From Cellulophaga sp. F20128 (GTDB lineage Bacteria; Bacteroidota; Bacteroidia; Flavobacteriales; Flavobacteriaceae): a stretch of 64,000 nt of DNA. The translations under genes were made by a program, and so were the position numbers. Position 1 is the stretch's first letter. Each line of letters begins with the position of its first letter. The notes beneath the pieces were generated by a model, which made no database searches, was not told where the DNA came from, and worked only from the letters and a program-made list of their open reading frames with translations. Below are positions 1 through 64,000 of the stretch, in pieces. The stretch spans positions 1 through 64,000 of the forward strand of contig NZ_JALKBA010000007.1 of assembly GCF_023015805.1 (NCBI RefSeq), given 5' to 3'.

Positions 1-162
1 ATATCAGGTATTGAAGGAGCTCAAATTTTAAAGAACAATAAAACAGGAGTAATGATTGCAGGAAAAATAGTTGATCTCACACCAAATCTAGCATTAAAAC
101 TAACCAAGTTTGTACTGAAAAAAGCTATAAAGATAGGGATACAAAAAGGGATTTCTTATTAA
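1..162 (+). CDS. C-terminal end of an unrecognised protein (cut by window edge)
   Basis: An open frame enters from the left edge and ends with TAA at 160-162, giving the last 53 residues. The tail is basic, with the segment LTKFVLKKAIKIGIQKG near the end, and has no motif I recognise. It lies 17 bases ahead of the DUF6730-like gene, in the same direction, so the two are probably co-transcribed. In flavobacterial mobile elements the gene ahead of DUF6730 is often a relaxase, but nothing in these 53 residues proves that here. Confidence 0.5.
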   Translation: MSGIEGAQILKNNKTGVMIAGKIVDLTPNLALKLTKFVLKKAIKIGIQKGISY

Positions 163-179
163 ATAAAACACACCTAATT

Positions 180-494
180 ATGACAAAACTTGAAGAGTTA
201 ACAGCATTAGTAGTCAATGAACTCAATGACTTTAAAACTGGTATTGAGAAATTAGAGAAAATCAATAGGGCATTAATTGACACTAAAATTAAGATGGATT
301 TAACCGAATATAAATCCATGATTGAAACCCAGCAACAGGAAATGACATCTCATAAGGAATTTATGAAAAGCTTTGAAAATCGTTTTAATAACAAAACCAA
401 TCAAGCTAAAATTTATCCTACTTGGGCAGTTGTGGTTTTTATTGTTAGCTTAGTATTTAGTTTTGCTTCTTTATCCTATATTATTTTAACCTAA
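180..494 (+). CDS. DUF6730-like small membrane-anchored protein of mobilisation modules
   Basis: A 104-residue protein. Residues 1-75 are charged and probably coiled coil (LEELTALVVNELNDFK, then repeated K/E heptads). A single C-terminal membrane segment follows at about 82-103 (WAVVVFIVSLVFSFASL). The layout matches, from memory, the DUF6730 family found beside relaxase genes on Bacteroidota mobilisable elements. Its molecular job is not known; a membrane-tethered partner of the relaxase or coupling step is an inference. With the recombinase and broken tRNA near 14-15.3 kb it suggests that the first 15 kb is one integrated element whose left part lies outside the window. Confidence 0.6.
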   Translation: MTKLEELTALVVNELNDFKTGIEKLEKINRALIDTKIKMDLTEYKSMIETQQQEMTSHKEFMKSFENRFNNKTNQAKIYPTWAVVVFIVSLVFSFASLSYIILT

Positions 495-710
495 ACAATT
501 TCAATTAATTCTAATAGAACTATAAACAAAACCAGATAAATATAGTTCTCCCTTACTTTTTTAATTAAAACTTGATAACATTAAGCAAATAAATCAACAT
601 TAACATCTTTTTTCAAAAAACTCGATCAGTTAAGTTATATACACAACCCAAATAAGATTTACAAAAATTGTAACCTTAAAAAAAAAGACATTAGAACACT
701 GGTATTGGGA
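495..710. other. Intergenic stretch, no gene seen
   Basis: AT-rich spacer between the DUF6730-like gene and the tail of the first sigma gene. It holds one TTGTAAC (668-674) that lacks the matching downstream hexamer seen at the five island promoters, and a run of nine A at 678-686 that could serve as a U-tract for the minus-strand sigma gene. I see no hairpin ahead of that tract. Confidence 0.4.
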
Positions 711-1403
711 TTAATTAAAAGATTGTAGTTTTTGTATGCGCCACATTACATATTCAACAAGGCTATCACATTTAGAGTTTCCAAATTCAAAAATATCCTG
801 TGAATTTGCAGTATTGAGAAGAAATTTTTTCATCATATTCCTAGCCCTATGAAGTCTTACTTTCACATTACTATTGGTTAAATCAAGACCTTTTGAAATT
901 TCCGAAATTTCCATACCTTCGACTTCTTTAAGCATATACACAACCTTGTACTTATGAGGTAATGCATCAATAGCCTTTTCAATAAAAGCGGTGGATTCTT
1001 TATACATAATCTTACTTTCTGGGTTCATAGAGGATGTATCCGCAATTTGAAATACGCCTGTTTCTTGCATAAGGTCTGCAACTTGATGTCTTTTAGATTT
1101 CCTTTTCCGTTGAAGGGCTTCATTAATTCCAATTCTTACTAACCAGGTTGAAAACATAGCTTCATTTTTAAACTGATAAATTTTTTGAAAAGCTTTAACG
1201 TATGCGTCCTGCATTGTATCTTCAACATCTGCTTCAATATCTATATAACTACGAATAGTTCTATAAAGCAGTTCATTATACCGTCTCATTAAAATTTCGA
1301 AAAGCTCAGTTTGACCATTCAATATTTTTTCTACAACCATAAAATCCGGCAGTAATGTTGTCGAAACAATTTCTTTTTTCTTTTCTGAATTTCCATTACC
1401 CAT
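711..1403 (-). CDS. ECF-type RNA polymerase sigma factor (paralogue 1)
   Basis: Directs RNA polymerase to a dedicated promoter set. Region 2 lies at about residues 25-95, with DVEDTMQDAYVKAF and FSTWLVRIGINEA. Region 4 is an HTH at about 140-195, with ALPHKYKVVYMLKEVEGM and SNVKVRLHRARNMMKKF. A short C-terminal tail with FEFGNSKCD and a VM pair is shared with the second sigma gene at 8.5 kb. The frame also allows a GTG at 1409, but I prefer the ATG at 1403 because a promoter-like site ends at 1420, leaving a leader of about 10 bases. No anti-sigma gene adjoins it. It is divergent from the DUF4142-cupredoxin-cytochrome operon, and both sides carry the same promoter motif, so autoregulation plus control of that operon is likely (inference). 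Confidence 0.9.
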   Translation of the reverse strand: MGNGNSEKKKEIVSTTLLPDFMVVEKILNGQTELFEILMRRYNELLYRTIRSYIDIEADVEDTMQDAYVKAFQKIYQFKNEAMFSTWLVRIGINEALQRKRKSKRHQVADLMQETGVFQIADTSSMNPESKIMYKESTAFIEKAIDALPHKYKVVYMLKEVEGMEISEISKGLDLTNSNVKVRLHRARNMMKKFLLNTANSQDIFEFGNSKCDSLVEYVMWRIQKLQSFN

Positions 1404-1419
1404 ATTCACTCTTTTTTAA

Positions 1420-1449
1420 TTAGATGCAATAATCCAAATTAGGTTACAA
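1420..1449 (-). promoter_or_regulatory. ECF-type promoter of sigma gene 1
   Basis: On the minus strand: TTGTAAC (complement of 1443-1449), 17 bases, then ATCTAA (complement of 1420-1425). Spacing and both boxes agree with four other sites in the island. Suggests the sigma gene is transcribed by its own or its paralogue's product. Confidence 0.65.
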
Positions 1450-1644
1450 GAATACTATAAGAAATTCAACCAATACCCCCAATTTGTACAACATCACTCT
1501 TTTTATTGCCAATTCGATCATTTTTAGTAAATCACGTATAAATAAGAATAAACTATGAAGTTTTCTGGCTTCGTATTGTGTAAGCGACAGCATTGTCAAA
1601 AAAGAAAAAAAAGAGCTCTTCAAATCCCTAAAAAAAATAGTTTT

Positions 1645-1674
1645 TTGTAACCACAATACATTTTCTGCATCCAA
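1645..1674 (+). promoter_or_regulatory. ECF-type promoter of the DUF4142-cupredoxin-cytochrome operon
   Basis: TTGTAAC at 1645-1651, 17 bases, ATCCAA at 1669-1674. The ATG at 1674 overlaps the downstream box and would lie before the transcript start, so this site argues for the ATG at 1701 as the real start of the DUF4142 gene. Confidence 0.65.
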
Positions 1675-1700
1675 TGGATAATAATTATAAAAATTTTATC

Positions 1701-2216
1701 ATGAAATCACTTATAAGTATGCTATTGTTTGAATTAATTTGTTTTTCATCCTACGGACAGCAAAAAGATGAATTGTCAGATCCAGAAGTAGCTTCTGTAG
1801 CTGTTGTCGCAAATCAAATTGATATTAGCTACGCAGAAATAGCGCTCAAAAAATCAAAAAATAACGAAATTCTTGAATTCGCAAATCGAATGATAACCGA
1901 CCATAATGTGGTAATTAAACAGGCAGTTGATCTGGTAACAAAACTTAGTGTTACCCCTAAAGATAATGCAATTAGTAAATCATTAGTGGAAGACGCTGAA
2001 AAAATTAATAAGAAGCTACTTAAAGCTAAAAAAAAGAAGTTTGATAATATATATATAGATAACGAAGTTGCATACCATAAGGCAGTTATTGCCGCGGTAA
2101 AAAACTTATTAATTCCAGAATCCGACAATATGGAACTTAAGGAATTATTAGAAGCCGTTTTACCTGCATTAGAAGCACATCTAGAGCATGCGGAAATGGT
2201 TCAAAAGCAATTATAA
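1701..2216 (+). CDS. Exported DUF4142 protein, ferritin-like helical bundle
   Basis: A DUF4142-family protein, about 171 residues from the chosen start. The N-terminus MKSLISMLLFELICFSSYG looks like a signal peptide, so the mature protein is periplasmic or outer-membrane associated. The rest is helical, with the family's typical DISYAEIALKKSKN, RMITDH, DNEVAYHKAVI and LEAHLEHAEM segments, the last rich in His and Glu. Function in the family is unproven; ties to oxidative or metal stress are common suggestions. The frame opens at 1674, but the promoter-like site overlaps that ATG, so 1701 is preferred. First gene of an operon with a cupredoxin (27 bases later) and a di-haem cytochrome. Confidence 0.85.
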   Translation: MKSLISMLLFELICFSSYGQQKDELSDPEVASVAVVANQIDISYAEIALKKSKNNEILEFANRMITDHNVVIKQAVDLVTKLSVTPKDNAISKSLVEDAEKINKKLLKAKKKKFDNIYIDNEVAYHKAVIAAVKNLLIPESDNMELKELLEAVLPALEAHLEHAEMVQKQL

Positions 2217-2242
2217 TCTTGTAATAATAAAACAAAACGATT

Positions 2243-2578
2243 ATGAACTTCCTTAAGAAAAAAAAGATACTACTGTTTGTTACTGTTGTTATAGGATTTG
2301 GAATATCCATGGTAGCTCAAAACGCTCCCAAAAAACATATTGTTGAAATTAAAAAAATGAAGTTTATTCCAGCCGAAATCAATGTAAAAAAAGGAGATAC
2401 GGTCGTTTGGATAAATAAAGAATTTTTTCCTCACGATGTAACCGACCAAAAGACTAAAGCTTGGGGTTCCGGACCATTCGGACAAAATGAAACTTGGAGC
2501 AAGGTTATTACCAAAAACGAAAATTATTTCTGCAACCTACATAAAGTTATGAAAGGAATTATAAAAATTAAGAAATAA
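2243..2578 (+). CDS. Exported cupredoxin (plastocyanin/azurin-like blue copper protein)
   Basis: A small type 1 copper electron carrier of 111 residues. A signal peptide covers about residues 1-26 (hydrophobic LLFVTVVIGFGISMVAQ). The cupredoxin fold follows with all four expected ligands: His64 in FFPHDVTD, Cys97 and His100 in CNLHKVM, and Met103. The segment MKFIPAEINVKKGDTVVW is typical of the family. It probably passes electrons to the di-haem cytochrome encoded 25 bases downstream. Being in one operon with DUF4142 and a peroxidase-like cytochrome suggests periplasmic redox defence. Confidence 0.88.
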   Translation: MNFLKKKKILLFVTVVIGFGISMVAQNAPKKHIVEIKKMKFIPAEINVKKGDTVVWINKEFFPHDVTDQKTKAWGSGPFGQNETWSKVITKNENYFCNLHKVMKGIIKIKK

Positions 2579-2603
2579 AATATTAACGCAAAAACCAAAA
2601 ATT

Positions 2604-3869
2604 ATGACAAACAAATTTATGACCCCAGTGCTCCTACTAATTATGGTATTTAGCCTTTTTAGTTGCAATAATGATGATTCTGGTTCTACACCTATAATTC
2701 CTCCAGGTGAGGGAAGTTTAAATTTACCCCCATTAGATCCTCAATTAGTTCAAGAAGGCCAAGATGTCTTTCGATATGACACTTTCGGAGATGAAACATT
2801 TTGGACAGATGTATTACAAATGAACCAAGTAATAGAAACAGCTATAAGTCCGAATACAGCTTTAAATGTGGGTTTAAAGGTGGATGCCGAAGCTTTACCA
2901 CCAGCTGTTGTTACTGCTATTCAAAATGGGGAGGTTGATTTAGATGACCCTCAAACCACGTTGGTCTTATTACAACTTAATGCTGTTCTTGGGGTTCAAG
3001 GACAAGTCAGTAAAAACCCTGATGGTAGCTTGTCGTTGGACAGAATGGGCGTTACTTGCGCGTTGTGCCACTCAACTGTTGACGACTCCTTTGCCCCTGG
3101 CATTGGTAGTCGTTTGGATGGATGGGCAAATCGGGATTTAGACCCTGGTTTAATTATTTCATTATCTCCAGCTCTAGACCAACCAACAAAGGATGTTTAT
3201 GCTTCTTGGGGGCCTGGAATTTACGATCCAAGATTTAACAATGATGGTTTGAATAACCCAGTTGTCATCCCACCTGCGTATGGCTTATATGGCCTTCCTA
3301 AAGCTATTTTTACTGGAGATGGAGATGTAGAACGCGAGCCCGCAGGACCTGTGGCTTATTGGAATAGATATGTAGCGGTTACTCAAATGCACGGACACGG
3401 ATATTTCGCCGATGCACGCCTCAATTTAGAAGTTGACCATAGAGAAAATGATGATTTAGTAACAGATAAACTGCCTGCTTTGCAAGCGTATCAATTTTCT
3501 ATTTCAGCTCCCACAGCTCCCGTCAGTTCTTTTGATGCGAATGCCGCTGCCAGAGGAAAAGCGCTTTTTTCTGGAAAAGGACAGTGTTCAAGTTGTCATT
3601 CCGGGCCATTATTTACTGATGTTATCGATGGTGGGAAATTACATCCTCAAAATGCATCTGTGGCAGTAGATAAAGATTATGTTAATCGCTCAGCTACAAA
3701 GAAATGGAGAGTTACACCACTTAAAGGAATTTGGCAACACCCTCCTTATTTTCATGATGGCTCTGCGGCTACCTTGGCTGATGTAGTCGCAAGATATAAC
3801 CAGCAAATGAATCTTAATTTAAATACGGCAGAAATGGCTGATCTTACTGAATATCTGAAATCTATATAG
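2604..3869 (+). CDS. Di-haem cytochrome c lipoprotein of the CCP/MauG type
   Basis: A 421-residue protein with a lipoprotein signal (FSLFSCNND, lipid Cys at about 21) and two haem-binding motifs, CALCH at about 152-156 and CSSCH at about 328-332. The C-terminal half carries the family pattern WRVTPLKGIWQHPPYFHDGS and the helix ending in LTEYLKS. The family includes cytochrome c peroxidases that reduce hydrogen peroxide and MauG-like oxidases; which reaction applies is not shown. The middle of the protein, between the two haem sites, is longer than in classical CcpA. Last gene of the DUF4142 operon, followed by a strong hairpin. The CcsBA gene downstream would mature its haems. Confidence 0.85.
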   Translation: MTNKFMTPVLLLIMVFSLFSCNNDDSGSTPIIPPGEGSLNLPPLDPQLVQEGQDVFRYDTFGDETFWTDVLQMNQVIETAISPNTALNVGLKVDAEALPPAVVTAIQNGEVDLDDPQTTLVLLQLNAVLGVQGQVSKNPDGSLSLDRMGVTCALCHSTVDDSFAPGIGSRLDGWANRDLDPGLIISLSPALDQPTKDVYASWGPGIYDPRFNNDGLNNPVVIPPAYGLYGLPKAIFTGDGDVEREPAGPVAYWNRYVAVTQMHGHGYFADARLNLEVDHRENDDLVTDKLPALQAYQFSISAPTAPVSSFDANAAARGKALFSGKGQCSSCHSGPLFTDVIDGGKLHPQNASVAVDKDYVNRSATKKWRVTPLKGIWQHPPYFHDGSAATLADVVARYNQQMNLNLNTAEMADLTEYLKSI

Positions 3870-3926
3870 TTATTGGTTGGTAGTGTAAAAAGAAGAATAA
3901 AGACTTATTTAATATTCTGCTTTTAT

Positions 3927-3987
3927 AAGCATCTTTTTGGAGCGATACATTCTTTAAGAATCAATCCCTAAAGAGGTGCTTTTTTTT
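3927..3987 (+). terminator. Long-stem hairpin with T-tract after the cytochrome gene
   Basis: Bases 3927-3938 (AAGCATCTTTTT) pair along all 12 positions with 3970-3981 (AAAGAGGTGCTT), counting two G-T pairs, and a run of seven T (3981-3987) follows. The loop of about 31 bases holds a second perfect inverted repeat, ATTCTT-T-AAGAAT. Most simply an intrinsic terminator with a branched top. Confidence 0.55.
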
Positions 3988-4072
3988 ATGTGCAAGTACT
4001 AAAGTTTGATAAAATGTGTCCTATTTAAAAAGATCTTGGTATTAGAACAATATATAATTGATTATTAACAAA

Positions 4073-7000
4073 ATGAAAGGCCTAAAAGAAATCCTATTCT
4101 CTACCCGTACCATGACGGTTCTTTTGCTTTTATATGGTATTTCCATGGCAGTTGCAACTTTTGTAGAAAACGACTATGATACACCTACAGCAAAAACGCT
4201 TATTTATAACTCGATTTGGTTTGAAATTTTGATGCTTTGGTTGATTGTCTTGTTCGCTGCAAATATTAAGACTTATAGACTTACAAGACAAGAAAAATGG
4301 CCGCTATTGGTATTTCATTTAGCTTTTATTTTTATGTTTATTGGAGGCGCTGTAACGCGTTACATAAGTTTTGAAGGACAAATGCCGATTAAAGAAGGAC
4401 AGACTACCAATGAAATTATCAGTGATCTCACTTATTTCAAATTGATTGTAAGCGATGGAAACAAAACATTAAGCTACGACAAAAACCCCTATATGATGTC
4501 TTATTTTAATGCAAAAGACACTAAATGGCCTTTCAAAAGAACCTTTAAACAAAAATATCGATTTGGAAATAAAGTTATTGCCTTAAAAACCATTGACTAT
4601 ATTCCGTTAGCCAAGGACTCTGTTCAAAAAACCGAATCGGGAAAGAAGATGCTCAATATTGTATCTTTAGGACATGGAGGTCGAGAAAATACTTATATCC
4701 CTGAAGGCGAAACCAAGAATATAGAAGGAACACTATTTAGTTTTAACAACCCGGTCCAAGGCACAGTTCAACTCAAGGAAACGGATAGTATCATTACGAT
4801 TGTACTTCCCAATGATGGACACTACATGTCTATGGAAGGACAGCAAAAAGGTATCGTAACTGATTCTACCTTATTGGCGCAACGTTCTGGCGAACTTAAA
4901 GCGAATGCATCTGCCATTTTGAATCACAGGACACTCTACACCGTTAACACAACCAATTTCATCATCCCTGAAAACGCCTTCAATGGAAAAATTGTTTACT
5001 ACAATGGGAACAAAAACGACCCGATGGATAAAAATCTTTTGGAAGTGATTCAGTTGGAATTAACCTCGGGAAATGAAATAGATACACTGTTGATAAAAGG
5101 GGGGAAAGGTGTTACTGAATTAGATAAAACTGTAAGGATTAATGGGCTGAATGTTTCCTTGGGATTTGGTTCCAAAATACTTTATACTGATTTTTATTTG
5201 CGATGTGATGATTTTTTACTGGAACGTTATCCAGGGTCAAATAACCCATCATCTTATGAAAGCAAGATAACCGTTATTGATGGAGAAACAGAGAATCAGC
5301 ATCATATTTATATGAATAATGTGATGGATTATCGTGGCTACCGATTCTTTCAGGCCAGTTATTTCCCTGATGAAACCGGAACCATCCTTTCTGTAAATGC
5401 CGACAAATGGGGAACAAATATTACCTATTTTGGATATTTTTTATTGTTTACAGGAATGTTTTTCACGCTCTTCTGGAAAGGGACTCGTTTTTGGAATCTC
5501 AATAATTCTTTAAAGAAAATGCACGCGAAAAGTCGTGTATTGATTCCTTTTTTAATGCTTTTAGGCTTAGGATTCGGAGTGAATCTCAGTTTCGCCCAAA
5601 ATAGTGTCGTTCAAACTACAGAGACAACAAGTTTAAAACGACAGAAACTTGGACCAAATGCTCAATTTGCAAAGCCTAGCGAGTTTGGACTCAAAAGGAT
5701 AATTGATCCCGTTCATGCCGAAAAATTTGGACATCTTTTAGTTCAGGATTTTCAAGGCAGGATTAAACCTATGAACACACATAGTCTTGAACTACTTAGG
5801 AAGATTTATAAGAAAGATTCATATCACAAAGGAACACAGACTATATCTTCAGAACAATGGTTTATTTCCATGCAGATCGATCCTAGTTTTTGGGCCAATG
5901 AACCATTGATAAAAGTGGGTAAAAACGGAGGTGATAAATTAATAAAGGAAACAGATGCCAATGAAGATGGTTATACGTCATACACCAATCTTGTGGACAT
6001 GAATACAGGCGTTTTTAAGCTGGAAGAACAGAATAACTTATCTTTCAGCAAACGGAAAGCCGACCAGTCTAAATATGACAAAGCCGTAATAGAGGTGACC
6101 GAACGCTTTAATGTTTTCAGCAATATCGCTTTTGGGTATTATACGCAAACCGTTCCAATAAAAAACGATTCAGCACAAACATGGACAAGTTGGATATACA
6201 GTACTGAAGAAAATTCTGTAATGATTGACACGACAGCTTATGCACTGTTAACCAATTATTTTAATGGTGCCAAAGAAGGGTTGAAAACCGGAAATTGGAA
6301 CAGTGCTGATAACGCTATTGAAGACATCCGTGAATTTCAGCAGATTTGGGGTGAAAAAGTTATGCCACCAAAAACAAAGGTACAACTGGAGATTCTCTAT
6401 AATCATCTAAACATTTTCTTCTGGTTGATGATAATTTACAGTTTTTTGGGTGTGTTTATGATCTTGCTTGGTTTTGCGGAGGTATTTTCTCTTGGATCAA
6501 GATATCATAACATGATTCGTATTTTGACCAAAACCTTATTGGGTATCATGGTTGCAGCACTAGTCGTACAAGTGATGGCTTTAGCATTACGTTGGTATCT
6601 TTCGGGACATGCCCCTTGGAGTAATGGATATGAAGCTATAATATTTATTTCTGGAATAGGTGTACTTTCAGGTTTGCTTCTTTACAGAAATCGGAATGCT
6701 TTTATTCCTGCAGCTGGAGCGTTGGTCGCCATGATCATGATGGGTTTTGCCCATGGAGGTTCCATGCTCGACCCACAGATTACGCCTTTGGAACCCGTAT
6801 TAAAATCCTATTGGCTCATGATTCATGTTGGCATCATAACTTCCAGTTACGGATTCTTCGGCTTATCTACAGTATTGAGTGCAATTTCATTAATACTGTT
6901 CAGTGCAAAACCTACTATAAAAATAAAGCGTTCCATTAAGGAATTGACCATAGTCAATGAAATGGCTTTAACCGTGGGCATCTTTGCCCTTGCCGTAGGC

Positions 7001-7348
7001 ACCTTTCTAGGAGGAATGTGGGCTAATGAGAGTTGGGGAAGATATTGGAGCTGGGATCCCAAAGAAACTTGGGCATTTATATCGGTTATATTATATGCTG
7101 TGGTGCTCCACTTGAGATTAGTACCGAAACTGAAGGGTAAACTTACTTTTAATATCGCAAGCCTATGGGCAATATGGCCGATTATATTTACCTATTTTGG
7201 AGTAAACTACTATCTGTCAGGATTGCATTCCTACGCTGCTGGTGACCCAATACCAATTCCTGCCTGGATTTATATTACTGCAGCAGGAATGCTTATTTTG
7301 ACTTTGGTGGCTTACTTTAGAAACAAATTGAGCAAGAAACAGATTTAA
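4073..7348 (+). CDS. ccsBA: Fused cytochrome c maturation protein CcsBA (ResB-ResC type)
   Basis: System II haem exporter and cytochrome c synthetase. Three N-terminal membrane segments (about 12-100) open a ResB/CcsB domain with a large periplasmic loop, closed by a segment near 450-470. A second hydrophobic stretch (LIPFLMLLGLGFGVNL, near 490-510) precedes another periplasmic region, and the C-terminal CcsA domain (from about 780) has multiple membrane segments. The haem-handling WWD signature WGRYWSWDPKETWAF is at about 988-1002, with candidate haem-ligand His residues in SYWLMIHVG and SGLHSYA. The frame opens at a TTG (4058), but ATG 4073 gives the standard start. It would attach haem to the di-haem cytochrome upstream. 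Its stop overlaps the convergent folE stop by four bases. Confidence 0.92.
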   Translation: MKGLKEILFSTRTMTVLLLLYGISMAVATFVENDYDTPTAKTLIYNSIWFEILMLWLIVLFAANIKTYRLTRQEKWPLLVFHLAFIFMFIGGAVTRYISFEGQMPIKEGQTTNEIISDLTYFKLIVSDGNKTLSYDKNPYMMSYFNAKDTKWPFKRTFKQKYRFGNKVIALKTIDYIPLAKDSVQKTESGKKMLNIVSLGHGGRENTYIPEGETKNIEGTLFSFNNPVQGTVQLKETDSIITIVLPNDGHYMSMEGQQKGIVTDSTLLAQRSGELKANASAILNHRTLYTVNTTNFIIPENAFNGKIVYYNGNKNDPMDKNLLEVIQLELTSGNEIDTLLIKGGKGVTELDKTVRINGLNVSLGFGSKILYTDFYLRCDDFLLERYPGSNNPSSYESKITVIDGETENQHHIYMNNVMDYRGYRFFQASYFPDETGTILSVNADKWGTNITYFGYFLLFTGMFFTLFWKGTRFWNLNNSLKKMHAKSRVLIPFLMLLGLGFGVNLSFAQNSVVQTTETTSLKRQKLGPNAQFAKPSEFGLKRIIDPVHAEKFGHLLVQDFQGRIKPMNTHSLELLRKIYKKDSYHKGTQTISSEQWFISMQIDPSFWANEPLIKVGKNGGDKLIKETDANEDGYTSYTNLVDMNTGVFKLEEQNNLSFSKRKADQSKYDKAVIEVTERFNVFSNIAFGYYTQTVPIKNDSAQTWTSWIYSTEENSVMIDTTAYALLTNYFNGAKEGLKTGNWNSADNAIEDIREFQQIWGEKVMPPKTKVQLEILYNHLNIFFWLMIIYSFLGVFMILLGFAEVFSLGSRYHNMIRILTKTLLGIMVAALVVQVMALALRWYLSGHAPWSNGYEAIIFISGIGVLSGLLLYRNRNAFIPAAGALVAMIMMGFAHGGSMLDPQITPLEPVLKSYWLMIHVGIITSSYGFFGLSTVLSAISLILFSAKPTIKIKRSIKELTIVNEMALTVGIFALAVGTFLGGMWANESWGRYWSWDPKETWAFISVILYAVVLHLRLVPKLKGKLTFNIASLWAIWPIIFTYFGVNYYLSGLHSYAAGDPIPIPAWIYITAAGMLILTLVAYFRNKLSKKQI

Positions 7349-8010
7349 TTAGAACCAAGCAAAACCGATATAAGATTAGAATCGTTTTTTATCTGTCCCT
7401 TAAAAACAGACGTTACGGTTGAACTTCCCAAATCCTCAACACCTCTACAAGAAATGCAACTATGATTTGCTTTTAAAACAACACCTACATCCTCTGTGTT
7501 AAGTATAAAAGATAGTTCTTGCAATATCTGCATTGTCAATCGCTCTTGCACTTGTGGTCTTCGTGCAAAATAGTCAACAATTCTATGGATTTTAGATAAT
7601 CCAATGATATAATCTTTTGGATTGTAAACAACATTGGCTATGCCTTGAATTGGTACAAAATGATGTTCACAAAACGACGTAAACGGGATATTGAGCTCAA
7701 TTAAAGGCGTGTGATAACCAAACTCATTTTCAAATACAGTTACTTTAGGCTTGTTTTTTGGATTTAAACCCTTAAATACCTCGTTCACGTACATTTTTGC
7801 CACTCGCTTTGGTGTGCCCTTTATACTATCGTTGGTTAGGTCAAATCCCAATATTTCTATAATATCCTTAAACTTTTCAGTAATCAGTTCAATCTTCAAT
7901 TCTTCATCTCTATCAAAAGCATCATCACGTAGCGGATTTTTGGCCACTACGTGATGATTGAAATTTTTTAAACTATCTTTTACTAAAAGGGTGTTTCCGT
8001 TTACCTCCAT
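7345..8010 (-). CDS. folE: GTP cyclohydrolase I
   Basis: Converts GTP to 7,8-dihydroneopterin triphosphate, the entry to folate or tetrahydropterin synthesis. Key family parts are present: FTSFCEHHFVPIQG (zinc Cys and catalytic His), GLSKIHRIVDYFARRPQVQERLT, and HSCISCRGVED with the second zinc Cys. The frame runs upstream to 8073 but would overlap doxX; the ATG at 8010 gives a 221-residue enzyme, the usual size, only a few bases after the doxX stop. doxX and folE are therefore probably one transcript from the ECF-type promoter at 8434-8463. A folE on a mobile element is probably an additional copy for a pterin cofactor (inference). Confidence 0.93.
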   Translation of the reverse strand: MEVNGNTLLVKDSLKNFNHHVVAKNPLRDDAFDRDEELKIELITEKFKDIIEILGFDLTNDSIKGTPKRVAKMYVNEVFKGLNPKNKPKVTVFENEFGYHTPLIELNIPFTSFCEHHFVPIQGIANVVYNPKDYIIGLSKIHRIVDYFARRPQVQERLTMQILQELSFILNTEDVGVVLKANHSCISCRGVEDLGSSTVTSVFKGQIKNDSNLISVLLGSN

Positions 8011-8014
8011 AAAA

Positions 8015-8398
8015 TTAATTCTTGGCTTTATTGAAATTGTTTTCAGATAGTTTTGCCAATGAAAATGCACCAATTGCCATTACTATATCTCTCACCGCAA
8101 CATCTACATAAGTCCAACTGAAAATTAAGGTCAAGGCTATTGCCACTAGCCATCCAGAAACCACATAAGCACCTAATTTCGTTTTTGTTAAAACCAGTAC
8201 TCCAGCAATAATTTCGATAACACCAACTATCATCATAAATGTAGTAGGTTCAAATGGAAGCATGGATGCAAATCCTTCGGAAATGTATTGAGACCAATCG
8301 GTCAAAATGTTTGTAAATTTGTCTAGTCCTGCAACAATTGGAACTAAGCCAAAAGTGAATTTTAGCAAGGTTTTTACTAACTGTACGTTTGAGTTCAT
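8015..8398 (-). CDS. DoxX-like inner-membrane protein
   Basis: 127 residues with four likely membrane helices, at about 8-26 (VKTLLKFTFGLVPIVAGLDKF), 52-70, 73-95 and 100-118. The first helix and the GLDKF turn are typical of the DoxX/MauE-like superfamily, small proteins tied to quinone or sulfur redox and oxidative stress. No catalytic residue can be assigned. The gene is divergent from the second sigma gene, shares its control region and runs on into folE. Regulation by the island sigma factor is suggested by the promoter site at 8434-8463. Confidence 0.8.
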   Translation of the reverse strand: MNSNVQLVKTLLKFTFGLVPIVAGLDKFTNILTDWSQYISEGFASMLPFEPTTFMMIVGVIEIIAGVLVLTKTKLGAYVVSGWLVAIALTLIFSWTYVDVAVRDIVMAIGAFSLAKLSENNFNKAKN

Positions 8399-8433
8399 AA
8401 TTCTACTATTTAGTTATTAATTTATTACACCCT

Positions 8434-8463
8434 TTTGATGGTAAATTTTAAAAAACGATACAA
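8434..8463 (-). promoter_or_regulatory. ECF-type promoter of doxX-folE
   Basis: On the minus strand: TTGTATC (complement of 8457-8463), 17 bases, ATCAAA (complement of 8434-8439). One base in the upstream box differs from the island consensus. It is back to back with the promoter of sigma gene 2, and the two upstream boxes together form a palindrome. Confidence 0.55.
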
Positions 8464-8472
8464 AATTTTGTA
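8459..8472. promoter_or_regulatory. Perfect 14-base palindrome between doxX and sigma gene 2
   Basis: TACAAAATTTTGTA, an exact inverted repeat. It is formed where the upstream boxes of the two divergent ECF-type promoters meet, so it may be a by-product of that layout rather than a separate operator. Confidence 0.6.
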
Positions 8473-8497
8473 ACTTTTTTTGCCTTTTTCAATCTAA
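8468..8497 (+). promoter_or_regulatory. ECF-type promoter of sigma gene 2
   Basis: TTGTAAC at 8468-8474, 17 bases, ATCTAA at 8492-8497. The predicted transcript would begin only about 6-12 bases before the ATG, so the leader is very short. Confidence 0.65.
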
Positions 8498-8509
8498 ACT
8501 AAAAGACAC

Positions 8510-9187
8510 ATGCACATGGAAGCTATTAATATTAATAATTATAACAATAAAAAAATAAAAGAAGCGCACGTGATAAGGCGTATTCTTGGAGGTGAGAAAG
8601 AACTCTACGAAATTTTAGTGAGACGGAATAACCAAAAATTGTTTCGGGTTATTAGAAGTTATTTAAAAGACACGGCAGAAATAGAGGATGTCATGCAAAA
8701 TACTTATTTAAAAGCCTATGCCAAGCTGTATCAATTCAAATTGGAATCTTCATTTTCTACTTGGTTAATTCGCATTGCAATAAACGAATCGCTTGCTAGA
8801 TTGAAGGAAAAAGGAAAACTATACCATTTAAACCAACAATCGGATATTTCAAAAAGCAATACCATTTTAGAAATTCCAGACCATAGGCAGTTAAACCCAC
8901 AAGACACGATGATACAGATTGAAGCAAAGCAATTGTTGGAAAATGCTATTGACAGTTTAAGTATGAAATACAAGACTGTTTATATTATGAAACAGGTGGA
9001 AGAAATGAGTCTCAAAGAGGTAGCTGCTGCTTTAGATATATCTGTTGCCAATGTAAAAATACGTTTACATCGCTCAAAAGAAATGCTGAAAGAAAAACTT
9101 TACGAAGTCACAAATGATAAAAATGTCTTTGAATTTGGGTTTAGCAAATGCGATAGGATTACCGAGAATGTGATGAATATGGTATAA
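8510..9187 (+). CDS. ECF-type RNA polymerase sigma factor (paralogue 2)
   Basis: 225 residues, related along its whole length to the sigma factor at 0.7-1.4 kb. Shared blocks include YNELLYRTIRSY versus NQKLFRVIRSY, FSTWLVRIGINEA versus FSTWLIRIAINES, and VKVRLHRARNMMK versus VKIRLHRSKEMLK, and both have the same C-terminal FEFG..SKCD tail. Region 2 is at about 20-90 and region 4 at about 135-190. ATG 8510 or ATG 8516 could be the start; the promoter position slightly favours 8516. No anti-sigma gene is adjacent. It is likely to autoregulate and to drive the divergent doxX-folE pair (inference from shared promoter boxes). Confidence 0.9.
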   Translation: MHMEAININNYNNKKIKEAHVIRRILGGEKELYEILVRRNNQKLFRVIRSYLKDTAEIEDVMQNTYLKAYAKLYQFKLESSFSTWLIRIAINESLARLKEKGKLYHLNQQSDISKSNTILEIPDHRQLNPQDTMIQIEAKQLLENAIDSLSMKYKTVYIMKQVEEMSLKEVAAALDISVANVKIRLHRSKEMLKEKLYEVTNDKNVFEFGFSKCDRITENVMNMV

Positions 9188-9405
9188 TAGCTAACAATAA
9201 AAAGATTCAACAAAAACTATTATGCCTATAAAAACAGAAAAGCTCAATTAATTACATATTTGAATACACAAGTAGTTAGTTTCTTTATACAAACCGTATA
9301 TGGAATAGGGCTTAATAACATGTATCAATCTGAATTACAGCAGATTAGATGTTTGAAGTTTTTCATCCAACGAAAAGTTAAAATTTACAAATTAAATCAA
9401 AAACA

Positions 9406-10077
9406 ATGAAAATTAAACCAGTAAAGATCATATCTATCGGCTTCAACACACATGATGTCTTGCATATTGTAACCGCCAAACCGAAAGGAATTGAATTCGT
9501 CCCAGGGCAAGCTACCGAAATTTTTATTGATAAAGAAGGCTGGTATAACCAAGGTAGAGCGTTTACTTTTACTTGTTTACCAACAGATGATTATTTAGAA
9601 TTCTTGATAAAAATCTATCCTTCTCACAAAGGAGTTACCAACAGACTACTTGATTTAAAAGCAGGAGACAAGCTTATTATAAATGATGTTTTTGGTGCAA
9701 TCACCTATAATGGAGAAGGAACCTTTATTGCCGGTGGTACTGGAATAACGCCATTTATATCAATCTTTAGGGAATTAAAAGCACATAATAAATTGGGCAA
9801 CAACAGACTTATTTATGCGAACAAAACGAAAAAAGACATCATACTTGAAAATGAATTTAAGGAAATGTTAGGTGATAATTTTATTAATATACTTTCTGAA
9901 GAAAAAATAGAAGGCTATTCTTACGGAAGGGTTTCCAAAAATTTCATAAAGAATAATTCGAACGTTTCAAATTCTATTTTTTATGTATGTGGCCCACCAC
10001 ATATGATGTTGGCTGTGGAAAAATATTTATTACAATTAGGGGTGAGTAAGAAAAATATTGTGACCGAAGAATTTTAA
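9406..10077 (+). CDS. Flavodoxin-reductase-like FAD/NAD(P)H oxidoreductase 1
   Basis: 223 residues in two domains. The N-terminal FAD-binding barrel has FVPGQATEIFID and GRAFTFTC (the RxxT/S-type flavin motif). The C-terminal NAD(P)-binding domain has the Gly-rich FIAGGTGITPFISIF and ends with IFYVCGPPHMM. No ferredoxin domain is attached, so it is a single-function reductase, transferring electrons between NAD(P)H and an unknown carrier. It lies 218 bases after sigma gene 2 and may be read from that promoter; I found no matching ECF-type site directly upstream. A paralogue is at 12.2-12.9 kb in the same element. Confidence 0.85.
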   Translation: MKIKPVKIISIGFNTHDVLHIVTAKPKGIEFVPGQATEIFIDKEGWYNQGRAFTFTCLPTDDYLEFLIKIYPSHKGVTNRLLDLKAGDKLIINDVFGAITYNGEGTFIAGGTGITPFISIFRELKAHNKLGNNRLIYANKTKKDIILENEFKEMLGDNFINILSEEKIEGYSYGRVSKNFIKNNSNVSNSIFYVCGPPHMMLAVEKYLLQLGVSKKNIVTEEF

Positions 10078-10309
10078 TAAATATTTATATAGAAGTCAAA
10101 TAATTTTATGGCACAATAAGATAACAAGAAAGTTAAGACCATTAAATATAGCGCGCACCTAATTGATAAATTTTTTGCTATGTTTCAAAAACATCTATCT
10201 GATATGGTTAATAGATGTTAGTAATTCTCTAAGTTCTGGTAAATTTCCGCCTTTCAATATGATTATTTAAATTATTTAACTTAAATTTTAACTATAAATT
10301 AAGTTCCAA

Positions 10310-10325
10310 GTACTAGCACTAGTAC
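10310..10325. promoter_or_regulatory. Perfect inverted repeat, operator-like
   Basis: GTACTAG-CA-CTAGTAC: seven-base arms with a two-base centre. No T-tract follows, so it is not an obvious terminator. It sits upstream of the mini-frame at 10369. It could be a regulator binding site or a relic of one. Confidence 0.35.
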
Positions 10326-10368
10326 AAATTGATTAGACCTTTTTGTTATCAATCCTAATGGAGGCAAT

Positions 10369-10431
10369 ATGAAAAAATTAAGGAATCATAGAAACACTGA
10401 TTGGAGCGATTTTTATTCAACACAACAATAA
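10369..10431 (+). CDS. Possible 20-residue mini-protein
   Basis: ATG at 10369 is preceded at normal distance by GGAGG, which is unusually strong for this AT-rich, Shine-Dalgarno-poor genome. The product would be MKKLRNHRNTDWSDFYSTQQ, basic at the start, with no family I know. It could equally be the head of a decayed gene. Low confidence. Confidence 0.2.
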   Translation: MKKLRNHRNTDWSDFYSTQQ

Positions 10432-10734
10432 TAAAAATATTGCTAATAATAACTTTGTAGTAAAATAATACTCCTCTTTTAATATGTACTTTATTACATC
10501 TTGACAGAAAATATAGAGCGCGTTACTCACAGCAAGCCTATGGACCCTTTTTCATATTTCTATAAGGTATTATTCTTAACAGCAAAACAATAGCAACGAC
10601 TGAATCACCCACTAAACTAGTTTATTATGAAATGAGAAATTTAAATTTTCGTTTTATCAAAATCTATTGCCTAACATTCCGAAATTCCAATGATCCAATT
10701 TGAATCGTTATAATTTTATATTATAGATTGGTAA

Positions 10735-12171
10735 CTATAAATCTTCTAATTTGCTTTTTAATAAATAAACAAGTAAATCCGTTTCCTTTTTATGTGTTCT
10801 AAAGGACAAAATAGCTGCACGTAATGTGAATTGGCTGTCAAGAATTGTTGAAGAAATAAAGACACGGCCATCTTCGAGAATATGGTTTAACAGAGCCGTG
10901 TTCAGGGCCTCGTTATCACGATCTTTAAAGTTAAATCTGAAAGCTATGATTGTCAGATCCGGTTCGCAAACAATCGTAAACCCCAATTGCCGTAATTCTT
11001 TGCATAAATAAATTGTAAGTCTCAACTTTTCTTCAAGGTAATCGGAGAAAATGTCTACCCCATATAGTTTTAAAGGTAACCACATACGCAATCCTCTAAA
11101 GTGCTTACTCATTTCAGGAGACAAATCCGATGGAGAATAATGCATTTCCTTTTCAGCATCTTGCATATAATTTGCAGAGTACTTATTGGTATTAAGTAAA
11201 TGATTTATATCCTTTACCAGTAGCATTCCGGAACCATAGGGTAAAAACATACCTTTATGAGGATCAAGAATTACTGAATCAGCCTGTTTCAAACCATATA
11301 ATTTATTTTTACCGTAAGTGGTCATAGCAAAAAAGCCTCCATAGGCTGCATCTACATGAAACCAAATAGAATATTCTCTACATATTGCACTTAGTTTTTC
11401 CAGAGGATCAATGGCCCCAACATCAGTAGAACCGGCATTGGCAATTGCCAAAAATGGTTTTAAACCATCATTAACATCTTTTTTTATTTGAGATTTGAGT
11501 TCGAAAGTAGAAATTCTAAAATCACTATCTAAAGGTATTTGACGTAAAACACACTCTTCCAGCCCAACGATATTAATTGCTTTGTAAATACTGTGATGTG
11601 TTTGTGTTGAGCAGTAGATTACACTTTTTAATAGATTCTTTGAGGTAATGTTTTTAGACTTTTTGGCTGTTGATAATGCAATTAGATTGGCAATACTACC
11701 TCCCGATGTTAAGTTTCCACCAAACCCTTTTGAATATCCTATTAAGTTGCCTACCCATTTTATTAATGCATCTTCCATTCTTACAGCACCTGGTGAGGCA
11801 TAGAATATACCAGCGTATCTATTTGTAACTGCGGCGAGGTAATCACCTAGAGCAGAGCTATATATACCACCTCCCGGGATATAACCAAAATTACCCCCTG
11901 AAGCAGGATTTAAACCAGTATCAACTACACGCTCCTTTATTAAACCAAGTATATTCTCCAGTTTTAAAGTTTCTTTTCCAATTTCAAATAAATTATCCTG
12001 TTTTGTTTTATTTTGACCGCTATTATTAAAAGCTTTTGTTTCGCTAATTGTGTTTAAAAATTCATTGGCGAAATTCAAAATTACATTATCAATTTCTTTC
12101 CGTTTCTCCTCGTTTTCCTCCAAGGGAAAATTATCGTTAGAACAGGATTGATGCTCTTTTTTAAAATCCAT
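10735..12171 (-). CDS. Pyridoxal-phosphate-dependent amino-acid decarboxylase (group II)
   Basis: 478 residues, the usual length for the aromatic-amino-acid/glutamate decarboxylase superfamily. Visible marks are NFGYIPGGGIYSSALGDYL near the N-terminus, the NLTSGGSIANLIAL cofactor-phosphate region, HVDAAYGGFFAM with the Asp that pairs with the pyridine nitrogen, and SVILDPHKGMFLPYG with the PLP lysine at about 304. The substrate cannot be decided from sequence; aromatic amino acids are possible. It follows a flavodoxin-reductase-like gene by 52 bases in the same direction, so both probably come from the ECF-type promoter at 12938-12967. Confidence 0.88.
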   Translation of the reverse strand: MDFKKEHQSCSNDNFPLEENEEKRKEIDNVILNFANEFLNTISETKAFNNSGQNKTKQDNLFEIGKETLKLENILGLIKERVVDTGLNPASGGNFGYIPGGGIYSSALGDYLAAVTNRYAGIFYASPGAVRMEDALIKWVGNLIGYSKGFGGNLTSGGSIANLIALSTAKKSKNITSKNLLKSVIYCSTQTHHSIYKAINIVGLEECVLRQIPLDSDFRISTFELKSQIKKDVNDGLKPFLAIANAGSTDVGAIDPLEKLSAICREYSIWFHVDAAYGGFFAMTTYGKNKLYGLKQADSVILDPHKGMFLPYGSGMLLVKDINHLLNTNKYSANYMQDAEKEMHYSPSDLSPEMSKHFRGLRMWLPLKLYGVDIFSDYLEEKLRLTIYLCKELRQLGFTIVCEPDLTIIAFRFNFKDRDNEALNTALLNHILEDGRVFISSTILDSQFTLRAAILSFRTHKKETDLLVYLLKSKLEDL

Positions 12172-12223
12172 AATTTATTATTATGAAATAGAATTTACAT
12201 TTTCAATAAATGATAATTGACTC

Positions 12224-12913
12224 CTATAATTTATACCCAGTTTGGATATAACTTCTTTCCGCTCCTAATTGTATTAAACAATTTCTAATATCCTCTTCAA
12301 AAGCTTTTGGTCCACATATATAAAAATATTGATTTATATTTTTTATTTGTTCTTTCATAAAAATATAATCGACTCTTCCAGAAATCATATTCTGTGCTTT
12401 GGATATGCTCAAAATATTAATATAATTTTCACCAAAAAGAGGCTTCAAATCAGATTTAAAGAGGATGTCATTTTTCGTTTTGTTCGCATAAATCAATTTA
12501 TTGTCCTTTATTTCTGTACCCGAGTTAACTAGTGATTTCAAGATGGGTACAAATGGTGTTATTCCAGTACCACCCGCAATAAAAACACCTCTACCCTTAT
12601 ATTCAAAGGTACTCCACGGTTCAGTTATTTGTAAAATTGCACCACTATCTAATGATGCTAACCCATTGGTCAAACTTCCTTTGTTCTGATTTATCTTGAT
12701 ATACAGTTCTAAAAAAGGACTGTCGTTGGTATTTGTAATTGTAAATGGTGCTACATCAAGTTCATATCCAGGTTGATCTATGCTTAAATCAATAGCCTGT
12801 CCGGGTGCAAATGTATATCCATAAGGTTTCTGTATTTGAAAACGAATTACATTGTGGTTAATTTGTTGTTTGTGTAAGATCTTGGATCTGTAAGGAAAAA
12901 TAAAACCGTTCAT
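12224..12913 (-). CDS. Flavodoxin-reductase-like FAD/NAD(P)H oxidoreductase 2
   Basis: 229 residues, a paralogue of the reductase at 9.4 kb. The FAD domain has YTFAPGQAIDLSID and APFTITNT; the nucleotide domain has VFIAGGTGITPFVPIL and ends with YFYICGPKAF. No iron-sulfur or ferredoxin domain is attached. First gene of a two-gene unit with the PLP decarboxylase, behind an ECF-type promoter that leaves a leader of about 18 bases. The electron partner is unknown; the cupredoxin and cytochrome of the same island are exported, so a cytosolic partner outside the window is more likely. Confidence 0.85.
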   Translation of the reverse strand: MNGFIFPYRSKILHKQQINHNVIRFQIQKPYGYTFAPGQAIDLSIDQPGYELDVAPFTITNTNDSPFLELYIKINQNKGSLTNGLASLDSGAILQITEPWSTFEYKGRGVFIAGGTGITPFVPILKSLVNSGTEIKDNKLIYANKTKNDILFKSDLKPLFGENYINILSISKAQNMISGRVDYIFMKEQIKNINQYFYICGPKAFEEDIRNCLIQLGAERSYIQTGYKL

Positions 12914-12937
12914 AGAATAATCTTTTTTGGTTATCTA

Positions 12938-12967
12938 TTTGATTAAAAAGTTCAAGTTTGGTTACAA
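12938..12967 (-). promoter_or_regulatory. ECF-type promoter of reductase 2-decarboxylase
   Basis: On the minus strand: TTGTAAC (complement of 12961-12967), 17 bases, ATCAAA (complement of 12938-12943). Same spacing as the other four island sites. Confidence 0.6.
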
Positions 12968-13755
12968 TTTTATAACATAAGCTATAAATTTCATCCCGAT
13001 CATTTCAGGAATTCGCAATACAATCGTATACGTATCAAGGTCTGCCTTACCTCAAAAGCCTATAAACCTAATATCATTAGTTATAGAGGAGAAGTCATCA
13101 AAATTTAAGAAAGGTATATCCCTGGTTTTATTAATAGTTAGATTAAGGATAAAGTTCTAAGAGGTCGTTTCAAGTGGATTTTGGAGCCAGGGTAGGAAAA
13201 AATCAGAAAAGAGGGAATGTAATTTCACCTAACAACCAATTAGTTATTATAAAGGGTTGTTTAGCACCAAAATGATTGATTTAGTGTGGTTTGTAAAAAA
13301 CAGGATAGTAACCAACATCATTCGGAAATCGACATTATTAATAAGCGAATTAACATTCTCAACTTCAACATTAAAAATATGGATCAAACTAACCTCTGAT
13401 TTAGGATTATTTAAGATGAATACAATAGTAGATTTATCATCGACCCACTATTTATCAGTAAATATGTATTTTGATTATTCGTATCAGGATGATTTCTTTC
13501 CGAAATAGTTTTTTGAATTAATTTTGATTTAAGACAGTATTGTAATAGATAAGCATGACAATATCTACCTATTAAGTATCACAACAATTTCAAATTAACC
13601 GGACAAATGTATAAAACGCAACCCTAAACTGAGGCAAGAGGCTTAAGGACTAGCTAATAAAATAAACCTTAAAAAAACTTCAACTATCATAGGCATTAAG
13701 TAAAGCATACTAAATACCTAATCTTATAAGTTCTGTGGATGAAATTTAAGAAAAG
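12968..13755. other. Gene-poor stretch inside the element
   Basis: About 790 bases with no convincing gene. A frame at 13257-13508 begins at TTG and has an unremarkable composition with no family match I can recall; I treat it as chance. The stretch may be decayed sequence between cargo and the recombinase module. Confidence 0.4.
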
Positions 13756-13932
13756 ATGCGGAAAAGGAATTTCGAATTAGAGATTCAACTGCATAAATCT
13801 TTTAAAGAATTTACTACCAGGTTTAATGAACATTTTAAACTCTTCAATAATTCTGGGCTAAATAATAATTATTTATCGGATGTTAAAATACCTACAAGAT
13901 TAGAAATCCACAAAGCCAATCGGAATAGATGA
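13756..13932 (+). CDS. Small hypothetical protein next to the recombinase
   Basis: A 58-residue frame, MRKRNFELEI to HKANRNR, rich in Lys, Arg, Phe and Asn. A stop lies in frame just before it, so it is not the visible tail of a longer gene. It converges on the recombinase gene, leaving 10 bases between the stops. Small basic proteins beside tyrosine recombinases are sometimes excisionases, but no helix-turn-helix or winged-helix pattern is clear here. Confidence 0.35.
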   Translation: MRKRNFELEIQLHKSFKEFTTRFNEHFKLFNNSGLNNNYLSDVKIPTRLEIHKANRNR

Positions 13933-13942
13933 TGAGATTAAT

Positions 13943-15148
13943 TTAAAAATTAATCACATTATCTAATGCATCGTCGGCATCTTTGTGCATAAAATTTGCT
14001 TGATAGTTTACGGTCGTCGTAATTGAGGAATGACGATAAAGTTTCTGAAGCATTTGAATTGGAATTTTCTCACCTGAAATATTTCCAAAGCTATGTCTTG
14101 CAATATGCATACTCATATTTTTTTTGATCCCAACTTGTATTGAAGCTCTTTTCAATAATCGATTAAGGTTTCTTGTAACGGATTGAATTCTTACAGAAAC
14201 TTCTTCATAATCCCTTAAATTGGTGCTTCCAAGATATGGGAATATAAGATTATTGGGAGTTTCTAATTTTCTATAAATGTCGAGTAATACCTTTGCCTTA
14301 TTTGGAACTTTCAAAGAAACAAGTTTACTGTTTTTGTCCATTCGATAGAGTAATCGGTTATCAACAATATCCGACCATTTTAACTTTAAGACATCAGCAA
14401 CTCGAATACCTGCAAAATAAAAGCTAATGAGCCAAACATTAACTGCATTCTGTTGCGCTTCAGAAAGATTGTTAACCACTTCTAGCTTTTGAATTTCTTC
14501 TATATTCAATCCAATTTTTTGAGATTCAGGAATTCTAATTGTCATTTTGCCTTTACCAAAAGGATATAGCCCTCTGTCCGTAATAGATTCTGCAATAGCA
14601 AGATTATAAATTGTTCTGATTAAAATAAGGTAGTTAACGACCGTTCTAGGGGAAAGCTTTTTGCTATGTATTAAATAGGTTTCAAATTTCTTTAGTAACA
14701 CAACATTTAACTTGTTAAAAGGAAGCACATCCTTACCTAAAAATTCCTTAAACTTTTTTAAGCGGCCAAACTCAGTATCATATTGATGATGTTTATTTCT
14801 ATTTTTAAGATTTTTAAGGTGCATATTGGCAACAACAAAGAAATCAAAGCCCTTGTTTTCTACTATCTTGTTTCTAATTTCTGCAACTGATTCGTACTCT
14901 GGTTTCATTTCAGATTTTAAAACCTTATCATTAGCTTCTGCAACTTTACTGACAATAAAATTATTGAGCACCTTTGAGTTTGGATGGGACTTCCGAACGT
15001 TACGATTTTTTTCGTCCCAAAATTTTTCATCAATATATTGCCCCGTATTTAGGAAAGAACTTTTACGGTCTTTAGTTATCCGTATAGCAATAGGGTACCG
15101 TCCAGCTTTATTCTTCTTTTTTCTCAAAACTGCTCTTACCGTTGCCAT
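13943..15148 (-). CDS. Tyrosine recombinase / integrase of the mobile element
   Basis: 401 residues, the Bacteroides phage/transposon-type layout. An N-terminal arm-binding domain (about 1-90, RYPIAIRITKDRKSSFLNTG) and a SAM-like core-binding domain (about 105-200) precede the catalytic domain. Catalytic residues are in place: Arg in FAGIRVADVLKLKW (about 248), HIARHS with the His-x-x-Arg pair (about 349), His in LYRHSSITTT, and the nucleophile Tyr in VNYQANF (about 380). The broken initiator tRNA starts about 160 bases upstream, which fits integration into the tRNA 3' half. It probably integrated the element now covering 1-15.35 kb. Confidence 0.93.
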   Translation of the reverse strand: MATVRAVLRKKKNKAGRYPIAIRITKDRKSSFLNTGQYIDEKFWDEKNRNVRKSHPNSKVLNNFIVSKVAEANDKVLKSEMKPEYESVAEIRNKIVENKGFDFFVVANMHLKNLKNRNKHHQYDTEFGRLKKFKEFLGKDVLPFNKLNVVLLKKFETYLIHSKKLSPRTVVNYLILIRTIYNLAIAESITDRGLYPFGKGKMTIRIPESQKIGLNIEEIQKLEVVNNLSEAQQNAVNVWLISFYFAGIRVADVLKLKWSDIVDNRLLYRMDKNSKLVSLKVPNKAKVLLDIYRKLETPNNLIFPYLGSTNLRDYEEVSVRIQSVTRNLNRLLKRASIQVGIKKNMSMHIARHSFGNISGEKIPIQMLQKLYRHSSITTTVNYQANFMHKDADDALDNVINF

Positions 15149-15182
15149 ATTAAAACTATTAGATTATAAAGATAATCATTTT

Positions 15183-15213
15183 AGGTACAACATAGGTACA
15201 ACATTTGTTGGTT
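15183..15213. repeat. Tandem 11-mer and inverted repeat upstream of the recombinase
   Basis: AGGTACAACAT occurs twice in direct tandem (15183-15193, 15194-15204), and the second copy runs into CAACA-TT-TGTTG, an inverted repeat. The position between recombinase gene and att site suits recombinase arm sites or autoregulation. Confidence 0.45.
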
Positions 15214-15309
15214 TTGTTTGCTATTATTTGATATTAAATAATATTAATCATTAATTAACACGTTGTATTTCAGTGTATTTGCATTAGTTTAGCATACAAG
15301 CATCAAACA

Positions 15310-15351
15310 CTCATAACCCGAAGGTCACTGGTTCGAGTCCAGTTCCCGCTA
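15310..15351 (+). tRNA. 3' half of an initiator tRNA-Met gene (att site remnant)
   Basis: The sequence reads C-TCATAA anticodon loop (anticodon CAT), the CCCGA 3' anticodon stem typical of initiator tRNAs, a variable region, a complete T arm (ACTGG-TTCGAGT-CCAGT) and TCCCGCTA as the 3' acceptor strand. No D arm or 5' acceptor lies upstream, so this is not a working tRNA. Recombination at the anticodon loop by the neighbouring tyrosine recombinase would leave exactly such a half; the intact tRNA should lie at the other, unseen end of the element. Confidence 0.75.
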
Positions 15352-15358
15352 CAAAGTA

Positions 15359-15385
15359 AACCAGCTAGAAATAGCTGGTTTTTTT
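15359..15385 (+). terminator. Intrinsic terminator downstream of the tRNA half
   Basis: AACCAGCTA-GAAA-TAGCTGGTT is a perfect nine-base stem with a GAAA loop, followed by a run of T. Probably the original terminator of the tRNA transcript. Confidence 0.8.
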
Positions 15386-15435
15386 GTTTGGTAAAAAAAG
15401 TGAAGCTTGCTTTAGCTTTTTTTACCAAACAAAAA

Positions 15436-16243
15436 ACACAAGGTCGCGTAGCGCCCTTGGTTTACTTTGTAAAGCTCCCCTTTAGGCCCTTTCCGAAATG
15501 CAATGAAGGAAAGAATCCAGGCCTTCTAACACATAAAATCATCATTACAAAACTAAAGCTACGCGCCCTTGGTTTACTTTGTAAAGCTCCCCTTTAGGCC
15601 CTTTCCGTAGTGTAACGAAGGAAAGAATCCAGGCCTTCTAACACATAAAATGATCATTGCAAAAAATGCTTTAGCTTTTGATGCCATAAAAAATACCACA
15701 ACGCTTTAGCGTTGTAGGCTTTGCCTTGTAAAGCTCCCCTTTAGGCCCTTTCCGTAGTGTAACGAAGGAAAGAATCCAGCTAAACACTAATACTCCTAGG
15801 CTCACAATTCTTTACACACCCCTTAGTCCCCTCTTTTTAGAGGGGAGAACCTAAAAACAAAATTACGATTACAAAACTAAAACTACGCGCCCTTGGTTTC
15901 CTTTGTACAGCTCCCTTTAGGCCCTTTCCGTAGTGTAACGAAGGAAAGAATCCAGGCCTTCTAACACATAAAATCATCATTACAAAACTAAAGCTACGCG
16001 CCCTTGGTTTACTTTGTAAGCTCCCTTTAAGCCCTTTCCGTAGTGAAACGAAGGAAAGAATCCAGCTGAACACTAGATCTCCTAAGCCAACATTTCTTTA
16101 CACACCCCTTAGTCCCCTCTTTCTAGAGGGGATAACCTAAGAACAAAAAGTACGATTACAAAACCATAGCGTAGCGCCCTTGGTTTCCTTTGTAAGCTCC
16201 CCCAAGGCCCTTTCCGTAGTGAAACGAAGGAAAGAATCCAATA
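15436..16243. repeat. Array of six hairpin-bearing repeats (flavobacterial dispersed repeat)
   Basis: A unit of about 110 bases recurs from about 15451, 15563, 15721 (partial), 15887, 15998 and 16174. Each holds GCGCCCTTGGTTT, an AAGCTCCC block, CCCTTTCCGTAGTG and AACGAAGGAAAGAATCC, whose CTTTCC/GGAAAG arms pair. Copies 3 and 5 carry an insert with a near-palindromic hairpin, TCCCCTCT-TTTT-AGAGGGGA (15827-15846) and its TTCT-loop twin near 16109. It is GC-richer than its surroundings and codes for nothing convincing. Unit size and lack of unique spacers rule out CRISPR. Confidence 0.8.
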
Positions 16244-16332
16244 CTTAATTTAAAAAATAAAATTGTAATTACCGAATAACTTCAGAGTGAAAGCGCTTTA
16301 CTGAACAGCATCTACGATTAAATTTCAGGGAA

Positions 16333-18624
16333 TCATTTGTTTGTAAAATTTTTCACTTTCATCAACTCTGACAAACTAGTAGTAAATGGTATTGCAGAAG
16401 CTCTTCCAGACTTATAATTATTTAGTGCTCTAAAATTCCATGATAGATATTCAAATTCTTTAACTGAACAAGGTTCTAACTGTACAACCAAGTAACTTTC
16501 TTGCATAGGTTTTGGATAATCCAAACGCATTAAAGTATTCTTGCTGGTTACTCTATATTCAGGCTTTTTAATTTTAAAGATTCTAGATGACGAACTTTCA
16601 CCATTTATATGTAACAGCAAATATTTTGCACTCAATGTTTCTTGATTAAGTTTTAAAGCCCCTCTGTCATTATTCATCCTAAAATTATACAGTAGCTTTT
16701 TGTTAATCCAGTCATAGTGAGCCTCTGATTTACAATATCCAACTAAAACAAAAGTTTCATCTGGAATAAACGCTCTGTTTTCATTATAGGGTTCTGGTAA
16801 TGATTCTTTTACAATATCACTTTGCCTAGGAGGTGTTTTATATGTTTCAAAAGTGCGATAAGCAAGTTTTTCTCTTTGCGAAGCTCTATTAACAAAGTGT
16901 TCAATAATTTCTATAATGAAGGACTTAAGTTCCCCAATTCCACTATCCGTTTTTGATGGTCTAACAGGGAAAGCTCCTAATCCAGGTATAATCTCGTGAA
17001 AACCTTTTCTGTTTAGTGATTTATCTCCAGGATATAAAACATAGGCACCACCAGTTCTTCTAATGGCATCTTTATAGGCATGCATTTTTATTAAATCAGC
17101 ATTTTTATAGATTCCTTTTTTGTTCTCTGTTTTTTCTTCATCTAAATCTTTTGCAGTATTCTGCTCAATAAAATCAGTTAGATTGGCTATTTTATATTTT
17201 GCATCAAAGTGAACATGAACTATTAATTCTTGCTTTTCAGCTTCTTTTTCCGAAATACCAAATGGCCAGAATGATAGTGTGTAATCTGGTCTTAATGTTG
17301 TAGTCCAACTTCCGGAATCCGGATATTCTTTCTTTCCACTGAATGATCGATTATAGTTAAATTGAATGTTCAATTTTCTAGTGTCCGTTTCAAAGACACC
17401 TTTCAATGCAGTATATTTACCTTGTTTAATTTGAAGGTTTAGACCATCTTTTGAGGGCTTAATTAGTTCTGAAATATCTTTAGGGTCTATTTCGAAGAGT
17501 TCTTGAAATAAGTCTAGTAGTTTAAAGAAGAGCCAATATTCATATAGTGTAGCAATGTCCTTTTTTCCTGCTCCATACACATCTTCGCCTCCTTGCCAAA
17601 TCAGTTTGGCTGCTAGTTCAAACATTAGCCATGTTCTTAAAACCTCTCTATAACCTTCTTTTCTCTGGAGGATAGGGCTATTCAATTTTAAAGTTGTTGG
17701 TCTAGAAATATCTTTAAAAACAGAATGGTGTAATTGAGACTCTAACTCTCTTATTAATAAATTTGATTCAGAATCAAGATTTGAAGCTTTAGGAGCAGCT
17801 TTTTTGATATCGGAACAAAACTTTAAAAATGTTTCTAAAGCATGTTTAATAAAGCGATTTTCTGGTGTATCAACTGAATCTGTTTTACGGAGACTTGTAA
17901 TTCTTTCAGGAAGTGTTTTTAAACCACAACTTTCTAAATAATGACCGGTAGGTAAATTCGTTCTTTTTCCACCTTTAACTAATTCTTTTACATTGCTATT
18001 AGAAAACCTTCTTACACTTCTAATATCTTTTTCTTCATATGCGTCAGTCCATTTGGTTACAGGTGCTGTCACTATTCTATGAATAGCATCCTTAAACTCT
18101 GCCGAATTAATTATGGATTTAATGAAGGCAAATTTTTGATATAGTGTTTGACTATCTTTAGAAAAGTCAACATCAAAATGATGAGAAACTGGAGAATTAG
18201 ACTGTAAAAGTAAATCAGTACATTTCTCTGTGATGATTTCGAGCATGTCCCTGTAATCATCTCGATAGCCAGATTTAACGGATTGAATTTCTAATTTTAT
18301 TGATCCAAAATTTTCTTGATTGTCTTTTTTTAATAAAGGAATCTCTAGTGTTCCAACGAATATATTTGGTGAGATTGTACCTATGTTCGATTTACGTTTA
18401 TGCTGTTGAATTATATTATCACTAATATCACCAAGCATAAATTGATTGTCACTTATCTCATAGTCATAATAACACCCCTCAATTAACTGAAAGCGAGCTT
18501 CATTATTTTCAATAGCTGTTTCAATTCCATCAAATAAGGTTCCGTCTCTTTTGGAACTGATCCAAAGTTTTAATCCTTCTTGAACGGAATCTAAATTTAT
18601 TTCTATTTCAGATAATTCTTTCAT
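16333..18624 (-). CDS. DUF2357 PD-(D/E)XK nuclease, McrC-like restriction subunit
   Basis: 763 residues. Probably the nuclease partner of the McrB-like motor encoded three bases upstream. The first 300 residues match the DUF2357 type (FIKHALETFLKFC), and the C-terminal half carries a PD-(D/E)XK-like core: RPDYTLSFWPF, then VHVHFDAKYK with the DxK pair. A segment MHAYKDAIRRTGGAYVLYPG follows, as in McrC-type nucleases, where Met-His-x-Tyr-x-Asp is common. By analogy with LlaJI and McrBC it would cut DNA after NTP-driven translocation by the motor. Last gene of an operon with HTH, methyltransferase and motor. Confidence 0.8.
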   Translation of the reverse strand: MKELSEIEINLDSVQEGLKLWISSKRDGTLFDGIETAIENNEARFQLIEGCYYDYEISDNQFMLGDISDNIIQQHKRKSNIGTISPNIFVGTLEIPLLKKDNQENFGSIKLEIQSVKSGYRDDYRDMLEIITEKCTDLLLQSNSPVSHHFDVDFSKDSQTLYQKFAFIKSIINSAEFKDAIHRIVTAPVTKWTDAYEEKDIRSVRRFSNSNVKELVKGGKRTNLPTGHYLESCGLKTLPERITSLRKTDSVDTPENRFIKHALETFLKFCSDIKKAAPKASNLDSESNLLIRELESQLHHSVFKDISRPTTLKLNSPILQRKEGYREVLRTWLMFELAAKLIWQGGEDVYGAGKKDIATLYEYWLFFKLLDLFQELFEIDPKDISELIKPSKDGLNLQIKQGKYTALKGVFETDTRKLNIQFNYNRSFSGKKEYPDSGSWTTTLRPDYTLSFWPFGISEKEAEKQELIVHVHFDAKYKIANLTDFIEQNTAKDLDEEKTENKKGIYKNADLIKMHAYKDAIRRTGGAYVLYPGDKSLNRKGFHEIIPGLGAFPVRPSKTDSGIGELKSFIIEIIEHFVNRASQREKLAYRTFETYKTPPRQSDIVKESLPEPYNENRAFIPDETFVLVGYCKSEAHYDWINKKLLYNFRMNNDRGALKLNQETLSAKYLLLHINGESSSSRIFKIKKPEYRVTSKNTLMRLDYPKPMQESYLVVQLEPCSVKEFEYLSWNFRALNNYKSGRASAIPFTTSLSELMKVKNFTNK

Positions 18625-18627
18625 CTT

Positions 18628-20874
18628 CTAAGCCTCAGCATAACTTGCGAATCCATTATCTACTGCTCCTTTATACATCCTTGCAATTTTTTCTAAAGAC
18701 AGTGGATATAGTACCTTATCATTTGAGTAATCAAAATCAACTTTATCGAAAACATCTTTAACCACCTTTAAATCCTTTGTCAAACAAAAACCGCCTAAAG
18801 TCTCTAGGATCGGAGATAACTTTCTTCTTGAACCATGAAGCTTTGGAAGTAACTTTTGCATAATAGCAATATCTAACTTTTCAGAAGTCGTTAGTACATT
18901 GTTTAAAGTATCTAATTGATTAATCAATCTCAGAATCTCAGAAGCACTTCTATAACCAAACTCTGCACCTGTTTTTTGTAATTCACCAAAGAAATTAAGT
19001 AGTGTTTTAGTGATTACATCTAGGTCTTTGGTGGTAAACGATTTGATGTTTGAAAGACTTATAAAGTTTTGAGCCATATTTGCTCCTTTAGCTAACAAAG
19101 CTTTCATATTTAGATCGTTTGCTTTGCCAAGGAAACCTTCCATTTCGCTATTATTAATGCGAAACTCTATTGTATTCGCTCTATCTAAAACTTTTGGACT
19201 AAACATATTGGTGGTTTCATCAATATTTACTGTGCCTATTATAAATAAATTTGCTGGAACTTTAAGTTTTGAAGGAACACCATTATCCACAGTACCATCA
19301 GCATAAAGTGGAATTTCTTCATTCGATTCCATTACACTTAGAAAATCCGCAAAATACCTTTCAACATGACTCAAATTCATCTCATCTAATATCAGAAAAT
19401 GCGGAAGTTCAGGATTGGAGCTTGCTTGTAATATCAAGTCTATTACACCACTATCAGGCTTTACATATTCTTCCGGTTTTAATGCGTTAGGATAGCCGAG
19501 CAACGGTTCTCGATTGGTCCAATCTGCGCCTACCGGAATAATGCGATACTGACTTTCTTCTTGACAAATCCATTGTACATAGGCTTGGGATAACTTAGTC
19601 TTACCTGATCCGGATAAACCCGTTAAGATGACAAATGGTTTGGTCAGAAGGGAGCTAACAAATCGAGTAATGAGTTTGTCTGTGTATACTAAACCAGCAC
19701 TTTTACAATCAGCTTGAAAACTTTTGATGTCAAATGATATTTGCTTTATTAAATCATTTTTAATATCAATTTCATTAACAATTGGCTCATAATCTTTTTC
19801 AAGAACGTTTATACTTTTTGAATTCAAATAATATCGCTTGGATTTATCTTTTAATTCTATCAAATCAAGATATCCAAAATTCGAGAGGAACAGTAAATAT
19901 TCTTTTACCATTCTAAAATCATTATCACCAGGCGTACAGTTGGGCCATGATTTATATGGTTGCGTGTTACTTCTATAGCCAAATATTTCATTAACATATT
20001 GTCTCATAGGTAATTTTGAATACACTGAAAGTGGAATAATTATATCCTTAAGTTCTTCCGGAGATATGTACCAGTTAGACGGTGATTTAGATTGGCGTTT
20101 GATCTCGAATAAAATATTAAATATCAATTTAATAGGTGATACTTCGATGTTGTTGACACGCCATTCTTGAATGATTTCGTTTGATTCTATATGAACGTTG
20201 GGCAACGTAAAATTTGAATATAAATGTCTAATGAAGTCGTCATAACTAGGATTATCTTCTGCCATTGAAATCCCTAGGCGAGTAAGGTTAATTATGCCTC
20301 CAGTAGAATTTTCTAGTAGCTTAAGTGCCTTCCAATATTGCCCAGAATTCTCAATTATATTTTTATTTAATCCTCTATCTACCTTTGCTAAGTCAATTCT
20401 AGTTTCAAGTTCGGTTTGTAGTTCTAAAAGGTCATCTTGAAACTCTTGTGTAGTATGCTTCTGACCATTATGTTTGTATAGTATGCGTAATACTCCAATT
20501 AATATTTCGGGCGAATTTATTCCCTCGCTTGGAGTAGTTACTGCCCATCTCCATTTAAAATTTTCAAAAGGTATAATTGGTGGAATTTTAAATAGGGTCG
20601 TATCTTCTTTTACTTCCATAAACTTTATATAATGATTTAAAGCGGCCGAATACATATTGTTCCCAGATGTGTTACGGTCTATAAAGGATTGATCCTTTTT
20701 GATCTGATGAGCAAATTCTTCTACATTTGAAGTTTCCCAACTTTCTATTTCAGGAATATTATTCTCTTTAGCAATTTGGTTGATTAATTTAAAAGCGCCT
20801 ATATAACTATTAACTGTGGATTCACTTTTACCTTTTATTTTCAAATATTGTTCAAAATCGTTTACCTGTCCCAT
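18628..20874 (-). CDS. McrB-like AAA+ NTPase of a restriction system
   Basis: 748 residues. Walker A GLSGSGKTKL at about 419-428, Walker B HFLILDEMNLSHVERYFADFL (split here as FLILDEMNLSH) and the McrB-type sensor GTVNIDETTNMFSPKVLDRA identify an McrB-like motor. About residues 1-90 (VNDFEQYLKIKGKSESTVNS) resemble the SAM-like core-binding domain of tyrosine recombinases, an unusual front end. A middle region (about 110-250) looks like a winged-helix DNA-binding part. It probably recognises DNA and drives the DUF2357 nuclease. Eight bases separate it from the methyltransferase stop and three from the nuclease start. GTP versus ATP use cannot be settled by eye. Confidence 0.85.
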   Translation of the reverse strand: MGQVNDFEQYLKIKGKSESTVNSYIGAFKLINQIAKENNIPEIESWETSNVEEFAHQIKKDQSFIDRNTSGNNMYSAALNHYIKFMEVKEDTTLFKIPPIIPFENFKWRWAVTTPSEGINSPEILIGVLRILYKHNGQKHTTQEFQDDLLELQTELETRIDLAKVDRGLNKNIIENSGQYWKALKLLENSTGGIINLTRLGISMAEDNPSYDDFIRHLYSNFTLPNVHIESNEIIQEWRVNNIEVSPIKLIFNILFEIKRQSKSPSNWYISPEELKDIIIPLSVYSKLPMRQYVNEIFGYRSNTQPYKSWPNCTPGDNDFRMVKEYLLFLSNFGYLDLIELKDKSKRYYLNSKSINVLEKDYEPIVNEIDIKNDLIKQISFDIKSFQADCKSAGLVYTDKLITRFVSSLLTKPFVILTGLSGSGKTKLSQAYVQWICQEESQYRIIPVGADWTNREPLLGYPNALKPEEYVKPDSGVIDLILQASSNPELPHFLILDEMNLSHVERYFADFLSVMESNEEIPLYADGTVDNGVPSKLKVPANLFIIGTVNIDETTNMFSPKVLDRANTIEFRINNSEMEGFLGKANDLNMKALLAKGANMAQNFISLSNIKSFTTKDLDVITKTLLNFFGELQKTGAEFGYRSASEILRLINQLDTLNNVLTTSEKLDIAIMQKLLPKLHGSRRKLSPILETLGGFCLTKDLKVVKDVFDKVDFDYSNDKVLYPLSLEKIARMYKGAVDNGFASYAEA

Positions 20875-20882
20875 CTGTTTTT

Positions 20883-23081
20883 TTACTTGTTTTTATCAAC
20901 GAAAGAATAATGCACTAACCCACTTAAGTTCTCTTCCTTCCAATCATTAACAATGGCCTTTTTAATTGCATTCGCAAATACTTCAGCTGCCATAGGAGGA
21001 AATGCATTACCAACTTGTTTACATTGTTGTCCATGATTTCCTAAAAATTCAATTGAATCAGGAAATGTTTGAATTCTTGCAGCCTCTCTTACCGTAAGCT
21101 GTCTATCAAGCCACGGATGTATAGGGAACGCACTATGCCCAGGAACAAGAGTGTGGCTGGGTTGATTTCGGTCTAATCTAAATAACACCTTGCTAAAGCT
21201 CTTTATAAGCTTGCCAGTTCTACTGTATTTTAAATGTTCGGGTAAATCATCAGGATTTATTTTACACCCTTCGGTTATATAAGAAAATCGCTCAACAACT
21301 TCTGGTGAATGATTCATTGGAATGTGATTTTTAAATTTGGTTTGTGACTTATCTGTTTCTAACCCTGTTATTACTTGATTTATGCTCCTATACGGTTTTT
21401 CCCAATCTTCAGGTTTTGAATAAAATTTAGGTTTAGGCCATGGTATAATATTACCAGTTCTGTTAGCTAGAAAAATGAAACGTTTTCTTTTTTGTGGCAC
21501 TCCATAATCAGCTGTATTAATGATTTTGTAATCATAATTGTTGTAACCTAATTCTTTTACTCTTTCTATAAAATTCTCTAGGAAATACCCATCTGCTAAG
21601 TTGATTAAACCAGCGACATTCTCCATCATTAGCCATTTAGGATTAAATTCCTCTACGTATTTTAAGTAGGTAAATATTAAATCATTTCTTATGTCATCAT
21701 GTGGATTGTGCGATTGTGATTTCACAAACCTTCGTTTGCCAAACATTGAAAAACCTTGACATGGTGGACCACCTACAATAACATCAATTTCCTTATTTCC
21801 CACAACATTTTTTACATTCTCAAAAATTGATTCATTAGATAAATCACCTTCAATAAAAGGTACGTTTTTGTGGTTGTGTCTGAAAGTCTTTGCAACACCT
21901 GGATCAAAGTCTGCACTAAGCACATGTTGATATCCAGCTTGTTCGTATCCTATCCCAATTCCGCCTGCTCCAGAGAATAAATCAATGAAGCTAAGTTTGT
22001 TTTCGGATTTATTAATTACATTTTTTTCAATCAAACTATTTCTTTTTAACAGTAAATTCTCTTCTGAACCGTTGTAATTTTTATCCAAGATATGTTTTTT
22101 AAGTTCTCTTGCAATATGAGCACCCATTAAAGGAGGTACGGCATTTCCAACTAGAATACACTGTTCTTTTCGTGCTCCTGTAAAAATGTGTGAATCAGGA
22201 AAAGTTTGAATTCTAGCTGCTTCTCTTGGTGTTAAACTTCTATCCAAAGTAGGATGAACGGGAAAGGCATTGTTACCAGGAACCATAGTAGGAGCTAATT
22301 CCTTTCTATGTAGTCTGACATATGTATTTCCAAAGTTTTTACGTCTAATTTCAATTGGCAATTCTTCTGGTGGGGGAAGTTTGCCTCCCTCAGGGATAAG
22401 TTTATATCGCTTTAGAACTATTTCTCCATGTGTAAGTGCTAAATGATTAGGGAATTTTTCATCTTTTTTAATTAAATCACCGATAGCTTCCTGAACATTC
22501 TTTTTCGCTTTTAAAATGCCAATAGAATCATTGCTTTGTGGTGGGTACTTGAAAAGCTTATTTACCTTAGTCCCCACAATTATCACACGCTCTCTTTTTT
22601 GCGGAACACCATAATCCTTAGAATTCAAAACTTTTAGATATATATCATATCCAATTTTTGAAAAACTGTTAGCAACCATGTTTAAATATCTTCCTTTGAA
22701 CATAGATTTAATCCCCTTTACATTTTCAAAAACAAAACATTTAGGCTCTAAATCGTCAACAAGGCGAGAGTAAGCTTCAAATAATACATTTCTTGGATCT
22801 GCCGAATTTTTATCGCCCATTACAGAAAAGCCTTGACAAGGAGGCCCTCCAATAATTACATCTGGCTTAACACCATTTGTACTTTCCAATATATCATGTG
22901 AGGTCAGAGTTGTAATGTCTTTACATATAAATGGAATATCTGGATAATTTAAATTCATTGTGTTTTCACTTTCCTTCCATATATCAGAAGCTCCTATAAT
23001 TTCAAACCCAGCTTCTTTGAAACCAATATCTAAACCTCCTCCTCCAGTGAAAAGGCCATATACTTTTAATTTTTCATTCAT
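20883..23081 (-). CDS. Fused double cytosine-C5 DNA methyltransferase
   Basis: 732 residues containing two complete m5C methyltransferase domains in tandem. Domain 1 (about 5-335): motif I LFTGGGGLDIGF, motif IV IIGGPPCQGFS with the catalytic Cys, ENV, QKRERVIIVG, and a final RIQTFPDSHIF. Domain 2 (about 365-715): LFSGAGGIGIGY, VIVGGPPCQGFS, MENVAGL, QKRKRFIFLA, and RIQTFPDSIEF. Each has its own variable target-recognition stretch. Two activities in one chain would protect both strands of an asymmetric site, as the separate M1 and M2 of LlaJI do. ATG 23081 overlaps the HTH stop by eight bases; a TTG at 23087 is the alternative. Confidence 0.92.
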   Translation of the reverse strand: MNEKLKVYGLFTGGGGLDIGFKEAGFEIIGASDIWKESENTMNLNYPDIPFICKDITTLTSHDILESTNGVKPDVIIGGPPCQGFSVMGDKNSADPRNVLFEAYSRLVDDLEPKCFVFENVKGIKSMFKGRYLNMVANSFSKIGYDIYLKVLNSKDYGVPQKRERVIIVGTKVNKLFKYPPQSNDSIGILKAKKNVQEAIGDLIKKDEKFPNHLALTHGEIVLKRYKLIPEGGKLPPPEELPIEIRRKNFGNTYVRLHRKELAPTMVPGNNAFPVHPTLDRSLTPREAARIQTFPDSHIFTGARKEQCILVGNAVPPLMGAHIARELKKHILDKNYNGSEENLLLKRNSLIEKNVINKSENKLSFIDLFSGAGGIGIGYEQAGYQHVLSADFDPGVAKTFRHNHKNVPFIEGDLSNESIFENVKNVVGNKEIDVIVGGPPCQGFSMFGKRRFVKSQSHNPHDDIRNDLIFTYLKYVEEFNPKWLMMENVAGLINLADGYFLENFIERVKELGYNNYDYKIINTADYGVPQKRKRFIFLANRTGNIIPWPKPKFYSKPEDWEKPYRSINQVITGLETDKSQTKFKNHIPMNHSPEVVERFSYITEGCKINPDDLPEHLKYSRTGKLIKSFSKVLFRLDRNQPSHTLVPGHSAFPIHPWLDRQLTVREAARIQTFPDSIEFLGNHGQQCKQVGNAFPPMAAEVFANAIKKAIVNDWKEENLSGLVHYSFVDKNK

Positions 23082-23265
23082 GTTCAACTAGTAGTTCTTT
23101 TACACTGATGTTTAATATCTCAGCGATTTCATATAAACACTCAATACTTGGTTGTCTTCTATTTTGAACATATGAGTTTACCATATTGTAGCTCTTACCC
23201 AACTGTTCAGCTAACCAAATTTGCTTAATACCTTTTTCTTCTAAAACCTCTTTTATTCGGTTCAT
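23074..23265 (-). CDS. XRE-type HTH regulator, controller-like protein
   Basis: 63 residues, almost all one helix-turn-helix domain: MNRIKEVLEEKGIKQIWLAE, the recognition region KSYNMVNSYVQNRRQPS and LNISVKELL. Size and place, directly ahead of and overlapping the methyltransferase, fit a restriction-modification controller that delays nuclease expression. Its control region (23266-23361) has CTCAT-TAC-ATGAG at 23317-23329 and a direct repeat TTATCATYTCAT, which are candidate operators. Confidence 0.82.
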   Translation of the reverse strand: MNRIKEVLEEKGIKQIWLAEQLGKSYNMVNSYVQNRRQPSIECLYEIAEILNISVKELLVEHE

Positions 23266-23316
23266 TTTTTTGAATTGTTTAATTCAGCGTACAAAATAGG
23301 AATAATAATTTATCAT

Positions 23317-23329
23317 CTCATTACATGAG
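23317..23329. promoter_or_regulatory. Candidate operator of the HTH controller
   Basis: Inverted repeat CTCAT-TAC-ATGAG about 55 bases upstream of the HTH gene, embedded in a direct repeat TTATCATCTCAT / TTATCATTTCAT. Position fits autoregulation. Confidence 0.35.
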
Positions 23330-23361
23330 TACTAAAGTTATCATTTCATAAAAGTGAGAGG

Positions 23362-23390
23362 TAAAAAAAGGAACCTACAAAACAGTAGGC
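23362..23390 (-). terminator. Terminator of the DUF2075 operon
   Basis: On the minus strand CCTAC-TGTTTT-GTAGG is followed by TTCC and a run of seven T. It lies about 60 bases after the DUF2075 stop and separates this operon from the restriction operon. Confidence 0.6.
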
Positions 23391-23449
23391 ATATAGAATA
23401 TTTGGTAGTAGCCTTGGAGTTCGTTTTACAAATCCTTGCTAATGGGTTT

Positions 23450-25642
23450 TTATTCCAATACACCTTCAAAAACACCGACAACTTTAAATGATGATAAATC
23501 TTCATCTTCTAGTATTATATTTTCATAAGTATTATCTGTTGATAAAGGTTTTAAAATAATGGATTGGTGTTTCCAACCATTCTCATCTTCATATTTTTTA
23601 CTTTCATATTCTTTAACGGTATAACAAGAACCGAAATCCAAATCATGAATATTGGTATGTTCAACCAAAACTATTTGCCCATTCCTAGAACCGCCAGAGT
23701 ATTTTCTAAATAAACAGTAAGTCCCATTTGGGATTACTTTATTCATAGACTCCCCAACTACCTGGCACGCAAATAAGTCTTTACTAGGTTTAATTTTATC
23801 AGGAATATTAAGCCAATTTACCTCTTCAACTTGTTGTATTTCACCAAAGTTTCCAGCGGCAACTTGAAGATCATATAGTGGAATGGCATTTTCAAACGGT
23901 TTTATATTTTCCGTTTTGAATACGATTTTTGTTATAGGCTGTTCAGATTTATAGTTCGGGATAAAAGTTTTAAAATATTCCCTCAATAAAGGATCGCAGA
24001 CATAAACATAGGTGCCTTTAATCCCCCTAAGCATAATTGTTTTATAAATGTTTATAATAAAAGCTTTTAGTTCCTTGGGGTCTTTAATGGATTGTTTGCC
24101 ATTTTTATCAAAGTAGTTTTCCTCATTAACAATGATTTCTTTTGTCTCAGGATCAAATGATATTTCGTTTCCGAATATTATTCCTGAATAGTTAAGATCA
24201 TACCCTTGCGTAGTATGTATACATCCCACTTCGTTTATAGACCCTTCTGAATTTATCCAATCATTGGCTGTTCCGTTCCACTTTAGTTGTACATCGTCTA
24301 TTTTAATGTCAAAAGCATCTTTATCTTTATTTGATATCCAAGCCCAAGAATAACCAGCAATAAGTCGTGAAAGTCCACTTTCTTTATCCCGTAATTTTAT
24401 TTGTTCTATCATTGTTTCTAGCGAATCGAACAATGTAAACTCATACTCCTTTGAATTGAATTTTGGAGCTTCTTCCCTTAATCTTGTGTGTAACAGAGCG
24501 TCTATATAATCTACGTAGGCATTTCCTCCTTTTACTCGAAACTGAGACTTTAACTTAAGTATAGAAGTTTGCTTATTTTCTTTGAGGAGGTCAAAATCCT
24601 CTTTTTTAGCATCCGATGGCTTAATTGATTGCCCTTCATCATAGAATAAAACGGTATTCTTAGACTGCATTATAACCCAATCTAATTCACTTGAATTGTG
24701 TTTGTCTAAATTCAATGCCAGACAAGCTTTGTCATAAGCTCCAAAATAGGCACCTAGATTTACCCTACGTCTTAATCTATGGGATTCATCCACAACAAGC
24801 AGGTCATATTTTTCTTTACTCACCTGTGCTGGACCAATAACCATACTTGCACTTAATCCTTTAATATTTTTAAAGACTTTTTTTAGGGTAGTTCTAAATG
24901 AAGACATAGGTACCACCAATGCCATTTTAGGATTGGGAAGAACCTTTTTTATTTGGTCTACCAAATCAATAAAAACCTTTTCTTCTGTACCAAATTCATT
25001 AAAACTAAAATCCTCTAGTTCACTAGACAGCATTTTAAAAAGAAAAATTGCTAAAATTGTCTTCCCTGTCCCAGCTCCTCCTTCTACAATGATATTGTCA
25101 TTTTTACCAGTTACTAGACTCTGCAAAATTTGAAGAAGGCCTTGACTTTGTTCTTTCGTTAAGCTTTTATAGGGTGAATACTTAAATAGGTCAGAGTTAT
25201 CAATGTGTTCAATAGAATGTTTAGAGATACCTTCTGCCCGAAGTTGATTCCAAATTGTATTAAATATATCCCAATAGACTTCTTTCTTTTGATAATAATT
25301 ATGATTCGCCAGACCAAGATTTCCGTTTAACAGCTTGAACATATTATCTCCTGACATGTATTTTATCAGGTTGGATTCTATATCTAGAGTAGCTGACTTA
25401 TTGAATTTTTCACTAGTGATTAAATGAACAGATGTAAGGATACTTTTAGTCTTGTGCTTTAAATGAGTGCCCATTCTAGAATAGGCGTCCGTGGTTTCAC
25501 CAATATAAGCTGTTTTGGTTTCACCATCACTCAGGATATATACTAGCGGCCAAAGGTCTTTGGCAAAATGATTATTGCTGAAATTTTCAAATAGACTATT
25601 TTCAAAATCATAATGATTTACTGTTACTTGCGTTGAAATCAT
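23450..25642 (-). CDS. GIY-YIG nuclease + DUF2075 helicase + S24/LexA-like fusion
   Basis: 730 residues in three parts. Residues about 30-130 form a GIY-YIG nuclease (VYILSDG, AYIGETT, Arg in SRMGTHLK, catalytic Glu in DIESNLIKYM). About 165-600 is the SF1-like DUF2075 NTPase: Walker A VEGGAGTGKTILA, Walker B LLVVDESHRLRR, LFYDEGQSIKP, LKSQFRVKGG, HTTQGYDLNYSG and MLRGIKGTYVYVCD. The C-terminus (about 630-730) resembles the S24/LexA fold, with VVGESMNKVIPNGTYC holding the Ser of a Ser-Lys dyad. DNA damage sensing, phage defence or both are possible; substrate unknown. Its start shares one base with the MazG-like stop (TAATG), so the two are translationally coupled. Confidence 0.85.
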   Translation of the reverse strand: MISTQVTVNHYDFENSLFENFSNNHFAKDLWPLVYILSDGETKTAYIGETTDAYSRMGTHLKHKTKSILTSVHLITSEKFNKSATLDIESNLIKYMSGDNMFKLLNGNLGLANHNYYQKKEVYWDIFNTIWNQLRAEGISKHSIEHIDNSDLFKYSPYKSLTKEQSQGLLQILQSLVTGKNDNIIVEGGAGTGKTILAIFLFKMLSSELEDFSFNEFGTEEKVFIDLVDQIKKVLPNPKMALVVPMSSFRTTLKKVFKNIKGLSASMVIGPAQVSKEKYDLLVVDESHRLRRRVNLGAYFGAYDKACLALNLDKHNSSELDWVIMQSKNTVLFYDEGQSIKPSDAKKEDFDLLKENKQTSILKLKSQFRVKGGNAYVDYIDALLHTRLREEAPKFNSKEYEFTLFDSLETMIEQIKLRDKESGLSRLIAGYSWAWISNKDKDAFDIKIDDVQLKWNGTANDWINSEGSINEVGCIHTTQGYDLNYSGIIFGNEISFDPETKEIIVNEENYFDKNGKQSIKDPKELKAFIINIYKTIMLRGIKGTYVYVCDPLLREYFKTFIPNYKSEQPITKIVFKTENIKPFENAIPLYDLQVAAGNFGEIQQVEEVNWLNIPDKIKPSKDLFACQVVGESMNKVIPNGTYCLFRKYSGGSRNGQIVLVEHTNIHDLDFGSCYTVKEYESKKYEDENGWKHQSIILKPLSTDNTYENIILEDEDLSSFKVVGVFEGVLE

Positions 25643-25971
25643 TAAAGCTCTGTATATTTTTTAGCGGTTCCTTTTGCTTTTTCTACTGGGTATTTTTCTC
25701 CATTTTTTTTAATTTTTTCCAATAGAATTTCTTTAACATCAAATCCATATTTTTCCGCTAAAAGGAAAGCATAAGCGAGTACATCTGCCAATTCTTCTTT
25801 TACTTTTTCTTTGCCCGCTTCTTCAGAAGATTTCCATAAGAAATTTTCTAAAAGTTCGCCTGCTTCAATATTAAGAGCAACGGCAAGGTCTTTCGGATTG
25901 TGAAACTGTTCCCAATCCCTTTCGTTTCTGAATTTAATTAGGGCATCTGTTAATTCTTTTATGTCACTCAT
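25642..25971 (-). CDS. MazG-like nucleotide pyrophosphohydrolase (dCTPase-type)
   Basis: 109 residues, all-alpha NTP-PPase fold. Metal-binding acidic residues stand in EAGELLENFLW and KEELADVLAYAFLLAEKYG, and the end KNGEKYPVEKAKGTAKKYTEL is typical of the dCTP pyrophosphatase (DCTPP1/RS21-C6-like) branch. It would hydrolyse dCTP or modified dCTP to the monophosphate and pyrophosphate. Its coupling to the nuclease-helicase gene, next to a cytosine methylation system, suggests a nucleotide-pool role in defence (inference). Confidence 0.85.
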   Translation of the reverse strand: MSDIKELTDALIKFRNERDWEQFHNPKDLAVALNIEAGELLENFLWKSSEEAGKEKVKEELADVLAYAFLLAEKYGFDVKEILLEKIKKNGEKYPVEKAKGTAKKYTEL

Positions 25972-26089
25972 AAATTATTCTAAATGATACACATCACATT
26001 TGAGTATGGCAGATGCGCTATTAAGCAACTAATTTAGCAAATAAAAACAAACCTGCCTACCAGTAGATTGACAGAAAATCTACAAATCC

Positions 26090-26105
26090 CAAAGCGTCGG
26101 CTTTG
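26090..26105 (-). terminator. Weak hairpin downstream of the Imm27-like gene
   Basis: CAAAGC-GTCG-GCTTTG, a six-base stem 27 bases after the minus-strand stop; no clear T-tract follows on that strand. A second stem, GTAGATT/AATCTAC, is at 26063-26083. Confidence 0.3.
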
Positions 26106-26131
26106 TTCGATTTTTTATCTTTCCGAAATTC

Positions 26132-26365
26132 TTACTTTATTCGAACAAGCTTTGGCGGTCCGCCCCCTTGCAAATGACTTTCGGGATAACTCAGTTCCCA
26201 AATTTCTCCTTGGCTGCCTTGATATTTAATTGTCCAACCATCTGCACTAGATTCAATTTCAAGCAACTCATTTTTAATCATTGCTGCTATGAGTTTACAA
26301 TTGGCATCAGTAATTACTTCACCATTTATAAACTCCCATTTCCCTATGATTTCTTTAATTTTCAT
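26132..26365 (-). CDS. Imm27-like immunity protein, no toxin beside it
   Basis: 77 residues. The C-terminal pattern WELSYPESHLQGGGPPKLVRI matches, from memory, the Imm27 immunity family, in which YPxSxxxGGGPP is the hallmark. Such proteins neutralise partner toxins of polymorphic or contact-dependent systems. No toxin gene lies next to it, so it may be an orphan kept against a competitor's toxin or a leftover. The frame is intact and has a normal ATG. Confidence 0.65.
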   Translation of the reverse strand: MKIKEIIGKWEFINGEVITDANCKLIAAMIKNELLEIESSADGWTIKYQGSQGEIWELSYPESHLQGGGPPKLVRIK

Positions 26366-26688
26366 CAGTGATTTCTAAGTGTACGCTTGTATTATTTCCA
26401 TGCTTCTTTCGGATACCCTAAGATAACCTATTCTTAAACATTACAAATACTCAACCTCCTCCACCCCCTCAAACGCCACAGCCCTACAAAAGACAGCGAA
26501 GGTTTTTGTCTAGCAACTAATTTCCAAGGCCCGTATTTGAACGAAATGATTTAAAAGTCCAGCTAAAATTATGGAATTTGGGAAATAGGAAACATGGTAC
26601 GTCCGTCTTTGGCAAGTCTAGAATGAATGCCATTTGCTATTATTCCTATAATTTCAATATCTTTGAGCCTATACAAAACCAATCACAA
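26366..26688. other. Gap upstream of the amidohydrolase
   Basis: About 320 bases with a pyrimidine-rich patch (near 26453-26476). The amidohydrolase frame is open from 26578, but that part (GNRKHGTSVFGKSRMNAIC) does not look like a signal peptide, so it is more likely leader. Confidence 0.4.
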
Positions 26689-29600
26689 ATGCAACGTATC
26701 ATTAGTCTATTATGTATCCTTATTACCTTCTCCCTTTCTGCACAAAAGAACAAAAAGAATGATTCCAATAAAGAGAAGGCTACATGGGATGTTTCTGCTC
26801 CTGGAAAAGATTTTAATTACAAGACACATTCCTTCACCACTACTGAAGGCACTTGGATGAATCTAGATGTAAGTCCAGATGGCAAAACCATTGTCTTTGA
26901 TATGCTTGGCGATATTTATAGCATGCCTATTTCTGGTGGAAAAGCAAAAGTGATTCGTAGCGGAATTCCTTTTGAGGTTCAACCTCGCTTTAGTCCAGAC
27001 GGAAAACACATCTCCTTTACTAGTGATGCCGGGGGTGGCGATAATATTTGGGTTATGAATACGGATGGCTCTAATGCCAAGCAAGTGACTAAAGAAACCT
27101 TTAGACTACTCAATAATGCCGTATGGACGGCAGATGGGGATTACCTCATTGCTAGAAAACACTTTACATCTGGCAGGAGCCTTGGCGCTGGTGAGATGTG
27201 GCAATACCATAAAACTGGCGGTAGTGGCTTACAATTAACAAAGCGTAAAAACGACCAACAAGATGTAAACGAACCATTTACGTCCTTAGATGGGACCTAT
27301 TTATATTATTCTGAAGATGTATATCCTGGCGGAAGTTTTGAGTACAACAAGGATCCCAACAGTCAGATCTATGTCATAAAGCGTTACGATTTTGAAGATG
27401 GAAAAACGGAAACCATTACGGGTGGCCCTGGTGGCGCTGCACGCCCTACCCTATCTCCAGATGGTAAAAAATTGGCCTTTATTAAACGCGTTAGAGAAAA
27501 ATCAGTCCTATACATTCATACTATAGAGACGGGTGAAGAATTCCCTGTGTACGACAAATTAAGCAAAGACCAACAAGAAGCTTGGGCAATTTTTGGGGTG
27601 TATCCTAATTTTAATTGGATGCCTAACAACCAAGATATTGTAATTTGGAGTGAAGGGAAAATAAAGAAGATTAATACGGAATCGCTTCAAGTGGCTAACA
27701 TCCCTTTTGAAGTTGACGTAAACATTGATTTAGCCGAAATAGTACATACGGCAACACCTATTGAACGTGATAATTTTACAGCAAAAGTCATCCGCGATTT
27801 AAAAACATCGCCTAACGGAAAAACCGTTGTATTTAGTGCCTTGGGTCATCTCTATAAAATGGAACTACCCAATGGTACCCCAACGAGATTAACTACGAAC
27901 CCAGACTTTGAATTTGAACCTTCATTTTCTGCTAACGGAAAGGAAATTATCTACGTAAGCTGGAATGATATTGAAAAAGGAGCCATTTATAAAATTAGCA
28001 GTACGGGTGGTGCGGCTACCAAAATTTCGTCAGAAAAAGGAATTTACAGAACCCCTAGGTATAGTAATGACGGCTCTAAAATCGTTTTCCGAAAAGAAGG
28101 TGGCAACAGTGACCAAGGAAACTCGTTCACCAAAGGTGCTGGAATTTATACAATGTCTTTAACCGGCCAACATAGTACTAAAGTGACTACCGAAGGCGAA
28201 AACCCTAGATTTAGCATGGATGACAAACGCATCTTCCTACAAACGGGAGGCACGTATTTTGGCAACCTCACCAAAAAATTGATTAGTGTAAATTTAAATG
28301 GAAATGATGTGCGTGAGCATGTGATTTCAAAATATGCCAATTACATTGTTCCAAGTCCAGATAATAAATGGGTGGCTTTTTCAAACTTGCACAAAGTGTA
28401 TATTGCACCATTGGTCATGAACGGACTAGCCTTAACCATTGATGGGAACAGCAAAGCGATTCCTGTACAACAAATTGCAAAGGATGCTGGCGTAAACATA
28501 CACTGGAGTGCAGATAGCCAAAAGGTAATGTGGACATTGGGCGATGAATATTTTAGTAATAGCCTGAATGAGAAATTTACCTTCTTGGATGGTGGTCCAG
28601 ATGAGGCAACGAAAATGCCAGAAAACGGCAGCAAAATAAGCTTATCATCTAAGGTTGATAAATCGAATGGAAGAATTGCTTTTACAAACGCTCGTATTAT
28701 AACCATGAACGGTGACCAAGTGATAGAAAATGGAACCATAGTCATTAATGGTGACGAGATTGAAGCCATTGGCGAGGCTTCAAAAATTAAGGTACCTAGC
28801 GATGCCAAAACCTATAATGCCACTGGAAAAACAATTATGCCGGGCTTCGTAGATGCCCATGCGCACATCGGTGCTTTTCGTACGGGTTTACCAGCACAAG
28901 CCAACTGGCAGTTTATGGTAAATCTAGCGTTTGGGGTGACCACGGCTCATGACCCTTCAGCCAATACGGAAACCGTTTTTACCTTATCTGAACTTCAAAA
29001 AAGTGGACAACTCATAGGCCCACGACTCTACTCTACTGGTTTTATCCTTTATGGCGCCGATGGTGATTTTAAAGCCGTCATTAATACTATTGATGATGCA
29101 AGAAGCAGTATAAGACGTACAAAGGCATTTGGTGCAAAGAGCGTAAAGAGTTACAATCAACCACGTCGTGAGCAACGTCAACAAGTATTGCAAGCCGCTC
29201 GTGAACAAGGTATTAATGTGGTTCCAGAAGGTGGTTCTACATTCTTTGCAAACCTTTCTATGGTTATTGATGGCCATACTGGCGTTGAACATAACATTCC
29301 TGTAGCACCTGTTTATAAGGATGTGTTGGAAATTTGGGGGAAAAGTGGCTCGGGTTATACACCAACACTTATCGTTAATTATGGAGGTTTAAATGGGGAG
29401 TATTTTTACTACCAACGTGATAATGTGTGGGAAAACGAAAAGCTACTCAATTTTACACCAAGAGGTATTGTAGACAGTCGTTCTAGACATCGCACCATGG
29501 TTCCTTTAAAAGAATATGAAAACGGACATGTCCTAGTCTCAAAAACGGCTAAGGACTTAAGCGATGCTGGTGTTAAAGTAAATATGGGTGCACATGGACA

Positions 29601-29976
29601 GTTACAAGGTTTAGGTGCACATTGGGAAACTTGGATGCTTGCTGCCGGTGGTATGACAAATCTTGAAGCATTACAAGCGGCAACCATTAACGGTGCAAAT
29701 TATATTGGTGCAGGACAGGATATTGGTTCACTTGAAAAAGGAAAATTAGCTGATTTAATTGTCTTAGATAAAAATCCTTTAGAAGCTATTGAAAACACAC
29801 AGTATATCACTTATGTGATGGCAAATGGTAGGCTTTACGATGCTGAAACCTTGAATGAAATAGGAAATCGTTCAAAAGAAAAACCAAAATTATATTGGGA
29901 AGCACATGGCTATAACCAAAGTTTTGAATGGCATGAAGAGACACAGAGTTTTATGCATGGTGGTTGCACACATTAA
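26689..29976 (+). CDS. Secreted TolB-like propeller + amidohydrolase
   Basis: About 1095 residues. MQRIISLLCILITFSLSAQ is a signal peptide, hence the start at 26689 although the frame extends upstream. The first 620 residues are WD40-like/PD40 (TolB) beta-propeller repeats, with recurring SPDGK phrases such as VSPDGKTIVF, FSPDGKHISF and LSPDGKKLAF. From about 655 an amidohydrolase follows: GKTIMPGFVDAHAHIGAF with the HxH metal ligands near 722, VTTAHDPSA, and a late GSLEKGKLADLIVLDKNP. This pairing is common in Bacteroidota and is probably a periplasmic metal-dependent hydrolase with unknown amide or peptide substrate. It stands alone, between the Imm27-like gene and the SRAP fragment. Confidence 0.88.
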   Translation: MQRIISLLCILITFSLSAQKNKKNDSNKEKATWDVSAPGKDFNYKTHSFTTTEGTWMNLDVSPDGKTIVFDMLGDIYSMPISGGKAKVIRSGIPFEVQPRFSPDGKHISFTSDAGGGDNIWVMNTDGSNAKQVTKETFRLLNNAVWTADGDYLIARKHFTSGRSLGAGEMWQYHKTGGSGLQLTKRKNDQQDVNEPFTSLDGTYLYYSEDVYPGGSFEYNKDPNSQIYVIKRYDFEDGKTETITGGPGGAARPTLSPDGKKLAFIKRVREKSVLYIHTIETGEEFPVYDKLSKDQQEAWAIFGVYPNFNWMPNNQDIVIWSEGKIKKINTESLQVANIPFEVDVNIDLAEIVHTATPIERDNFTAKVIRDLKTSPNGKTVVFSALGHLYKMELPNGTPTRLTTNPDFEFEPSFSANGKEIIYVSWNDIEKGAIYKISSTGGAATKISSEKGIYRTPRYSNDGSKIVFRKEGGNSDQGNSFTKGAGIYTMSLTGQHSTKVTTEGENPRFSMDDKRIFLQTGGTYFGNLTKKLISVNLNGNDVREHVISKYANYIVPSPDNKWVAFSNLHKVYIAPLVMNGLALTIDGNSKAIPVQQIAKDAGVNIHWSADSQKVMWTLGDEYFSNSLNEKFTFLDGGPDEATKMPENGSKISLSSKVDKSNGRIAFTNARIITMNGDQVIENGTIVINGDEIEAIGEASKIKVPSDAKTYNATGKTIMPGFVDAHAHIGAFRTGLPAQANWQFMVNLAFGVTTAHDPSANTETVFTLSELQKSGQLIGPRLYSTGFILYGADGDFKAVINTIDDARSSIRRTKAFGAKSVKSYNQPRREQRQQVLQAAREQGINVVPEGGSTFFANLSMVIDGHTGVEHNIPVAPVYKDVLEIWGKSGSGYTPTLIVNYGGLNGEYFYYQRDNVWENEKLLNFTPRGIVDSRSRHRTMVPLKEYENGHVLVSKTAKDLSDAGVKVNMGAHGQLQGLGAHWETWMLAAGGMTNLEALQAATINGANYIGAGQDIGSLEKGKLADLIVLDKNPLEAIENTQYITYVMANGRLYDAETLNEIGNRSKEKPKLYWEAHGYNQSFEWHEETQSFMHGGCTH

Positions 29977-30180
29977 ATTATATCCATTTCTTAAGTGATA
30001 AACACCATATAGTACAGCCTACAAGGAGTGGTCTACGATATGGAATTCGTTCTGTGTAAACAGTAGCAATGCACATAATTTAGAACGCCCTAGCAAGGTA
30101 AAGAGGGTTTAAAGAAACTGATGGGGGAAAATTGGATCAATAGCTGATTAAAGGAATTAATATGTGATCTCTACGGCATC

Positions 30181-30274
30181 ATAATCCACCCGCTCCATTG
30201 CGTTTGTACAAATCCTTACTTATGGGGTAGGTTTGCAAAAGCTCATCCGGCAGATCATCATCCATGACGTTTTG
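30181..30274 (-). pseudogene. Truncated 3' fragment of an SRAP (yedK) gene
   Basis: 94 bases aligned to 32207-32326 inside the intact SRAP gene. The copies differ at about five positions and by one 26-base deletion between two CCCGC words. The fragment still reads NVMDDDLPDELLQTYPISKD and on to NGAG, as in the intact gene, but is joined to unrelated sequence upstream. An open frame over it (to 30445) has no support beyond this fragment. Confidence 0.85.
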
Positions 30275-30376
30275 GATAGCATGCCTAAATGACCGCACGG
30301 AACCATTTAAGTTTGGACTCTTTTCATGTTTGTTTGAAGACACTTCATTTTTTTTGTTTAAAAAAAATACCATACA

Positions 30377-30391
30377 CAAACTATTAGTTTG
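30377..30391. promoter_or_regulatory. Operator 1 of the AbiE operon
   Basis: CAAACTA-T-TAGTTTG, a perfect inverted repeat. Its near-copy is at 30451-30465. AbiEi-type antitoxins repress their own operon by binding paired inverted repeats. Confidence 0.55.
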
Positions 30392-30450
30392 TATATTTAA
30401 CATAATATAAACTTTGTTGAATTGTTTCAGTTTAATAAAAGCCAAAAATA

Positions 30451-30465
30451 GAAACTAATAGTTTG
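30451..30465. promoter_or_regulatory. Operator 2 of the AbiE operon, over the start codon
   Basis: AAACTA-A-TAGTTT, the same repeat as operator 1, centred 74 bases further on and overlapping the TTG start of abiEi (30463-30465). Confidence 0.5.
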
Positions 30466-31227
30466 GGAAAAGAACAAAAAATAAACCAATTGCTAAGCGC
30501 TCAACCTTCAGGAGCTGTGTATTTGAGCTCGTGGCTAACAGAAAATGGTTTTTCTACGCAATTGTTAAATCGCTATAAAAAGAGTAATTGGCTCTATTCC
30601 TTAGGCACTGGGGCTTGGATGCGCGTGGGAGAAAACCCAACATATGAAGGTGCCATATACGCTTTGCAACAACAGGCTGAATCAAGTGTCCATATAGGAG
30701 GAAAAACAGCTTTATCTTTACTAGGAAAAGCACATTACTTGGAACTATCCACACAACAAATCATATTGTTTGGAGGCCATAAAGAAAAACTACCCGCCTG
30801 GTTTACGGCATACAATTGGAAGGTAAAAATAAATTACTTTAGCTCATCATTTCTACCTGCCAAATCTGGATTACAGACTTTGGAGCAGCGCAACTTTAGC
30901 TTACAAATATCTAATCCCATAAGAGCCCTATTAGAATGCTTATACCTAGCACCTAAGAAGCAAAAACTTGTAGAGTGCTATGAAATAATGGAAGGGCTTA
31001 ATAATCTTAGGCCAAAACATGTGCAAGACCTTTTAGAGCAATGTACCTCTATAAAAGTGAAACGACTTTTTTTATATATGGCAGAAAAAGTAAATCACGA
31101 TTGGTTTACGTACATAGATGTAGCAAAAATAGATATCGGAAAAGGAAAACGTTCTCTAGTAAAAGATGGCGTTTACATCGCGGCATACGGAATCACTGTT
31201 CCAAAAGCATTAGCAGAATATGAATAG
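30463..31227 (+). CDS. abiEi: AbiEi-type antitoxin/repressor
   Basis: 254 residues. An N-terminal winged-helix domain (about 1-70, SSWLTENGFSTQLLNRYKK and the GAWMRVGENPTYEGAIYAL stretch) and a C-terminal AbiEi domain (IGGKTALSLLGKAHYLEL, ISNPIRALLECLYLAPK) match type IV antitoxins. It represses its own promoter and counters the AbiEii nucleotidyltransferase. The only usable start is TTG at 30463: the next in-frame codons upstream have no ATG before a TAA at 30436. Its end overlaps the toxin start by eight bases. Confidence 0.88.
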   Translation: MGKEQKINQLLSAQPSGAVYLSSWLTENGFSTQLLNRYKKSNWLYSLGTGAWMRVGENPTYEGAIYALQQQAESSVHIGGKTALSLLGKAHYLELSTQQIILFGGHKEKLPAWFTAYNWKVKINYFSSSFLPAKSGLQTLEQRNFSLQISNPIRALLECLYLAPKKQKLVECYEIMEGLNNLRPKHVQDLLEQCTSIKVKRLFLYMAEKVNHDWFTYIDVAKIDIGKGKRSLVKDGVYIAAYGITVPKALAEYE

Positions 31228-32119
31228 TTATAAAAATCAAGTTGCACTATTATTACAAGTATTACCAGAGGTGGCAAAAGAAAAATGTTTCGCCCTACAC
31301 GGAGGTACAGCCATTAACTTGTTTATCCGGGATATGCCTAGGTTATCCGTTGATATTGATTTAACCTACATTCCAATAGAAGACAGAGGTACGTCTCTTA
31401 GCAAAATAATTGCAGCTTTGGAGAATATTAAAGTGAATCTTGCTAAAATTTTGCCAGGTGTAAAAATCACACTACAGGAAAAGGTTTTAAAACTACAGCT
31501 TACTACAGCCAAAGCACAGATAAAATTGGAAGTAAGTCAAATAAACAGAGGCATACTAGATGAACTTGTCGTGTTACCATTGTGTGAGAAAGCTCAAGAA
31601 GAATTTGATGCATTTTGTGCAATTTCAGTAGTGCCTATGGGTCAACTATATGGCGGTAAAATTTGTGCTGCCCTTGACCGTCAACATCCGAGAGATTTAT
31701 TTGATGTAAAAGACCTATTAGAGAACGAAGGGTTCACAGATGAAATAAAGAAAGGATTTCTACTGCTTCTGTTGAGCAGCAATAGACCTATAAACGAGAT
31801 GTTGCAACCCAACTTAATTGACCAAAGAGAAGTACTAGCCAATCAGTTTAAAGGTATGAGCTCTGAACCTTTTACCTACAAAGACTTTGAAAAAACTAGG
31901 GCAACATTGATTACCACTATACAGCAAAGTTTAACGGCTAAAGACGAGGAGTTTTTAATAAGTTTTAGCAACTTAACCCCTAATTGGAGTATGTATGATT
32001 TTCAACGATTTCCAGCCGTACAATGGAAATTGCAGAACCTCACAAAACTTAAGGCGAACAATTTAGAGAAGTTTAACACATATCATATCGCCTTAAAAAA
32101 ACTGCTGGAATACGAATAA
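31220..32119 (+). CDS. abiEii: AbiEii-type nucleotidyltransferase toxin
   Basis: 299 residues. The nucleotidyltransferase core has FALHGGTAINLF (Gly-Gly at 28-29) and LSVDIDLTY with the metal Asp pair 45/47. Downstream GGKICAALDRQHPRDLFDVKDLL is the conserved AbiEii block. AbiE-family toxins act by adding nucleotides to RNA such as tRNA acceptor ends and can abort phage infection. Translation is coupled to the antitoxin through the overlap ATGAATAG. The whole two-gene unit sits between a broken and an intact SRAP copy. Confidence 0.9.
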   Translation: MNSYKNQVALLLQVLPEVAKEKCFALHGGTAINLFIRDMPRLSVDIDLTYIPIEDRGTSLSKIIAALENIKVNLAKILPGVKITLQEKVLKLQLTTAKAQIKLEVSQINRGILDELVVLPLCEKAQEEFDAFCAISVVPMGQLYGGKICAALDRQHPRDLFDVKDLLENEGFTDEIKKGFLLLLLSSNRPINEMLQPNLIDQREVLANQFKGMSSEPFTYKDFEKTRATLITTIQQSLTAKDEEFLISFSNLTPNWSMYDFQRFPAVQWKLQNLTKLKANNLEKFNTYHIALKKLLEYE

Positions 32120-32179
32120 TACCTTTATTACAAAAAAAACTTTATATAAGAAACCACGAGCAAACCCATACTCAAAACA

Positions 32180-32935
32180 TTACCAATACGCTATCTCCAC
32201 TTCCTTATAATCCACCCGCCTAATAATATCGGGCCTATCCCCCGCTCCATTGCGTTTGTACAAATCTTTGCTAATGGGATAGGTTTGCAAAAGCTCATCC
32301 GGCAGATCATCATCCATAACGTTTTGTACATCACTTTCGGTTAGCGTATCGTCTAACCAAACGTCTATATCGTCATCTTGCAATATCACCGGGCGTCGGA
32401 ACTTTTTATTGTGAATCTTCGCAAATAAGGGTGTTGCCTCCTTGGTAAGGATGCTAAAGGTGACCATCTTATCTTTGGTCACCGCATAAATGCCCGCTAA
32501 ATTTATAGGCGTTTCATTCTTCCGCTGAAAATAGAAAGGCACCTTAAAATCCTTCCCATTTTTCTGGGCCGTATGGGGTTCGTAAAAGCCGTCTACAGGA
32601 ACAATACACCTTCTGGTCAACGCACTGCTTTTGTAGTTGTTGGAGTCGAACAATTTTTCAGATCTAGCATTTAATCCTGAACCGTATTTTATGGTTTTTG
32701 CATAATATGCCTTGGCATTGGCGCCCAGCTCATAGGGCGGAATAAGTCCCCAGTGCACCGGAATCATATTCCTTTTTTTCTCTTGGGGAATAATCCATAG
32801 CGTAGGATGTGCAAAGCCGTTGGCGTAATTGTAGGTGAGTTCCACATTGGCAGCCAACCCACCACGGATGGCCGTTATCTTATAATGGTTCTCTAATTCT
32901 TTTGCTTTTTTAACAACTCGGGTACCGTAACACAT
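32180..32935 (-). CDS. SRAP-domain protein (YedK/HMCES family)
   Basis: 251 residues from the ATG at 32935. The family needs Met-Cys at the start, because Cys2 bonds abasic sites in single-stranded DNA once Met is removed; MCYGTRV gives that, so the longer frame to 33007 is wrong. Further family marks are NARSEKLF, RRCIVPVDGFYE with the catalytic Glu, TFSILTKEAT, and IHNKKFRRPVIL with His. Divergent from the DinB-DnaE pair, fitting DNA damage tolerance. Its 3' end (32207-32326) is the source of the fragment at 30.2 kb. Confidence 0.92.
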   Translation of the reverse strand: MCYGTRVVKKAKELENHYKITAIRGGLAANVELTYNYANGFAHPTLWIIPQEKKRNMIPVHWGLIPPYELGANAKAYYAKTIKYGSGLNARSEKLFDSNNYKSSALTRRCIVPVDGFYEPHTAQKNGKDFKVPFYFQRKNETPINLAGIYAVTKDKMVTFSILTKEATPLFAKIHNKKFRRPVILQDDDIDVWLDDTLTESDVQNVMDDDLPDELLQTYPISKDLYKRNGAGDRPDIIRRVDYKEVEIAYW

Positions 32936-33014
32936 GCTGTATGCTTTAGGGGAATCAAGATACTCATTTTTTAAAATACCCATGAGTACAAATGTTAATG
33001 TTGACAATTAAATG

Positions 33015-33024
33015 GCGCTAGCGC
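33015..33024. promoter_or_regulatory. GCGCTAGCGC palindrome in the SRAP/dinB divergent region
   Basis: A ten-base perfect palindrome in the 150-base control region shared by the SRAP and dinB genes. It could bind a damage-response regulator. No known Bacteroidota SOS box is assumed. Confidence 0.3.
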
Positions 33025-33085
33025 TCCATGCTGTTCAATTATAAATTACATTTGGAAATAATCCATAAGCTAGGATATTATCCCA

Positions 33086-34303
33086 ATGAAAACAGAAGCC
33101 ATCATCCATTTCGATTTAGACACTTTTTTTGTGTCTTGCGAGCGACTCATAGACTCCAAGCTGCTAAAGCGTCCGCTTTTGGTAGGCGGCACGGGAGACC
33201 GAGGGGTTGTGGCCGCTTGCAGCTACGAAACTAGGAAATTTGGAATACATTCTGGCATGTCTATGAAATTAGCGCGACAATTATGTCCGGAGGCAACCGT
33301 TATTAGAGGTAATTCTAGCACCTATACCAAGCACTCCCAAACGGTTACCGAAATTATCAAGGAACGGGTGCCTGTTTTTGAAAAAGCGAGTATTGATGAG
33401 TTTTATGCCGACTTAACAGGAATGGATAAATTTTTTGGCACCTATAAGTTTGCCACCGAATTGCGAAATACTATTATTAAGGAAACCGGCTTGCCCATTT
33501 CCTTTGGCCTATCGTCTAACAAAATAGTCTCCAAAGTAGCAACCGGTGAAGCCAAACCCAACAACCAAATGCGGGTAGATTACGGTTTGGAAAAACAATT
33601 TCTAGCCCCGCTTTCCATTCAGAAAATACCATCGGTAGGCACAAAAACCTACCAGACCTTGCGCAATCTAGGGATTACCAAGGTAAAAATTGTACAGGAC
33701 ATGCCCGTAGAAATGATGGTTAGCGCCCTAGGAAAACACGGGCAAACCATTTGGAAACGCGCCAACGGCATAGACCGTCCGCCCTTGGTGCCTTTCCACG
33801 AACGCAAATCTATTTCTACAGAACGCACCTATACCAAAGACACTATAAATATGGTGCAATTGCGCACCACCATCACCGCAATGGCCGAGAATTTAGCTTA
33901 CCAATTGCGGCGGGCCGATAAACTTACCGCCTGTGTTTCGGTAAAACTGCGCTATTCCGATTTTCAGACCTATTCCAAGCAACTAAAAATACCCTATACC
34001 AGTGCAGACCATATTCTTATTCCCACCATTATAGAATTGTTTGAACGCTTGTACAACCGCCGTTTACTCATCCGATTGGTAGGCGTAAAATTCAGCGATA
34101 TTGTTACGGGCAACTACCAAATAAACCTGTTTGACGATACCGAAGAAATGCTGAGTCTCTACGATGCTATGGATCATATTCGCAAAAAATACGGCGAAAA
34201 AAGTGTGATGCGCGCCACCGCTATGGGCGCAAAAACCATAGGGCGTTTTCACAATCCGTTTAGTGGGGAACCCCCCATAGTCTTAGCCCATAGAAAACAG
34301 TAA
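33086..34303 (+). CDS. dinB: Y-family DNA polymerase (DinB/Pol IV-like)
   Basis: 405 residues, translesion polymerase. The palm carries IIHFDLDTFFVSCE (metal Asp10) and KASIDEFYADLTG with the Asp-Glu pair. PLLVGGTGDRGVVAACSYETRKFG is the fingers region. The thumb has the helix-hairpin-helix IPSVGTKTYQTLRNLG, and the little finger follows from about 240. Its stop and the DnaE start share one base (TAATG), so both are made together. With SRAP divergent, it resembles mutagenesis cassettes in which a Y-family enzyme and a second DnaE are co-expressed. Confidence 0.93.
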   Translation: MKTEAIIHFDLDTFFVSCERLIDSKLLKRPLLVGGTGDRGVVAACSYETRKFGIHSGMSMKLARQLCPEATVIRGNSSTYTKHSQTVTEIIKERVPVFEKASIDEFYADLTGMDKFFGTYKFATELRNTIIKETGLPISFGLSSNKIVSKVATGEAKPNNQMRVDYGLEKQFLAPLSIQKIPSVGTKTYQTLRNLGITKVKIVQDMPVEMMVSALGKHGQTIWKRANGIDRPPLVPFHERKSISTERTYTKDTINMVQLRTTITAMAENLAYQLRRADKLTACVSVKLRYSDFQTYSKQLKIPYTSADHILIPTIIELFERLYNRRLLIRLVGVKFSDIVTGNYQINLFDDTEEMLSLYDAMDHIRKKYGEKSVMRATAMGAKTIGRFHNPFSGEPPIVLAHRKQ

Positions 34304-37290
34304 TGTATCTCAACTGTCACTCATACTACTCCTTGCGTTTTGGCACATTTTCAGAAGTCACCCTTTTGCAAATGGCCAAGGACTATGGGGTGTCTTGTTT
34401 GGCATTGACGGATATCAACAATACCTCAGCCTGTTTAAATTTTATTCGGAAGGCCGAAGAGCTCCATATAAAACCCATTGTGGGAATCGATTTTAGAAAG
34501 GGAGCCGAACAATTGTACGTAGGCCTCGCCAAAAGCAATGAAGGTTTTCAGGCATTGAATGAATTTTTATCGCACCACTCGCACAAGGCTCTAGCCTTAC
34601 CGCCAGAAGCCCCAGCACTCGCAGCTACTTTTATCATCTACCCTTTTGAAAAGGTCTTACAGCTTGAAAAAACCGAATTTAGAGTAGACGAATTTATCGG
34701 TATCTCTATAGAAGACCTAAAGCGATTGCCTTTTTCCAAATACAAACGGTTCCAAGACAAGCTCGTCATTCAACAGCCAGTCACTTTCCGGAACAAAAGA
34801 GATTTTAATGCACACCGACTCTTACGCGCCATTGCCAACAACACCCTTTTAAGCAAGCTACAGCAAACAGAACAAGGTCGACCTTCGGAACAGATGCTCC
34901 CCCTAGCCGATTTGCTAGAAACCTATAAGGACTTTCCCAACATTATAAAAAACACCGAAAACCTCATGGCGCAATGCCAGATCAGTTTTGGTTTTGGTGA
35001 AAGTAGGATCTCGCAGAATCAGCAAGTTTTTGGTGAATCTAAAGCAACCGATTATGACTATCTAAAACAACTTTGTGAGGCTGGACTCCCCAAACGATAC
35101 ACCACCATCACCAAGGCGGTTAGTGACCGATTGGCAGTGGAATTGAAGACCATTAAAGAAATGGATTTTGTGTCCTATTTTTTAATCAACCATGAGATTG
35201 TAAGCTATGCCAACTCCAAAGGGTATTTGCATGTGGGGCGTGGTAGTGGCGCCAATAGTATTGTGGCCTATATTATTGGGATTACCGATGTAGACCCTAT
35301 AGAGCTAGATCTGTATTTTGAACGTTTTATTAATCCCTACCGCGTTTCTCCGCCCGATTTTGATATCGATTTTAGCTGGAAAGACCGGGAAGATGTAACC
35401 GCTCATATTTTTAAACGCTTTAAAAATACCGCCCTCTTGGCTACCTACAACACCTTTAAATACAGGGCTGTTGTACGGGAATTGGGCAAGGTTTTTGGCC
35501 TGCCAAAAGAAGAAATAGACAAGCTGTGTAAGGGGCATTTTTCCATGAACGAAATCGATGAAATGGGGAAACTGGTCTTAAAATACTGTGCGCTCATCAA
35601 AGGTTTTCCAAACTATATTAGTGTGCATTCTGCCGGGATTTTAATCTTAGACAAACCCATACATTATTACTCGGCCACAGACTTACCGCCCAAAGGTTTT
35701 CCTACAGTACAGTTTGATATGATCATCGCCGAAGATGTGGGTGTTTTTAAGTTTGATATTTTAGGGCAGCGGGGCTTGGCAAAAATTAAAGAAGCCATAG
35801 ACATTATCAAAGAAAACAGGCCCGAACTCCCAGAAATTGATATCACTCAGGTTGAAAAATTTAAAAGGGACAAAAACATCAATGCACTCCTAAGCAAGGG
35901 CAAGGCCATAGGTGCTTACTATGTAGAATCGCCTGCTATGCGAGGATTGATGTGCAAGCTAGGCGTAAACGATTATTTGGGTTTGGTAGCAGCCAGTTCT
36001 GTGATTCGCCCTGGGGTATCGAGCTCTGGAATGAAAAACGAATATATTAAACGCCATAGAGAACCCAGTCGACGCAAGCAGGCCAATCCTATTTTAGCAC
36101 AGATTATGCCCGAAACCTATGGGATTATGGTGTACCAAGAAGATGTGTTAAAAGTCGCCAATCAGTTTGCGGATTTGGATCTAGGAGAAGCCGATGTTTT
36201 GCGTAGGGGCATGAGTGGCAAATTCAGGTCGCGCGAAGAATTTACACGCGTAGAAGAGAAGTTTAAAGCCAATTGCAAGGCCAAAGGGCATTCCGATGCC
36301 TTAACCACCGAGGTTTGGGAGCAAATAGCAAGTTTTGCCGGCTATGCCTTTGCCAAAGGACATTCAGCTTCCTATGCCGTAGAGAGCTACCAGAGCATGT
36401 ACTTAAAATGCTACTACCCCTTAGAGTTTATGGTGGCCGTTCTTAATAATGGTGGCGGATTTTACAGTGCAGAACACTATATACACGAAGCCCGTATGTG
36501 GGGCGCAACCATACACCCGCCTTGTATTAATTTAAGCGATCACCACAATACCATTAAAGGGAAACACATCTATTTGGGTTTTGGCTATCTAAAAAACCTA
36601 GAGCATTTGGTGGTGCAACGGCTGTTAACAGAACGGCAATTGTATGGGGCTTTTACGTCTTTTGATGATTTTATAGATCGGGTTATTATTAGCATTGAAC
36701 AACTTTCTATCCTTATCCGGATTGGAGCTTTTGCCTTTACAGGCATCCCCAAAAACAAATTGCATTGGCAGGCTATTTTTAAATTGAATGCCAAAAAAAG
36801 GCAGTCCAACCACCCCAGTCTGTTTGCGACAAAGCACAAGCATTTTATTCTCCCCGAATTGGAACATTCCTGGTTAGAAGATGCCTATGACCAACTGGAA
36901 TTATTGGGGTTTCCGCTCTACAGTTATTTTGATCTCATAGCTGAAAAAATGGAGAGTACTACTATGGCTGTAGATATGCCTGTGTATCTACACAAAGAAA
37001 TTTTACTGTATGGGATTTTGGTGAACACCCGCTTTAATACCACCAAGAACAATAAAAACATGCGGTTTAGCACTTTTATAGATAAATCTGGCGATTATTT
37101 TGATGTGGTACACTTTACCAAGGTGGTTGATAAATACCCCATTCGCGGTATAGGGGTTTATGCCTGTTATGGCAGGGTTACCGAAGAGTTTGGACATTAT
37201 AGTTTGGATGCCATTTGGACTAAAAAAATAGCCTTGCAGTCGGATCCAAGAGCTTCGGAGAGGCCTACTTTTAAGAGTTTGAAGGTGTAA
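34303..37290 (+). CDS. DNA polymerase III alpha subunit, DnaE2-like (error-prone)
   Basis: 995 residues, shorter than a replicative alpha subunit (about 1150 or more), as in DnaE2. The N-terminal PHP domain begins MYLNCHSYYSLRFGTFSEV. The catalytic centre is in PPDFDIDFSWKDREDV, with GRGSGANSIVAYIIGITDVD before it and the tail blocks GIMVYQEDVLKVANQFADL and FAKGHSASYAVESYQ. It is translationally coupled to dinB, which suggests a damage-induced copying pair rather than the main replicase. No ImuA-like or ImuB-like gene is present; DinB may take the ImuB place (inference). Confidence 0.9.
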   Translation: MYLNCHSYYSLRFGTFSEVTLLQMAKDYGVSCLALTDINNTSACLNFIRKAEELHIKPIVGIDFRKGAEQLYVGLAKSNEGFQALNEFLSHHSHKALALPPEAPALAATFIIYPFEKVLQLEKTEFRVDEFIGISIEDLKRLPFSKYKRFQDKLVIQQPVTFRNKRDFNAHRLLRAIANNTLLSKLQQTEQGRPSEQMLPLADLLETYKDFPNIIKNTENLMAQCQISFGFGESRISQNQQVFGESKATDYDYLKQLCEAGLPKRYTTITKAVSDRLAVELKTIKEMDFVSYFLINHEIVSYANSKGYLHVGRGSGANSIVAYIIGITDVDPIELDLYFERFINPYRVSPPDFDIDFSWKDREDVTAHIFKRFKNTALLATYNTFKYRAVVRELGKVFGLPKEEIDKLCKGHFSMNEIDEMGKLVLKYCALIKGFPNYISVHSAGILILDKPIHYYSATDLPPKGFPTVQFDMIIAEDVGVFKFDILGQRGLAKIKEAIDIIKENRPELPEIDITQVEKFKRDKNINALLSKGKAIGAYYVESPAMRGLMCKLGVNDYLGLVAASSVIRPGVSSSGMKNEYIKRHREPSRRKQANPILAQIMPETYGIMVYQEDVLKVANQFADLDLGEADVLRRGMSGKFRSREEFTRVEEKFKANCKAKGHSDALTTEVWEQIASFAGYAFAKGHSASYAVESYQSMYLKCYYPLEFMVAVLNNGGGFYSAEHYIHEARMWGATIHPPCINLSDHHNTIKGKHIYLGFGYLKNLEHLVVQRLLTERQLYGAFTSFDDFIDRVIISIEQLSILIRIGAFAFTGIPKNKLHWQAIFKLNAKKRQSNHPSLFATKHKHFILPELEHSWLEDAYDQLELLGFPLYSYFDLIAEKMESTTMAVDMPVYLHKEILLYGILVNTRFNTTKNNKNMRFSTFIDKSGDYFDVVHFTKVVDKYPIRGIGVYACYGRVTEEFGHYSLDAIWTKKIALQSDPRASERPTFKSLKV

Positions 37291-37547
37291 AAAACCGCCA
37301 TATCCTTAATAAAATCAACCAGTGAATAATCCTATAGGGTAAATAGATTGTTTAGAGCAAAAAAAAATTACTATATTAGTTAAGGAAAATTATTTCTGAG
37401 TAAAAAATCAAAGTAAATTTGCTTGGAGTTTTAGATTGTTTTTGACAACATAAAAAATCGACGTTGTTTATTTAATATCTCACAACATATTTTGAAACAA
37501 ACCAGATTAATAAATACTTTTAACTAACCAATTAAAAACGCAGTAGT
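37291..37547. other. Control region of response regulator 1
   Basis: AT-rich, with CCTATAGG (eight-base palindrome) near 37331 and no gene. A Bacteroidota-type promoter may be here, but no clear TAnnTTTG box was found. Confidence 0.3.
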
Positions 37548-37952
37548 ATGTATTCTCAGATATATTTAGTAGACGATGAGGAGATAGTGAATTTTATTCA
37601 CCGTGTTAGCCTCAAAGAACTAGGGGTAGATGACAAAGCAATTAATTTCACCAATCCAGAAAAGGCTTTGGACCATGTGCGTTATCGCATTGCAACAACC
37701 GAACCTATTTTAATACTACTAGACATCCATATGCCAGAAATGACAGGTTTTGAGTTCTTAGAATTTATGGTGCTCGAGGATTTCTCTACAAACATTGATG
37801 TCGCCATAGTGACCTCTTCTGTGTCTGAAGCAGATAAGGCCCTAGCCAAGGAGTTCTCACAATTTGTAAAAGGTTTTGTTAGCAAACCTATCAATGCCGA
37901 TCAGATGCGAGAACTTATAGGAGAGTCGGTATCTAATAAGTTTTTCCTATAA
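37548..37952 (+). CDS. Single-domain response regulator 1
   Basis: 134 residues, CheY-like receiver without an output domain. Acidic pocket VDDEE (about 9-12), phospho-acceptor Asp59 in LLDIHMPEM, Ser/Thr in IVTSSVS, Lys in FVSKP. It stands alone, with its kinase not next to it; the PAS kinase at 43.4 kb and two similar regulators at 47-48 kb are possible partners. Confidence 0.88.
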   Translation: MYSQIYLVDDEEIVNFIHRVSLKELGVDDKAINFTNPEKALDHVRYRIATTEPILILLDIHMPEMTGFEFLEFMVLEDFSTNIDVAIVTSSVSEADKALAKEFSQFVKGFVSKPINADQMRELIGESVSNKFFL

Positions 37953-38461
37953 GTGTATATGCACTTGAGATAGGCTAGCATTGGAGATATGGCCGTATGA
38001 TCGGGAACTAAGGTTTGTACAAAATGTACTAAGGCTCCTAGTCTGTTCCTTTTTTAAAATTGCTTCAAGAAAAGAAGAACCGTATTTTAAAAGGGCAGCA
38101 ACGGTTCGCTACCTCAAATCTAAAACAGAATGTTCGTTTTAGCCCCCGGAAAAACAGGATACAACAAACCAAAAACGGCTCCAAAACAACTGTTTCTAAT
38201 CCGTCATGACAACCGCAACTATAAGGTTTAGCGCTGCACCTAAAATCCCTAGTATTTGTAAAGCATTAAAACAATACTGTACTACCCCTATAAATCCACC
38301 AATTATTTAATACCAACTTTCTTAAAAGTTTAAGAATTTATCTTCCATAGCATAGCTTTTACTTCATTACTGATTTCTACTTTTTAAGCTCCCTTCTACC
38401 CATTACGCACTGTAATCCGTATGCTCCCTATATAGTTTGGCAGGAAACCCTATATTAGCAT
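37953..38461. other. Non-coding gap before the FUSC gene
   Basis: About 510 bases, no supported gene, no strong repeat seen. Confidence 0.4.
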
Positions 38462-40702
38462 ATGAAACCTTCTGCTTTGCGCACCCTAACCCTATATATT
38501 ACCGGCAGTTTTAAGGAACTGTTGCAGTTTGTGGAAAGCACCAATTTTTCTAGAGCCTTTTTGGTAGGTATTGCAGTTACCTTACCCATTGTGGCTGGCC
38601 TATTACTGGGATACCTTGAAGCTGGACTAGCACTCTGTTTCGGGGCCTTTTGGAGTTCACCCAGTGATGTTAGCGGTAGTTTCCGACACAAAAATATAGG
38701 CATTCTTATTTCTGCCGCCTTGGCTATGGTAGTCAGTTTTATAGGAGGTTATCTGCATTACGAAGCATGGTTAACCCTTCCTGTATTGGGGGTTCTCAGC
38801 TTTGGAATTGCCTTTATTTCTGTATATGGCTTTCGGGCTTCGCTAATCAGTTTTTCTGGTCTTTTGGCTTTGGTACTAAGTTTCGCCTTTGATCCGGAAG
38901 CACTGGAAATTTATCAATATGCGTTGTTAGTTGGTCTCGGCGGACTATGGTATTTGCTCTTGACTAAAATTTGGCATCATATTAATCCGAAGGCAGAGAC
39001 CGAAGAGTTTTTATCGCTTACCTATGTGCTTACGGCCGATTTTATAAAAACGAGAGGAAAATTGATTGACCCTCATGAAGACCGTGAAAAACTACAGTCC
39101 AAACTACAACAACTCCAAAGCGATCTTACTGAAAATCACAAGACCTTAAGAGAAATTTTAATTCTTTCCAGAAGGACTTCTGGTTGGTCTAATTATCAAG
39201 ACAAACGCTTGCTGGTATTTGTGCAATTGATAGAAATGATGGAAACAGCAATTGCCAATCCCGTGAACTACGATCGAATGGATAGGCTCTTTCATGACCA
39301 TCCACAGTCCCTAATAGTATTCCAACAACTTATTTTTAAAATGGCCCACCAATTGCAGGTCATTTCCGAAGTGGGCAACAACAAAAAAGGGCTCCCTAAA
39401 AACGATTCCTTAAGGCAATGTTTTAAAGCGGTGAATCTGGAAATAACCAAGTTGGGTAAGACCCTAGGTAACGAGGAGTATCTCATGCTTCAAAATTTCC
39501 TGGAATACCAAGAAAAGCAGTTCAAAAAACTAAAAAGAATAAAATGGTTGTTGGGTAATCCTAGTACCGCAGAAATTGATTTTATTGATAGGAAAGCTGC
39601 CAAGCGCTTTCTGGTTACCCAAGATTATGACCCCGTGCTCCTATGGCGAAACTTTAGTTTTAAGTCCACCATCTTTAGACACTCTTTACGGCTGGCCGTT
39701 ACCATAATGATTGGTTATGCCTTGGGTTCAATTTTTCCCTTTCAAAATCCATATTGGATTTTGTTGACTATTATCGTGATTATGAGACCTAGCTACGGAC
39801 TCACAAAAAGTCGCGCAAAAGACCGTATGAACGGGACACTTATAGGTGGCGTAATAGCCACTGCTTTGGTTTTCCTTATACGGGAGCCAATAATTTATGG
39901 AGCCATGGGTATTGTTTCGTTGATCTTTGCTCTTTCATTGGTCCAAAAAAACTACAAGGCATCGGCGGCCTTTGTTACCCTGAGTGTCATCTTTATTTTC
40001 GCTATTCTTGAGCCCGATGTGCTTAGTGTCATAAAATTTCGCGTCCTAGACACCCTAGTTGGAGCCGGACTCTCCTATGTGGCTATGCTGTGGTTATGGC
40101 CTACTTGGGAATTCGTTGAAATTAATGAAAGTATCGCAAAAAGTGTAAAAGCCAATGCCAATTTTCTTCATAAAATTGCTACCTATTATCAGCAGAAGGG
40201 AAAAATACCTACCTCTTACCATATTGCTCGTAAGCAAGCATTTTTAGAAACTTCCAATCTCAACTCGGCCTTTCAGCGTATGGCACAAGAACCCAAATCC
40301 AAACAAAATGCCATGGATACCCATTATGAGCTGGTTGTTCTAAATCATAATTTTTTGGCGTCATTGGCATCCATAAGTACCTATATACAGCATCATAAAA
40401 CCTCGGAAGCCTCGGAGACCTTTACTATTGTCATTGGAAAAATAGAACAAAATATGGCGTTAGTACTGCAATGCTTGCATGATAACGAATGTAAGAATGC
40501 AGAGCAGTTTTTGGTAAAAAAACCCCTTTTTGATGACCAACTACCCCCCTACTATTCTTTAGAAATTACAAATCTGGCTTCCAAAGACAAGGAAACCATA
40601 CGTGATCTGCAAGAAGCCCATTTGGTTTGGGAGCAATTGCAATGGCTGTTCTCGCTAAGCCGTAAAATGCTTCAACTGGCCGTAGCGCTGAAGCGCGATT
40701 AG
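38462..40702 (+). CDS. FUSC-family inner-membrane protein (YccS/YhfK-like)
   Basis: 746 residues. Two membrane clusters (about 30-170 and 400-520), each with about six helices, are separated and followed by soluble helical domains. This is the fusaric-acid-resistance/aromatic-acid-exporter-like layout. Phrases such as SLRLAVTIMIGYALGSIFPFQNPYW, YWILLTIIVIMRPSYGLTKSR and RVLDTLVGAGLSYVAMLWLWP are typical of the second cluster. The transported compound is unknown. It stands alone, with wide gaps on both sides. Confidence 0.82.
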   Translation: MKPSALRTLTLYITGSFKELLQFVESTNFSRAFLVGIAVTLPIVAGLLLGYLEAGLALCFGAFWSSPSDVSGSFRHKNIGILISAALAMVVSFIGGYLHYEAWLTLPVLGVLSFGIAFISVYGFRASLISFSGLLALVLSFAFDPEALEIYQYALLVGLGGLWYLLLTKIWHHINPKAETEEFLSLTYVLTADFIKTRGKLIDPHEDREKLQSKLQQLQSDLTENHKTLREILILSRRTSGWSNYQDKRLLVFVQLIEMMETAIANPVNYDRMDRLFHDHPQSLIVFQQLIFKMAHQLQVISEVGNNKKGLPKNDSLRQCFKAVNLEITKLGKTLGNEEYLMLQNFLEYQEKQFKKLKRIKWLLGNPSTAEIDFIDRKAAKRFLVTQDYDPVLLWRNFSFKSTIFRHSLRLAVTIMIGYALGSIFPFQNPYWILLTIIVIMRPSYGLTKSRAKDRMNGTLIGGVIATALVFLIREPIIYGAMGIVSLIFALSLVQKNYKASAAFVTLSVIFIFAILEPDVLSVIKFRVLDTLVGAGLSYVAMLWLWPTWEFVEINESIAKSVKANANFLHKIATYYQQKGKIPTSYHIARKQAFLETSNLNSAFQRMAQEPKSKQNAMDTHYELVVLNHNFLASLASISTYIQHHKTSEASETFTIVIGKIEQNMALVLQCLHDNECKNAEQFLVKKPLFDDQLPPYYSLEITNLASKDKETIRDLQEAHLVWEQLQWLFSLSRKMLQLAVALKRD

Positions 40703-40971
40703 ATAACAATCGTATTTCAGTATCGGTTTTGAATATTGATCTGATAAAATTTTAGTGGACAATCTATAACCAAAAATAGTATATTTAAGGAAAATACAGG
40801 GTATTACCTTCTACACAAACTCCCCTTGTAACCCGTAAAAATCTCAATTCCCATTTGCTTCCATTGGTACTATTCACAGGGATTAAATCCCGAATTAAAC
40901 CAGATCAATACCATTTTCTTCCTGTCTTCCCTATTTCATTTAGAACTTAGCCTAAATAAATATTCAACAAG

Positions 40972-42486
40972 TTATTTATTGCTTGGTCTCGGCGCCCATT
41001 TATTATAAGGTGTCATATCAAAGCTATTTACGTCTTCCATAGTTAAACCCAATGCTTTAGCTACACCTTGACCATATTCTGGATCGGCTTTATAGCAGTT
41101 TCTTATATGACGAATCTGAATAAATTTTTCTGCACCACCCACCTGTGCCGCTGTATTATTAAATAATAAATCGGCTTTGCCATCGGCTTTAATAATGCGA
41201 AATAAATCCCCAGGTTGTGTATAGTAATCTTCATCATCATCCCTAAAGTTGTGTGCATAAGCAGAACCATCCAATTCCAAAGGCGGTTCTTTGGCATCTG
41301 GCTGTTCTTGCCATTCACCGTAGCTGTTTGGCTCGTAATGAAGGGTACCTCCATGATTGCCATCTACGCGCATTGTTCCATCTCTATGATTGGAATGATA
41401 AGGACAAGTTGGCTTGTTTACTGGAATTTGATAATGATTTACCCCCAGCCTATACCGTTGCGCATCACCATAAGAAAACAGACGTCCTTGAAGCATTTTG
41501 TCTGGAGAAAAGCCAATGCCAGGAACTACATTTGTAGGATTAAAAGCAGCCTGCTCTACATCTTGGAAATAATTTTCTGGATTTCTATTCAATTCAAACT
41601 CCCCCACTGGAATAAGCGGAAAATCTTTTTTAGACCATACCTTCGTCAAATCAAACGGGTGAAAGCGATAGGTCTTTGCTTGTTCCTCTGTCATCACCTG
41701 AATATACATTTTCCATTTCGGGAAATCTTTTTGTTCAATAGCATCAAAAAGGTCTCTTTGTGATGATTCTCTATCCATCCCAACTATTTTCTTAGCCGCC
41801 TCATCCGATAAATTTTCAATACCCTGTTGGGTTACAAAATGAAACTTCACCCAATGCCTTACATTATCTTTGTTGAGAAGGCTATAGGTATGACTTCCAA
41901 AACCGTGCATGTGTCTGTATCCTTTGGGAATTCCACGATCACTCATGGTAATGGTAACCTGATGCAAGGACTCTGGGAGCAGGGTCCAAAAATCCCAATT
42001 GTTATTCGCACTTCTTAGGTTGGTTTTTGGGTCTCGTTTTACAGCCCTATTTAAGTCTGGAAACTTCATAGGGTCGCGAAAGAAAAATACAGGAGTGTTA
42101 TTCCCTACCAGATCCCAAATTCCTTCTTCCGTATAAAACTTTAGTGCAAAACCTCTAATATCTCTTTCCGCATCTGCCGCACCTCGTTCTCCGGCTACGG
42201 TAGAAAAACGGCTAAACATCTCCGTTTTTTTCCCGATCTCGCTAAAAATTTTGGCTTTGGTATAGGCTGTAATGTCATGTGTTAACCTAAAAGTTCCAAA
42301 AGCCCCTGAGCCTTTGGCGTGCATTCTTCTTTCTGGAATCACCTCTCGGTCAAAATTTGCCATTTTTTCGAGAAACCATGCATCTTGCATTAACATAGGA
42401 CCACGTGGACCTGCAGTTTGTACATTCTGATTATCTGGAACGGGTGCCCCGGTCTGTCTTGTGAGTTTTGATTTTTTTTCTTCCAT
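40972..42486 (-). CDS. katA: Monofunctional haem catalase (small-subunit clade)
   Basis: 504 residues, typical of clade 3. It breaks hydrogen peroxide into water and oxygen. Active-site His56 in [12 protein letters not shown], Asn in [13 protein letters not shown], and the haem-ligand Tyr in [15 protein letters not shown] are present. No signal peptide. Genes either side are unrelated and far, so it is probably a single-gene unit under its own control. Confidence 0.95.
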
Positions 42487-43426
42487 TTCACTTCGGTTTT
42501 AAAAGCATTTATTTCATGCTATAAGATACACTATTTTCGTGACTCCATAAACGGCTTACCTTTTATTTTAACAGCAGTTTAACCCTAACTAACCCCAGGA
42601 TTAACGTATCAAAAAGCTGTTTTCAGGGCACTCTTTATAAAACAGGTATATAGTACATTCATTTGTGTATAATGGTAAGCGGAAGACGCTAAATACCAGT
42701 GCGTCTCGTTTGTTTATGATGCAATATTTATACTAAGACAAGATAGTCAATTTAGGAATACCTATAGCAATACCATTTTTAAAGACAGCCCAAGAAGATG
42801 TTGGGGAGAAGCTTAAAGTTTAACAAACCAAGAGCAGGCATTGCGATCCTCTGTATGGCCGTATTAGCAACAATAAATAAATTATTATCTAAATACCCAG
42901 AGCTAAGCCATACCCAAAATTCCGCTCTGCCTTGGTTACAGGTAACTACTATAATCTATTGCATACTTTTCTGCTAAGGAGTATTCCCATAACAGCATCC
43001 AAAGGACATACCTATGGCAATCATAAAACCCTCCTAAATTTAGTAGTATACCTTTAGTGTATACGTTGCAATACTGCATAAGTAAGCTGTTAAAAAAATA
43101 GCAAACACATACGATATCAACCCATTGTGGGTAAGAAATCTAAATTTTTATGCCTCAATTTTCTTACTTTTACACAAAGTACACAATACAGAACTCGGTT
43201 TATTCTTAGAAAAAGCACTTCAAGTGTAAAGAAATCCGTAGGAGTTTTCAGCTATTTTCCGGAACAATCGGAAATGTAAAATTGAATCCTTCATTGTGTT
43301 TCTTTATAACTAACCAAGTACATATGACCATAGGAAAACATAATTTTGTCAAGGAAAATCAGATACCTACAAGTTTTTTGGCGGGGATAGCGTCATACGA
43401 AGGTGTTGTAAATACCACTAAGTCTT
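42487..43426. other. Long control/intergenic region before the PAS kinase
   Basis: 940 bases. AGACGC and GCGTCT (near 42684-42706) make a six-base stem with an 11-base loop, with TTTG-rich sequence after it. A 59-codon frame at 42798-42977 (MLGRSLKFNK to IIYCILFC) has hydrophobic stretches but a poor start region; I do not count it as a gene. Confidence 0.35.
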
Positions 43427-46400
43427 ATGTTTAAATTCTTCCGTAGAATACGCCAAAGCTTTCTACCTGAAAGCAAATTAAAGTCGAGTATGCAAGAGCT
43501 AGCAAAGCTCAAGGCAGATTTGGAAACTAAAGATGCCTATAATAGAATTTTCATTGAGCAAGCCCCAACTGCAATTGCCATGCTGGACAACAATATGAAT
43601 TATTTAGCAGTGTCTCAGCGATGGATTTCAGATTTTAAAATGGAAGACAAAGAGATTATTGGCCGTTCCCACTATGATCTCTTCCCCGAAATAGGAGATG
43701 CTTGGAAAGCAAATCATCAAAAATGCCTGCAAGGTGCTACTGACACTTGTGATGAAGCTCCTTTTGTTCGTGCTGATGGATCCGTACAATGGATTTATTG
43801 GGATGTACGCCCTTGGTATATTGCAAAAGACACTATAGGGGGTCTTATTATGCATACGGGCGATATTACCCACCTTAAAGACAAAGAAGAAGAACGCGTT
43901 CGTATTGAAAAAATCTTGGATAAAACGAATGAGGTTGCCCGTATTGGAACTTGGGATATCGACCTATTAAAAAATGAAGTTTTTTGGAGTAAAATGGTTT
44001 GTGAAATCCATGAGGTTTCGCATGATTATACACCCAATTTAGAAACTGCCATCAACTTTATTAAGAAAGGAGAGAGTAGAGATACCATTGAAAAAGTAGT
44101 TCAAGAGGCCATTATGAATGGTACGCCCTATGATGTAGAAGTAGAACTGGTAACAGCAAAAAATACGATTATTTGGGCACGTGCTATGGGACAAGCAGAA
44201 ATTGTAGACGGTCAATGTATTCGCCTATATGGGGTTTTTCAAGATATCAATGAAAGAAAATTATCGCAACTAGCCCTAAACAAGGCGCATACAGAATTGA
44301 AAGCTATTTTTAATTCCAGAGCGGTAGCCATTGTAACAACGGATACTGATGGTATTATTAGACAGTTTAATCACGGTGCAGAAATTCTAACTGGATATAC
44401 TGCTTCTGAAATGATTGGATTGCAAAGACCAAAAAAGTTTCACCTAAGAGAAGAATTAGACAGGTTTATACTTGACGTAGCAAAAAAATATGACAAAAAT
44501 CCAAAGGGGTTTAGTCCACAATTGGAAATGTCTAAACACAATGCATACGATACCCGTGAATGGAATTACCTTAGAAAGGATGGATCTACATTACCCGCTC
44601 TTTTAACCTTAACATCTATGAAAGATGAAGAGGGTAACCTTATTGGTTATTTAGGGGTCTCTACTGATATTTCTGAAAAAAGAATTGCTCAGAATGAACT
44701 AGTTCGAAAAAATCAATTATTAAATTTTGCCGAAGAAATTACATTGATGGGCAACTGGCAATGGGATACTGTTGCAGACAAAGTGGAATGGTCTGATAAC
44801 CTCTTTAATATTTTTAAGCTCGATAGGGACATAGAGCGCATCCGTTTTGACACCTATTTTAATTTTGTACATCCTGATGATAAAGGTATTGTATCTGAGT
44901 ATTTTGATAAGACAAAAGAAGAGAAAAGACTTAATAAATTTACACATCGTATCATCGCAGGAGATGGTCAATTGAAATACATTCAGCTTCTTGGTGAGGT
45001 CATTACCAATGATGAAGGAGCGGTAATTGAAATGATAGGTACCTGCCAGGATATAACTACCATTAAGGAAGCTGAAAAAAAACTACATGAAGCACACTTG
45101 CAATTGCAGGCCATTTTTAATTCAGGCCCCATAGCCATTGTATCTACAGATCTTGACGGTGTTATTAATCATTTTAACCACGGTGCCGAAGTTTTAACCG
45201 GATATTCTGCCTCTGAAATGATCGGATTGCAAAAACCGTTTATTTATCACACTGAAGAAGAGCTAACTCAATTTACAAAGGATATTGCAAAGAGATACAA
45301 TAAAAATCCTGAAGGTTTCCATCCACAATTAGAGTTAACCAAACAAAATGAATACGATACCCGGGAATGGACTTATATTAGAAAAGATGGCTCTACATTA
45401 CCAGTTCAACTAACTTTAACAGGAGTTAAGGATGAAGGAGGTAAGAACATAGGTTTTTTAGGGGTTTCAACGGATGTTTCTGAAAGGAGAAAAGCAGAAG
45501 ACGAACTCTTACGAAAAAACTATTTGTTAAACTTTGCCGAGAAAATTACAATGATGGGCAATTGGCAATGGAATACCCAAACCAATAATGTAAAATGGTC
45601 TGCGAACCTATATACTATTTTTGGCGTCAAAAAAGGCACAGCCATAACCTATGATACCTATTTTAGTTTTGTACACCCCGAAGACAAAGAAAAAGTCACG
45701 AATTACGTACAGAATGCCATTGCAGCCAAAAAAAAGAACTTAGATTTATTACACCGCATTCAACTAAAAGACGGGACTATAAAAACCATACAACTCCTAG
45801 CTGAAATTATTACCAATAGTCTGGATGACATCACCGAATTTGTTGGGACTTGCCAAGATGTAACAGAGCAGAAAATGGCAGAAAACAAATTCAGAGGGCT
45901 GTTAGAATCTGCACCAGATGCAATGGTTATAGTGAATGAAAAAGGAAAAATACAACTCATAAATAAACAAACTGAAAAATTGTTTGGATACAATGCCAAT
46001 GAATTGTTTGGAAAATCTGTTGAAATTCTTATGCCACATAGGCTTACAAGTACTCATACCACACTTCGTGAAAATTTCTTCGCGAACCCTAAAACAAGAG
46101 GCACAATTCCGGGAGCAGAGCTCTTTGGAATTCATAAAAACGGACAAGAAATACCAATACAAATAAGCCTTAGTCCTTTCCAAACAGAAGAAGGGTTGTT
46201 AGTCTCTGCCGCAATACGTGATGTTACAGAACAAAAAATAACGCAAGCAAAAATAATTAATGCTAAAAATGAATTAGAATCCTTAGCTCAAAAGTTAACC
46301 ATACAAAACGATCAACTGGCCGATTTTGCACACATTACCTCTCATAATTTAAGAGCCCCAGTAAGTAACCTTAATTCTTTACTCGATTTTTACAATAACT

Positions 46401-46969
46401 CTGAAAGTGAAGACGAAAAAATCATTTTATTTGAAAAATTTGAAAAGGTTATTCATCACCTTACAGGAACATTAAACACCTTAGTTGAATCGTTACGGGC
46501 TAAAAATGTGAGCTTAGAAGATATGGAAGATGTTTCTTTCGAAGAAGTTTTACACAAAACTAAAGAAATATTAGGCGGCCAAATTATGAATACAGCTGCC
46601 GTAATTACAAGTGATTTTTCTAAAATCGGTAAAATTAATTACAATAAAATTTATTTGGAAAGTATTTTTCTTAACTTGTTGAGCAACTCCATTAAATACA
46701 AATCGGAGGCTCGTGTACCAGTAATACACATTGAATCTGAGATTAATAATGGTAAAATAACACTGAAATTTAAGGATAATGGCTTGGGCATTGATTTAAA
46801 AATGCACGGCCATAAATTATTTGGATTAAACAAAACCTTTCACAGACATAAGGACGCCAAAGGAGTAGGATTATTTATAACTAAAACACAAATTGAAGCT
46901 ATGGGAGGTACCATAAGAGCCGCTAGCAAAGTTAATGAAGGCACAACCTTCTACCTAAATTTTAATTAA
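43427..46969 (+). CDS. Cytosolic multi-PAS sensor histidine kinase
   Basis: 1180 residues without a membrane segment. A coiled start (about 1-40) leads to six PAS/PAC units: about 45-155, 160-285, 285-410, 415-540, 545-670 and 675-805, then a seventh PAS-like domain at about 820-940. The pair 285-540 and the pair 545-805 are close copies (for example FNHGAEILTGYTASEMIGLQ and FNHGAEVLTGYSASEMIGLQ). The kinase core has SHNLRAPVSNLNSLL with the phospho-His near 973, then NSIKYKS, FKDNGLGIDL and GLFITKTQIEAMGGTI. Five bases separate it from a response regulator, its likely target. Signal unknown; no haem or flavin Cys obvious. Confidence 0.9.
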   Translation: MFKFFRRIRQSFLPESKLKSSMQELAKLKADLETKDAYNRIFIEQAPTAIAMLDNNMNYLAVSQRWISDFKMEDKEIIGRSHYDLFPEIGDAWKANHQKCLQGATDTCDEAPFVRADGSVQWIYWDVRPWYIAKDTIGGLIMHTGDITHLKDKEEERVRIEKILDKTNEVARIGTWDIDLLKNEVFWSKMVCEIHEVSHDYTPNLETAINFIKKGESRDTIEKVVQEAIMNGTPYDVEVELVTAKNTIIWARAMGQAEIVDGQCIRLYGVFQDINERKLSQLALNKAHTELKAIFNSRAVAIVTTDTDGIIRQFNHGAEILTGYTASEMIGLQRPKKFHLREELDRFILDVAKKYDKNPKGFSPQLEMSKHNAYDTREWNYLRKDGSTLPALLTLTSMKDEEGNLIGYLGVSTDISEKRIAQNELVRKNQLLNFAEEITLMGNWQWDTVADKVEWSDNLFNIFKLDRDIERIRFDTYFNFVHPDDKGIVSEYFDKTKEEKRLNKFTHRIIAGDGQLKYIQLLGEVITNDEGAVIEMIGTCQDITTIKEAEKKLHEAHLQLQAIFNSGPIAIVSTDLDGVINHFNHGAEVLTGYSASEMIGLQKPFIYHTEEELTQFTKDIAKRYNKNPEGFHPQLELTKQNEYDTREWTYIRKDGSTLPVQLTLTGVKDEGGKNIGFLGVSTDVSERRKAEDELLRKNYLLNFAEKITMMGNWQWNTQTNNVKWSANLYTIFGVKKGTAITYDTYFSFVHPEDKEKVTNYVQNAIAAKKKNLDLLHRIQLKDGTIKTIQLLAEIITNSLDDITEFVGTCQDVTEQKMAENKFRGLLESAPDAMVIVNEKGKIQLINKQTEKLFGYNANELFGKSVEILMPHRLTSTHTTLRENFFANPKTRGTIPGAELFGIHKNGQEIPIQISLSPFQTEEGLLVSAAIRDVTEQKITQAKIINAKNELESLAQKLTIQNDQLADFAHITSHNLRAPVSNLNSLLDFYNNSESEDEKIILFEKFEKVIHHLTGTLNTLVESLRAKNVSLEDMEDVSFEEVLHKTKEILGGQIMNTAAVITSDFSKIGKINYNKIYLESIFLNLLSNSIKYKSEARVPVIHIESEINNGKITLKFKDNGLGIDLKMHGHKLFGLNKTFHRHKDAKGVGLFITKTQIEAMGGTIRAASKVNEGTTFYLNFN

Positions 46970-46974
46970 GACCT

Positions 46975-47391
46975 ATGCAAAAAAACCCTATTAATATTTG
47001 TATTGTTGACGACGACGATATTTATCAATTTACAATCATTAAAACATTAAAGTCGTTTAATTTACCCAAAAACATCATCGCTTTTGCTGATGGCGAAGAG
47101 GCCTTAAACTTTATGTTAGATAACTTAGGAGAAGACGCTAAACTCCCAGATGTTATCTTTCTAGATATTAATATGCCTATAATGGATGGATTTCAGTTTA
47201 TGGATGAATACATTAAAATAAAACCCAAGGTAGGGAAGCCCATTACTATTTATATGGTCTCTTCTTCAGTGGATCCCGTAGACATTGAACGCGCAAAAAA
47301 CATCAGTGCCATTTCTGATTATATTATTAAACCAATACGGCAAGGGCAATTGAAAACTATCCTCGAGAAATTGGAAAAAAACATAAGATAA
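46975..47391 (+). CDS. Single-domain response regulator 2, coupled to the PAS kinase
   Basis: 138 residues, receiver only. VDDDDIYQ acidic pocket, phospho-Asp64 in FLDINMPIMDGF, MVSSSV and Lys in YIIKPIR. It starts five bases after the kinase stop and so is very probably its phospho-acceptor; the output (protein interaction or relay) is unknown. Confidence 0.9.
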   Translation: MQKNPINICIVDDDDIYQFTIIKTLKSFNLPKNIIAFADGEEALNFMLDNLGEDAKLPDVIFLDINMPIMDGFQFMDEYIKIKPKVGKPITIYMVSSSVDPVDIERAKNISAISDYIIKPIRQGQLKTILEKLEKNIR

Positions 47392-47911
47392 ATAATGCCT
47401 TAGTAAAAGGCACTAATACCATCAAATAGCAGAGGAAGAATACATACCGGTTATCATCATAAAATAGGGTACAAACTCTAATTGAATACGCAACTTAACG
47501 ACAACAACGGTTATGGAAGCATCCCCGCAGTTAAGAGAATGTGCTTTTCGCTTTTAAATTCTTCCCATCCCCAGTTTTTTTACGAATAGCTAAAAACAAT
47601 AACACCCAATGTCTTTTTATTATAAAAGAGACAATTTTTGGGCGTGTAAAACACACCATATAACCTTAATTCATTGAACTGATTATAGTTAATGTTAAAA
47701 ATTAAAATTATAATTGTATCTTTTTTCTTACTTTTGCATTGTATTAGTAAGAAAAGTATTACCTTTTAACTTAAATTGCAAACCTAATTAAGAACTTAAA
47801 ATTCAAAAAACTATTTTAAAAGGTATCATGAACGCTCAAATAGCAGCCGAAAATGTATGCTGAAAATAGGTTTTAAACGATTTTAATCCTCTTTTTACAC
47901 TTAATAAGATT
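47392..47911. other. Gap with a candidate promoter element
   Basis: 520 bases with no supported gene. TACTTTTG at 47729-47736 fits the Bacteroidota -7 box (TAnnTTTG); the expected TTTG at about 19 bases upstream is not clearly present. Confidence 0.35.
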
Positions 47912-48334
47912 ATGAAAATTGAAACCGTATGTATTATTGATGATGATCCCATTTTTGTTTATGGCACAAAAATTTTATTGAATTACAACAGCAGTTTTGG
48001 TTCTTCTGTTATAGTGCATGAAAATGGAAAAGAAGCCTTAGATGATCTTAGCGCCACAGTGAAGTGCGGAGAAAAACTGCCTGACATTATTTTCTTGGAT
48101 TTAAACATGCCCATTATGAACGGATGGGAGTTCTTAGATGAATTTACAAAGTTGCCTATGGAAAAAAGACCTAGGGTATATATTGTGAGTTTTTCAATAG
48201 ATAAGCAAGACGTTCAAAAAGCATATACCTATGAAATTGTAAAAGACTTTATTGAAAAGCCTTTGTCCTTTGAGATACTGACAGACCTATTCAAAACTAT
48301 TGAAGCAGAATATGAAGCAGAATTTTCACTGTAA
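47912..48334 (+). CDS. Single-domain response regulator 3
   Basis: 140 residues, receiver only. IIDDDP pocket, phospho-Asp63 in FLDLNMPIMNGW, Lys in FIEKPLS. Related to regulator 2 and regulator 1. Its position some 520 bases after the kinase-regulator pair suggests its own promoter. Confidence 0.88.
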   Translation: MKIETVCIIDDDPIFVYGTKILLNYNSSFGSSVIVHENGKEALDDLSATVKCGEKLPDIIFLDLNMPIMNGWEFLDEFTKLPMEKRPRVYIVSFSIDKQDVQKAYTYEIVKDFIEKPLSFEILTDLFKTIEAEYEAEFSL

Positions 48335-48450
48335 CTGAGGTATTTTTTTGCTTAATTGAGCGCTACATTAGATATGGATGACCATCTTTTAAAACGGTCT
48401 TTCAAAGCCCGACTTTTTTTAAAACTCAAAAGCTAACTTTTCATCCCAAA

Positions 48451-50796
48451 TTAATGAATCACTGGCATAGCACCCATTTCCATTTCTAATATGCCTCCTT
48501 TTGTTATTTCCTGATGTGTTATCCAATACCGGTCTAACGGCTTGCCATTTAATCGCATGGATTGAATGTAAATGTTCTCCTTAGAATTATTATTAGCCAT
48601 AATTGTAAAGGTTTTCCCTGAATAATACTTGGGATCCAAATTGATTTTTATTTCATTGAAAACTGGGCTTGTAATCTGATATTTGTTATCCCCAGGAGCA
48701 ATAGGATGAATCCCAATAGCTGCCAACACATACCAAGCAGACATTTGTCCCACATCCTCATTCCCACACAACCCATAGGCATCAGTTCCATAGGCATCCC
48801 TACAAATTTGTCGCGTTATTTTTTGGGTTAAATGCGGCACCCCAGCAGTGTTCAACATAAACGGTACGTGATGCACAGGTTCGTTAGGGTGATTGTAATA
48901 ATTGTTCCATAGAAAATCATCTGGAGTATTTTCAAAAAAGGAAATCAATTCGTTTTTATAGGCTTCCTCTCCTCCCATCAATGCTTTAAGTCCGTCTATA
49001 TCATGAGGTACAAACCAGCCTTGTTGGTAGGGATTGCTTTCAATACTACCTTGCCCATGTACTGTTTTCCCTTTCCAATCTAACCAAATCCCTGCACTAT
49101 CTTTTGCTCTAAACCAATTCACTTCCTCATTCCAAATGTTCTTGTAATTTTCACTTTTCTTTAGATACTCTGCTGCTATTTTAGTTTTCCCTAAAGAGTT
49201 TGCCAAGGTCCCTAAAGCCCAATCTGAATACGCGTATTCAAGGGTTTTGGAGATATGATTATTAGAATACCCCAATTCTCCATTCCCTGTATGGTCTACC
49301 GTATTCTTAGCATAAGTAAATGCTTTTTCCACATCATAATTTCGAATGCCTTTTTCATACGCATCTACGATTACGGATACCGCTGGGTTTCCTATCATAC
49401 AACCAGAATAGGAGTTTAACATTTCCCAACGAGGTAAATATTCCCTGCCACTATATTCTGCCATTTGCAACAAAGAATTAATTTCATCATTTACCAAAGT
49501 AGGATTGATGATTGTTTGCAGTGGAAATTGTGATCGGAACACATCCCAACCACTAAAAATGGTGCGGTAGGTAAAATTTTTGGTTTGATGCACTTTCTTA
49601 TCGGCCCCGATATAATTTCCATTGACATCAGAAAAAGTTCTAGGATCTATCATGGTATGGTACATGGCCGTATAAAAAATAGTTTTCTCTGTATCAGTGG
49701 CTCCAGCAACCGACACACTTTGTAAAGCCGTATTCCAACTTTCACGAGATTCTTCTCGGGTTTTATCAAAATCCCAATGGTCAATGTCATGTTTTAAATT
49801 TTCTTTAGCACCAGCCATATTTACAAAAGAAATTCCGCTTTTCACCAATACTTCCTCCCCTTCGGTTGTACTAAAATTGCTAAAAAAGCCCAAATGGGCA
49901 CCTTGCATTTCGGTTACACCCGTATGAATTTCAGCATTTTTAACTGCTAATTGATACTCATCTTGACGTATAAATTTCATTTTTCGAGGCACATCAGGTA
50001 GCTGGGCACTCCAAATACCATAATCCTTTAGGGGTTTGCTAAACTGACAATAGAAATACACCACATAATCTGCATTTCCAGCCCCAGCACCCCAACCACC
50101 ACCTTCGGGCGGACATTTCATCCAGCCTTGAATGGTGTGCTCATCAACTACTTGGATGTATTGCTCTGTTGATGTACCACCTACTCTACGCGAAAGATCT
50201 ATCTGAATTCTAGAGCTGTCATTTTCTGGATAGGTAAACCTAATAATTCCGGCCCTAGGTGCCGAGGTAAGTTCTGCCTTCACCTTGTAATCGTCTAAGG
50301 TAACTGCATAATACCCAGCCTTCGTAATTTCAGTATCATGTGTAAATCGTGAGCGATAGCCACTTTCTGGATCCTCTGGAACACCCCTATTGGTTTGTAG
50401 TTTTCCGGTGGTAGGTGTAACCAAAAAATTTCCCAAATCTCCAAACCATCCTACCCCACTCATATGGGTAAAACTAAAGCCTTCCATCGTTGGGTGTTCG
50501 TAAGAATAACCAGACCCATTATCCCCACCCGTAAAGGTGTCCGGACTTAATTGCACCAAACCAAATGGAGTTGCTGCACCTGGAAAGGTCTTGCCAAAGC
50601 CATGGGCATCTTTTGATTTTTTTCCATAGGTAATTGCTCCAATTATTGGATCGATATAATCTACAGCTTGCTTTTTATTTGCGTTTTTATCTTGACTTTT
50701 ATCAGCACAAGAAAACAGCATTAACACAAGGAGTGCGCAACAAAAGTTAAAGCACCTTATTTTCTTCTTTTCAATTATCACATCAATTTTATTCAT
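48451..50796 (-). CDS. GH92 alpha-mannosidase lipoprotein 1
   Basis: 781 residues. LVLMLFSCADK is a lipobox, so the enzyme is probably on the cell surface or periplasmic. GH92 marks: YIDPIIGA, FGLVQLSPDT, FSFTHMSGVG, SGWDVFRSQFP, GWFVPHDIDGL with the upstream Glu in SIESNP, and GNEDVGQMSAWYVLAAIGI with the acidic residues used as base. GH92 enzymes are calcium-dependent exo-alpha-mannosidases. Last gene of a minus-strand run with GH20, sulfatases, GH95 and GH78. Confidence 0.9.
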   Translation of the reverse strand: MNKIDVIIEKKKIRCFNFCCALLVLMLFSCADKSQDKNANKKQAVDYIDPIIGAITYGKKSKDAHGFGKTFPGAATPFGLVQLSPDTFTGGDNGSGYSYEHPTMEGFSFTHMSGVGWFGDLGNFLVTPTTGKLQTNRGVPEDPESGYRSRFTHDTEITKAGYYAVTLDDYKVKAELTSAPRAGIIRFTYPENDSSRIQIDLSRRVGGTSTEQYIQVVDEHTIQGWMKCPPEGGGWGAGAGNADYVVYFYCQFSKPLKDYGIWSAQLPDVPRKMKFIRQDEYQLAVKNAEIHTGVTEMQGAHLGFFSNFSTTEGEEVLVKSGISFVNMAGAKENLKHDIDHWDFDKTREESRESWNTALQSVSVAGATDTEKTIFYTAMYHTMIDPRTFSDVNGNYIGADKKVHQTKNFTYRTIFSGWDVFRSQFPLQTIINPTLVNDEINSLLQMAEYSGREYLPRWEMLNSYSGCMIGNPAVSVIVDAYEKGIRNYDVEKAFTYAKNTVDHTGNGELGYSNNHISKTLEYAYSDWALGTLANSLGKTKIAAEYLKKSENYKNIWNEEVNWFRAKDSAGIWLDWKGKTVHGQGSIESNPYQQGWFVPHDIDGLKALMGGEEAYKNELISFFENTPDDFLWNNYYNHPNEPVHHVPFMLNTAGVPHLTQKITRQICRDAYGTDAYGLCGNEDVGQMSAWYVLAAIGIHPIAPGDNKYQITSPVFNEIKINLDPKYYSGKTFTIMANNNSKENIYIQSMRLNGKPLDRYWITHQEITKGGILEMEMGAMPVIH

Positions 50797-50855
50797 ATAA
50801 TTTCGTAGACTCTATGGTATTTACTTTACTAAAAAAAAGCATTATGCAACACCTA

Positions 50856-52715
50856 TTATTTTAATCGCAACTCCGTAATTTCCCCTAGCAATTTCCCATC
50901 CTTCGTAAACAAGCCTGCTTTTAAAAGGGTTTTAGCCCCCACTCTAAAATCACCCTCATATTTTATAGCCTTAGCCGTAGGCACATCGCCATTGGTGGTA
51001 TACAAAATATCATAGCCTATCGTTTCTGTTTGCAAATACACAATAGCCTGGTTGTGCAATTGATCTATGGCATAGGAAGGGTATACGCTATACATGCTAC
51101 GAGCATAATTCACCTTATCGCGCTCTAATCTTTGAAAATGGTTCATTTCTAAAGCAGTTTGAAACCGCTCCCAACTCTTAACTTTAGGTGAACTCCACGA
51201 CACCTCAGCACTTGCCAATGTTCTAGGGTACAACATGTATTCACTGTGGGTTGCAGTTGGTGTAAACTCTGCCCACAAACAGGCTTCATTTCCTAAAACT
51301 AGGCTAGCCTCTGCCGCAGTTAACTCCGCTGGCATGGGCTCATGATTGTATACTTTTGATAATGGCAATACCACGTTTGGCCCTTCTGGCTCCAACAAGG
51401 ATGGCCCTTGCACCTGACTGATATAAGAATAGAGATAGGAACTCATAATGGTGGGATACCCTTCTTTAGGGGCTTGTAATTGAGGGGAATGATTGCCCCT
51501 ACGCCAGGCCATAATAGTTGCCCCTTGGGCGCCTTTACCACTTAAAATTTCGTCCCAACCAATCATGGTCTTTTTTTGAGCCCTTACTATTTTATTTACT
51601 TTTTGAATAAAATGACTTTGCAATTCTTCTTCATCCTTTAAGCCAAAATCCTTCATAACATTTTGACAATGCGTACATTTTTTCCAATTGGATTTATTAC
51701 ATTCATCGCCTCCAATATGGATGTATTGGGACGGGAATAATTGGGCCACCTCCTTGATTACATCCTCCAAGAATTCATAGGTAGATTCTTTTCCGGCACA
51801 TACAGCATTATCGGGGGCCTTACCACCAACCGCTACTTCAAAATTTGCATCGGTTTCTCCATCATAACAAAACAGTTCTGGATAGGATGCCACCAAGGCT
51901 TTGCTATGTCCAGGCACATCTATTTCCGGGATAATTTCCACATTCCTAACACGCGCATATTCAATAACCTCTTTGATATCTTCTTGGGTGTAAAAGCCAC
52001 CTACCGTTTTTGGCTCATCTGCCGTTGCTGCCGTTCTTGACCACCAACTTATTCCAGTTCTATCTGCTCTCCAAGCCCCCTTTTCTGTTAATTTGGGATA
52101 CTTCTTAATTTCGATGCGCCACCCTTGATCATCTGTTAAATGCCAGTGAAATTTATTCACCTTATAGGACGCTAAAATATCGATCTGTTTTAATACAAAT
52201 TCTTTGGTTTGAAAATGACGCGATACATCTAACATTAAACCACGCCATTGAAACCTAGGATTATCTTTTACCACCATGCTAGGAATACGCATAACTTTGT
52301 TTGTGCCAAGTGGAATGGCTTGCCGCAAGGTTTGAAAACCATTAAAAAAACCGGCATATCCTTTGGCTTGAATGATAATTTTTGAAGGGGTAACTTCCAA
52401 AATATAGCCCTCTTCTGCAATTTGTGGATTCGTAGATTTTTGAAACAGTATATAGTTCGTCTTCCCTACTTTATTAGCGGTTGAAATTTCTATATGAAGT
52501 CCCGCATCAGCAACCATTGTTGACAAAACATACGGTTTTAAGTCGGCCACAACTTTTTTGGGCATGAAAATCATGGTAGTATTCGTCAGCATAAAATGAC
52601 CAGAATGCCTAACAATCGATTCTGGTTGTGGAATAAAATGCAAGCTATCTTTTTCCGTTGCATTGGCTACAAAAATTGTTACTAGGATTAATAGATTTGT
52701 AAGCACTCTTTTCAT
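50856..52715 (-). CDS. GH20 exo-beta-N-acetylhexosaminidase
   Basis: 619 residues with a signal peptide (MKRVLTNLLILVTIFVANA). An N-terminal GH20b-like domain (about 30-150) precedes the catalytic barrel: RGLMLDVSRHF, FHWHLTDDQGWRIE, EIDVPGHSKA, HIGGDECNKSNW with the catalytic Asp-Glu near 340, and IGWDEILSG. Removes terminal GlcNAc or GalNAc. A short C-terminal tail (about 520-619) resembles the chitobiase C-terminal domain. Follows the sulfatase by 41 bases. Confidence 0.92.
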   Translation of the reverse strand: MKRVLTNLLILVTIFVANATEKDSLHFIPQPESIVRHSGHFMLTNTTMIFMPKKVVADLKPYVLSTMVADAGLHIEISTANKVGKTNYILFQKSTNPQIAEEGYILEVTPSKIIIQAKGYAGFFNGFQTLRQAIPLGTNKVMRIPSMVVKDNPRFQWRGLMLDVSRHFQTKEFVLKQIDILASYKVNKFHWHLTDDQGWRIEIKKYPKLTEKGAWRADRTGISWWSRTAATADEPKTVGGFYTQEDIKEVIEYARVRNVEIIPEIDVPGHSKALVASYPELFCYDGETDANFEVAVGGKAPDNAVCAGKESTYEFLEDVIKEVAQLFPSQYIHIGGDECNKSNWKKCTHCQNVMKDFGLKDEEELQSHFIQKVNKIVRAQKKTMIGWDEILSGKGAQGATIMAWRRGNHSPQLQAPKEGYPTIMSSYLYSYISQVQGPSLLEPEGPNVVLPLSKVYNHEPMPAELTAAEASLVLGNEACLWAEFTPTATHSEYMLYPRTLASAEVSWSSPKVKSWERFQTALEMNHFQRLERDKVNYARSMYSVYPSYAIDQLHNQAIVYLQTETIGYDILYTTNGDVPTAKAIKYEGDFRVGAKTLLKAGLFTKDGKLLGEITELRLK

Positions 52716-52756
52716 TGATTTCTTCCTTTACTGTTTCTACCTACTCTCTAATCCTC

Positions 52757-54118
52757 CTAATGCGTATTTGCTTTAAGATTGGCATCATAATCCGTTAACA
52801 TTTTTTGTAATTTTTGTACAATTTTTGGATTTTGTTCTGCCAGATTATTCGTTTCAGACATATCTAATTTCAAATTGAACAATTCTATTTTCTCCTTGAC
52901 CTTCCGCAATTTCCAATCTCCTTGTCTCACGGCTTCAAGTATTGTATCTTTATAATAATAAAAACCCTTTTTTATATGGGGAGATTTCGCTCTTTTCTTA
53001 CCTGACAACAAGGGCCAAATATTTTTTCCATCCATAGGTTTTTCTGAAATCTCACTATCCGTTAGGTAGGCCAAAGTGGGTAAAATATCTATGGTAGAGG
53101 CAACCTCAGAAGAAACCGTTCCTGCGGCTATGGTTCCTTTCCATTGCGCAATCATTGGAACGCGCATACCACCTTCATAGGTTTGAAACTTAAACCCTCT
53201 TAGCGGTAAGGCACTGCCTCCTTGTTCATCTTTAAGGTTCCAAGGCCCATTATCGGATGTAAAAATAACCAGTGTATTCTCGTCTATATTTAATGATTTT
53301 AAAGTTTTTAAGATCTGACCCATACTCCAATCTAATTCTTCAATAACATCACCATACAATCCCCTTGCGCTTTTTCCTTTAAATTCAGGCGAAGCATATA
53401 AGGGTATATGTGGCATGGTTTGGGCTACATATAGAAAAAACGGATTGTCTTTGTTATTTTTAATGAATTGAACAGCATCTTCTGTATACCGTTTGGTCAA
53501 TGTAGACTGATCTACAGGATATTCTACCACCTCATCTTGCCGCATTAAGGGCACCTTACTTTTGCGCCACTTCTCTTCACGAAGGCTATCAATCGTCATA
53601 CCTTCCTTGAACACTATATTTTCTGATACTTTAAAATTGCGATTCACAGACATATCATTACTAAATGGTATTCCAAAATACGAATCGAAACCCTGTGCTG
53701 TTGGCCAAAATTCTGGTTTATCTCCCAAATGCCATTTACCGATACAAGCGGTTGCATACCCTTTTGTTTTAAGCATATCAGCAATAGTAATTTCCTCCTG
53801 TGCCAAGCCACTATCACTATAAGGCCACAACACCACGGGTACACCAACACGTGGTGGATAAGAACCCGTTAGGAGCGCAGCCCTGGAAGGAGAACAAACC
53901 GGGGAGGCCGAATAAAAATCGGTGAATTTTATGCCGTCAGCTGCCATTTGGTCTAAGTGGGGTGTTTTTATAAGCGGAGATCCAAAAACACCTACATCTT
54001 GATACCCTTGATCATCCGTAAAAAATATAATAACATTGGGTTTCGACGGTTTTTTTTGAGCTCGCACTGACAAATTACAGCTTAAAAAAACGGTCAGTAC
54101 TACTGTGATCAATTTCAT
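52757..54118 (-). CDS. Exported sulfatase A (formylglycine type, S1)
   Basis: 453 residues with a signal peptide (about 1-20). Formylglycine site CSPSR with Cys75 in ASPVCSPSRAALLTG. Metal-binding FFTDDQGYQD and the SDNGPW block are present, as is GKWHLG. Cys-type sulfatases need a maturing enzyme, not seen here. Substrate probably a sulfated sugar of the same glycan as the neighbouring hydrolases. Lies 15 bases after the GH95 stop. Confidence 0.9.
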   Translation of the reverse strand: MKLITVVLTVFLSCNLSVRAQKKPSKPNVIIFFTDDQGYQDVGVFGSPLIKTPHLDQMAADGIKFTDFYSASPVCSPSRAALLTGSYPPRVGVPVVLWPYSDSGLAQEEITIADMLKTKGYATACIGKWHLGDKPEFWPTAQGFDSYFGIPFSNDMSVNRNFKVSENIVFKEGMTIDSLREEKWRKSKVPLMRQDEVVEYPVDQSTLTKRYTEDAVQFIKNNKDNPFFLYVAQTMPHIPLYASPEFKGKSARGLYGDVIEELDWSMGQILKTLKSLNIDENTLVIFTSDNGPWNLKDEQGGSALPLRGFKFQTYEGGMRVPMIAQWKGTIAAGTVSSEVASTIDILPTLAYLTDSEISEKPMDGKNIWPLLSGKKRAKSPHIKKGFYYYKDTILEAVRQGDWKLRKVKEKIELFNLKLDMSETNNLAEQNPKIVQKLQKMLTDYDANLKANTH

Positions 54119-54133
54119 ATGGATTTCTTTTAA

Positions 54134-56437
54134 TTATTTTTTAGTGAGTTGGCCATCAAATTGATAGGTTTTCCCTTTTTTGGTTTCAAATTCAATACGC
54201 TTGTTTTTGTATTCCAAAATACATGTCCCTCCATTTTTTGAAAGCACTTCAACCTCTTGCAAAACTGTATTTTTCCATCGGAAAGTCAGTTCAAATCCGC
54301 CTCTGGCTACAATTCCCGAGACACGACCATTTGCCAATGCATCCGGCACCGCAGGTAATAATGTTATCTTACCTAAATGACTTTGCAACAACATTTCTAG
54401 AATTCCTGAAGCTCCTCCAAAATTCCCATCAATCTGAAAAGGAGGATGTGCATCAAAAAGATTAGGGTATGATCCGCCTTTATTTTCTCGCAAAGGTTCT
54501 TCTGCCGGACTTAACAATCCGTGTAATAATTTATAGGCTCTATTGCCATCCAGAAAACGTGCCCAAAAATTTACTTTCCAAGCCAAACTCCAGCCAGTAC
54601 CATTGTCGCCTCTGTATTCTAACGATTGTTTGGCAGCTTCCATTAAATCGGGAGTTTCTTCATAATTAATTCCATTTCCCGGATATACGGCCCACAAATG
54701 AGACACATGCCTGTGGTGGTTTTCTGGATTGTCTTTATCCTCTAACCACTCTTGCAATTGCCCGTGTTTTCCTATTTGGTTTGGTGCAATCTTAGGAAGC
54801 ATTCCCCGTAGTTTTTTTGAAAATTCTACGTCTACCTTTAAGATTTCGGCCGCTTCAATATTGCTTTTAAACAAAGCTCTAATAATTTGATGATCCATAG
54901 TTGGCCCTGCTACCAAACCACCAATTTCAGGGGAGTTGGAAGGGGTACTAATTAAATAACCCGTATTAGGATCTTTGTATAAAAATTGTGAATAAAAAAG
55001 GGAAGCATCGCGTAGTAACGGATAATATTCTTTTAAAAACGCTATATCTCCCGTAAATAAATAGTGTTCCCAAATATGTGAGCTAAGCCACCCACCCGCA
55101 GAAAGCCAAATACCGTGATGGGATGCGTTTACAGGAGCAGCACCACGCCATATATCAATATTGTGATGTACTGCCCAACCTTCAGCACCGTAATGCTCCT
55201 TGGCTACAATCTTTCCAGTTTTTGAAACATCGTCAATAAAGTCAAATAAAGGTTCATGGCACTCACTTAAATTGGCAGTTTCTACAGGCCAATAGTTCAT
55301 TTCTAAATTAATATTACTGGTATAACTGCTGAACCAAGGCGGATTCAATTTATCATTCCAAATACCTTGAAGCGTAGGGGGTTTACTTCCCGGTCTGCTG
55401 CTCGCTATCATTAAATAACGTGCATACTGCACATACAAGGAAATTAATTGTGGATCATTTTCTGATTTCCAAAAATCATAAATCCGTTTATTGGTTACCA
55501 CAGCCGATTGCCCATTATCGCCAAAATCGATTTGAAAACGATGAAACAAGCTTTGGTAATCTTTAGTGTGTTTTGCTTTTATTTTTTTATACGATTCGGT
55601 ACCAACCTTTGCTAAAATTTCTTTTACAATTTGATCTGGATTCCCGGATACATCATTAAAACTTTTGTAATTCGTTGCTGCAGACAAATAGATCGTAGCT
55701 TTTGAAGCATTGGTGATTTTTAGTTTCCTATTTACCGCTTGTAGTTGTCCATTTGTTTGTACAGTAATAGTAGCCACTCCTTTTAAAACCCCATCTTTTA
55801 CTTTTACCTCTAGGGTTTGGGATGTACCACTACTTTTCACCGCCTTTGTATCATGAACAGCATCTAACCAAATGTCAAAATTCAATGCTTTTGACTTACT
55901 AGCGCTAAGGTTTACAGCAATGATCTGATCTGGAAAACTAGCAAGGACCTCTCTGGTATATACAACCTCTTTTACCTTATAAGAAACCGTACTAATGGCA
56001 TTTTCTAAATCTAAGACTCGAGTATAATCGGTATACGTATCATGCTCCAAAAAATCGATATACAAATCGCCAAAAGGTTGGTAGGGCACTTGTTTTAGCG
56101 GTTCGCTCATAAACTCTTTTTGAGCTAGATTTTGGGCTGCTAGCTGCTTACCTTCTGTTAGCAACTGACGTATTTCTGCCAAGTAGGCACTAGCGCCTTT
56201 ATTGGAGTAATCATGGGGTTTACCTGCCCATAAGGTTTCTTCGTTAAATTGAATGTGTTCATAGGCCACACCTCCATAGATCATAGCTCCCAAACTTCCA
56301 TTACCTACCGGAAGTGCTTCTGTCCACACTGAAGCAGGTTTATCATAAAACAATCGTAGATCATCTTGTGCTTGTATCGATTGTAAGGCGAAGCCACAGC
56401 ATACAATTAGGGCTCTCAATAATAATTTGATATTCAT
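54134..56437 (-). CDS. GH95 alpha-L-fucosidase/galactosidase
   Basis: 767 residues with a signal peptide (LLRALIVCCGFALQSIQA). N-terminal GH95 sandwich: LPVGNGSLGAMIYGG, IQFNEETLWAG. Catalytic (alpha/alpha)6 barrel: LQGIWNDKLNPPWFSSYTSN, NLEMNYWPVETANLSE, ENHHRHVSHLWAVYPG, WSLAWKVNFWARFLDGNRAY and PPFQIDGNFGGASGILEMLLQ. GH95 inverts alpha-L-fucose or, in some members, L-galactose linkages. Part of the operon-like minus-strand run. Confidence 0.92.
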   Translation of the reverse strand: MNIKLLLRALIVCCGFALQSIQAQDDLRLFYDKPASVWTEALPVGNGSLGAMIYGGVAYEHIQFNEETLWAGKPHDYSNKGASAYLAEIRQLLTEGKQLAAQNLAQKEFMSEPLKQVPYQPFGDLYIDFLEHDTYTDYTRVLDLENAISTVSYKVKEVVYTREVLASFPDQIIAVNLSASKSKALNFDIWLDAVHDTKAVKSSGTSQTLEVKVKDGVLKGVATITVQTNGQLQAVNRKLKITNASKATIYLSAATNYKSFNDVSGNPDQIVKEILAKVGTESYKKIKAKHTKDYQSLFHRFQIDFGDNGQSAVVTNKRIYDFWKSENDPQLISLYVQYARYLMIASSRPGSKPPTLQGIWNDKLNPPWFSSYTSNINLEMNYWPVETANLSECHEPLFDFIDDVSKTGKIVAKEHYGAEGWAVHHNIDIWRGAAPVNASHHGIWLSAGGWLSSHIWEHYLFTGDIAFLKEYYPLLRDASLFYSQFLYKDPNTGYLISTPSNSPEIGGLVAGPTMDHQIIRALFKSNIEAAEILKVDVEFSKKLRGMLPKIAPNQIGKHGQLQEWLEDKDNPENHHRHVSHLWAVYPGNGINYEETPDLMEAAKQSLEYRGDNGTGWSLAWKVNFWARFLDGNRAYKLLHGLLSPAEEPLRENKGGSYPNLFDAHPPFQIDGNFGGASGILEMLLQSHLGKITLLPAVPDALANGRVSGIVARGGFELTFRWKNTVLQEVEVLSKNGGTCILEYKNKRIEFETKKGKTYQFDGQLTKK

Positions 56438-56515
56438 TTTTAGTATTTAATTTTATGTTGATTTATACCAACAATTACCATTTATCCAGAAGGACTCTAG
56501 GCCCCAATTTCTGTT

Positions 56516-58129
56516 TTAGTCGTTCCAATGTGCCTTGATGATGGCATGTATTTCTTCATTTTCGGGATCTGTATCACCCAATAGCTTTCTTTGGGCTAAA
56601 ATCTCACCCTTCATTTCCTCAATGATATCCTTATATTTTGGATCTGTATACGCATTGCGCAGCTCATGTGGGTCTGCTTCCAAATCATAGAAATCCCAAA
56701 ATTGCGTAGGCTGTTCTTCTTCCGAATATTTGTTTACTTTCAATCCGTTGCCATAGAAAAAGGCCAATTTGTATCGATCTCCTCGAATACCAAAATGTCC
56801 TGGGCGATCTTTGGAGTGTTGCGAGTACCTATAGTACCCATGTTTACGCCAATCTGAAGGCGTATTCCCTTTTAAATTTTCCCGAAAACTATGCCCTTGC
56901 ATAGTTTCTGGGTAGTCTATACCTCCATAATCTGCAAAGAGGGCAGAAAAATCTACATTTTCTATAATATCTTTATTTCGAGCCCCAGCAATAACCTCTT
57001 TTGGGTACCGAATTACAAAAGGCATGTGAATGGACTCTTCAAAAATTAAGCGCTTATCAAACCAACCGTGCTCTCCTAAAAAATAGCCTTGATCTGCGGT
57101 ATAGATAACAATAGTGTTCTCTGCCAAGCCTGATTTGTCTAGATAATCCAGGATCTTTCCAATATTATCATCGATTGCAGCTCCACAGCGCATAAAATCT
57201 TTTACAAATTTCTGATAGGTTTTCATGCGTGCTTCATCGGCACTTAAGCCTTCTACAGAAAAAGGCAACTCCGGGTAATTCATAAAATCTTTTCGCAATT
57301 TTGGATTTGCGGTAGCATCCAAATAGCGTTGTTGTAAATTATCTATAGATTGTCCTTTAAAGGACCTACCTGTAGTTGCTGCATCATTATCATAAAAAGA
57401 TGCAGGTACAGGAATATCAACGTCCCGATACAAATCACTAAAACGTTCCGGATAATCAAAAGGCTCGTGGGTTGCCTTAAAATGGCACATGGCCATAAAT
57501 GGTTTTGACTTGTCTCTATTTTCAATCCATTCTGTAGTCATTTCTGCAATAATATCGGTACTAAAACCTTGGTATGGCTTCCCTCCTTTGGAGTAATCTT
57601 CCCAATTCTCTTTGGTTTTCATCACGGGATTCCAATACTCTCCTTGCCCCGGTAACACACAGTAATAATCAAAACCCGCTGGCTCTTGTTTTAAATGCCA
57701 CTTTCCAATTACTGAAGTTTGATATCCCCCAGTTTGAAACAATTTTGCAATATTATTATACTCTGGCGATAAGCCCGCACCCAAGGTGGTAATCCCATTT
57801 ACATGACTGTATTGCCCTGTAAGAATGGTTGCGCGACTAGGAGTACAGATAGAATTAGAAACCAAGCAATTTTCAAGTACCGTGCCTTCTTTGGCCAAAC
57901 GTTGAATATTAGGCGTGTGCACATAATCTTTTAAAACCCCACCATAAATTCCCCAAGCCTGGGACGTATGATCATCAGACATAATAAAAAGAATATTAGG
58001 TCTTTCTGGTTCCTTAGTCAGTTCCTTTTTAGCTGCTTCTTTACAGCTTAGGACTAGGACCAATAGTCCACTGAAAAGACTTAGTATTTTAAAATTTACA
58101 GAGAATCCTTTTAGATATTTAACACTCAT
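56516..58129 (-). CDS. Sulfatase B lipoprotein (formylglycine type, S1)
   Basis: 537 residues from the ATG at 58129. The frame is open to 58210, but the lipoprotein signal (LLVLVLSCKEA, lipid Cys29) fits this start. Formylglycine site CTPSR with Cys95 in NSICTPSRATILTG; metal-binding FIMSDDHTSQAWG; YTADQGYFLGEHGWFDKR. Substrate unknown; probably a surface enzyme of the glycan locus. The C-terminus (HELRNAYTDPKYKDI) is typical. Confidence 0.9.
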   Translation of the reverse strand: MSVKYLKGFSVNFKILSLFSGLLVLVLSCKEAAKKELTKEPERPNILFIMSDDHTSQAWGIYGGVLKDYVHTPNIQRLAKEGTVLENCLVSNSICTPSRATILTGQYSHVNGITTLGAGLSPEYNNIAKLFQTGGYQTSVIGKWHLKQEPAGFDYYCVLPGQGEYWNPVMKTKENWEDYSKGGKPYQGFSTDIIAEMTTEWIENRDKSKPFMAMCHFKATHEPFDYPERFSDLYRDVDIPVPASFYDNDAATTGRSFKGQSIDNLQQRYLDATANPKLRKDFMNYPELPFSVEGLSADEARMKTYQKFVKDFMRCGAAIDDNIGKILDYLDKSGLAENTIVIYTADQGYFLGEHGWFDKRLIFEESIHMPFVIRYPKEVIAGARNKDIIENVDFSALFADYGGIDYPETMQGHSFRENLKGNTPSDWRKHGYYRYSQHSKDRPGHFGIRGDRYKLAFFYGNGLKVNKYSEEEQPTQFWDFYDLEADPHELRNAYTDPKYKDIIEEMKGEILAQRKLLGDTDPENEEIHAIIKAHWND

Positions 58130-58312
58130 AATTGACAAACTTAGATTGGATACGATTTTAGATCTATACGCTTGTAATTTACTTGGATTCATTCTATTAT
58201 CCAAATACAAAATTCAAATATCGTATCAGACTCTGAAACAATTATTTTTTCGCCTAATGCATCATAAAAGGCCAGCGATTAGTTTATCACAAAATTGAAA
58301 TATTAAAAACCC

Positions 58313-60151
58313 TTATTCTACAATTACTTTTATGATATTCTCTCCTTTTTCAAGTAAAAGTGTTGTTTCATTTTTATTAAGCTTCTTGTTATTGTGCGAA
58401 ATTTTCAATGCATTATCAGGGAGCACAAATTCTGCTTCCATATTTTCAGGTAGTTCAATTTTATAGGTAGTTTCATTATCTTCAATCTTATGTTCCGCAG
58501 TGATAGCACCATTTTTTGTAGGCACTTTTATCTTGGAAAAAGTTAAACCACCAAGTTGTGGTTTTATTTGCGCAATATCAAAACCAGGCGTTAAGGGTGT
58601 AATTCCCCACATATATCTTGTAATCACATTCAAAGGAGCCGTTCCCCATGCATGGTTCCAATCGGCATTGGGTTTGTATTTTACATCCCAAGCTTCCATA
58701 GCCATTGTAGAACCTACCCGAATCATATTCCACCAATTGCGATCACCCTCAGTATTGGTTATAAGTTCTGTAGCGTATAAGGCCTCTCCGTTTTTAAAAA
58801 GTCCTTCCAATAAAAATTGTGCGCCATAAACACTACAGGCCATACCTCTAGATTTAACAAAAGCTGTGACCGTTTTCACATGTTCTTCTGGTACTAAATC
58901 AAAAGCCAAAGGAAACATATTGGCATGTAAAGAAGAATGACTTGAGCCAATACCGTCGGTATAAATGCCAAGTGTAGCATCAAACAATTTATCGTTGATA
59001 GCTTGTTTTGTTATTGCGGCTTTATTTTTAAAAAGGATGGCATCTTCTTTTTTATTAAGGTATCCTGCAATTTCTGCCATTAATTTAAGGTTGTAATAAT
59101 AAAATGAATTTACTGCTGTATTGGTATCCACAATCTCATAGCCATCTCTTTCACCTTCTGGAGTAGCCAGCTTCCAACCTGTGTCCTTCTGCGCTGGTGG
59201 CCAATCAATAATATCTCTAATTTTTGTATTCGCTTTTTTGAAACCAAGTTTCGAAACTAATTCCTGGTTTAGTTTGGGCGACTTAGAACTTATCAATCCA
59301 TCGCTCCCTTCTAAATCCATCAAGGTTTTTATTTTTAAATCATCATAATGCTTTTGTAGTGGCCCAAGATCTCCTGTATACATAAAATCTGCATAAAACA
59401 TCAATACTGTATGCAGTAACCATTCTGTTGGCCAAGTTGGGTTTTTTATAAAATAATCATTGGTCCTAGTTGCCATAGTATACTCACTATCTACACTATA
59501 ATGGCTCAGCTGATTAATATAAGCATCTGCTTCATAGGGTATGCGTTCTCTGTCACCATCTACATAATACCCTGTAAAACTGGTTGCCTTAATAGTGTGT
59601 TTACACATATCCCAAATAGAATCCATAACCACACTAGAGGATGAAAAGTAACTTGCGGCATCATTAAATTTATAGTGTACTGCTTTTTGCTGTATCTCAA
59701 TTGCTTCAATGGGTACTTTTAAATTCTCAATTTCAAGATAGCGGAAAGGGATAATGGTTCCCAAACTGTCTGGCAGCATGATAGCGGCTCCTGTTGTATT
59801 TCTTTCGTAGGGAACGAGCTCCACAGTGGTTAACTGATTTTCCCTTAGATTTTCTACGGTTACTTTTTGATACCTGATATTTTTTCCAGGATCGTCATCT
59901 ATCGCAAATGTGGCTTTTAATTTTTCCCCTAACTGAACAGTAAGTGGCTCCGTTTGGGCTACTGAAGATTGCATCTGGACTGTACCAAAAAAAGCCCTAC
60001 CAAAATCGATAAAATAATGACCCTCTTTTATCTTTGTAACCTTTTTTGGGGTTATTAAGGAGGTTTGCAACTCAATTTTGTCAATTGTTTTTTGAGCCAC
60101 AAGGGACCCCATAACAATAAAAAAGAAGATGCTTATATACTGTTTTTTCAT
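58313..60151 (-). CDS. GH78-like alpha-L-rhamnosidase
   Basis: 612 residues with signal peptide MKKQYISIFFFIVMGSLVAQ. A beta-sandwich (about 25-170) leads to an (alpha/alpha)6 barrel with DGDRERIPYEADAYINQL in the place of the GH78 acidic motif, WPTEWLLHTVLMFYADF, and DWNHAWGTAPLNVITRYMWG. It lacks the long N-terminal domains of many GH78 enzymes. Most upstream gene of the minus-strand run and divergent from GH92 number 2. Confidence 0.82.
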   Translation of the reverse strand: MKKQYISIFFFIVMGSLVAQKTIDKIELQTSLITPKKVTKIKEGHYFIDFGRAFFGTVQMQSSVAQTEPLTVQLGEKLKATFAIDDDPGKNIRYQKVTVENLRENQLTTVELVPYERNTTGAAIMLPDSLGTIIPFRYLEIENLKVPIEAIEIQQKAVHYKFNDAASYFSSSSVVMDSIWDMCKHTIKATSFTGYYVDGDRERIPYEADAYINQLSHYSVDSEYTMATRTNDYFIKNPTWPTEWLLHTVLMFYADFMYTGDLGPLQKHYDDLKIKTLMDLEGSDGLISSKSPKLNQELVSKLGFKKANTKIRDIIDWPPAQKDTGWKLATPEGERDGYEIVDTNTAVNSFYYYNLKLMAEIAGYLNKKEDAILFKNKAAITKQAINDKLFDATLGIYTDGIGSSHSSLHANMFPLAFDLVPEEHVKTVTAFVKSRGMACSVYGAQFLLEGLFKNGEALYATELITNTEGDRNWWNMIRVGSTMAMEAWDVKYKPNADWNHAWGTAPLNVITRYMWGITPLTPGFDIAQIKPQLGGLTFSKIKVPTKNGAITAEHKIEDNETTYKIELPENMEAEFVLPDNALKISHNNKKLNKNETTLLLEKGENIIKVIVE

Positions 60152-60431
60152 GCAAATTAGTTTTGTTTTTTTGAGTTCATACCAATTAAAAAAAACGGGT
60201 ATTTCTCATTTCCCGATTCATTCAATTAATAGTGCAATAAATATATATAAATTTTGAAGAAATACTGTCCTGTACTATGCTGCTTATCATAAACGGCAAC
60301 TAGTAAGCTTACCTACTAGCCAAAACTATTCAATATCGGTATGCAATTGTATGCTGTAAAAAAAAATTCCTACTTTTAAACACATCTAACTAAATTGAAT
60401 TCCAACAATCACCAATAGCATTTTTAACGTT

Positions 60432-62741
60432 ATGAATACAACAATTAAAATTTTAGCCTTACTCTTAATTTTCACTACTACTAGTATAGCGCAAGACAAA
60501 CCCATAGATTATGTGAATCCTTTTATTGACACCCATGACAGTCGCTGGTTCTTTTTTGCTTCTGCCAGTCGCCCTTTTGGTATGGTAAGTCTTAGTCCAG
60601 ACACTGCAATAAAGGGCAGTTGGAAAAGTGGTTATATTTACGATAGCCTTCATGTTAGATCATTTAGTCATATTCACGCTTGGCAAATGGCAGGTATTCC
60701 TGTAATGCCCACCACCGGAAAACTAAGGAGTCACCTAGGTATGGAGGAGACAAAATCGGCCTTCTCCCATGAAACTGAAATTGCGCAAACGGGATATCAT
60801 AAAGTGGTTTTAGATGATTACGATATTACTGCAGAGTTAACCTCAACACAACGAGTAGGCTTTCACAGATATACGTTCCCAAAAACGGATAGTGCCTATA
60901 TCAATTTCCATACTGGCGCATTTTTGGCCCATGGCGATGTAGATTCTTCTTATGTTAAAAAAGTAAACGACTATGAAATAGAAGGCTATTCTCTTATTGG
61001 CAAAACGGGCCGCCGACCTAAACCCACCTATGTTTATTTTACAGCAAAATTAGATCATAAAATCAAAGAATTTGGAGGTTGGGAAGATCAAAAGCTTCTT
61101 CCACAAGCCAATGAAGTCTACGGTAAGAACAATGGTGCCTATTTGCGATTTAAAACCAATAAAAAACCAGTACTACTTAAAGTAGCCATATCCTATACAA
61201 GCATAGAAAATGCTAGAAAAAATATGGATGCAGAACTCTCAGGATGGGATTTTGACAAAACGGTAGCCGAGTCTAAAACGGAATGGAATGATATGCTTTC
61301 GCGTATTAAAATATCTGGAGGAACTAAAAAACAAAAAATTAAATTTTATACAGATTTATGGCATTCGCTTTTAGGGCGAAAAATAGTAAGTGATGTTGAT
61401 GGCACCTATTGCGATATGACGGGACCAAAGCCTTTAATTAAACAAGTACCCTTAGACGAAAAAGGCAAGCCCATTTTTCCGCAATACAATTATGATGCTT
61501 GGTGGGGAAGTCATTGGACTCTAAATGTATTATGGTCTATGGTGTATCCTGAAATCATGGATGGCTTTTGTAGTACTATGGTAAATATGTACAAAGATGG
61601 CGGATTAATCCCTAGAGGACCTTCAGGCGGTAATTATACCTATGTCATGATTGGTGACCCTTCGTCTTCATTTATTGCAACTGCATACAATAAGGGCATT
61701 CGAAACTATGATACCAATTTGGCCTATGAAGGTTTGTTAAAAAATGCCTACCCTGGCGGAATAAGGGACCGTGCAGGATACGAACACAACGATAACCCTA
61801 CCGGCGGCGGTATGGAATATTATGTAGAAAGAGGCTATGTACCAGAAGGCTTAAAAGGCAAGGGTGGCCATAAAGATGGGGCTTCTATGACCTTGGAATA
61901 TGCCTATCAAGATTGGTCCATTGCTCAAATGGCAAAAGCAATGGGTAAAACAGATGATTATGAGCATTTCATGAAGCGTTCAGAAAATTATCGCAATTTA
62001 TGGAATCCTGAAACTGGCCTTATTCACCCTAAAAACATTGACGGCTCATGGATTGATGATTTTAGTCCCATTGCAGAAAAATTCAATACCAAGGGTTTTT
62101 GCGAAAGTAATTCTGCCATTTACTCTAACTATGTACCACATAATATGGACGGTTTAATGGGTTTGTTTGGGGGTAAAGAAAAGTATACGGACTTCCTAAT
62201 TAGCTCATTTAACAAGGCAGCTCCAGAACGCTATATAGCCGCACATGGCGTACACGCAAAGAGTTGGGTAGATTATGAAAACCAACCTTCCTGCCAAATG
62301 GCACATTTATTTAATTTCAGTGGTGCTCCTTGGCTTACACAAAAATATGTACGGGAAGTAAAAGAAGTAACTTTTGGAGACATTACACCTTATGGAGGTT
62401 ATAATGGTGATGAAGACCAAGGACAAATGGGCGCTTTGGGTGTCCTTATGGCTATTGGCCTTTTTCAAATGGATGGCGGGGTTTCTATAAATTCACCGTA
62501 TGATATAACTTCACCAATATTTGATAGTGTTGAAATTTCACTACATCAAAATTATTATCCAGGTGAAAAATTTACCATTGTTACACAAAACAACTCCGCT
62601 AAAAATGTTTACATCCAATCTGCAAAATTGAATGGAAAAAATTGGGACAATTGTTTTTTTAAACACGATGTATTTGCCAATGGTGGAAAATTAGATATAG
62701 TGCTTGGTGATCAGCCGAATAAAGCTTGGGGAAAAAGATAG
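60432..62741 (+). CDS. GH92 alpha-mannosidase-like protein 2 (divergent)
   Basis: 769 residues, signal peptide MNTTIKILALLLIFTTTSIA. GH92 marks include YVNPFIDTH, FGMVSLSPDT, SGWDFDKT, CESNSAIYSNYVPHNMDGL and YNGDEDQGQMGALGVLMAIG. Against the first GH92 the PHD motif reads PHN and the QMSAW block reads QMGAL, so it may have a different specificity. Opposite strand to the other hydrolases, convergent with sulfatase C. Confidence 0.88.
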   Translation: MNTTIKILALLLIFTTTSIAQDKPIDYVNPFIDTHDSRWFFFASASRPFGMVSLSPDTAIKGSWKSGYIYDSLHVRSFSHIHAWQMAGIPVMPTTGKLRSHLGMEETKSAFSHETEIAQTGYHKVVLDDYDITAELTSTQRVGFHRYTFPKTDSAYINFHTGAFLAHGDVDSSYVKKVNDYEIEGYSLIGKTGRRPKPTYVYFTAKLDHKIKEFGGWEDQKLLPQANEVYGKNNGAYLRFKTNKKPVLLKVAISYTSIENARKNMDAELSGWDFDKTVAESKTEWNDMLSRIKISGGTKKQKIKFYTDLWHSLLGRKIVSDVDGTYCDMTGPKPLIKQVPLDEKGKPIFPQYNYDAWWGSHWTLNVLWSMVYPEIMDGFCSTMVNMYKDGGLIPRGPSGGNYTYVMIGDPSSSFIATAYNKGIRNYDTNLAYEGLLKNAYPGGIRDRAGYEHNDNPTGGGMEYYVERGYVPEGLKGKGGHKDGASMTLEYAYQDWSIAQMAKAMGKTDDYEHFMKRSENYRNLWNPETGLIHPKNIDGSWIDDFSPIAEKFNTKGFCESNSAIYSNYVPHNMDGLMGLFGGKEKYTDFLISSFNKAAPERYIAAHGVHAKSWVDYENQPSCQMAHLFNFSGAPWLTQKYVREVKEVTFGDITPYGGYNGDEDQGQMGALGVLMAIGLFQMDGGVSINSPYDITSPIFDSVEISLHQNYYPGEKFTIVTQNNSAKNVYIQSAKLNGKNWDNCFFKHDVFANGGKLDIVLGDQPNKAWGKR

Positions 62742-62762
62742 TCCGGACTAAACCTAAAAAAA

Positions 62763-62798
62763 TAAACCCGCAATATAAGTTGTATATATGCGGGTTTA
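62763..62798. terminator. Bidirectional terminator between GH92-2 and sulfatase C
   Basis: TAAACCCGC (62763-62771) pairs perfectly with GCGGGTTTA (62790-62798), with A-rich sequence before and T-rich after, so it can end transcripts from both sides. Confidence 0.75.
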
Positions 62799-62817
62799 CT
62801 ATTGTATTCAATTTTAC

Positions 62818-64000
62818 CTATAACGATTGTCTTTCTTTCGAAAACAATTTTTCGTCTGGTTGCTCAGGAAGAGTCTTTTGCCAATCTTCAATTTTAGCAA
62901 TCAAGTTTTTTACAATTTCGGTATGGGTATCTTTTACATCTGTTTGTTCATAAACGTCTGTTGTAATATCATAAAGCTCCACATAACTCAAATCATTATT
63001 TGCCGTGAGTTTCCATTTTTGATCTACTACAGCATAAGATACCCAATGATCGGGTTTATTTTTATTTGCTGGCCAACTAGCGCCTATTTTCCAAAAAAGT
63101 GGTTTGGTGCGCAAAGGATATGATTCTCCTAACAGGGTAGCAACTTGACTAATTCCGTCTGGTTTGTAGGCTGTAGGTAAAGCTACACCGCCTATTTCAC
63201 AAAACGTAGGTAGCAGATCTACAGCAGAAATCAAAGAAACAGCATCAATAGCTCCTGCCTTTATTTTTCCAGGCCAACGTGCAATAAAAGGCACACCTAT
63301 TCCGCCTTCAAAAAGCGAAGCCTTATAGCCTTTTCGTCCACCAGTGATCCCCTTAGAAGCGCCAACCCCAAAACCTGCTCCCGTAGCCGAATCAAACATC
63401 AGTTTTAAATCTTCAACTTTGGTAGCGGCCCTAGCCGGCCCATTGTCCGAACTAAAAATTACTAGTGTATTATCGGTTAAACCCAATCGATCTAAGGCAT
63501 CTAACACCTCTCCTATTCTATCATCGGCATGCGATAACACAGAGGCATAAATATTATCTGCTTCTGATAAATCAGGAAAACGCCATTGGTATTTGGGAAC
63601 CACATGATGTGGGGTATGTGGCTCATGCACCCATAAATTGATAAAAAAAGGCTTGTTTTCTTGCTTTGATTCTTCAATAAAAGCAATGGCGTTAGCCGCA
63701 TCTTCATGTACCGGCATTTGCTCACCAGAACTATTAAATGCTCCAAAGGTATCATACCCATAGGTGCCTGGCGAAGGTGAATCGGGAATCATATTATTAG
63801 AAAGGTGCCATTTCCCAAAATGTGCCGTTGCATAGCCACTCTGTTGCATTAACCTTGGCAGTAGTGTGGTTTCATTGTCTAACCAATCTGGCATATTTCG
63901 TTTGGCATTACTAGGTACCCAAGCAAAATGACCATCAATATTATGGCGAGCCGGAAATTGACCTGTTACTACTGCAGCTCTACTCGGCGAACATACACCA
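62818..64000 (-). CDS. Sulfatase C (formylglycine type), N-terminus beyond the window
   Basis: The frame is open to the right edge, so the N-terminus and any signal peptide are cut off; 393 residues are visible. The first visible residues contain the formylglycine site CSPSR in GVCSPSRAAVVTG. HFGKWHLSN, FSSDNGPARA and EGGIGVPFIARWPG are further family marks. An internal Met at 63894 is not the start, since the active-site motif lies before it. Third sulfatase of the locus. Confidence 0.9.
   Translation of the reverse strand, partial: GVCSPSRAAVVTGQFPARHNIDGHFAWVPSNAKRNMPDWLDNETTLLPRLMQQSGYATAHFGKWHLSNNMIPDSPSPGTYGYDTFGAFNSSGEQMPVHEDAANAIAFIEESKQENKPFFINLWVHEPHTPHHVVPKYQWRFPDLSEADNIYASVLSHADDRIGEVLDALDRLGLTDNTLVIFSSDNGPARAATKVEDLKLMFDSATGAGFGVGASKGITGGRKGYKASLFEGGIGVPFIARWPGKIKAGAIDAVSLISAVDLLPTFCEIGGVALPTAYKPDGISQVATLLGESYPLRTKPLFWKIGASWPANKNKPDHWVSYAVVDQKWKLTANNDLSYVELYDITTDVYEQTDVKDTHTEIVKNLIAKIEDWQKTLPEQPDEKLFSKERQSL

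Follow-up and report, generated by a model that had tools for sequence, protein, structure and literature searches.

Two genes for ECF sigma factors and five copies of a two-box site lie near the start of a 64-kb stretch of Cellulophaga sp. F20128 (hereafter the window), raising the question of whether these sites are promoters read by the sigmas encoded beside them, and how such sigmas would be switched on. The preliminary description had reported five sites of one architecture and read them as an ECF sigma regulon. A pattern search of the window for TTGTAWC-N17-ATCHAA returned all five, each with exactly 17 bases between its boxes:

1420..1449, minus strand, predicted ECF promoter of sigma gene 1, TTGTAAC-N17-ATCTAA
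1645..1674, plus strand, predicted ECF promoter of the DUF4142-cupredoxin-cytochrome genes, TTGTAAC-N17-ATCCAA
8434..8463, minus strand, predicted ECF promoter of doxX-folE, TTGTATC-N17-ATCAAA
8468..8497, plus strand, predicted ECF promoter of sigma gene 2, adjoining the divergent doxX promoter, with AAATTT separating the two TGTAWC hexamers
12938..12967, minus strand, predicted ECF promoter of the reductase-decarboxylase pair, TTGTAAC-N17-ATCAAA

The coordinates, strands and spacing thus agree with that description, as does the presence of a site before both sigma genes. It had also placed the sites a few to 30 bases before the gene starts; all five do precede starts, and measured from the last base of the -10 box the start codon actually lies 12 to 35 bases away. 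The -10 box takes the form ATC(T/C/A)AA in the window, reading exactly GCATCCAA at 1645-1674 and GCATCTAA at 1420-1449.

Since the upstream regions are AT-rich, we weighed the reading that the sites are chance matches or housekeeping promoters. Across 100 shuffles of the window the motif occurred 0.03 times on average and at most once, and none of the 100 reached the five found. The whole genome (4,170,921 bases, 114 contigs) held seven exact matches versus three for the reversed pattern, five of them inside the first 13 kb of the window contig (Poisson P ~6e-13 for at least five matches in 13 kb, given a background of three per genome). The remaining two are unlike promoters, one lying within an open frame and the other lacking a called downstream gene on its strand. 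A looser pattern gave 22 matches versus 10 reversed, with no extra match in the element. Shuffles and reversed patterns rule out a chance origin, as the preliminary description had argued from the constant spacing, and with the conservation in relatives described below they make chance or housekeeping promoters vanishingly improbable. Within this genome the density is unequal, five of seven sites falling in 0.3% of the sequence, and by sequence the predicted regulon is confined to the element, as had been proposed.

The genes around the sites are the following:

180-494, strand opposite to sigma gene 1, DUF6730 ORF, the sole ORF behind sigma gene 1
711..1403, minus strand, sigma factor 1, sigma2 and sigma4 domains (PF04542/PF08281), NF008888 214.2 bits, tail FEFGNSKCD
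1701..2216, plus strand, DUF4142 protein (PF13628)
2243..2578, plus strand, plastocyanin/amicyanin-like cupredoxin (PF00127; TIGR02657 under its cut-off)
2604..3869, plus strand, MauG/di-heme cytochrome c peroxidase-like protein (peroxidase models, under curated cut-offs)
4073..7348, plus strand, ResB/CcsB fused cytochrome c assembly protein (PF01578, PF05140)
7345..8010, minus strand, folE, GTP cyclohydrolase I, behind doxX (PF01227; NF006824 249.1 bits)
8015..8398, minus strand, DoxX membrane protein, the usual sigma partner (PF07681)
8510..9187, plus strand, sigma factor 2 (Pfam; NF008888 214.8 bits), tail FEFGFSKCD
9406..10077, plus strand, FAD/NAD reductase-like protein behind sigma gene 2, without its own site (PF00175)
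10735..12171, minus strand, PLP-dependent decarboxylase (PF00282)
12224..12913, minus strand, paralogous FAD/NAD reductase-like protein, first gene past the fifth site (same cluster as 9406-10077)

Sigma gene 2 probably starts at the ATG at 8516 rather than at 8510, because its relatives begin MEA. The gene directly behind it is the reductase, the one behind sigma gene 1 is the oppositely oriented DUF6730 ORF, and the window proteins that we scanned include no recognisable anti-sigma.

We consider it very likely that the ECF sigmas encoded on the element read the five sites as -35/-10 promoters, and that the sites make up a self-switching, shared redox regulon related to the ECF29 type. Each sigma would activate the gene that encodes it, and the common site would also drive the reductase-decarboxylase pair, doxX-folE and the DUF4142-cupredoxin-cytochrome genes, giving outputs in redox functions and periplasmic electron transfer. 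We take TTTTGTAAC as the extended -35 element; two copies of it abut where sigma and doxX meet, which would give divergent promoters locked at 6 bp between hexamers, so that sigma and partner would be fired from one place.

Relatives of sigma 2 were found in 26 of 299 family genomes, and we counted conservation on 78 named Bacteroidota sigma loci for which upstream sequence was available. The site precedes the sigma gene in 72 of the 78 and forms a divergent pair in 69, with the -35 hexamers exactly 6 bp apart in 66/69 and the spacer equal to 17 in 67/69 and 68/69 for the two sites. Reducing the 69 to one row per genus or bin left the gap at 6 in 38/40. The central block, AAATTT in 22 of these 40 rows, is a near-perfect palindrome conserved in both length and sequence. 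Such symmetry would suit another reading, in which a dimeric transcription factor binds the inverted repeat GWTACAAAATTTTGTAAC as its operator, the -10-like box being there by coincidence. Yet, of 33 distinct sites that belong to genes other than sigma and doxX, 26 show no inverted GWTACA in the 16 bp upstream while keeping the -10 box at 17 bp, and because these single sites lack the inverted half we judge a dimeric factor improbable. Moreover, the doxX cluster lies near the sigma gene in 71/80 named loci and any other gene family in at most 12/80, so no transcription factor is a constant neighbour, and distant plasmid loci alter the -35 while keeping the spacing and the -10.

The promoter reading extends to target genes. 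Exact matches in 25 sigma-bearing genomes numbered 107 versus 33 reversed, 59 of them within 20 kb of a sigma gene and the other 48 distant and mostly at background level; 25 sigma-less genomes had 44 versus 39. Four of the 25 sigma-bearing genomes (G080, G142, G148, G251) had no exact match near the sigma gene. In G148, TGTAAT replaces TGTAWC in the sigma, doxX and cytochrome boxes alike, and the cytochrome box lies ~49 kb from the sigma gene; the -35 therefore changed together at unlinked places. Across relatives the site precedes a recurring set of gene families in varying order, also unlinked to sigma (L096-L099), among them DUF4142 and the reductase family of the fifth-site gene. The cytochrome gene (as 2604..3869) occurs in 11/299 genomes, all 11 with the sigma, although these genomes are related and neighbouring genes occur together in part because they are inherited jointly. 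The same promoter design, with its back-to-back pair between sigma and doxX, recurs across Bacteroidota, with cousins in Proteobacteria.

The two window sigmas might not both read the sites, one being a passenger or reading something else. They stand apart in the tree, sigma 1 falling in a clade of 7 rows with support 100/100, and in G027 a reductase gene is preceded by a sigma-2-type promoter, where neither a sigma-2 gene nor a remnant of one was found. Genomes with only one sigma type nevertheless have the same box, and we regard a single reader as rather unlikely.

Mobile elements integrated at tRNA genes carry a tyrosine recombinase beside a 3' tRNA half, and the window likewise has an integrase adjoining a tRNA-Met fragment:

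13943..15148, minus strand, tyrosine recombinase with Arm-binding, SAM-like and integrase domains (PF17293, PF13102, PF00589)
15312..15353, plus strand, 3' half of tRNA-Met(CAT), 42 bp and exact, lacking a 5' counterpart; probably the element's right end

A tRNA gene search at 15312-15353 found no tRNA gene, and the left end of the element lies off the contig. The sigma-less G203, of the same genus, has one copy of the 3' half, inside an apparently whole tRNA-Met, and aligns to the window at 87% over 77 columns (the 42-bp half plus ~33 bases of flank). By its integrase and tRNA fragment, the window regulon probably sits on a tRNA-integrated mobile element. Among the 45 records returned from a phage collection, none reached 60% identity. 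The label 'element-borne' fits the window, with its recombinase and tRNA-Met half, and is a local description: the relatives examined usually have sigma-doxX pairs with no element evident. In G019, G077, G102 and G148 box-bearing target genes lie far from the sigma. We rejected a purely element-private regulon because relatives carry the system in trans and without a shown element.

The usual divergent partner of the sigma is one doxX subfamily. All 24 genomes with a good doxX copy also have the sigma, a count that in part reflects joint inheritance of neighbouring genes, and two sigma-less genomes retain broken pieces of sigma and doxX side by side. No gene is constant behind the sigma across 31 loci, 20 of which have no same-strand gene within 150 bp. 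Near-obligate pairing, joint decay, the lack of a constant gene behind sigma and membership of a small membrane-protein family would all suit DoxX as a membrane regulator of the sigma, anti-sigma-like, with the back-to-back promoter making activator and inhibitor together. Against this, doxX is absent from two of the 26 sigma genomes (G231, G251), the window DoxX has no Cys and, as we read it, little cytoplasmic mass, and seven annotated proteobacterial loci list no DoxX in a gene table that is itself incomplete. In the accessible part of the Caulobacter report, DoxX is a sigma-F target and NrsF the anti-sigma (PMC3511200). We hold a regulatory DoxX to be possible but doubtful; under the self-switching regulon that we prefer, DoxX would be the constant first output, removing or reporting stress.

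Caulobacter sigma-F/NrsF and S. meliloti RpoE7 belong to ECF16, which, as described in the available sections of PMC3511200 and PMC6180224, resembles our system in a -35 with GTAAC, in doxX among the sigma-F targets and in a metal-stress regulon. It differs in its -10, CGAA at 16 bp as opposed to ATCHAA at 17 bp here, and in having an NrsF anti-sigma with two Cys and DUF692/DUF2282 targets. None of these ECF16 hallmarks (CGAA -10 at 16 bp, co-transcribed NrsF, DUF692/DUF2282 targets) was found here.

A closer likeness is to ECF29, of which S. meliloti RpoE8 is the published example in the available part of PMC6180224. Both window sigmas pass the cut-off of 204 of the NCBIfam model NF008888, our sequence family test, which gave RpoE8 323.1 bits and an unrelated ECF 98.8; a third Bacteroidota lineage (L073:16468) scored 180.5, below the cut-off. 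Common to both are the -10 (G)CATC(C/T)AA with a 17-bp spacer, a site before the sigma's own gene, a cupredoxin neighbour (amicyanin) and a Cys-bearing C-terminal tail with no anti-sigma gene seen. The same excerpt gives the RpoE8 promoter as GGGAAC / GCATCCAA (PMC6180224), whereas the window and its relatives have TTTTGTAAC at -35, doxX as partner with a fixed 6-bp back-to-back pair, a larger gene set on the window element, and sigmas on a separate tree branch whose root is uncertain. Fourteen plasmid loci held 19 GGGAAC-N17-ATCNA sites and 0 reversed at the 17 spacing; five of the loci (L186, L187, L189, L194, L196) have no GGAAC-type site directly before sigma. A TGTAWC-type site, also sought in these 14 loci, occurred 0 times at spacing 17 and once at 16. 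From the shared NF008888 family and -10 box, both sigmas appear to belong to a branch within Bacteroidota that is related to the ECF29 type. This relationship, the back-to-back spacing and the doxX partnership go beyond the preliminary description.

How such sigmas are switched is suggested by the tail, whose Cys is present in 31/31 Bacteroidota and 15/15 plasmid-collection sigmas and which is predicted to form a helix at 212-224 (block pLDDT 74-89, pTM only 0.49). Most likely, a post-translational switch would act through this conserved C-terminal tail with its invariant Cys, and we infer a redox signal as its trigger, followed by positive self-activation. CorE (ECF238), as presented in the accessible text of PMC8999054, shares the principle of a C-terminal sensor within the sigma itself and no anti-sigma, but has a Cys-rich domain, where here there is one invariant Cys and no such domain. 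The literature searched gave no lead on the inducing signal. According to the available part of PMC6180224, RpoE8 overexpressed 126-fold yielded no target, and its regulation 'remains a mystery'; the class may therefore need a signal or may act weakly.

More speculatively, an ECF29-like sigma with an obligate DoxX and one locked bidirectional promoter could be a Bacteroidota-wide unit in which DoxX is the missing class regulator or sensor, and which elements took up, doubling the sigma and adding redox genes; we offer this tentatively and think it less probable than not.

The sigma class is known and its control unexplained, and the Bacteroidota form is a variant with its own -35 and doxX pairing: the -35 element differs between phyla, while the -10, the spacing and part of the gene set are alike. 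In Cellulophaga sp. F20128, a probable mobile element brings its own sigmas together with promoters most likely read by them. For a large ECF29-related branch, comparative genomics now supplies a promoter and a list of targets, along with a partner gene that is nearly constant and a tail whose Cys is invariant, and the question of ECF29 regulation thereby becomes testable in a culturable flavobacterium.

The preliminary description had claimed five sites of a single predicted ECF promoter architecture, TTGTAWC-N17-ATCHAA, and the window indeed contains exactly five matches to this pattern, in all the places claimed, against a shuffle expectation of 0.03. The anticipated concentration of sites in the first ~15 kb, a probable mobile element, was likewise borne out: five of the seven matches in the genome (4,170,921 bases; three matches to the reversed pattern) fall within 13 kb at the start of contig C92, where the window also begins. 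The two matches elsewhere are not promoter-like in appearance, and a looser pattern (22 matches in the genome versus 10 reversed) adds none in the element. At the window sites, the start codon lies 12 to 35 bases past the -10 box.

Scanning the element's proteins against Pfam and NCBIfam recovered two ECF sigma factors, a DUF4142 protein, a cupredoxin, a ResB/CcsB cytochrome c assembly protein, DoxX, GTP cyclohydrolase I, FAD/NAD reductase-like proteins and a PLP decarboxylase. The element's cytochrome is MauG/di-heme peroxidase-like, and its scores fall short of the cut-offs curated for the peroxidase models. Four genes recur below:

711-1403, minus strand, ECF sigma gene (sigma 1)
8015-8398, minus strand, doxX, divergent from sigma 2
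8510-9187, plus strand, ECF sigma gene (sigma 2)
12224-12913, second reductase, assigned by clustering with the first reductase

We infer that periplasmic electron transfer and redox are the theme common to the element genes. No anti-sigma gene was recognised among the window proteins scanned, the ORF beyond sigma 1 being DUF6730, and at 20 of 31 loci with sigmas of this type the sigma gene is followed by no same-strand gene within 150 bp.

The element's tyrosine recombinase adjoins an exact 42-bp 3′ half of tRNA-Met, at which no tRNA gene was found; the element's left end is beyond the contig edge. Two more copies of this half, with one mismatch each, are present in the genome, both on contig C18. 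One sits in a whole tRNA-Met, while the other, which we read as another tRNA-Met fragment, is called a tRNA-Met by ARAGORN despite a non-matching 5′ half and is immediately preceded by DNA with 71% identity to the recombinase. The ~49 kb between the whole tRNA-Met and this second 3′ half with its recombinase-like DNA (C18, 48933-98001) are possibly another element, perhaps in tandem with that of the window. In genome G153, a related integrase adjoins the same reductase-decarboxylase pair, site included. Immediately beyond the element's right-hand end, repeated blocks of non-coding DNA (CTTTAGGCCCTTTCCG...GGAAAGAATCCAG) were seen by eye at 15400-16250, and at 16333-20874 a DUF2357/PD-(D/E)XK nuclease gene adjoins an AAA ATPase gene, a pair that we presume may be a McrBC-like defence system.

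Relatives of sigma 2 were found in 26 of the 299 family genomes (E<=1e-30, own genome counted). Of 281 loci from a scan of named genomes, we retained the best 80, Bacteroidota going by their titles, with upstream sequence in 78. Among these 78 from the best 80 of 281, a site precedes the sigma gene in 72 and a divergent site pair is present in 69; in the 69 pairs from this same best-80 set, the paired TGTAWC hexamers stand 6 bp apart in 66, with gaps of 5 bp in two and 7 bp in one, and the spacer is 17 in 67 of 69 sigma-side and 68 of 69 partner-side sites. Taking one row per genus or bin from the 69 pairs leaves a gap of 6 in 38/40. The six sigma-side misses among the 78 are L133 and L143, which read TGTACC, L183, with an altered -10 box by eye, L177, where no site was seen on inspection, and L180 and L181. 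Across 113 sources, from overlapping sets that count certain places twice, the total is 231 sites with 0 reversed matches; the downstream gene is sigma at 96, doxX at 90, DUF4142 at 11, reductase at 8, the cytochrome gene at 7 and another gene at 8, with no gene called at 11. Because TTT precedes TGTAAC also at sites before genes other than sigma and doxX, the extended -35 element reads TTTTGTAAC, and the 6-bp gap is therefore two such elements abutting. At L090 (genome G027, contig C1, 15669-15704), a back-to-back promoter of the sigma-2 type is retained and followed by a reductase gene; neither a sigma-2 gene nor a remnant was found there, and G027 has two other sigmas.

The 25 sigma-bearing genomes hold 107 site matches versus 33 reversed, 59 of the 107 (in 21 genomes) within 20 kb of a sigma gene; the corresponding counts are 44 versus 39 in 25 genomes lacking a sigma match, chosen by their order in the list. 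The cytochrome gene is present in 11 of 299 genomes, all 11 sigma-bearing (hypergeometric about 2e-13, with genomes treated as unrelated). Good copies of the doxX subfamily (E of 1e-39 or better) are present in 24 of 299, again all sigma-bearing; G231 and G251 have the sigma and lack this subfamily. Partial doxX copies occur in two sigma-less genomes, each adjoining a broken sigma remnant. The broken pieces of both genes adjoin at L236 (G072) and L237 (G059), with no intact sigma match in either genome, which suggests that the sigma-doxX pair is lost as a unit. In G019, G077 and G102, the cytochrome gene or DUF4142 is distant from the sigma and retains the box. In G148, both sigma and doxX boxes read TGTAAT with the gap still 6, and TGTAAT-N17-ATCCAA stands about 75 bases upstream of the cytochrome gene, about 49 kb from the sigma; one common reader would cause such a -35 change to be common to unlinked promoters.

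Plasmid-borne sigma relatives show 33-37% identity among the matches listed (20 of 528 records). Of 14 plasmid records fetched, seven are proteobacterial with gene tables, one is planctomycete and six are without annotation. Six of the seven proteobacterial loci (L186 is the exception) lie near DUF4142, plastocyanin, GTP cyclohydrolase I, reductase or cytochrome c, none of which was found nearby in the planctomycete record. Over the 14 loci, GGGAAC-N-ATCNA occurs 0, 0, 0, 19, 5, 2, 0 and 1 times at spacings 14 to 21, versus 1, 0, 0, 0, 0, 1, 0 and 0 in the reversed control, and a GGGAAC-type site directly precedes the sigma in nine (one reads CGGAAC). Two methanotroph plasmids (L190, L191) have back-to-back GGGAAC-type promoters, about 10-11 bp between hexamers, the sigma gene facing away from either DUF4142 or a gene pair for a truncated hemoglobin and a 2Fe-2S protein. 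Sinorhizobium meliloti RpoE8, whose locus we fetched for comparison (L200), is ECF29 per its authors; its promoter is exactly that of the plasmid loci (GGGAAC-type), an amicyanin gene is nearby, and the authors found neither a target upon overexpression nor an anti-sigma (PMC6180224).

The NCBIfam model NF008888 (cut-off 204) scores RpoE8 at 323.1, the window sigmas at 214.2 and 214.8, a third Bacteroidota lineage at 180.5 and an unrelated ECF at 98.8. This third lineage (L073:16468-17139 and L095:517-1167; 32-33% identity to sigma 2) has TTGTAACCTTTT upstream but, by eye, a -10 of ACTC(C/T)AA. An invariant Cys marks the C-terminal tail of 31/31 aligned Bacteroidota sigmas and, by eye, of 15/15 from the plasmid collection. 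In a tree with 13 of 37 inner branches weak and very long outgroup rows, one placed among Bacteroidota rows, the eight proteobacterial sigmas form one branch (99/95) and sigma 1 falls within a clade of seven (100/100). The window sigmas differ from ECF29 in the -35, and so we name them ECF29-like, not ECF29. Among the papers listed by text searches of open-licence PMC, we recognised no description of this Bacteroidota regulon.

A redox-type signal would render the sigma active, probably via the C-terminal tail, for which the predicted model, though its pTM is only 0.49, has residues 212-224 as a helix of fair local confidence. The active sigma would then bind the predicted TTTTGTAAC/ATCHAA promoter, raise its own synthesis and fire doxX, whose product has a putative role here, and the other units. 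In G073, genes for a COX1-type oxidase and a FixO/cytochrome c protein trail doxX on the same strand (L068, 5663-8456), and doxX operons may thus include respiratory genes.
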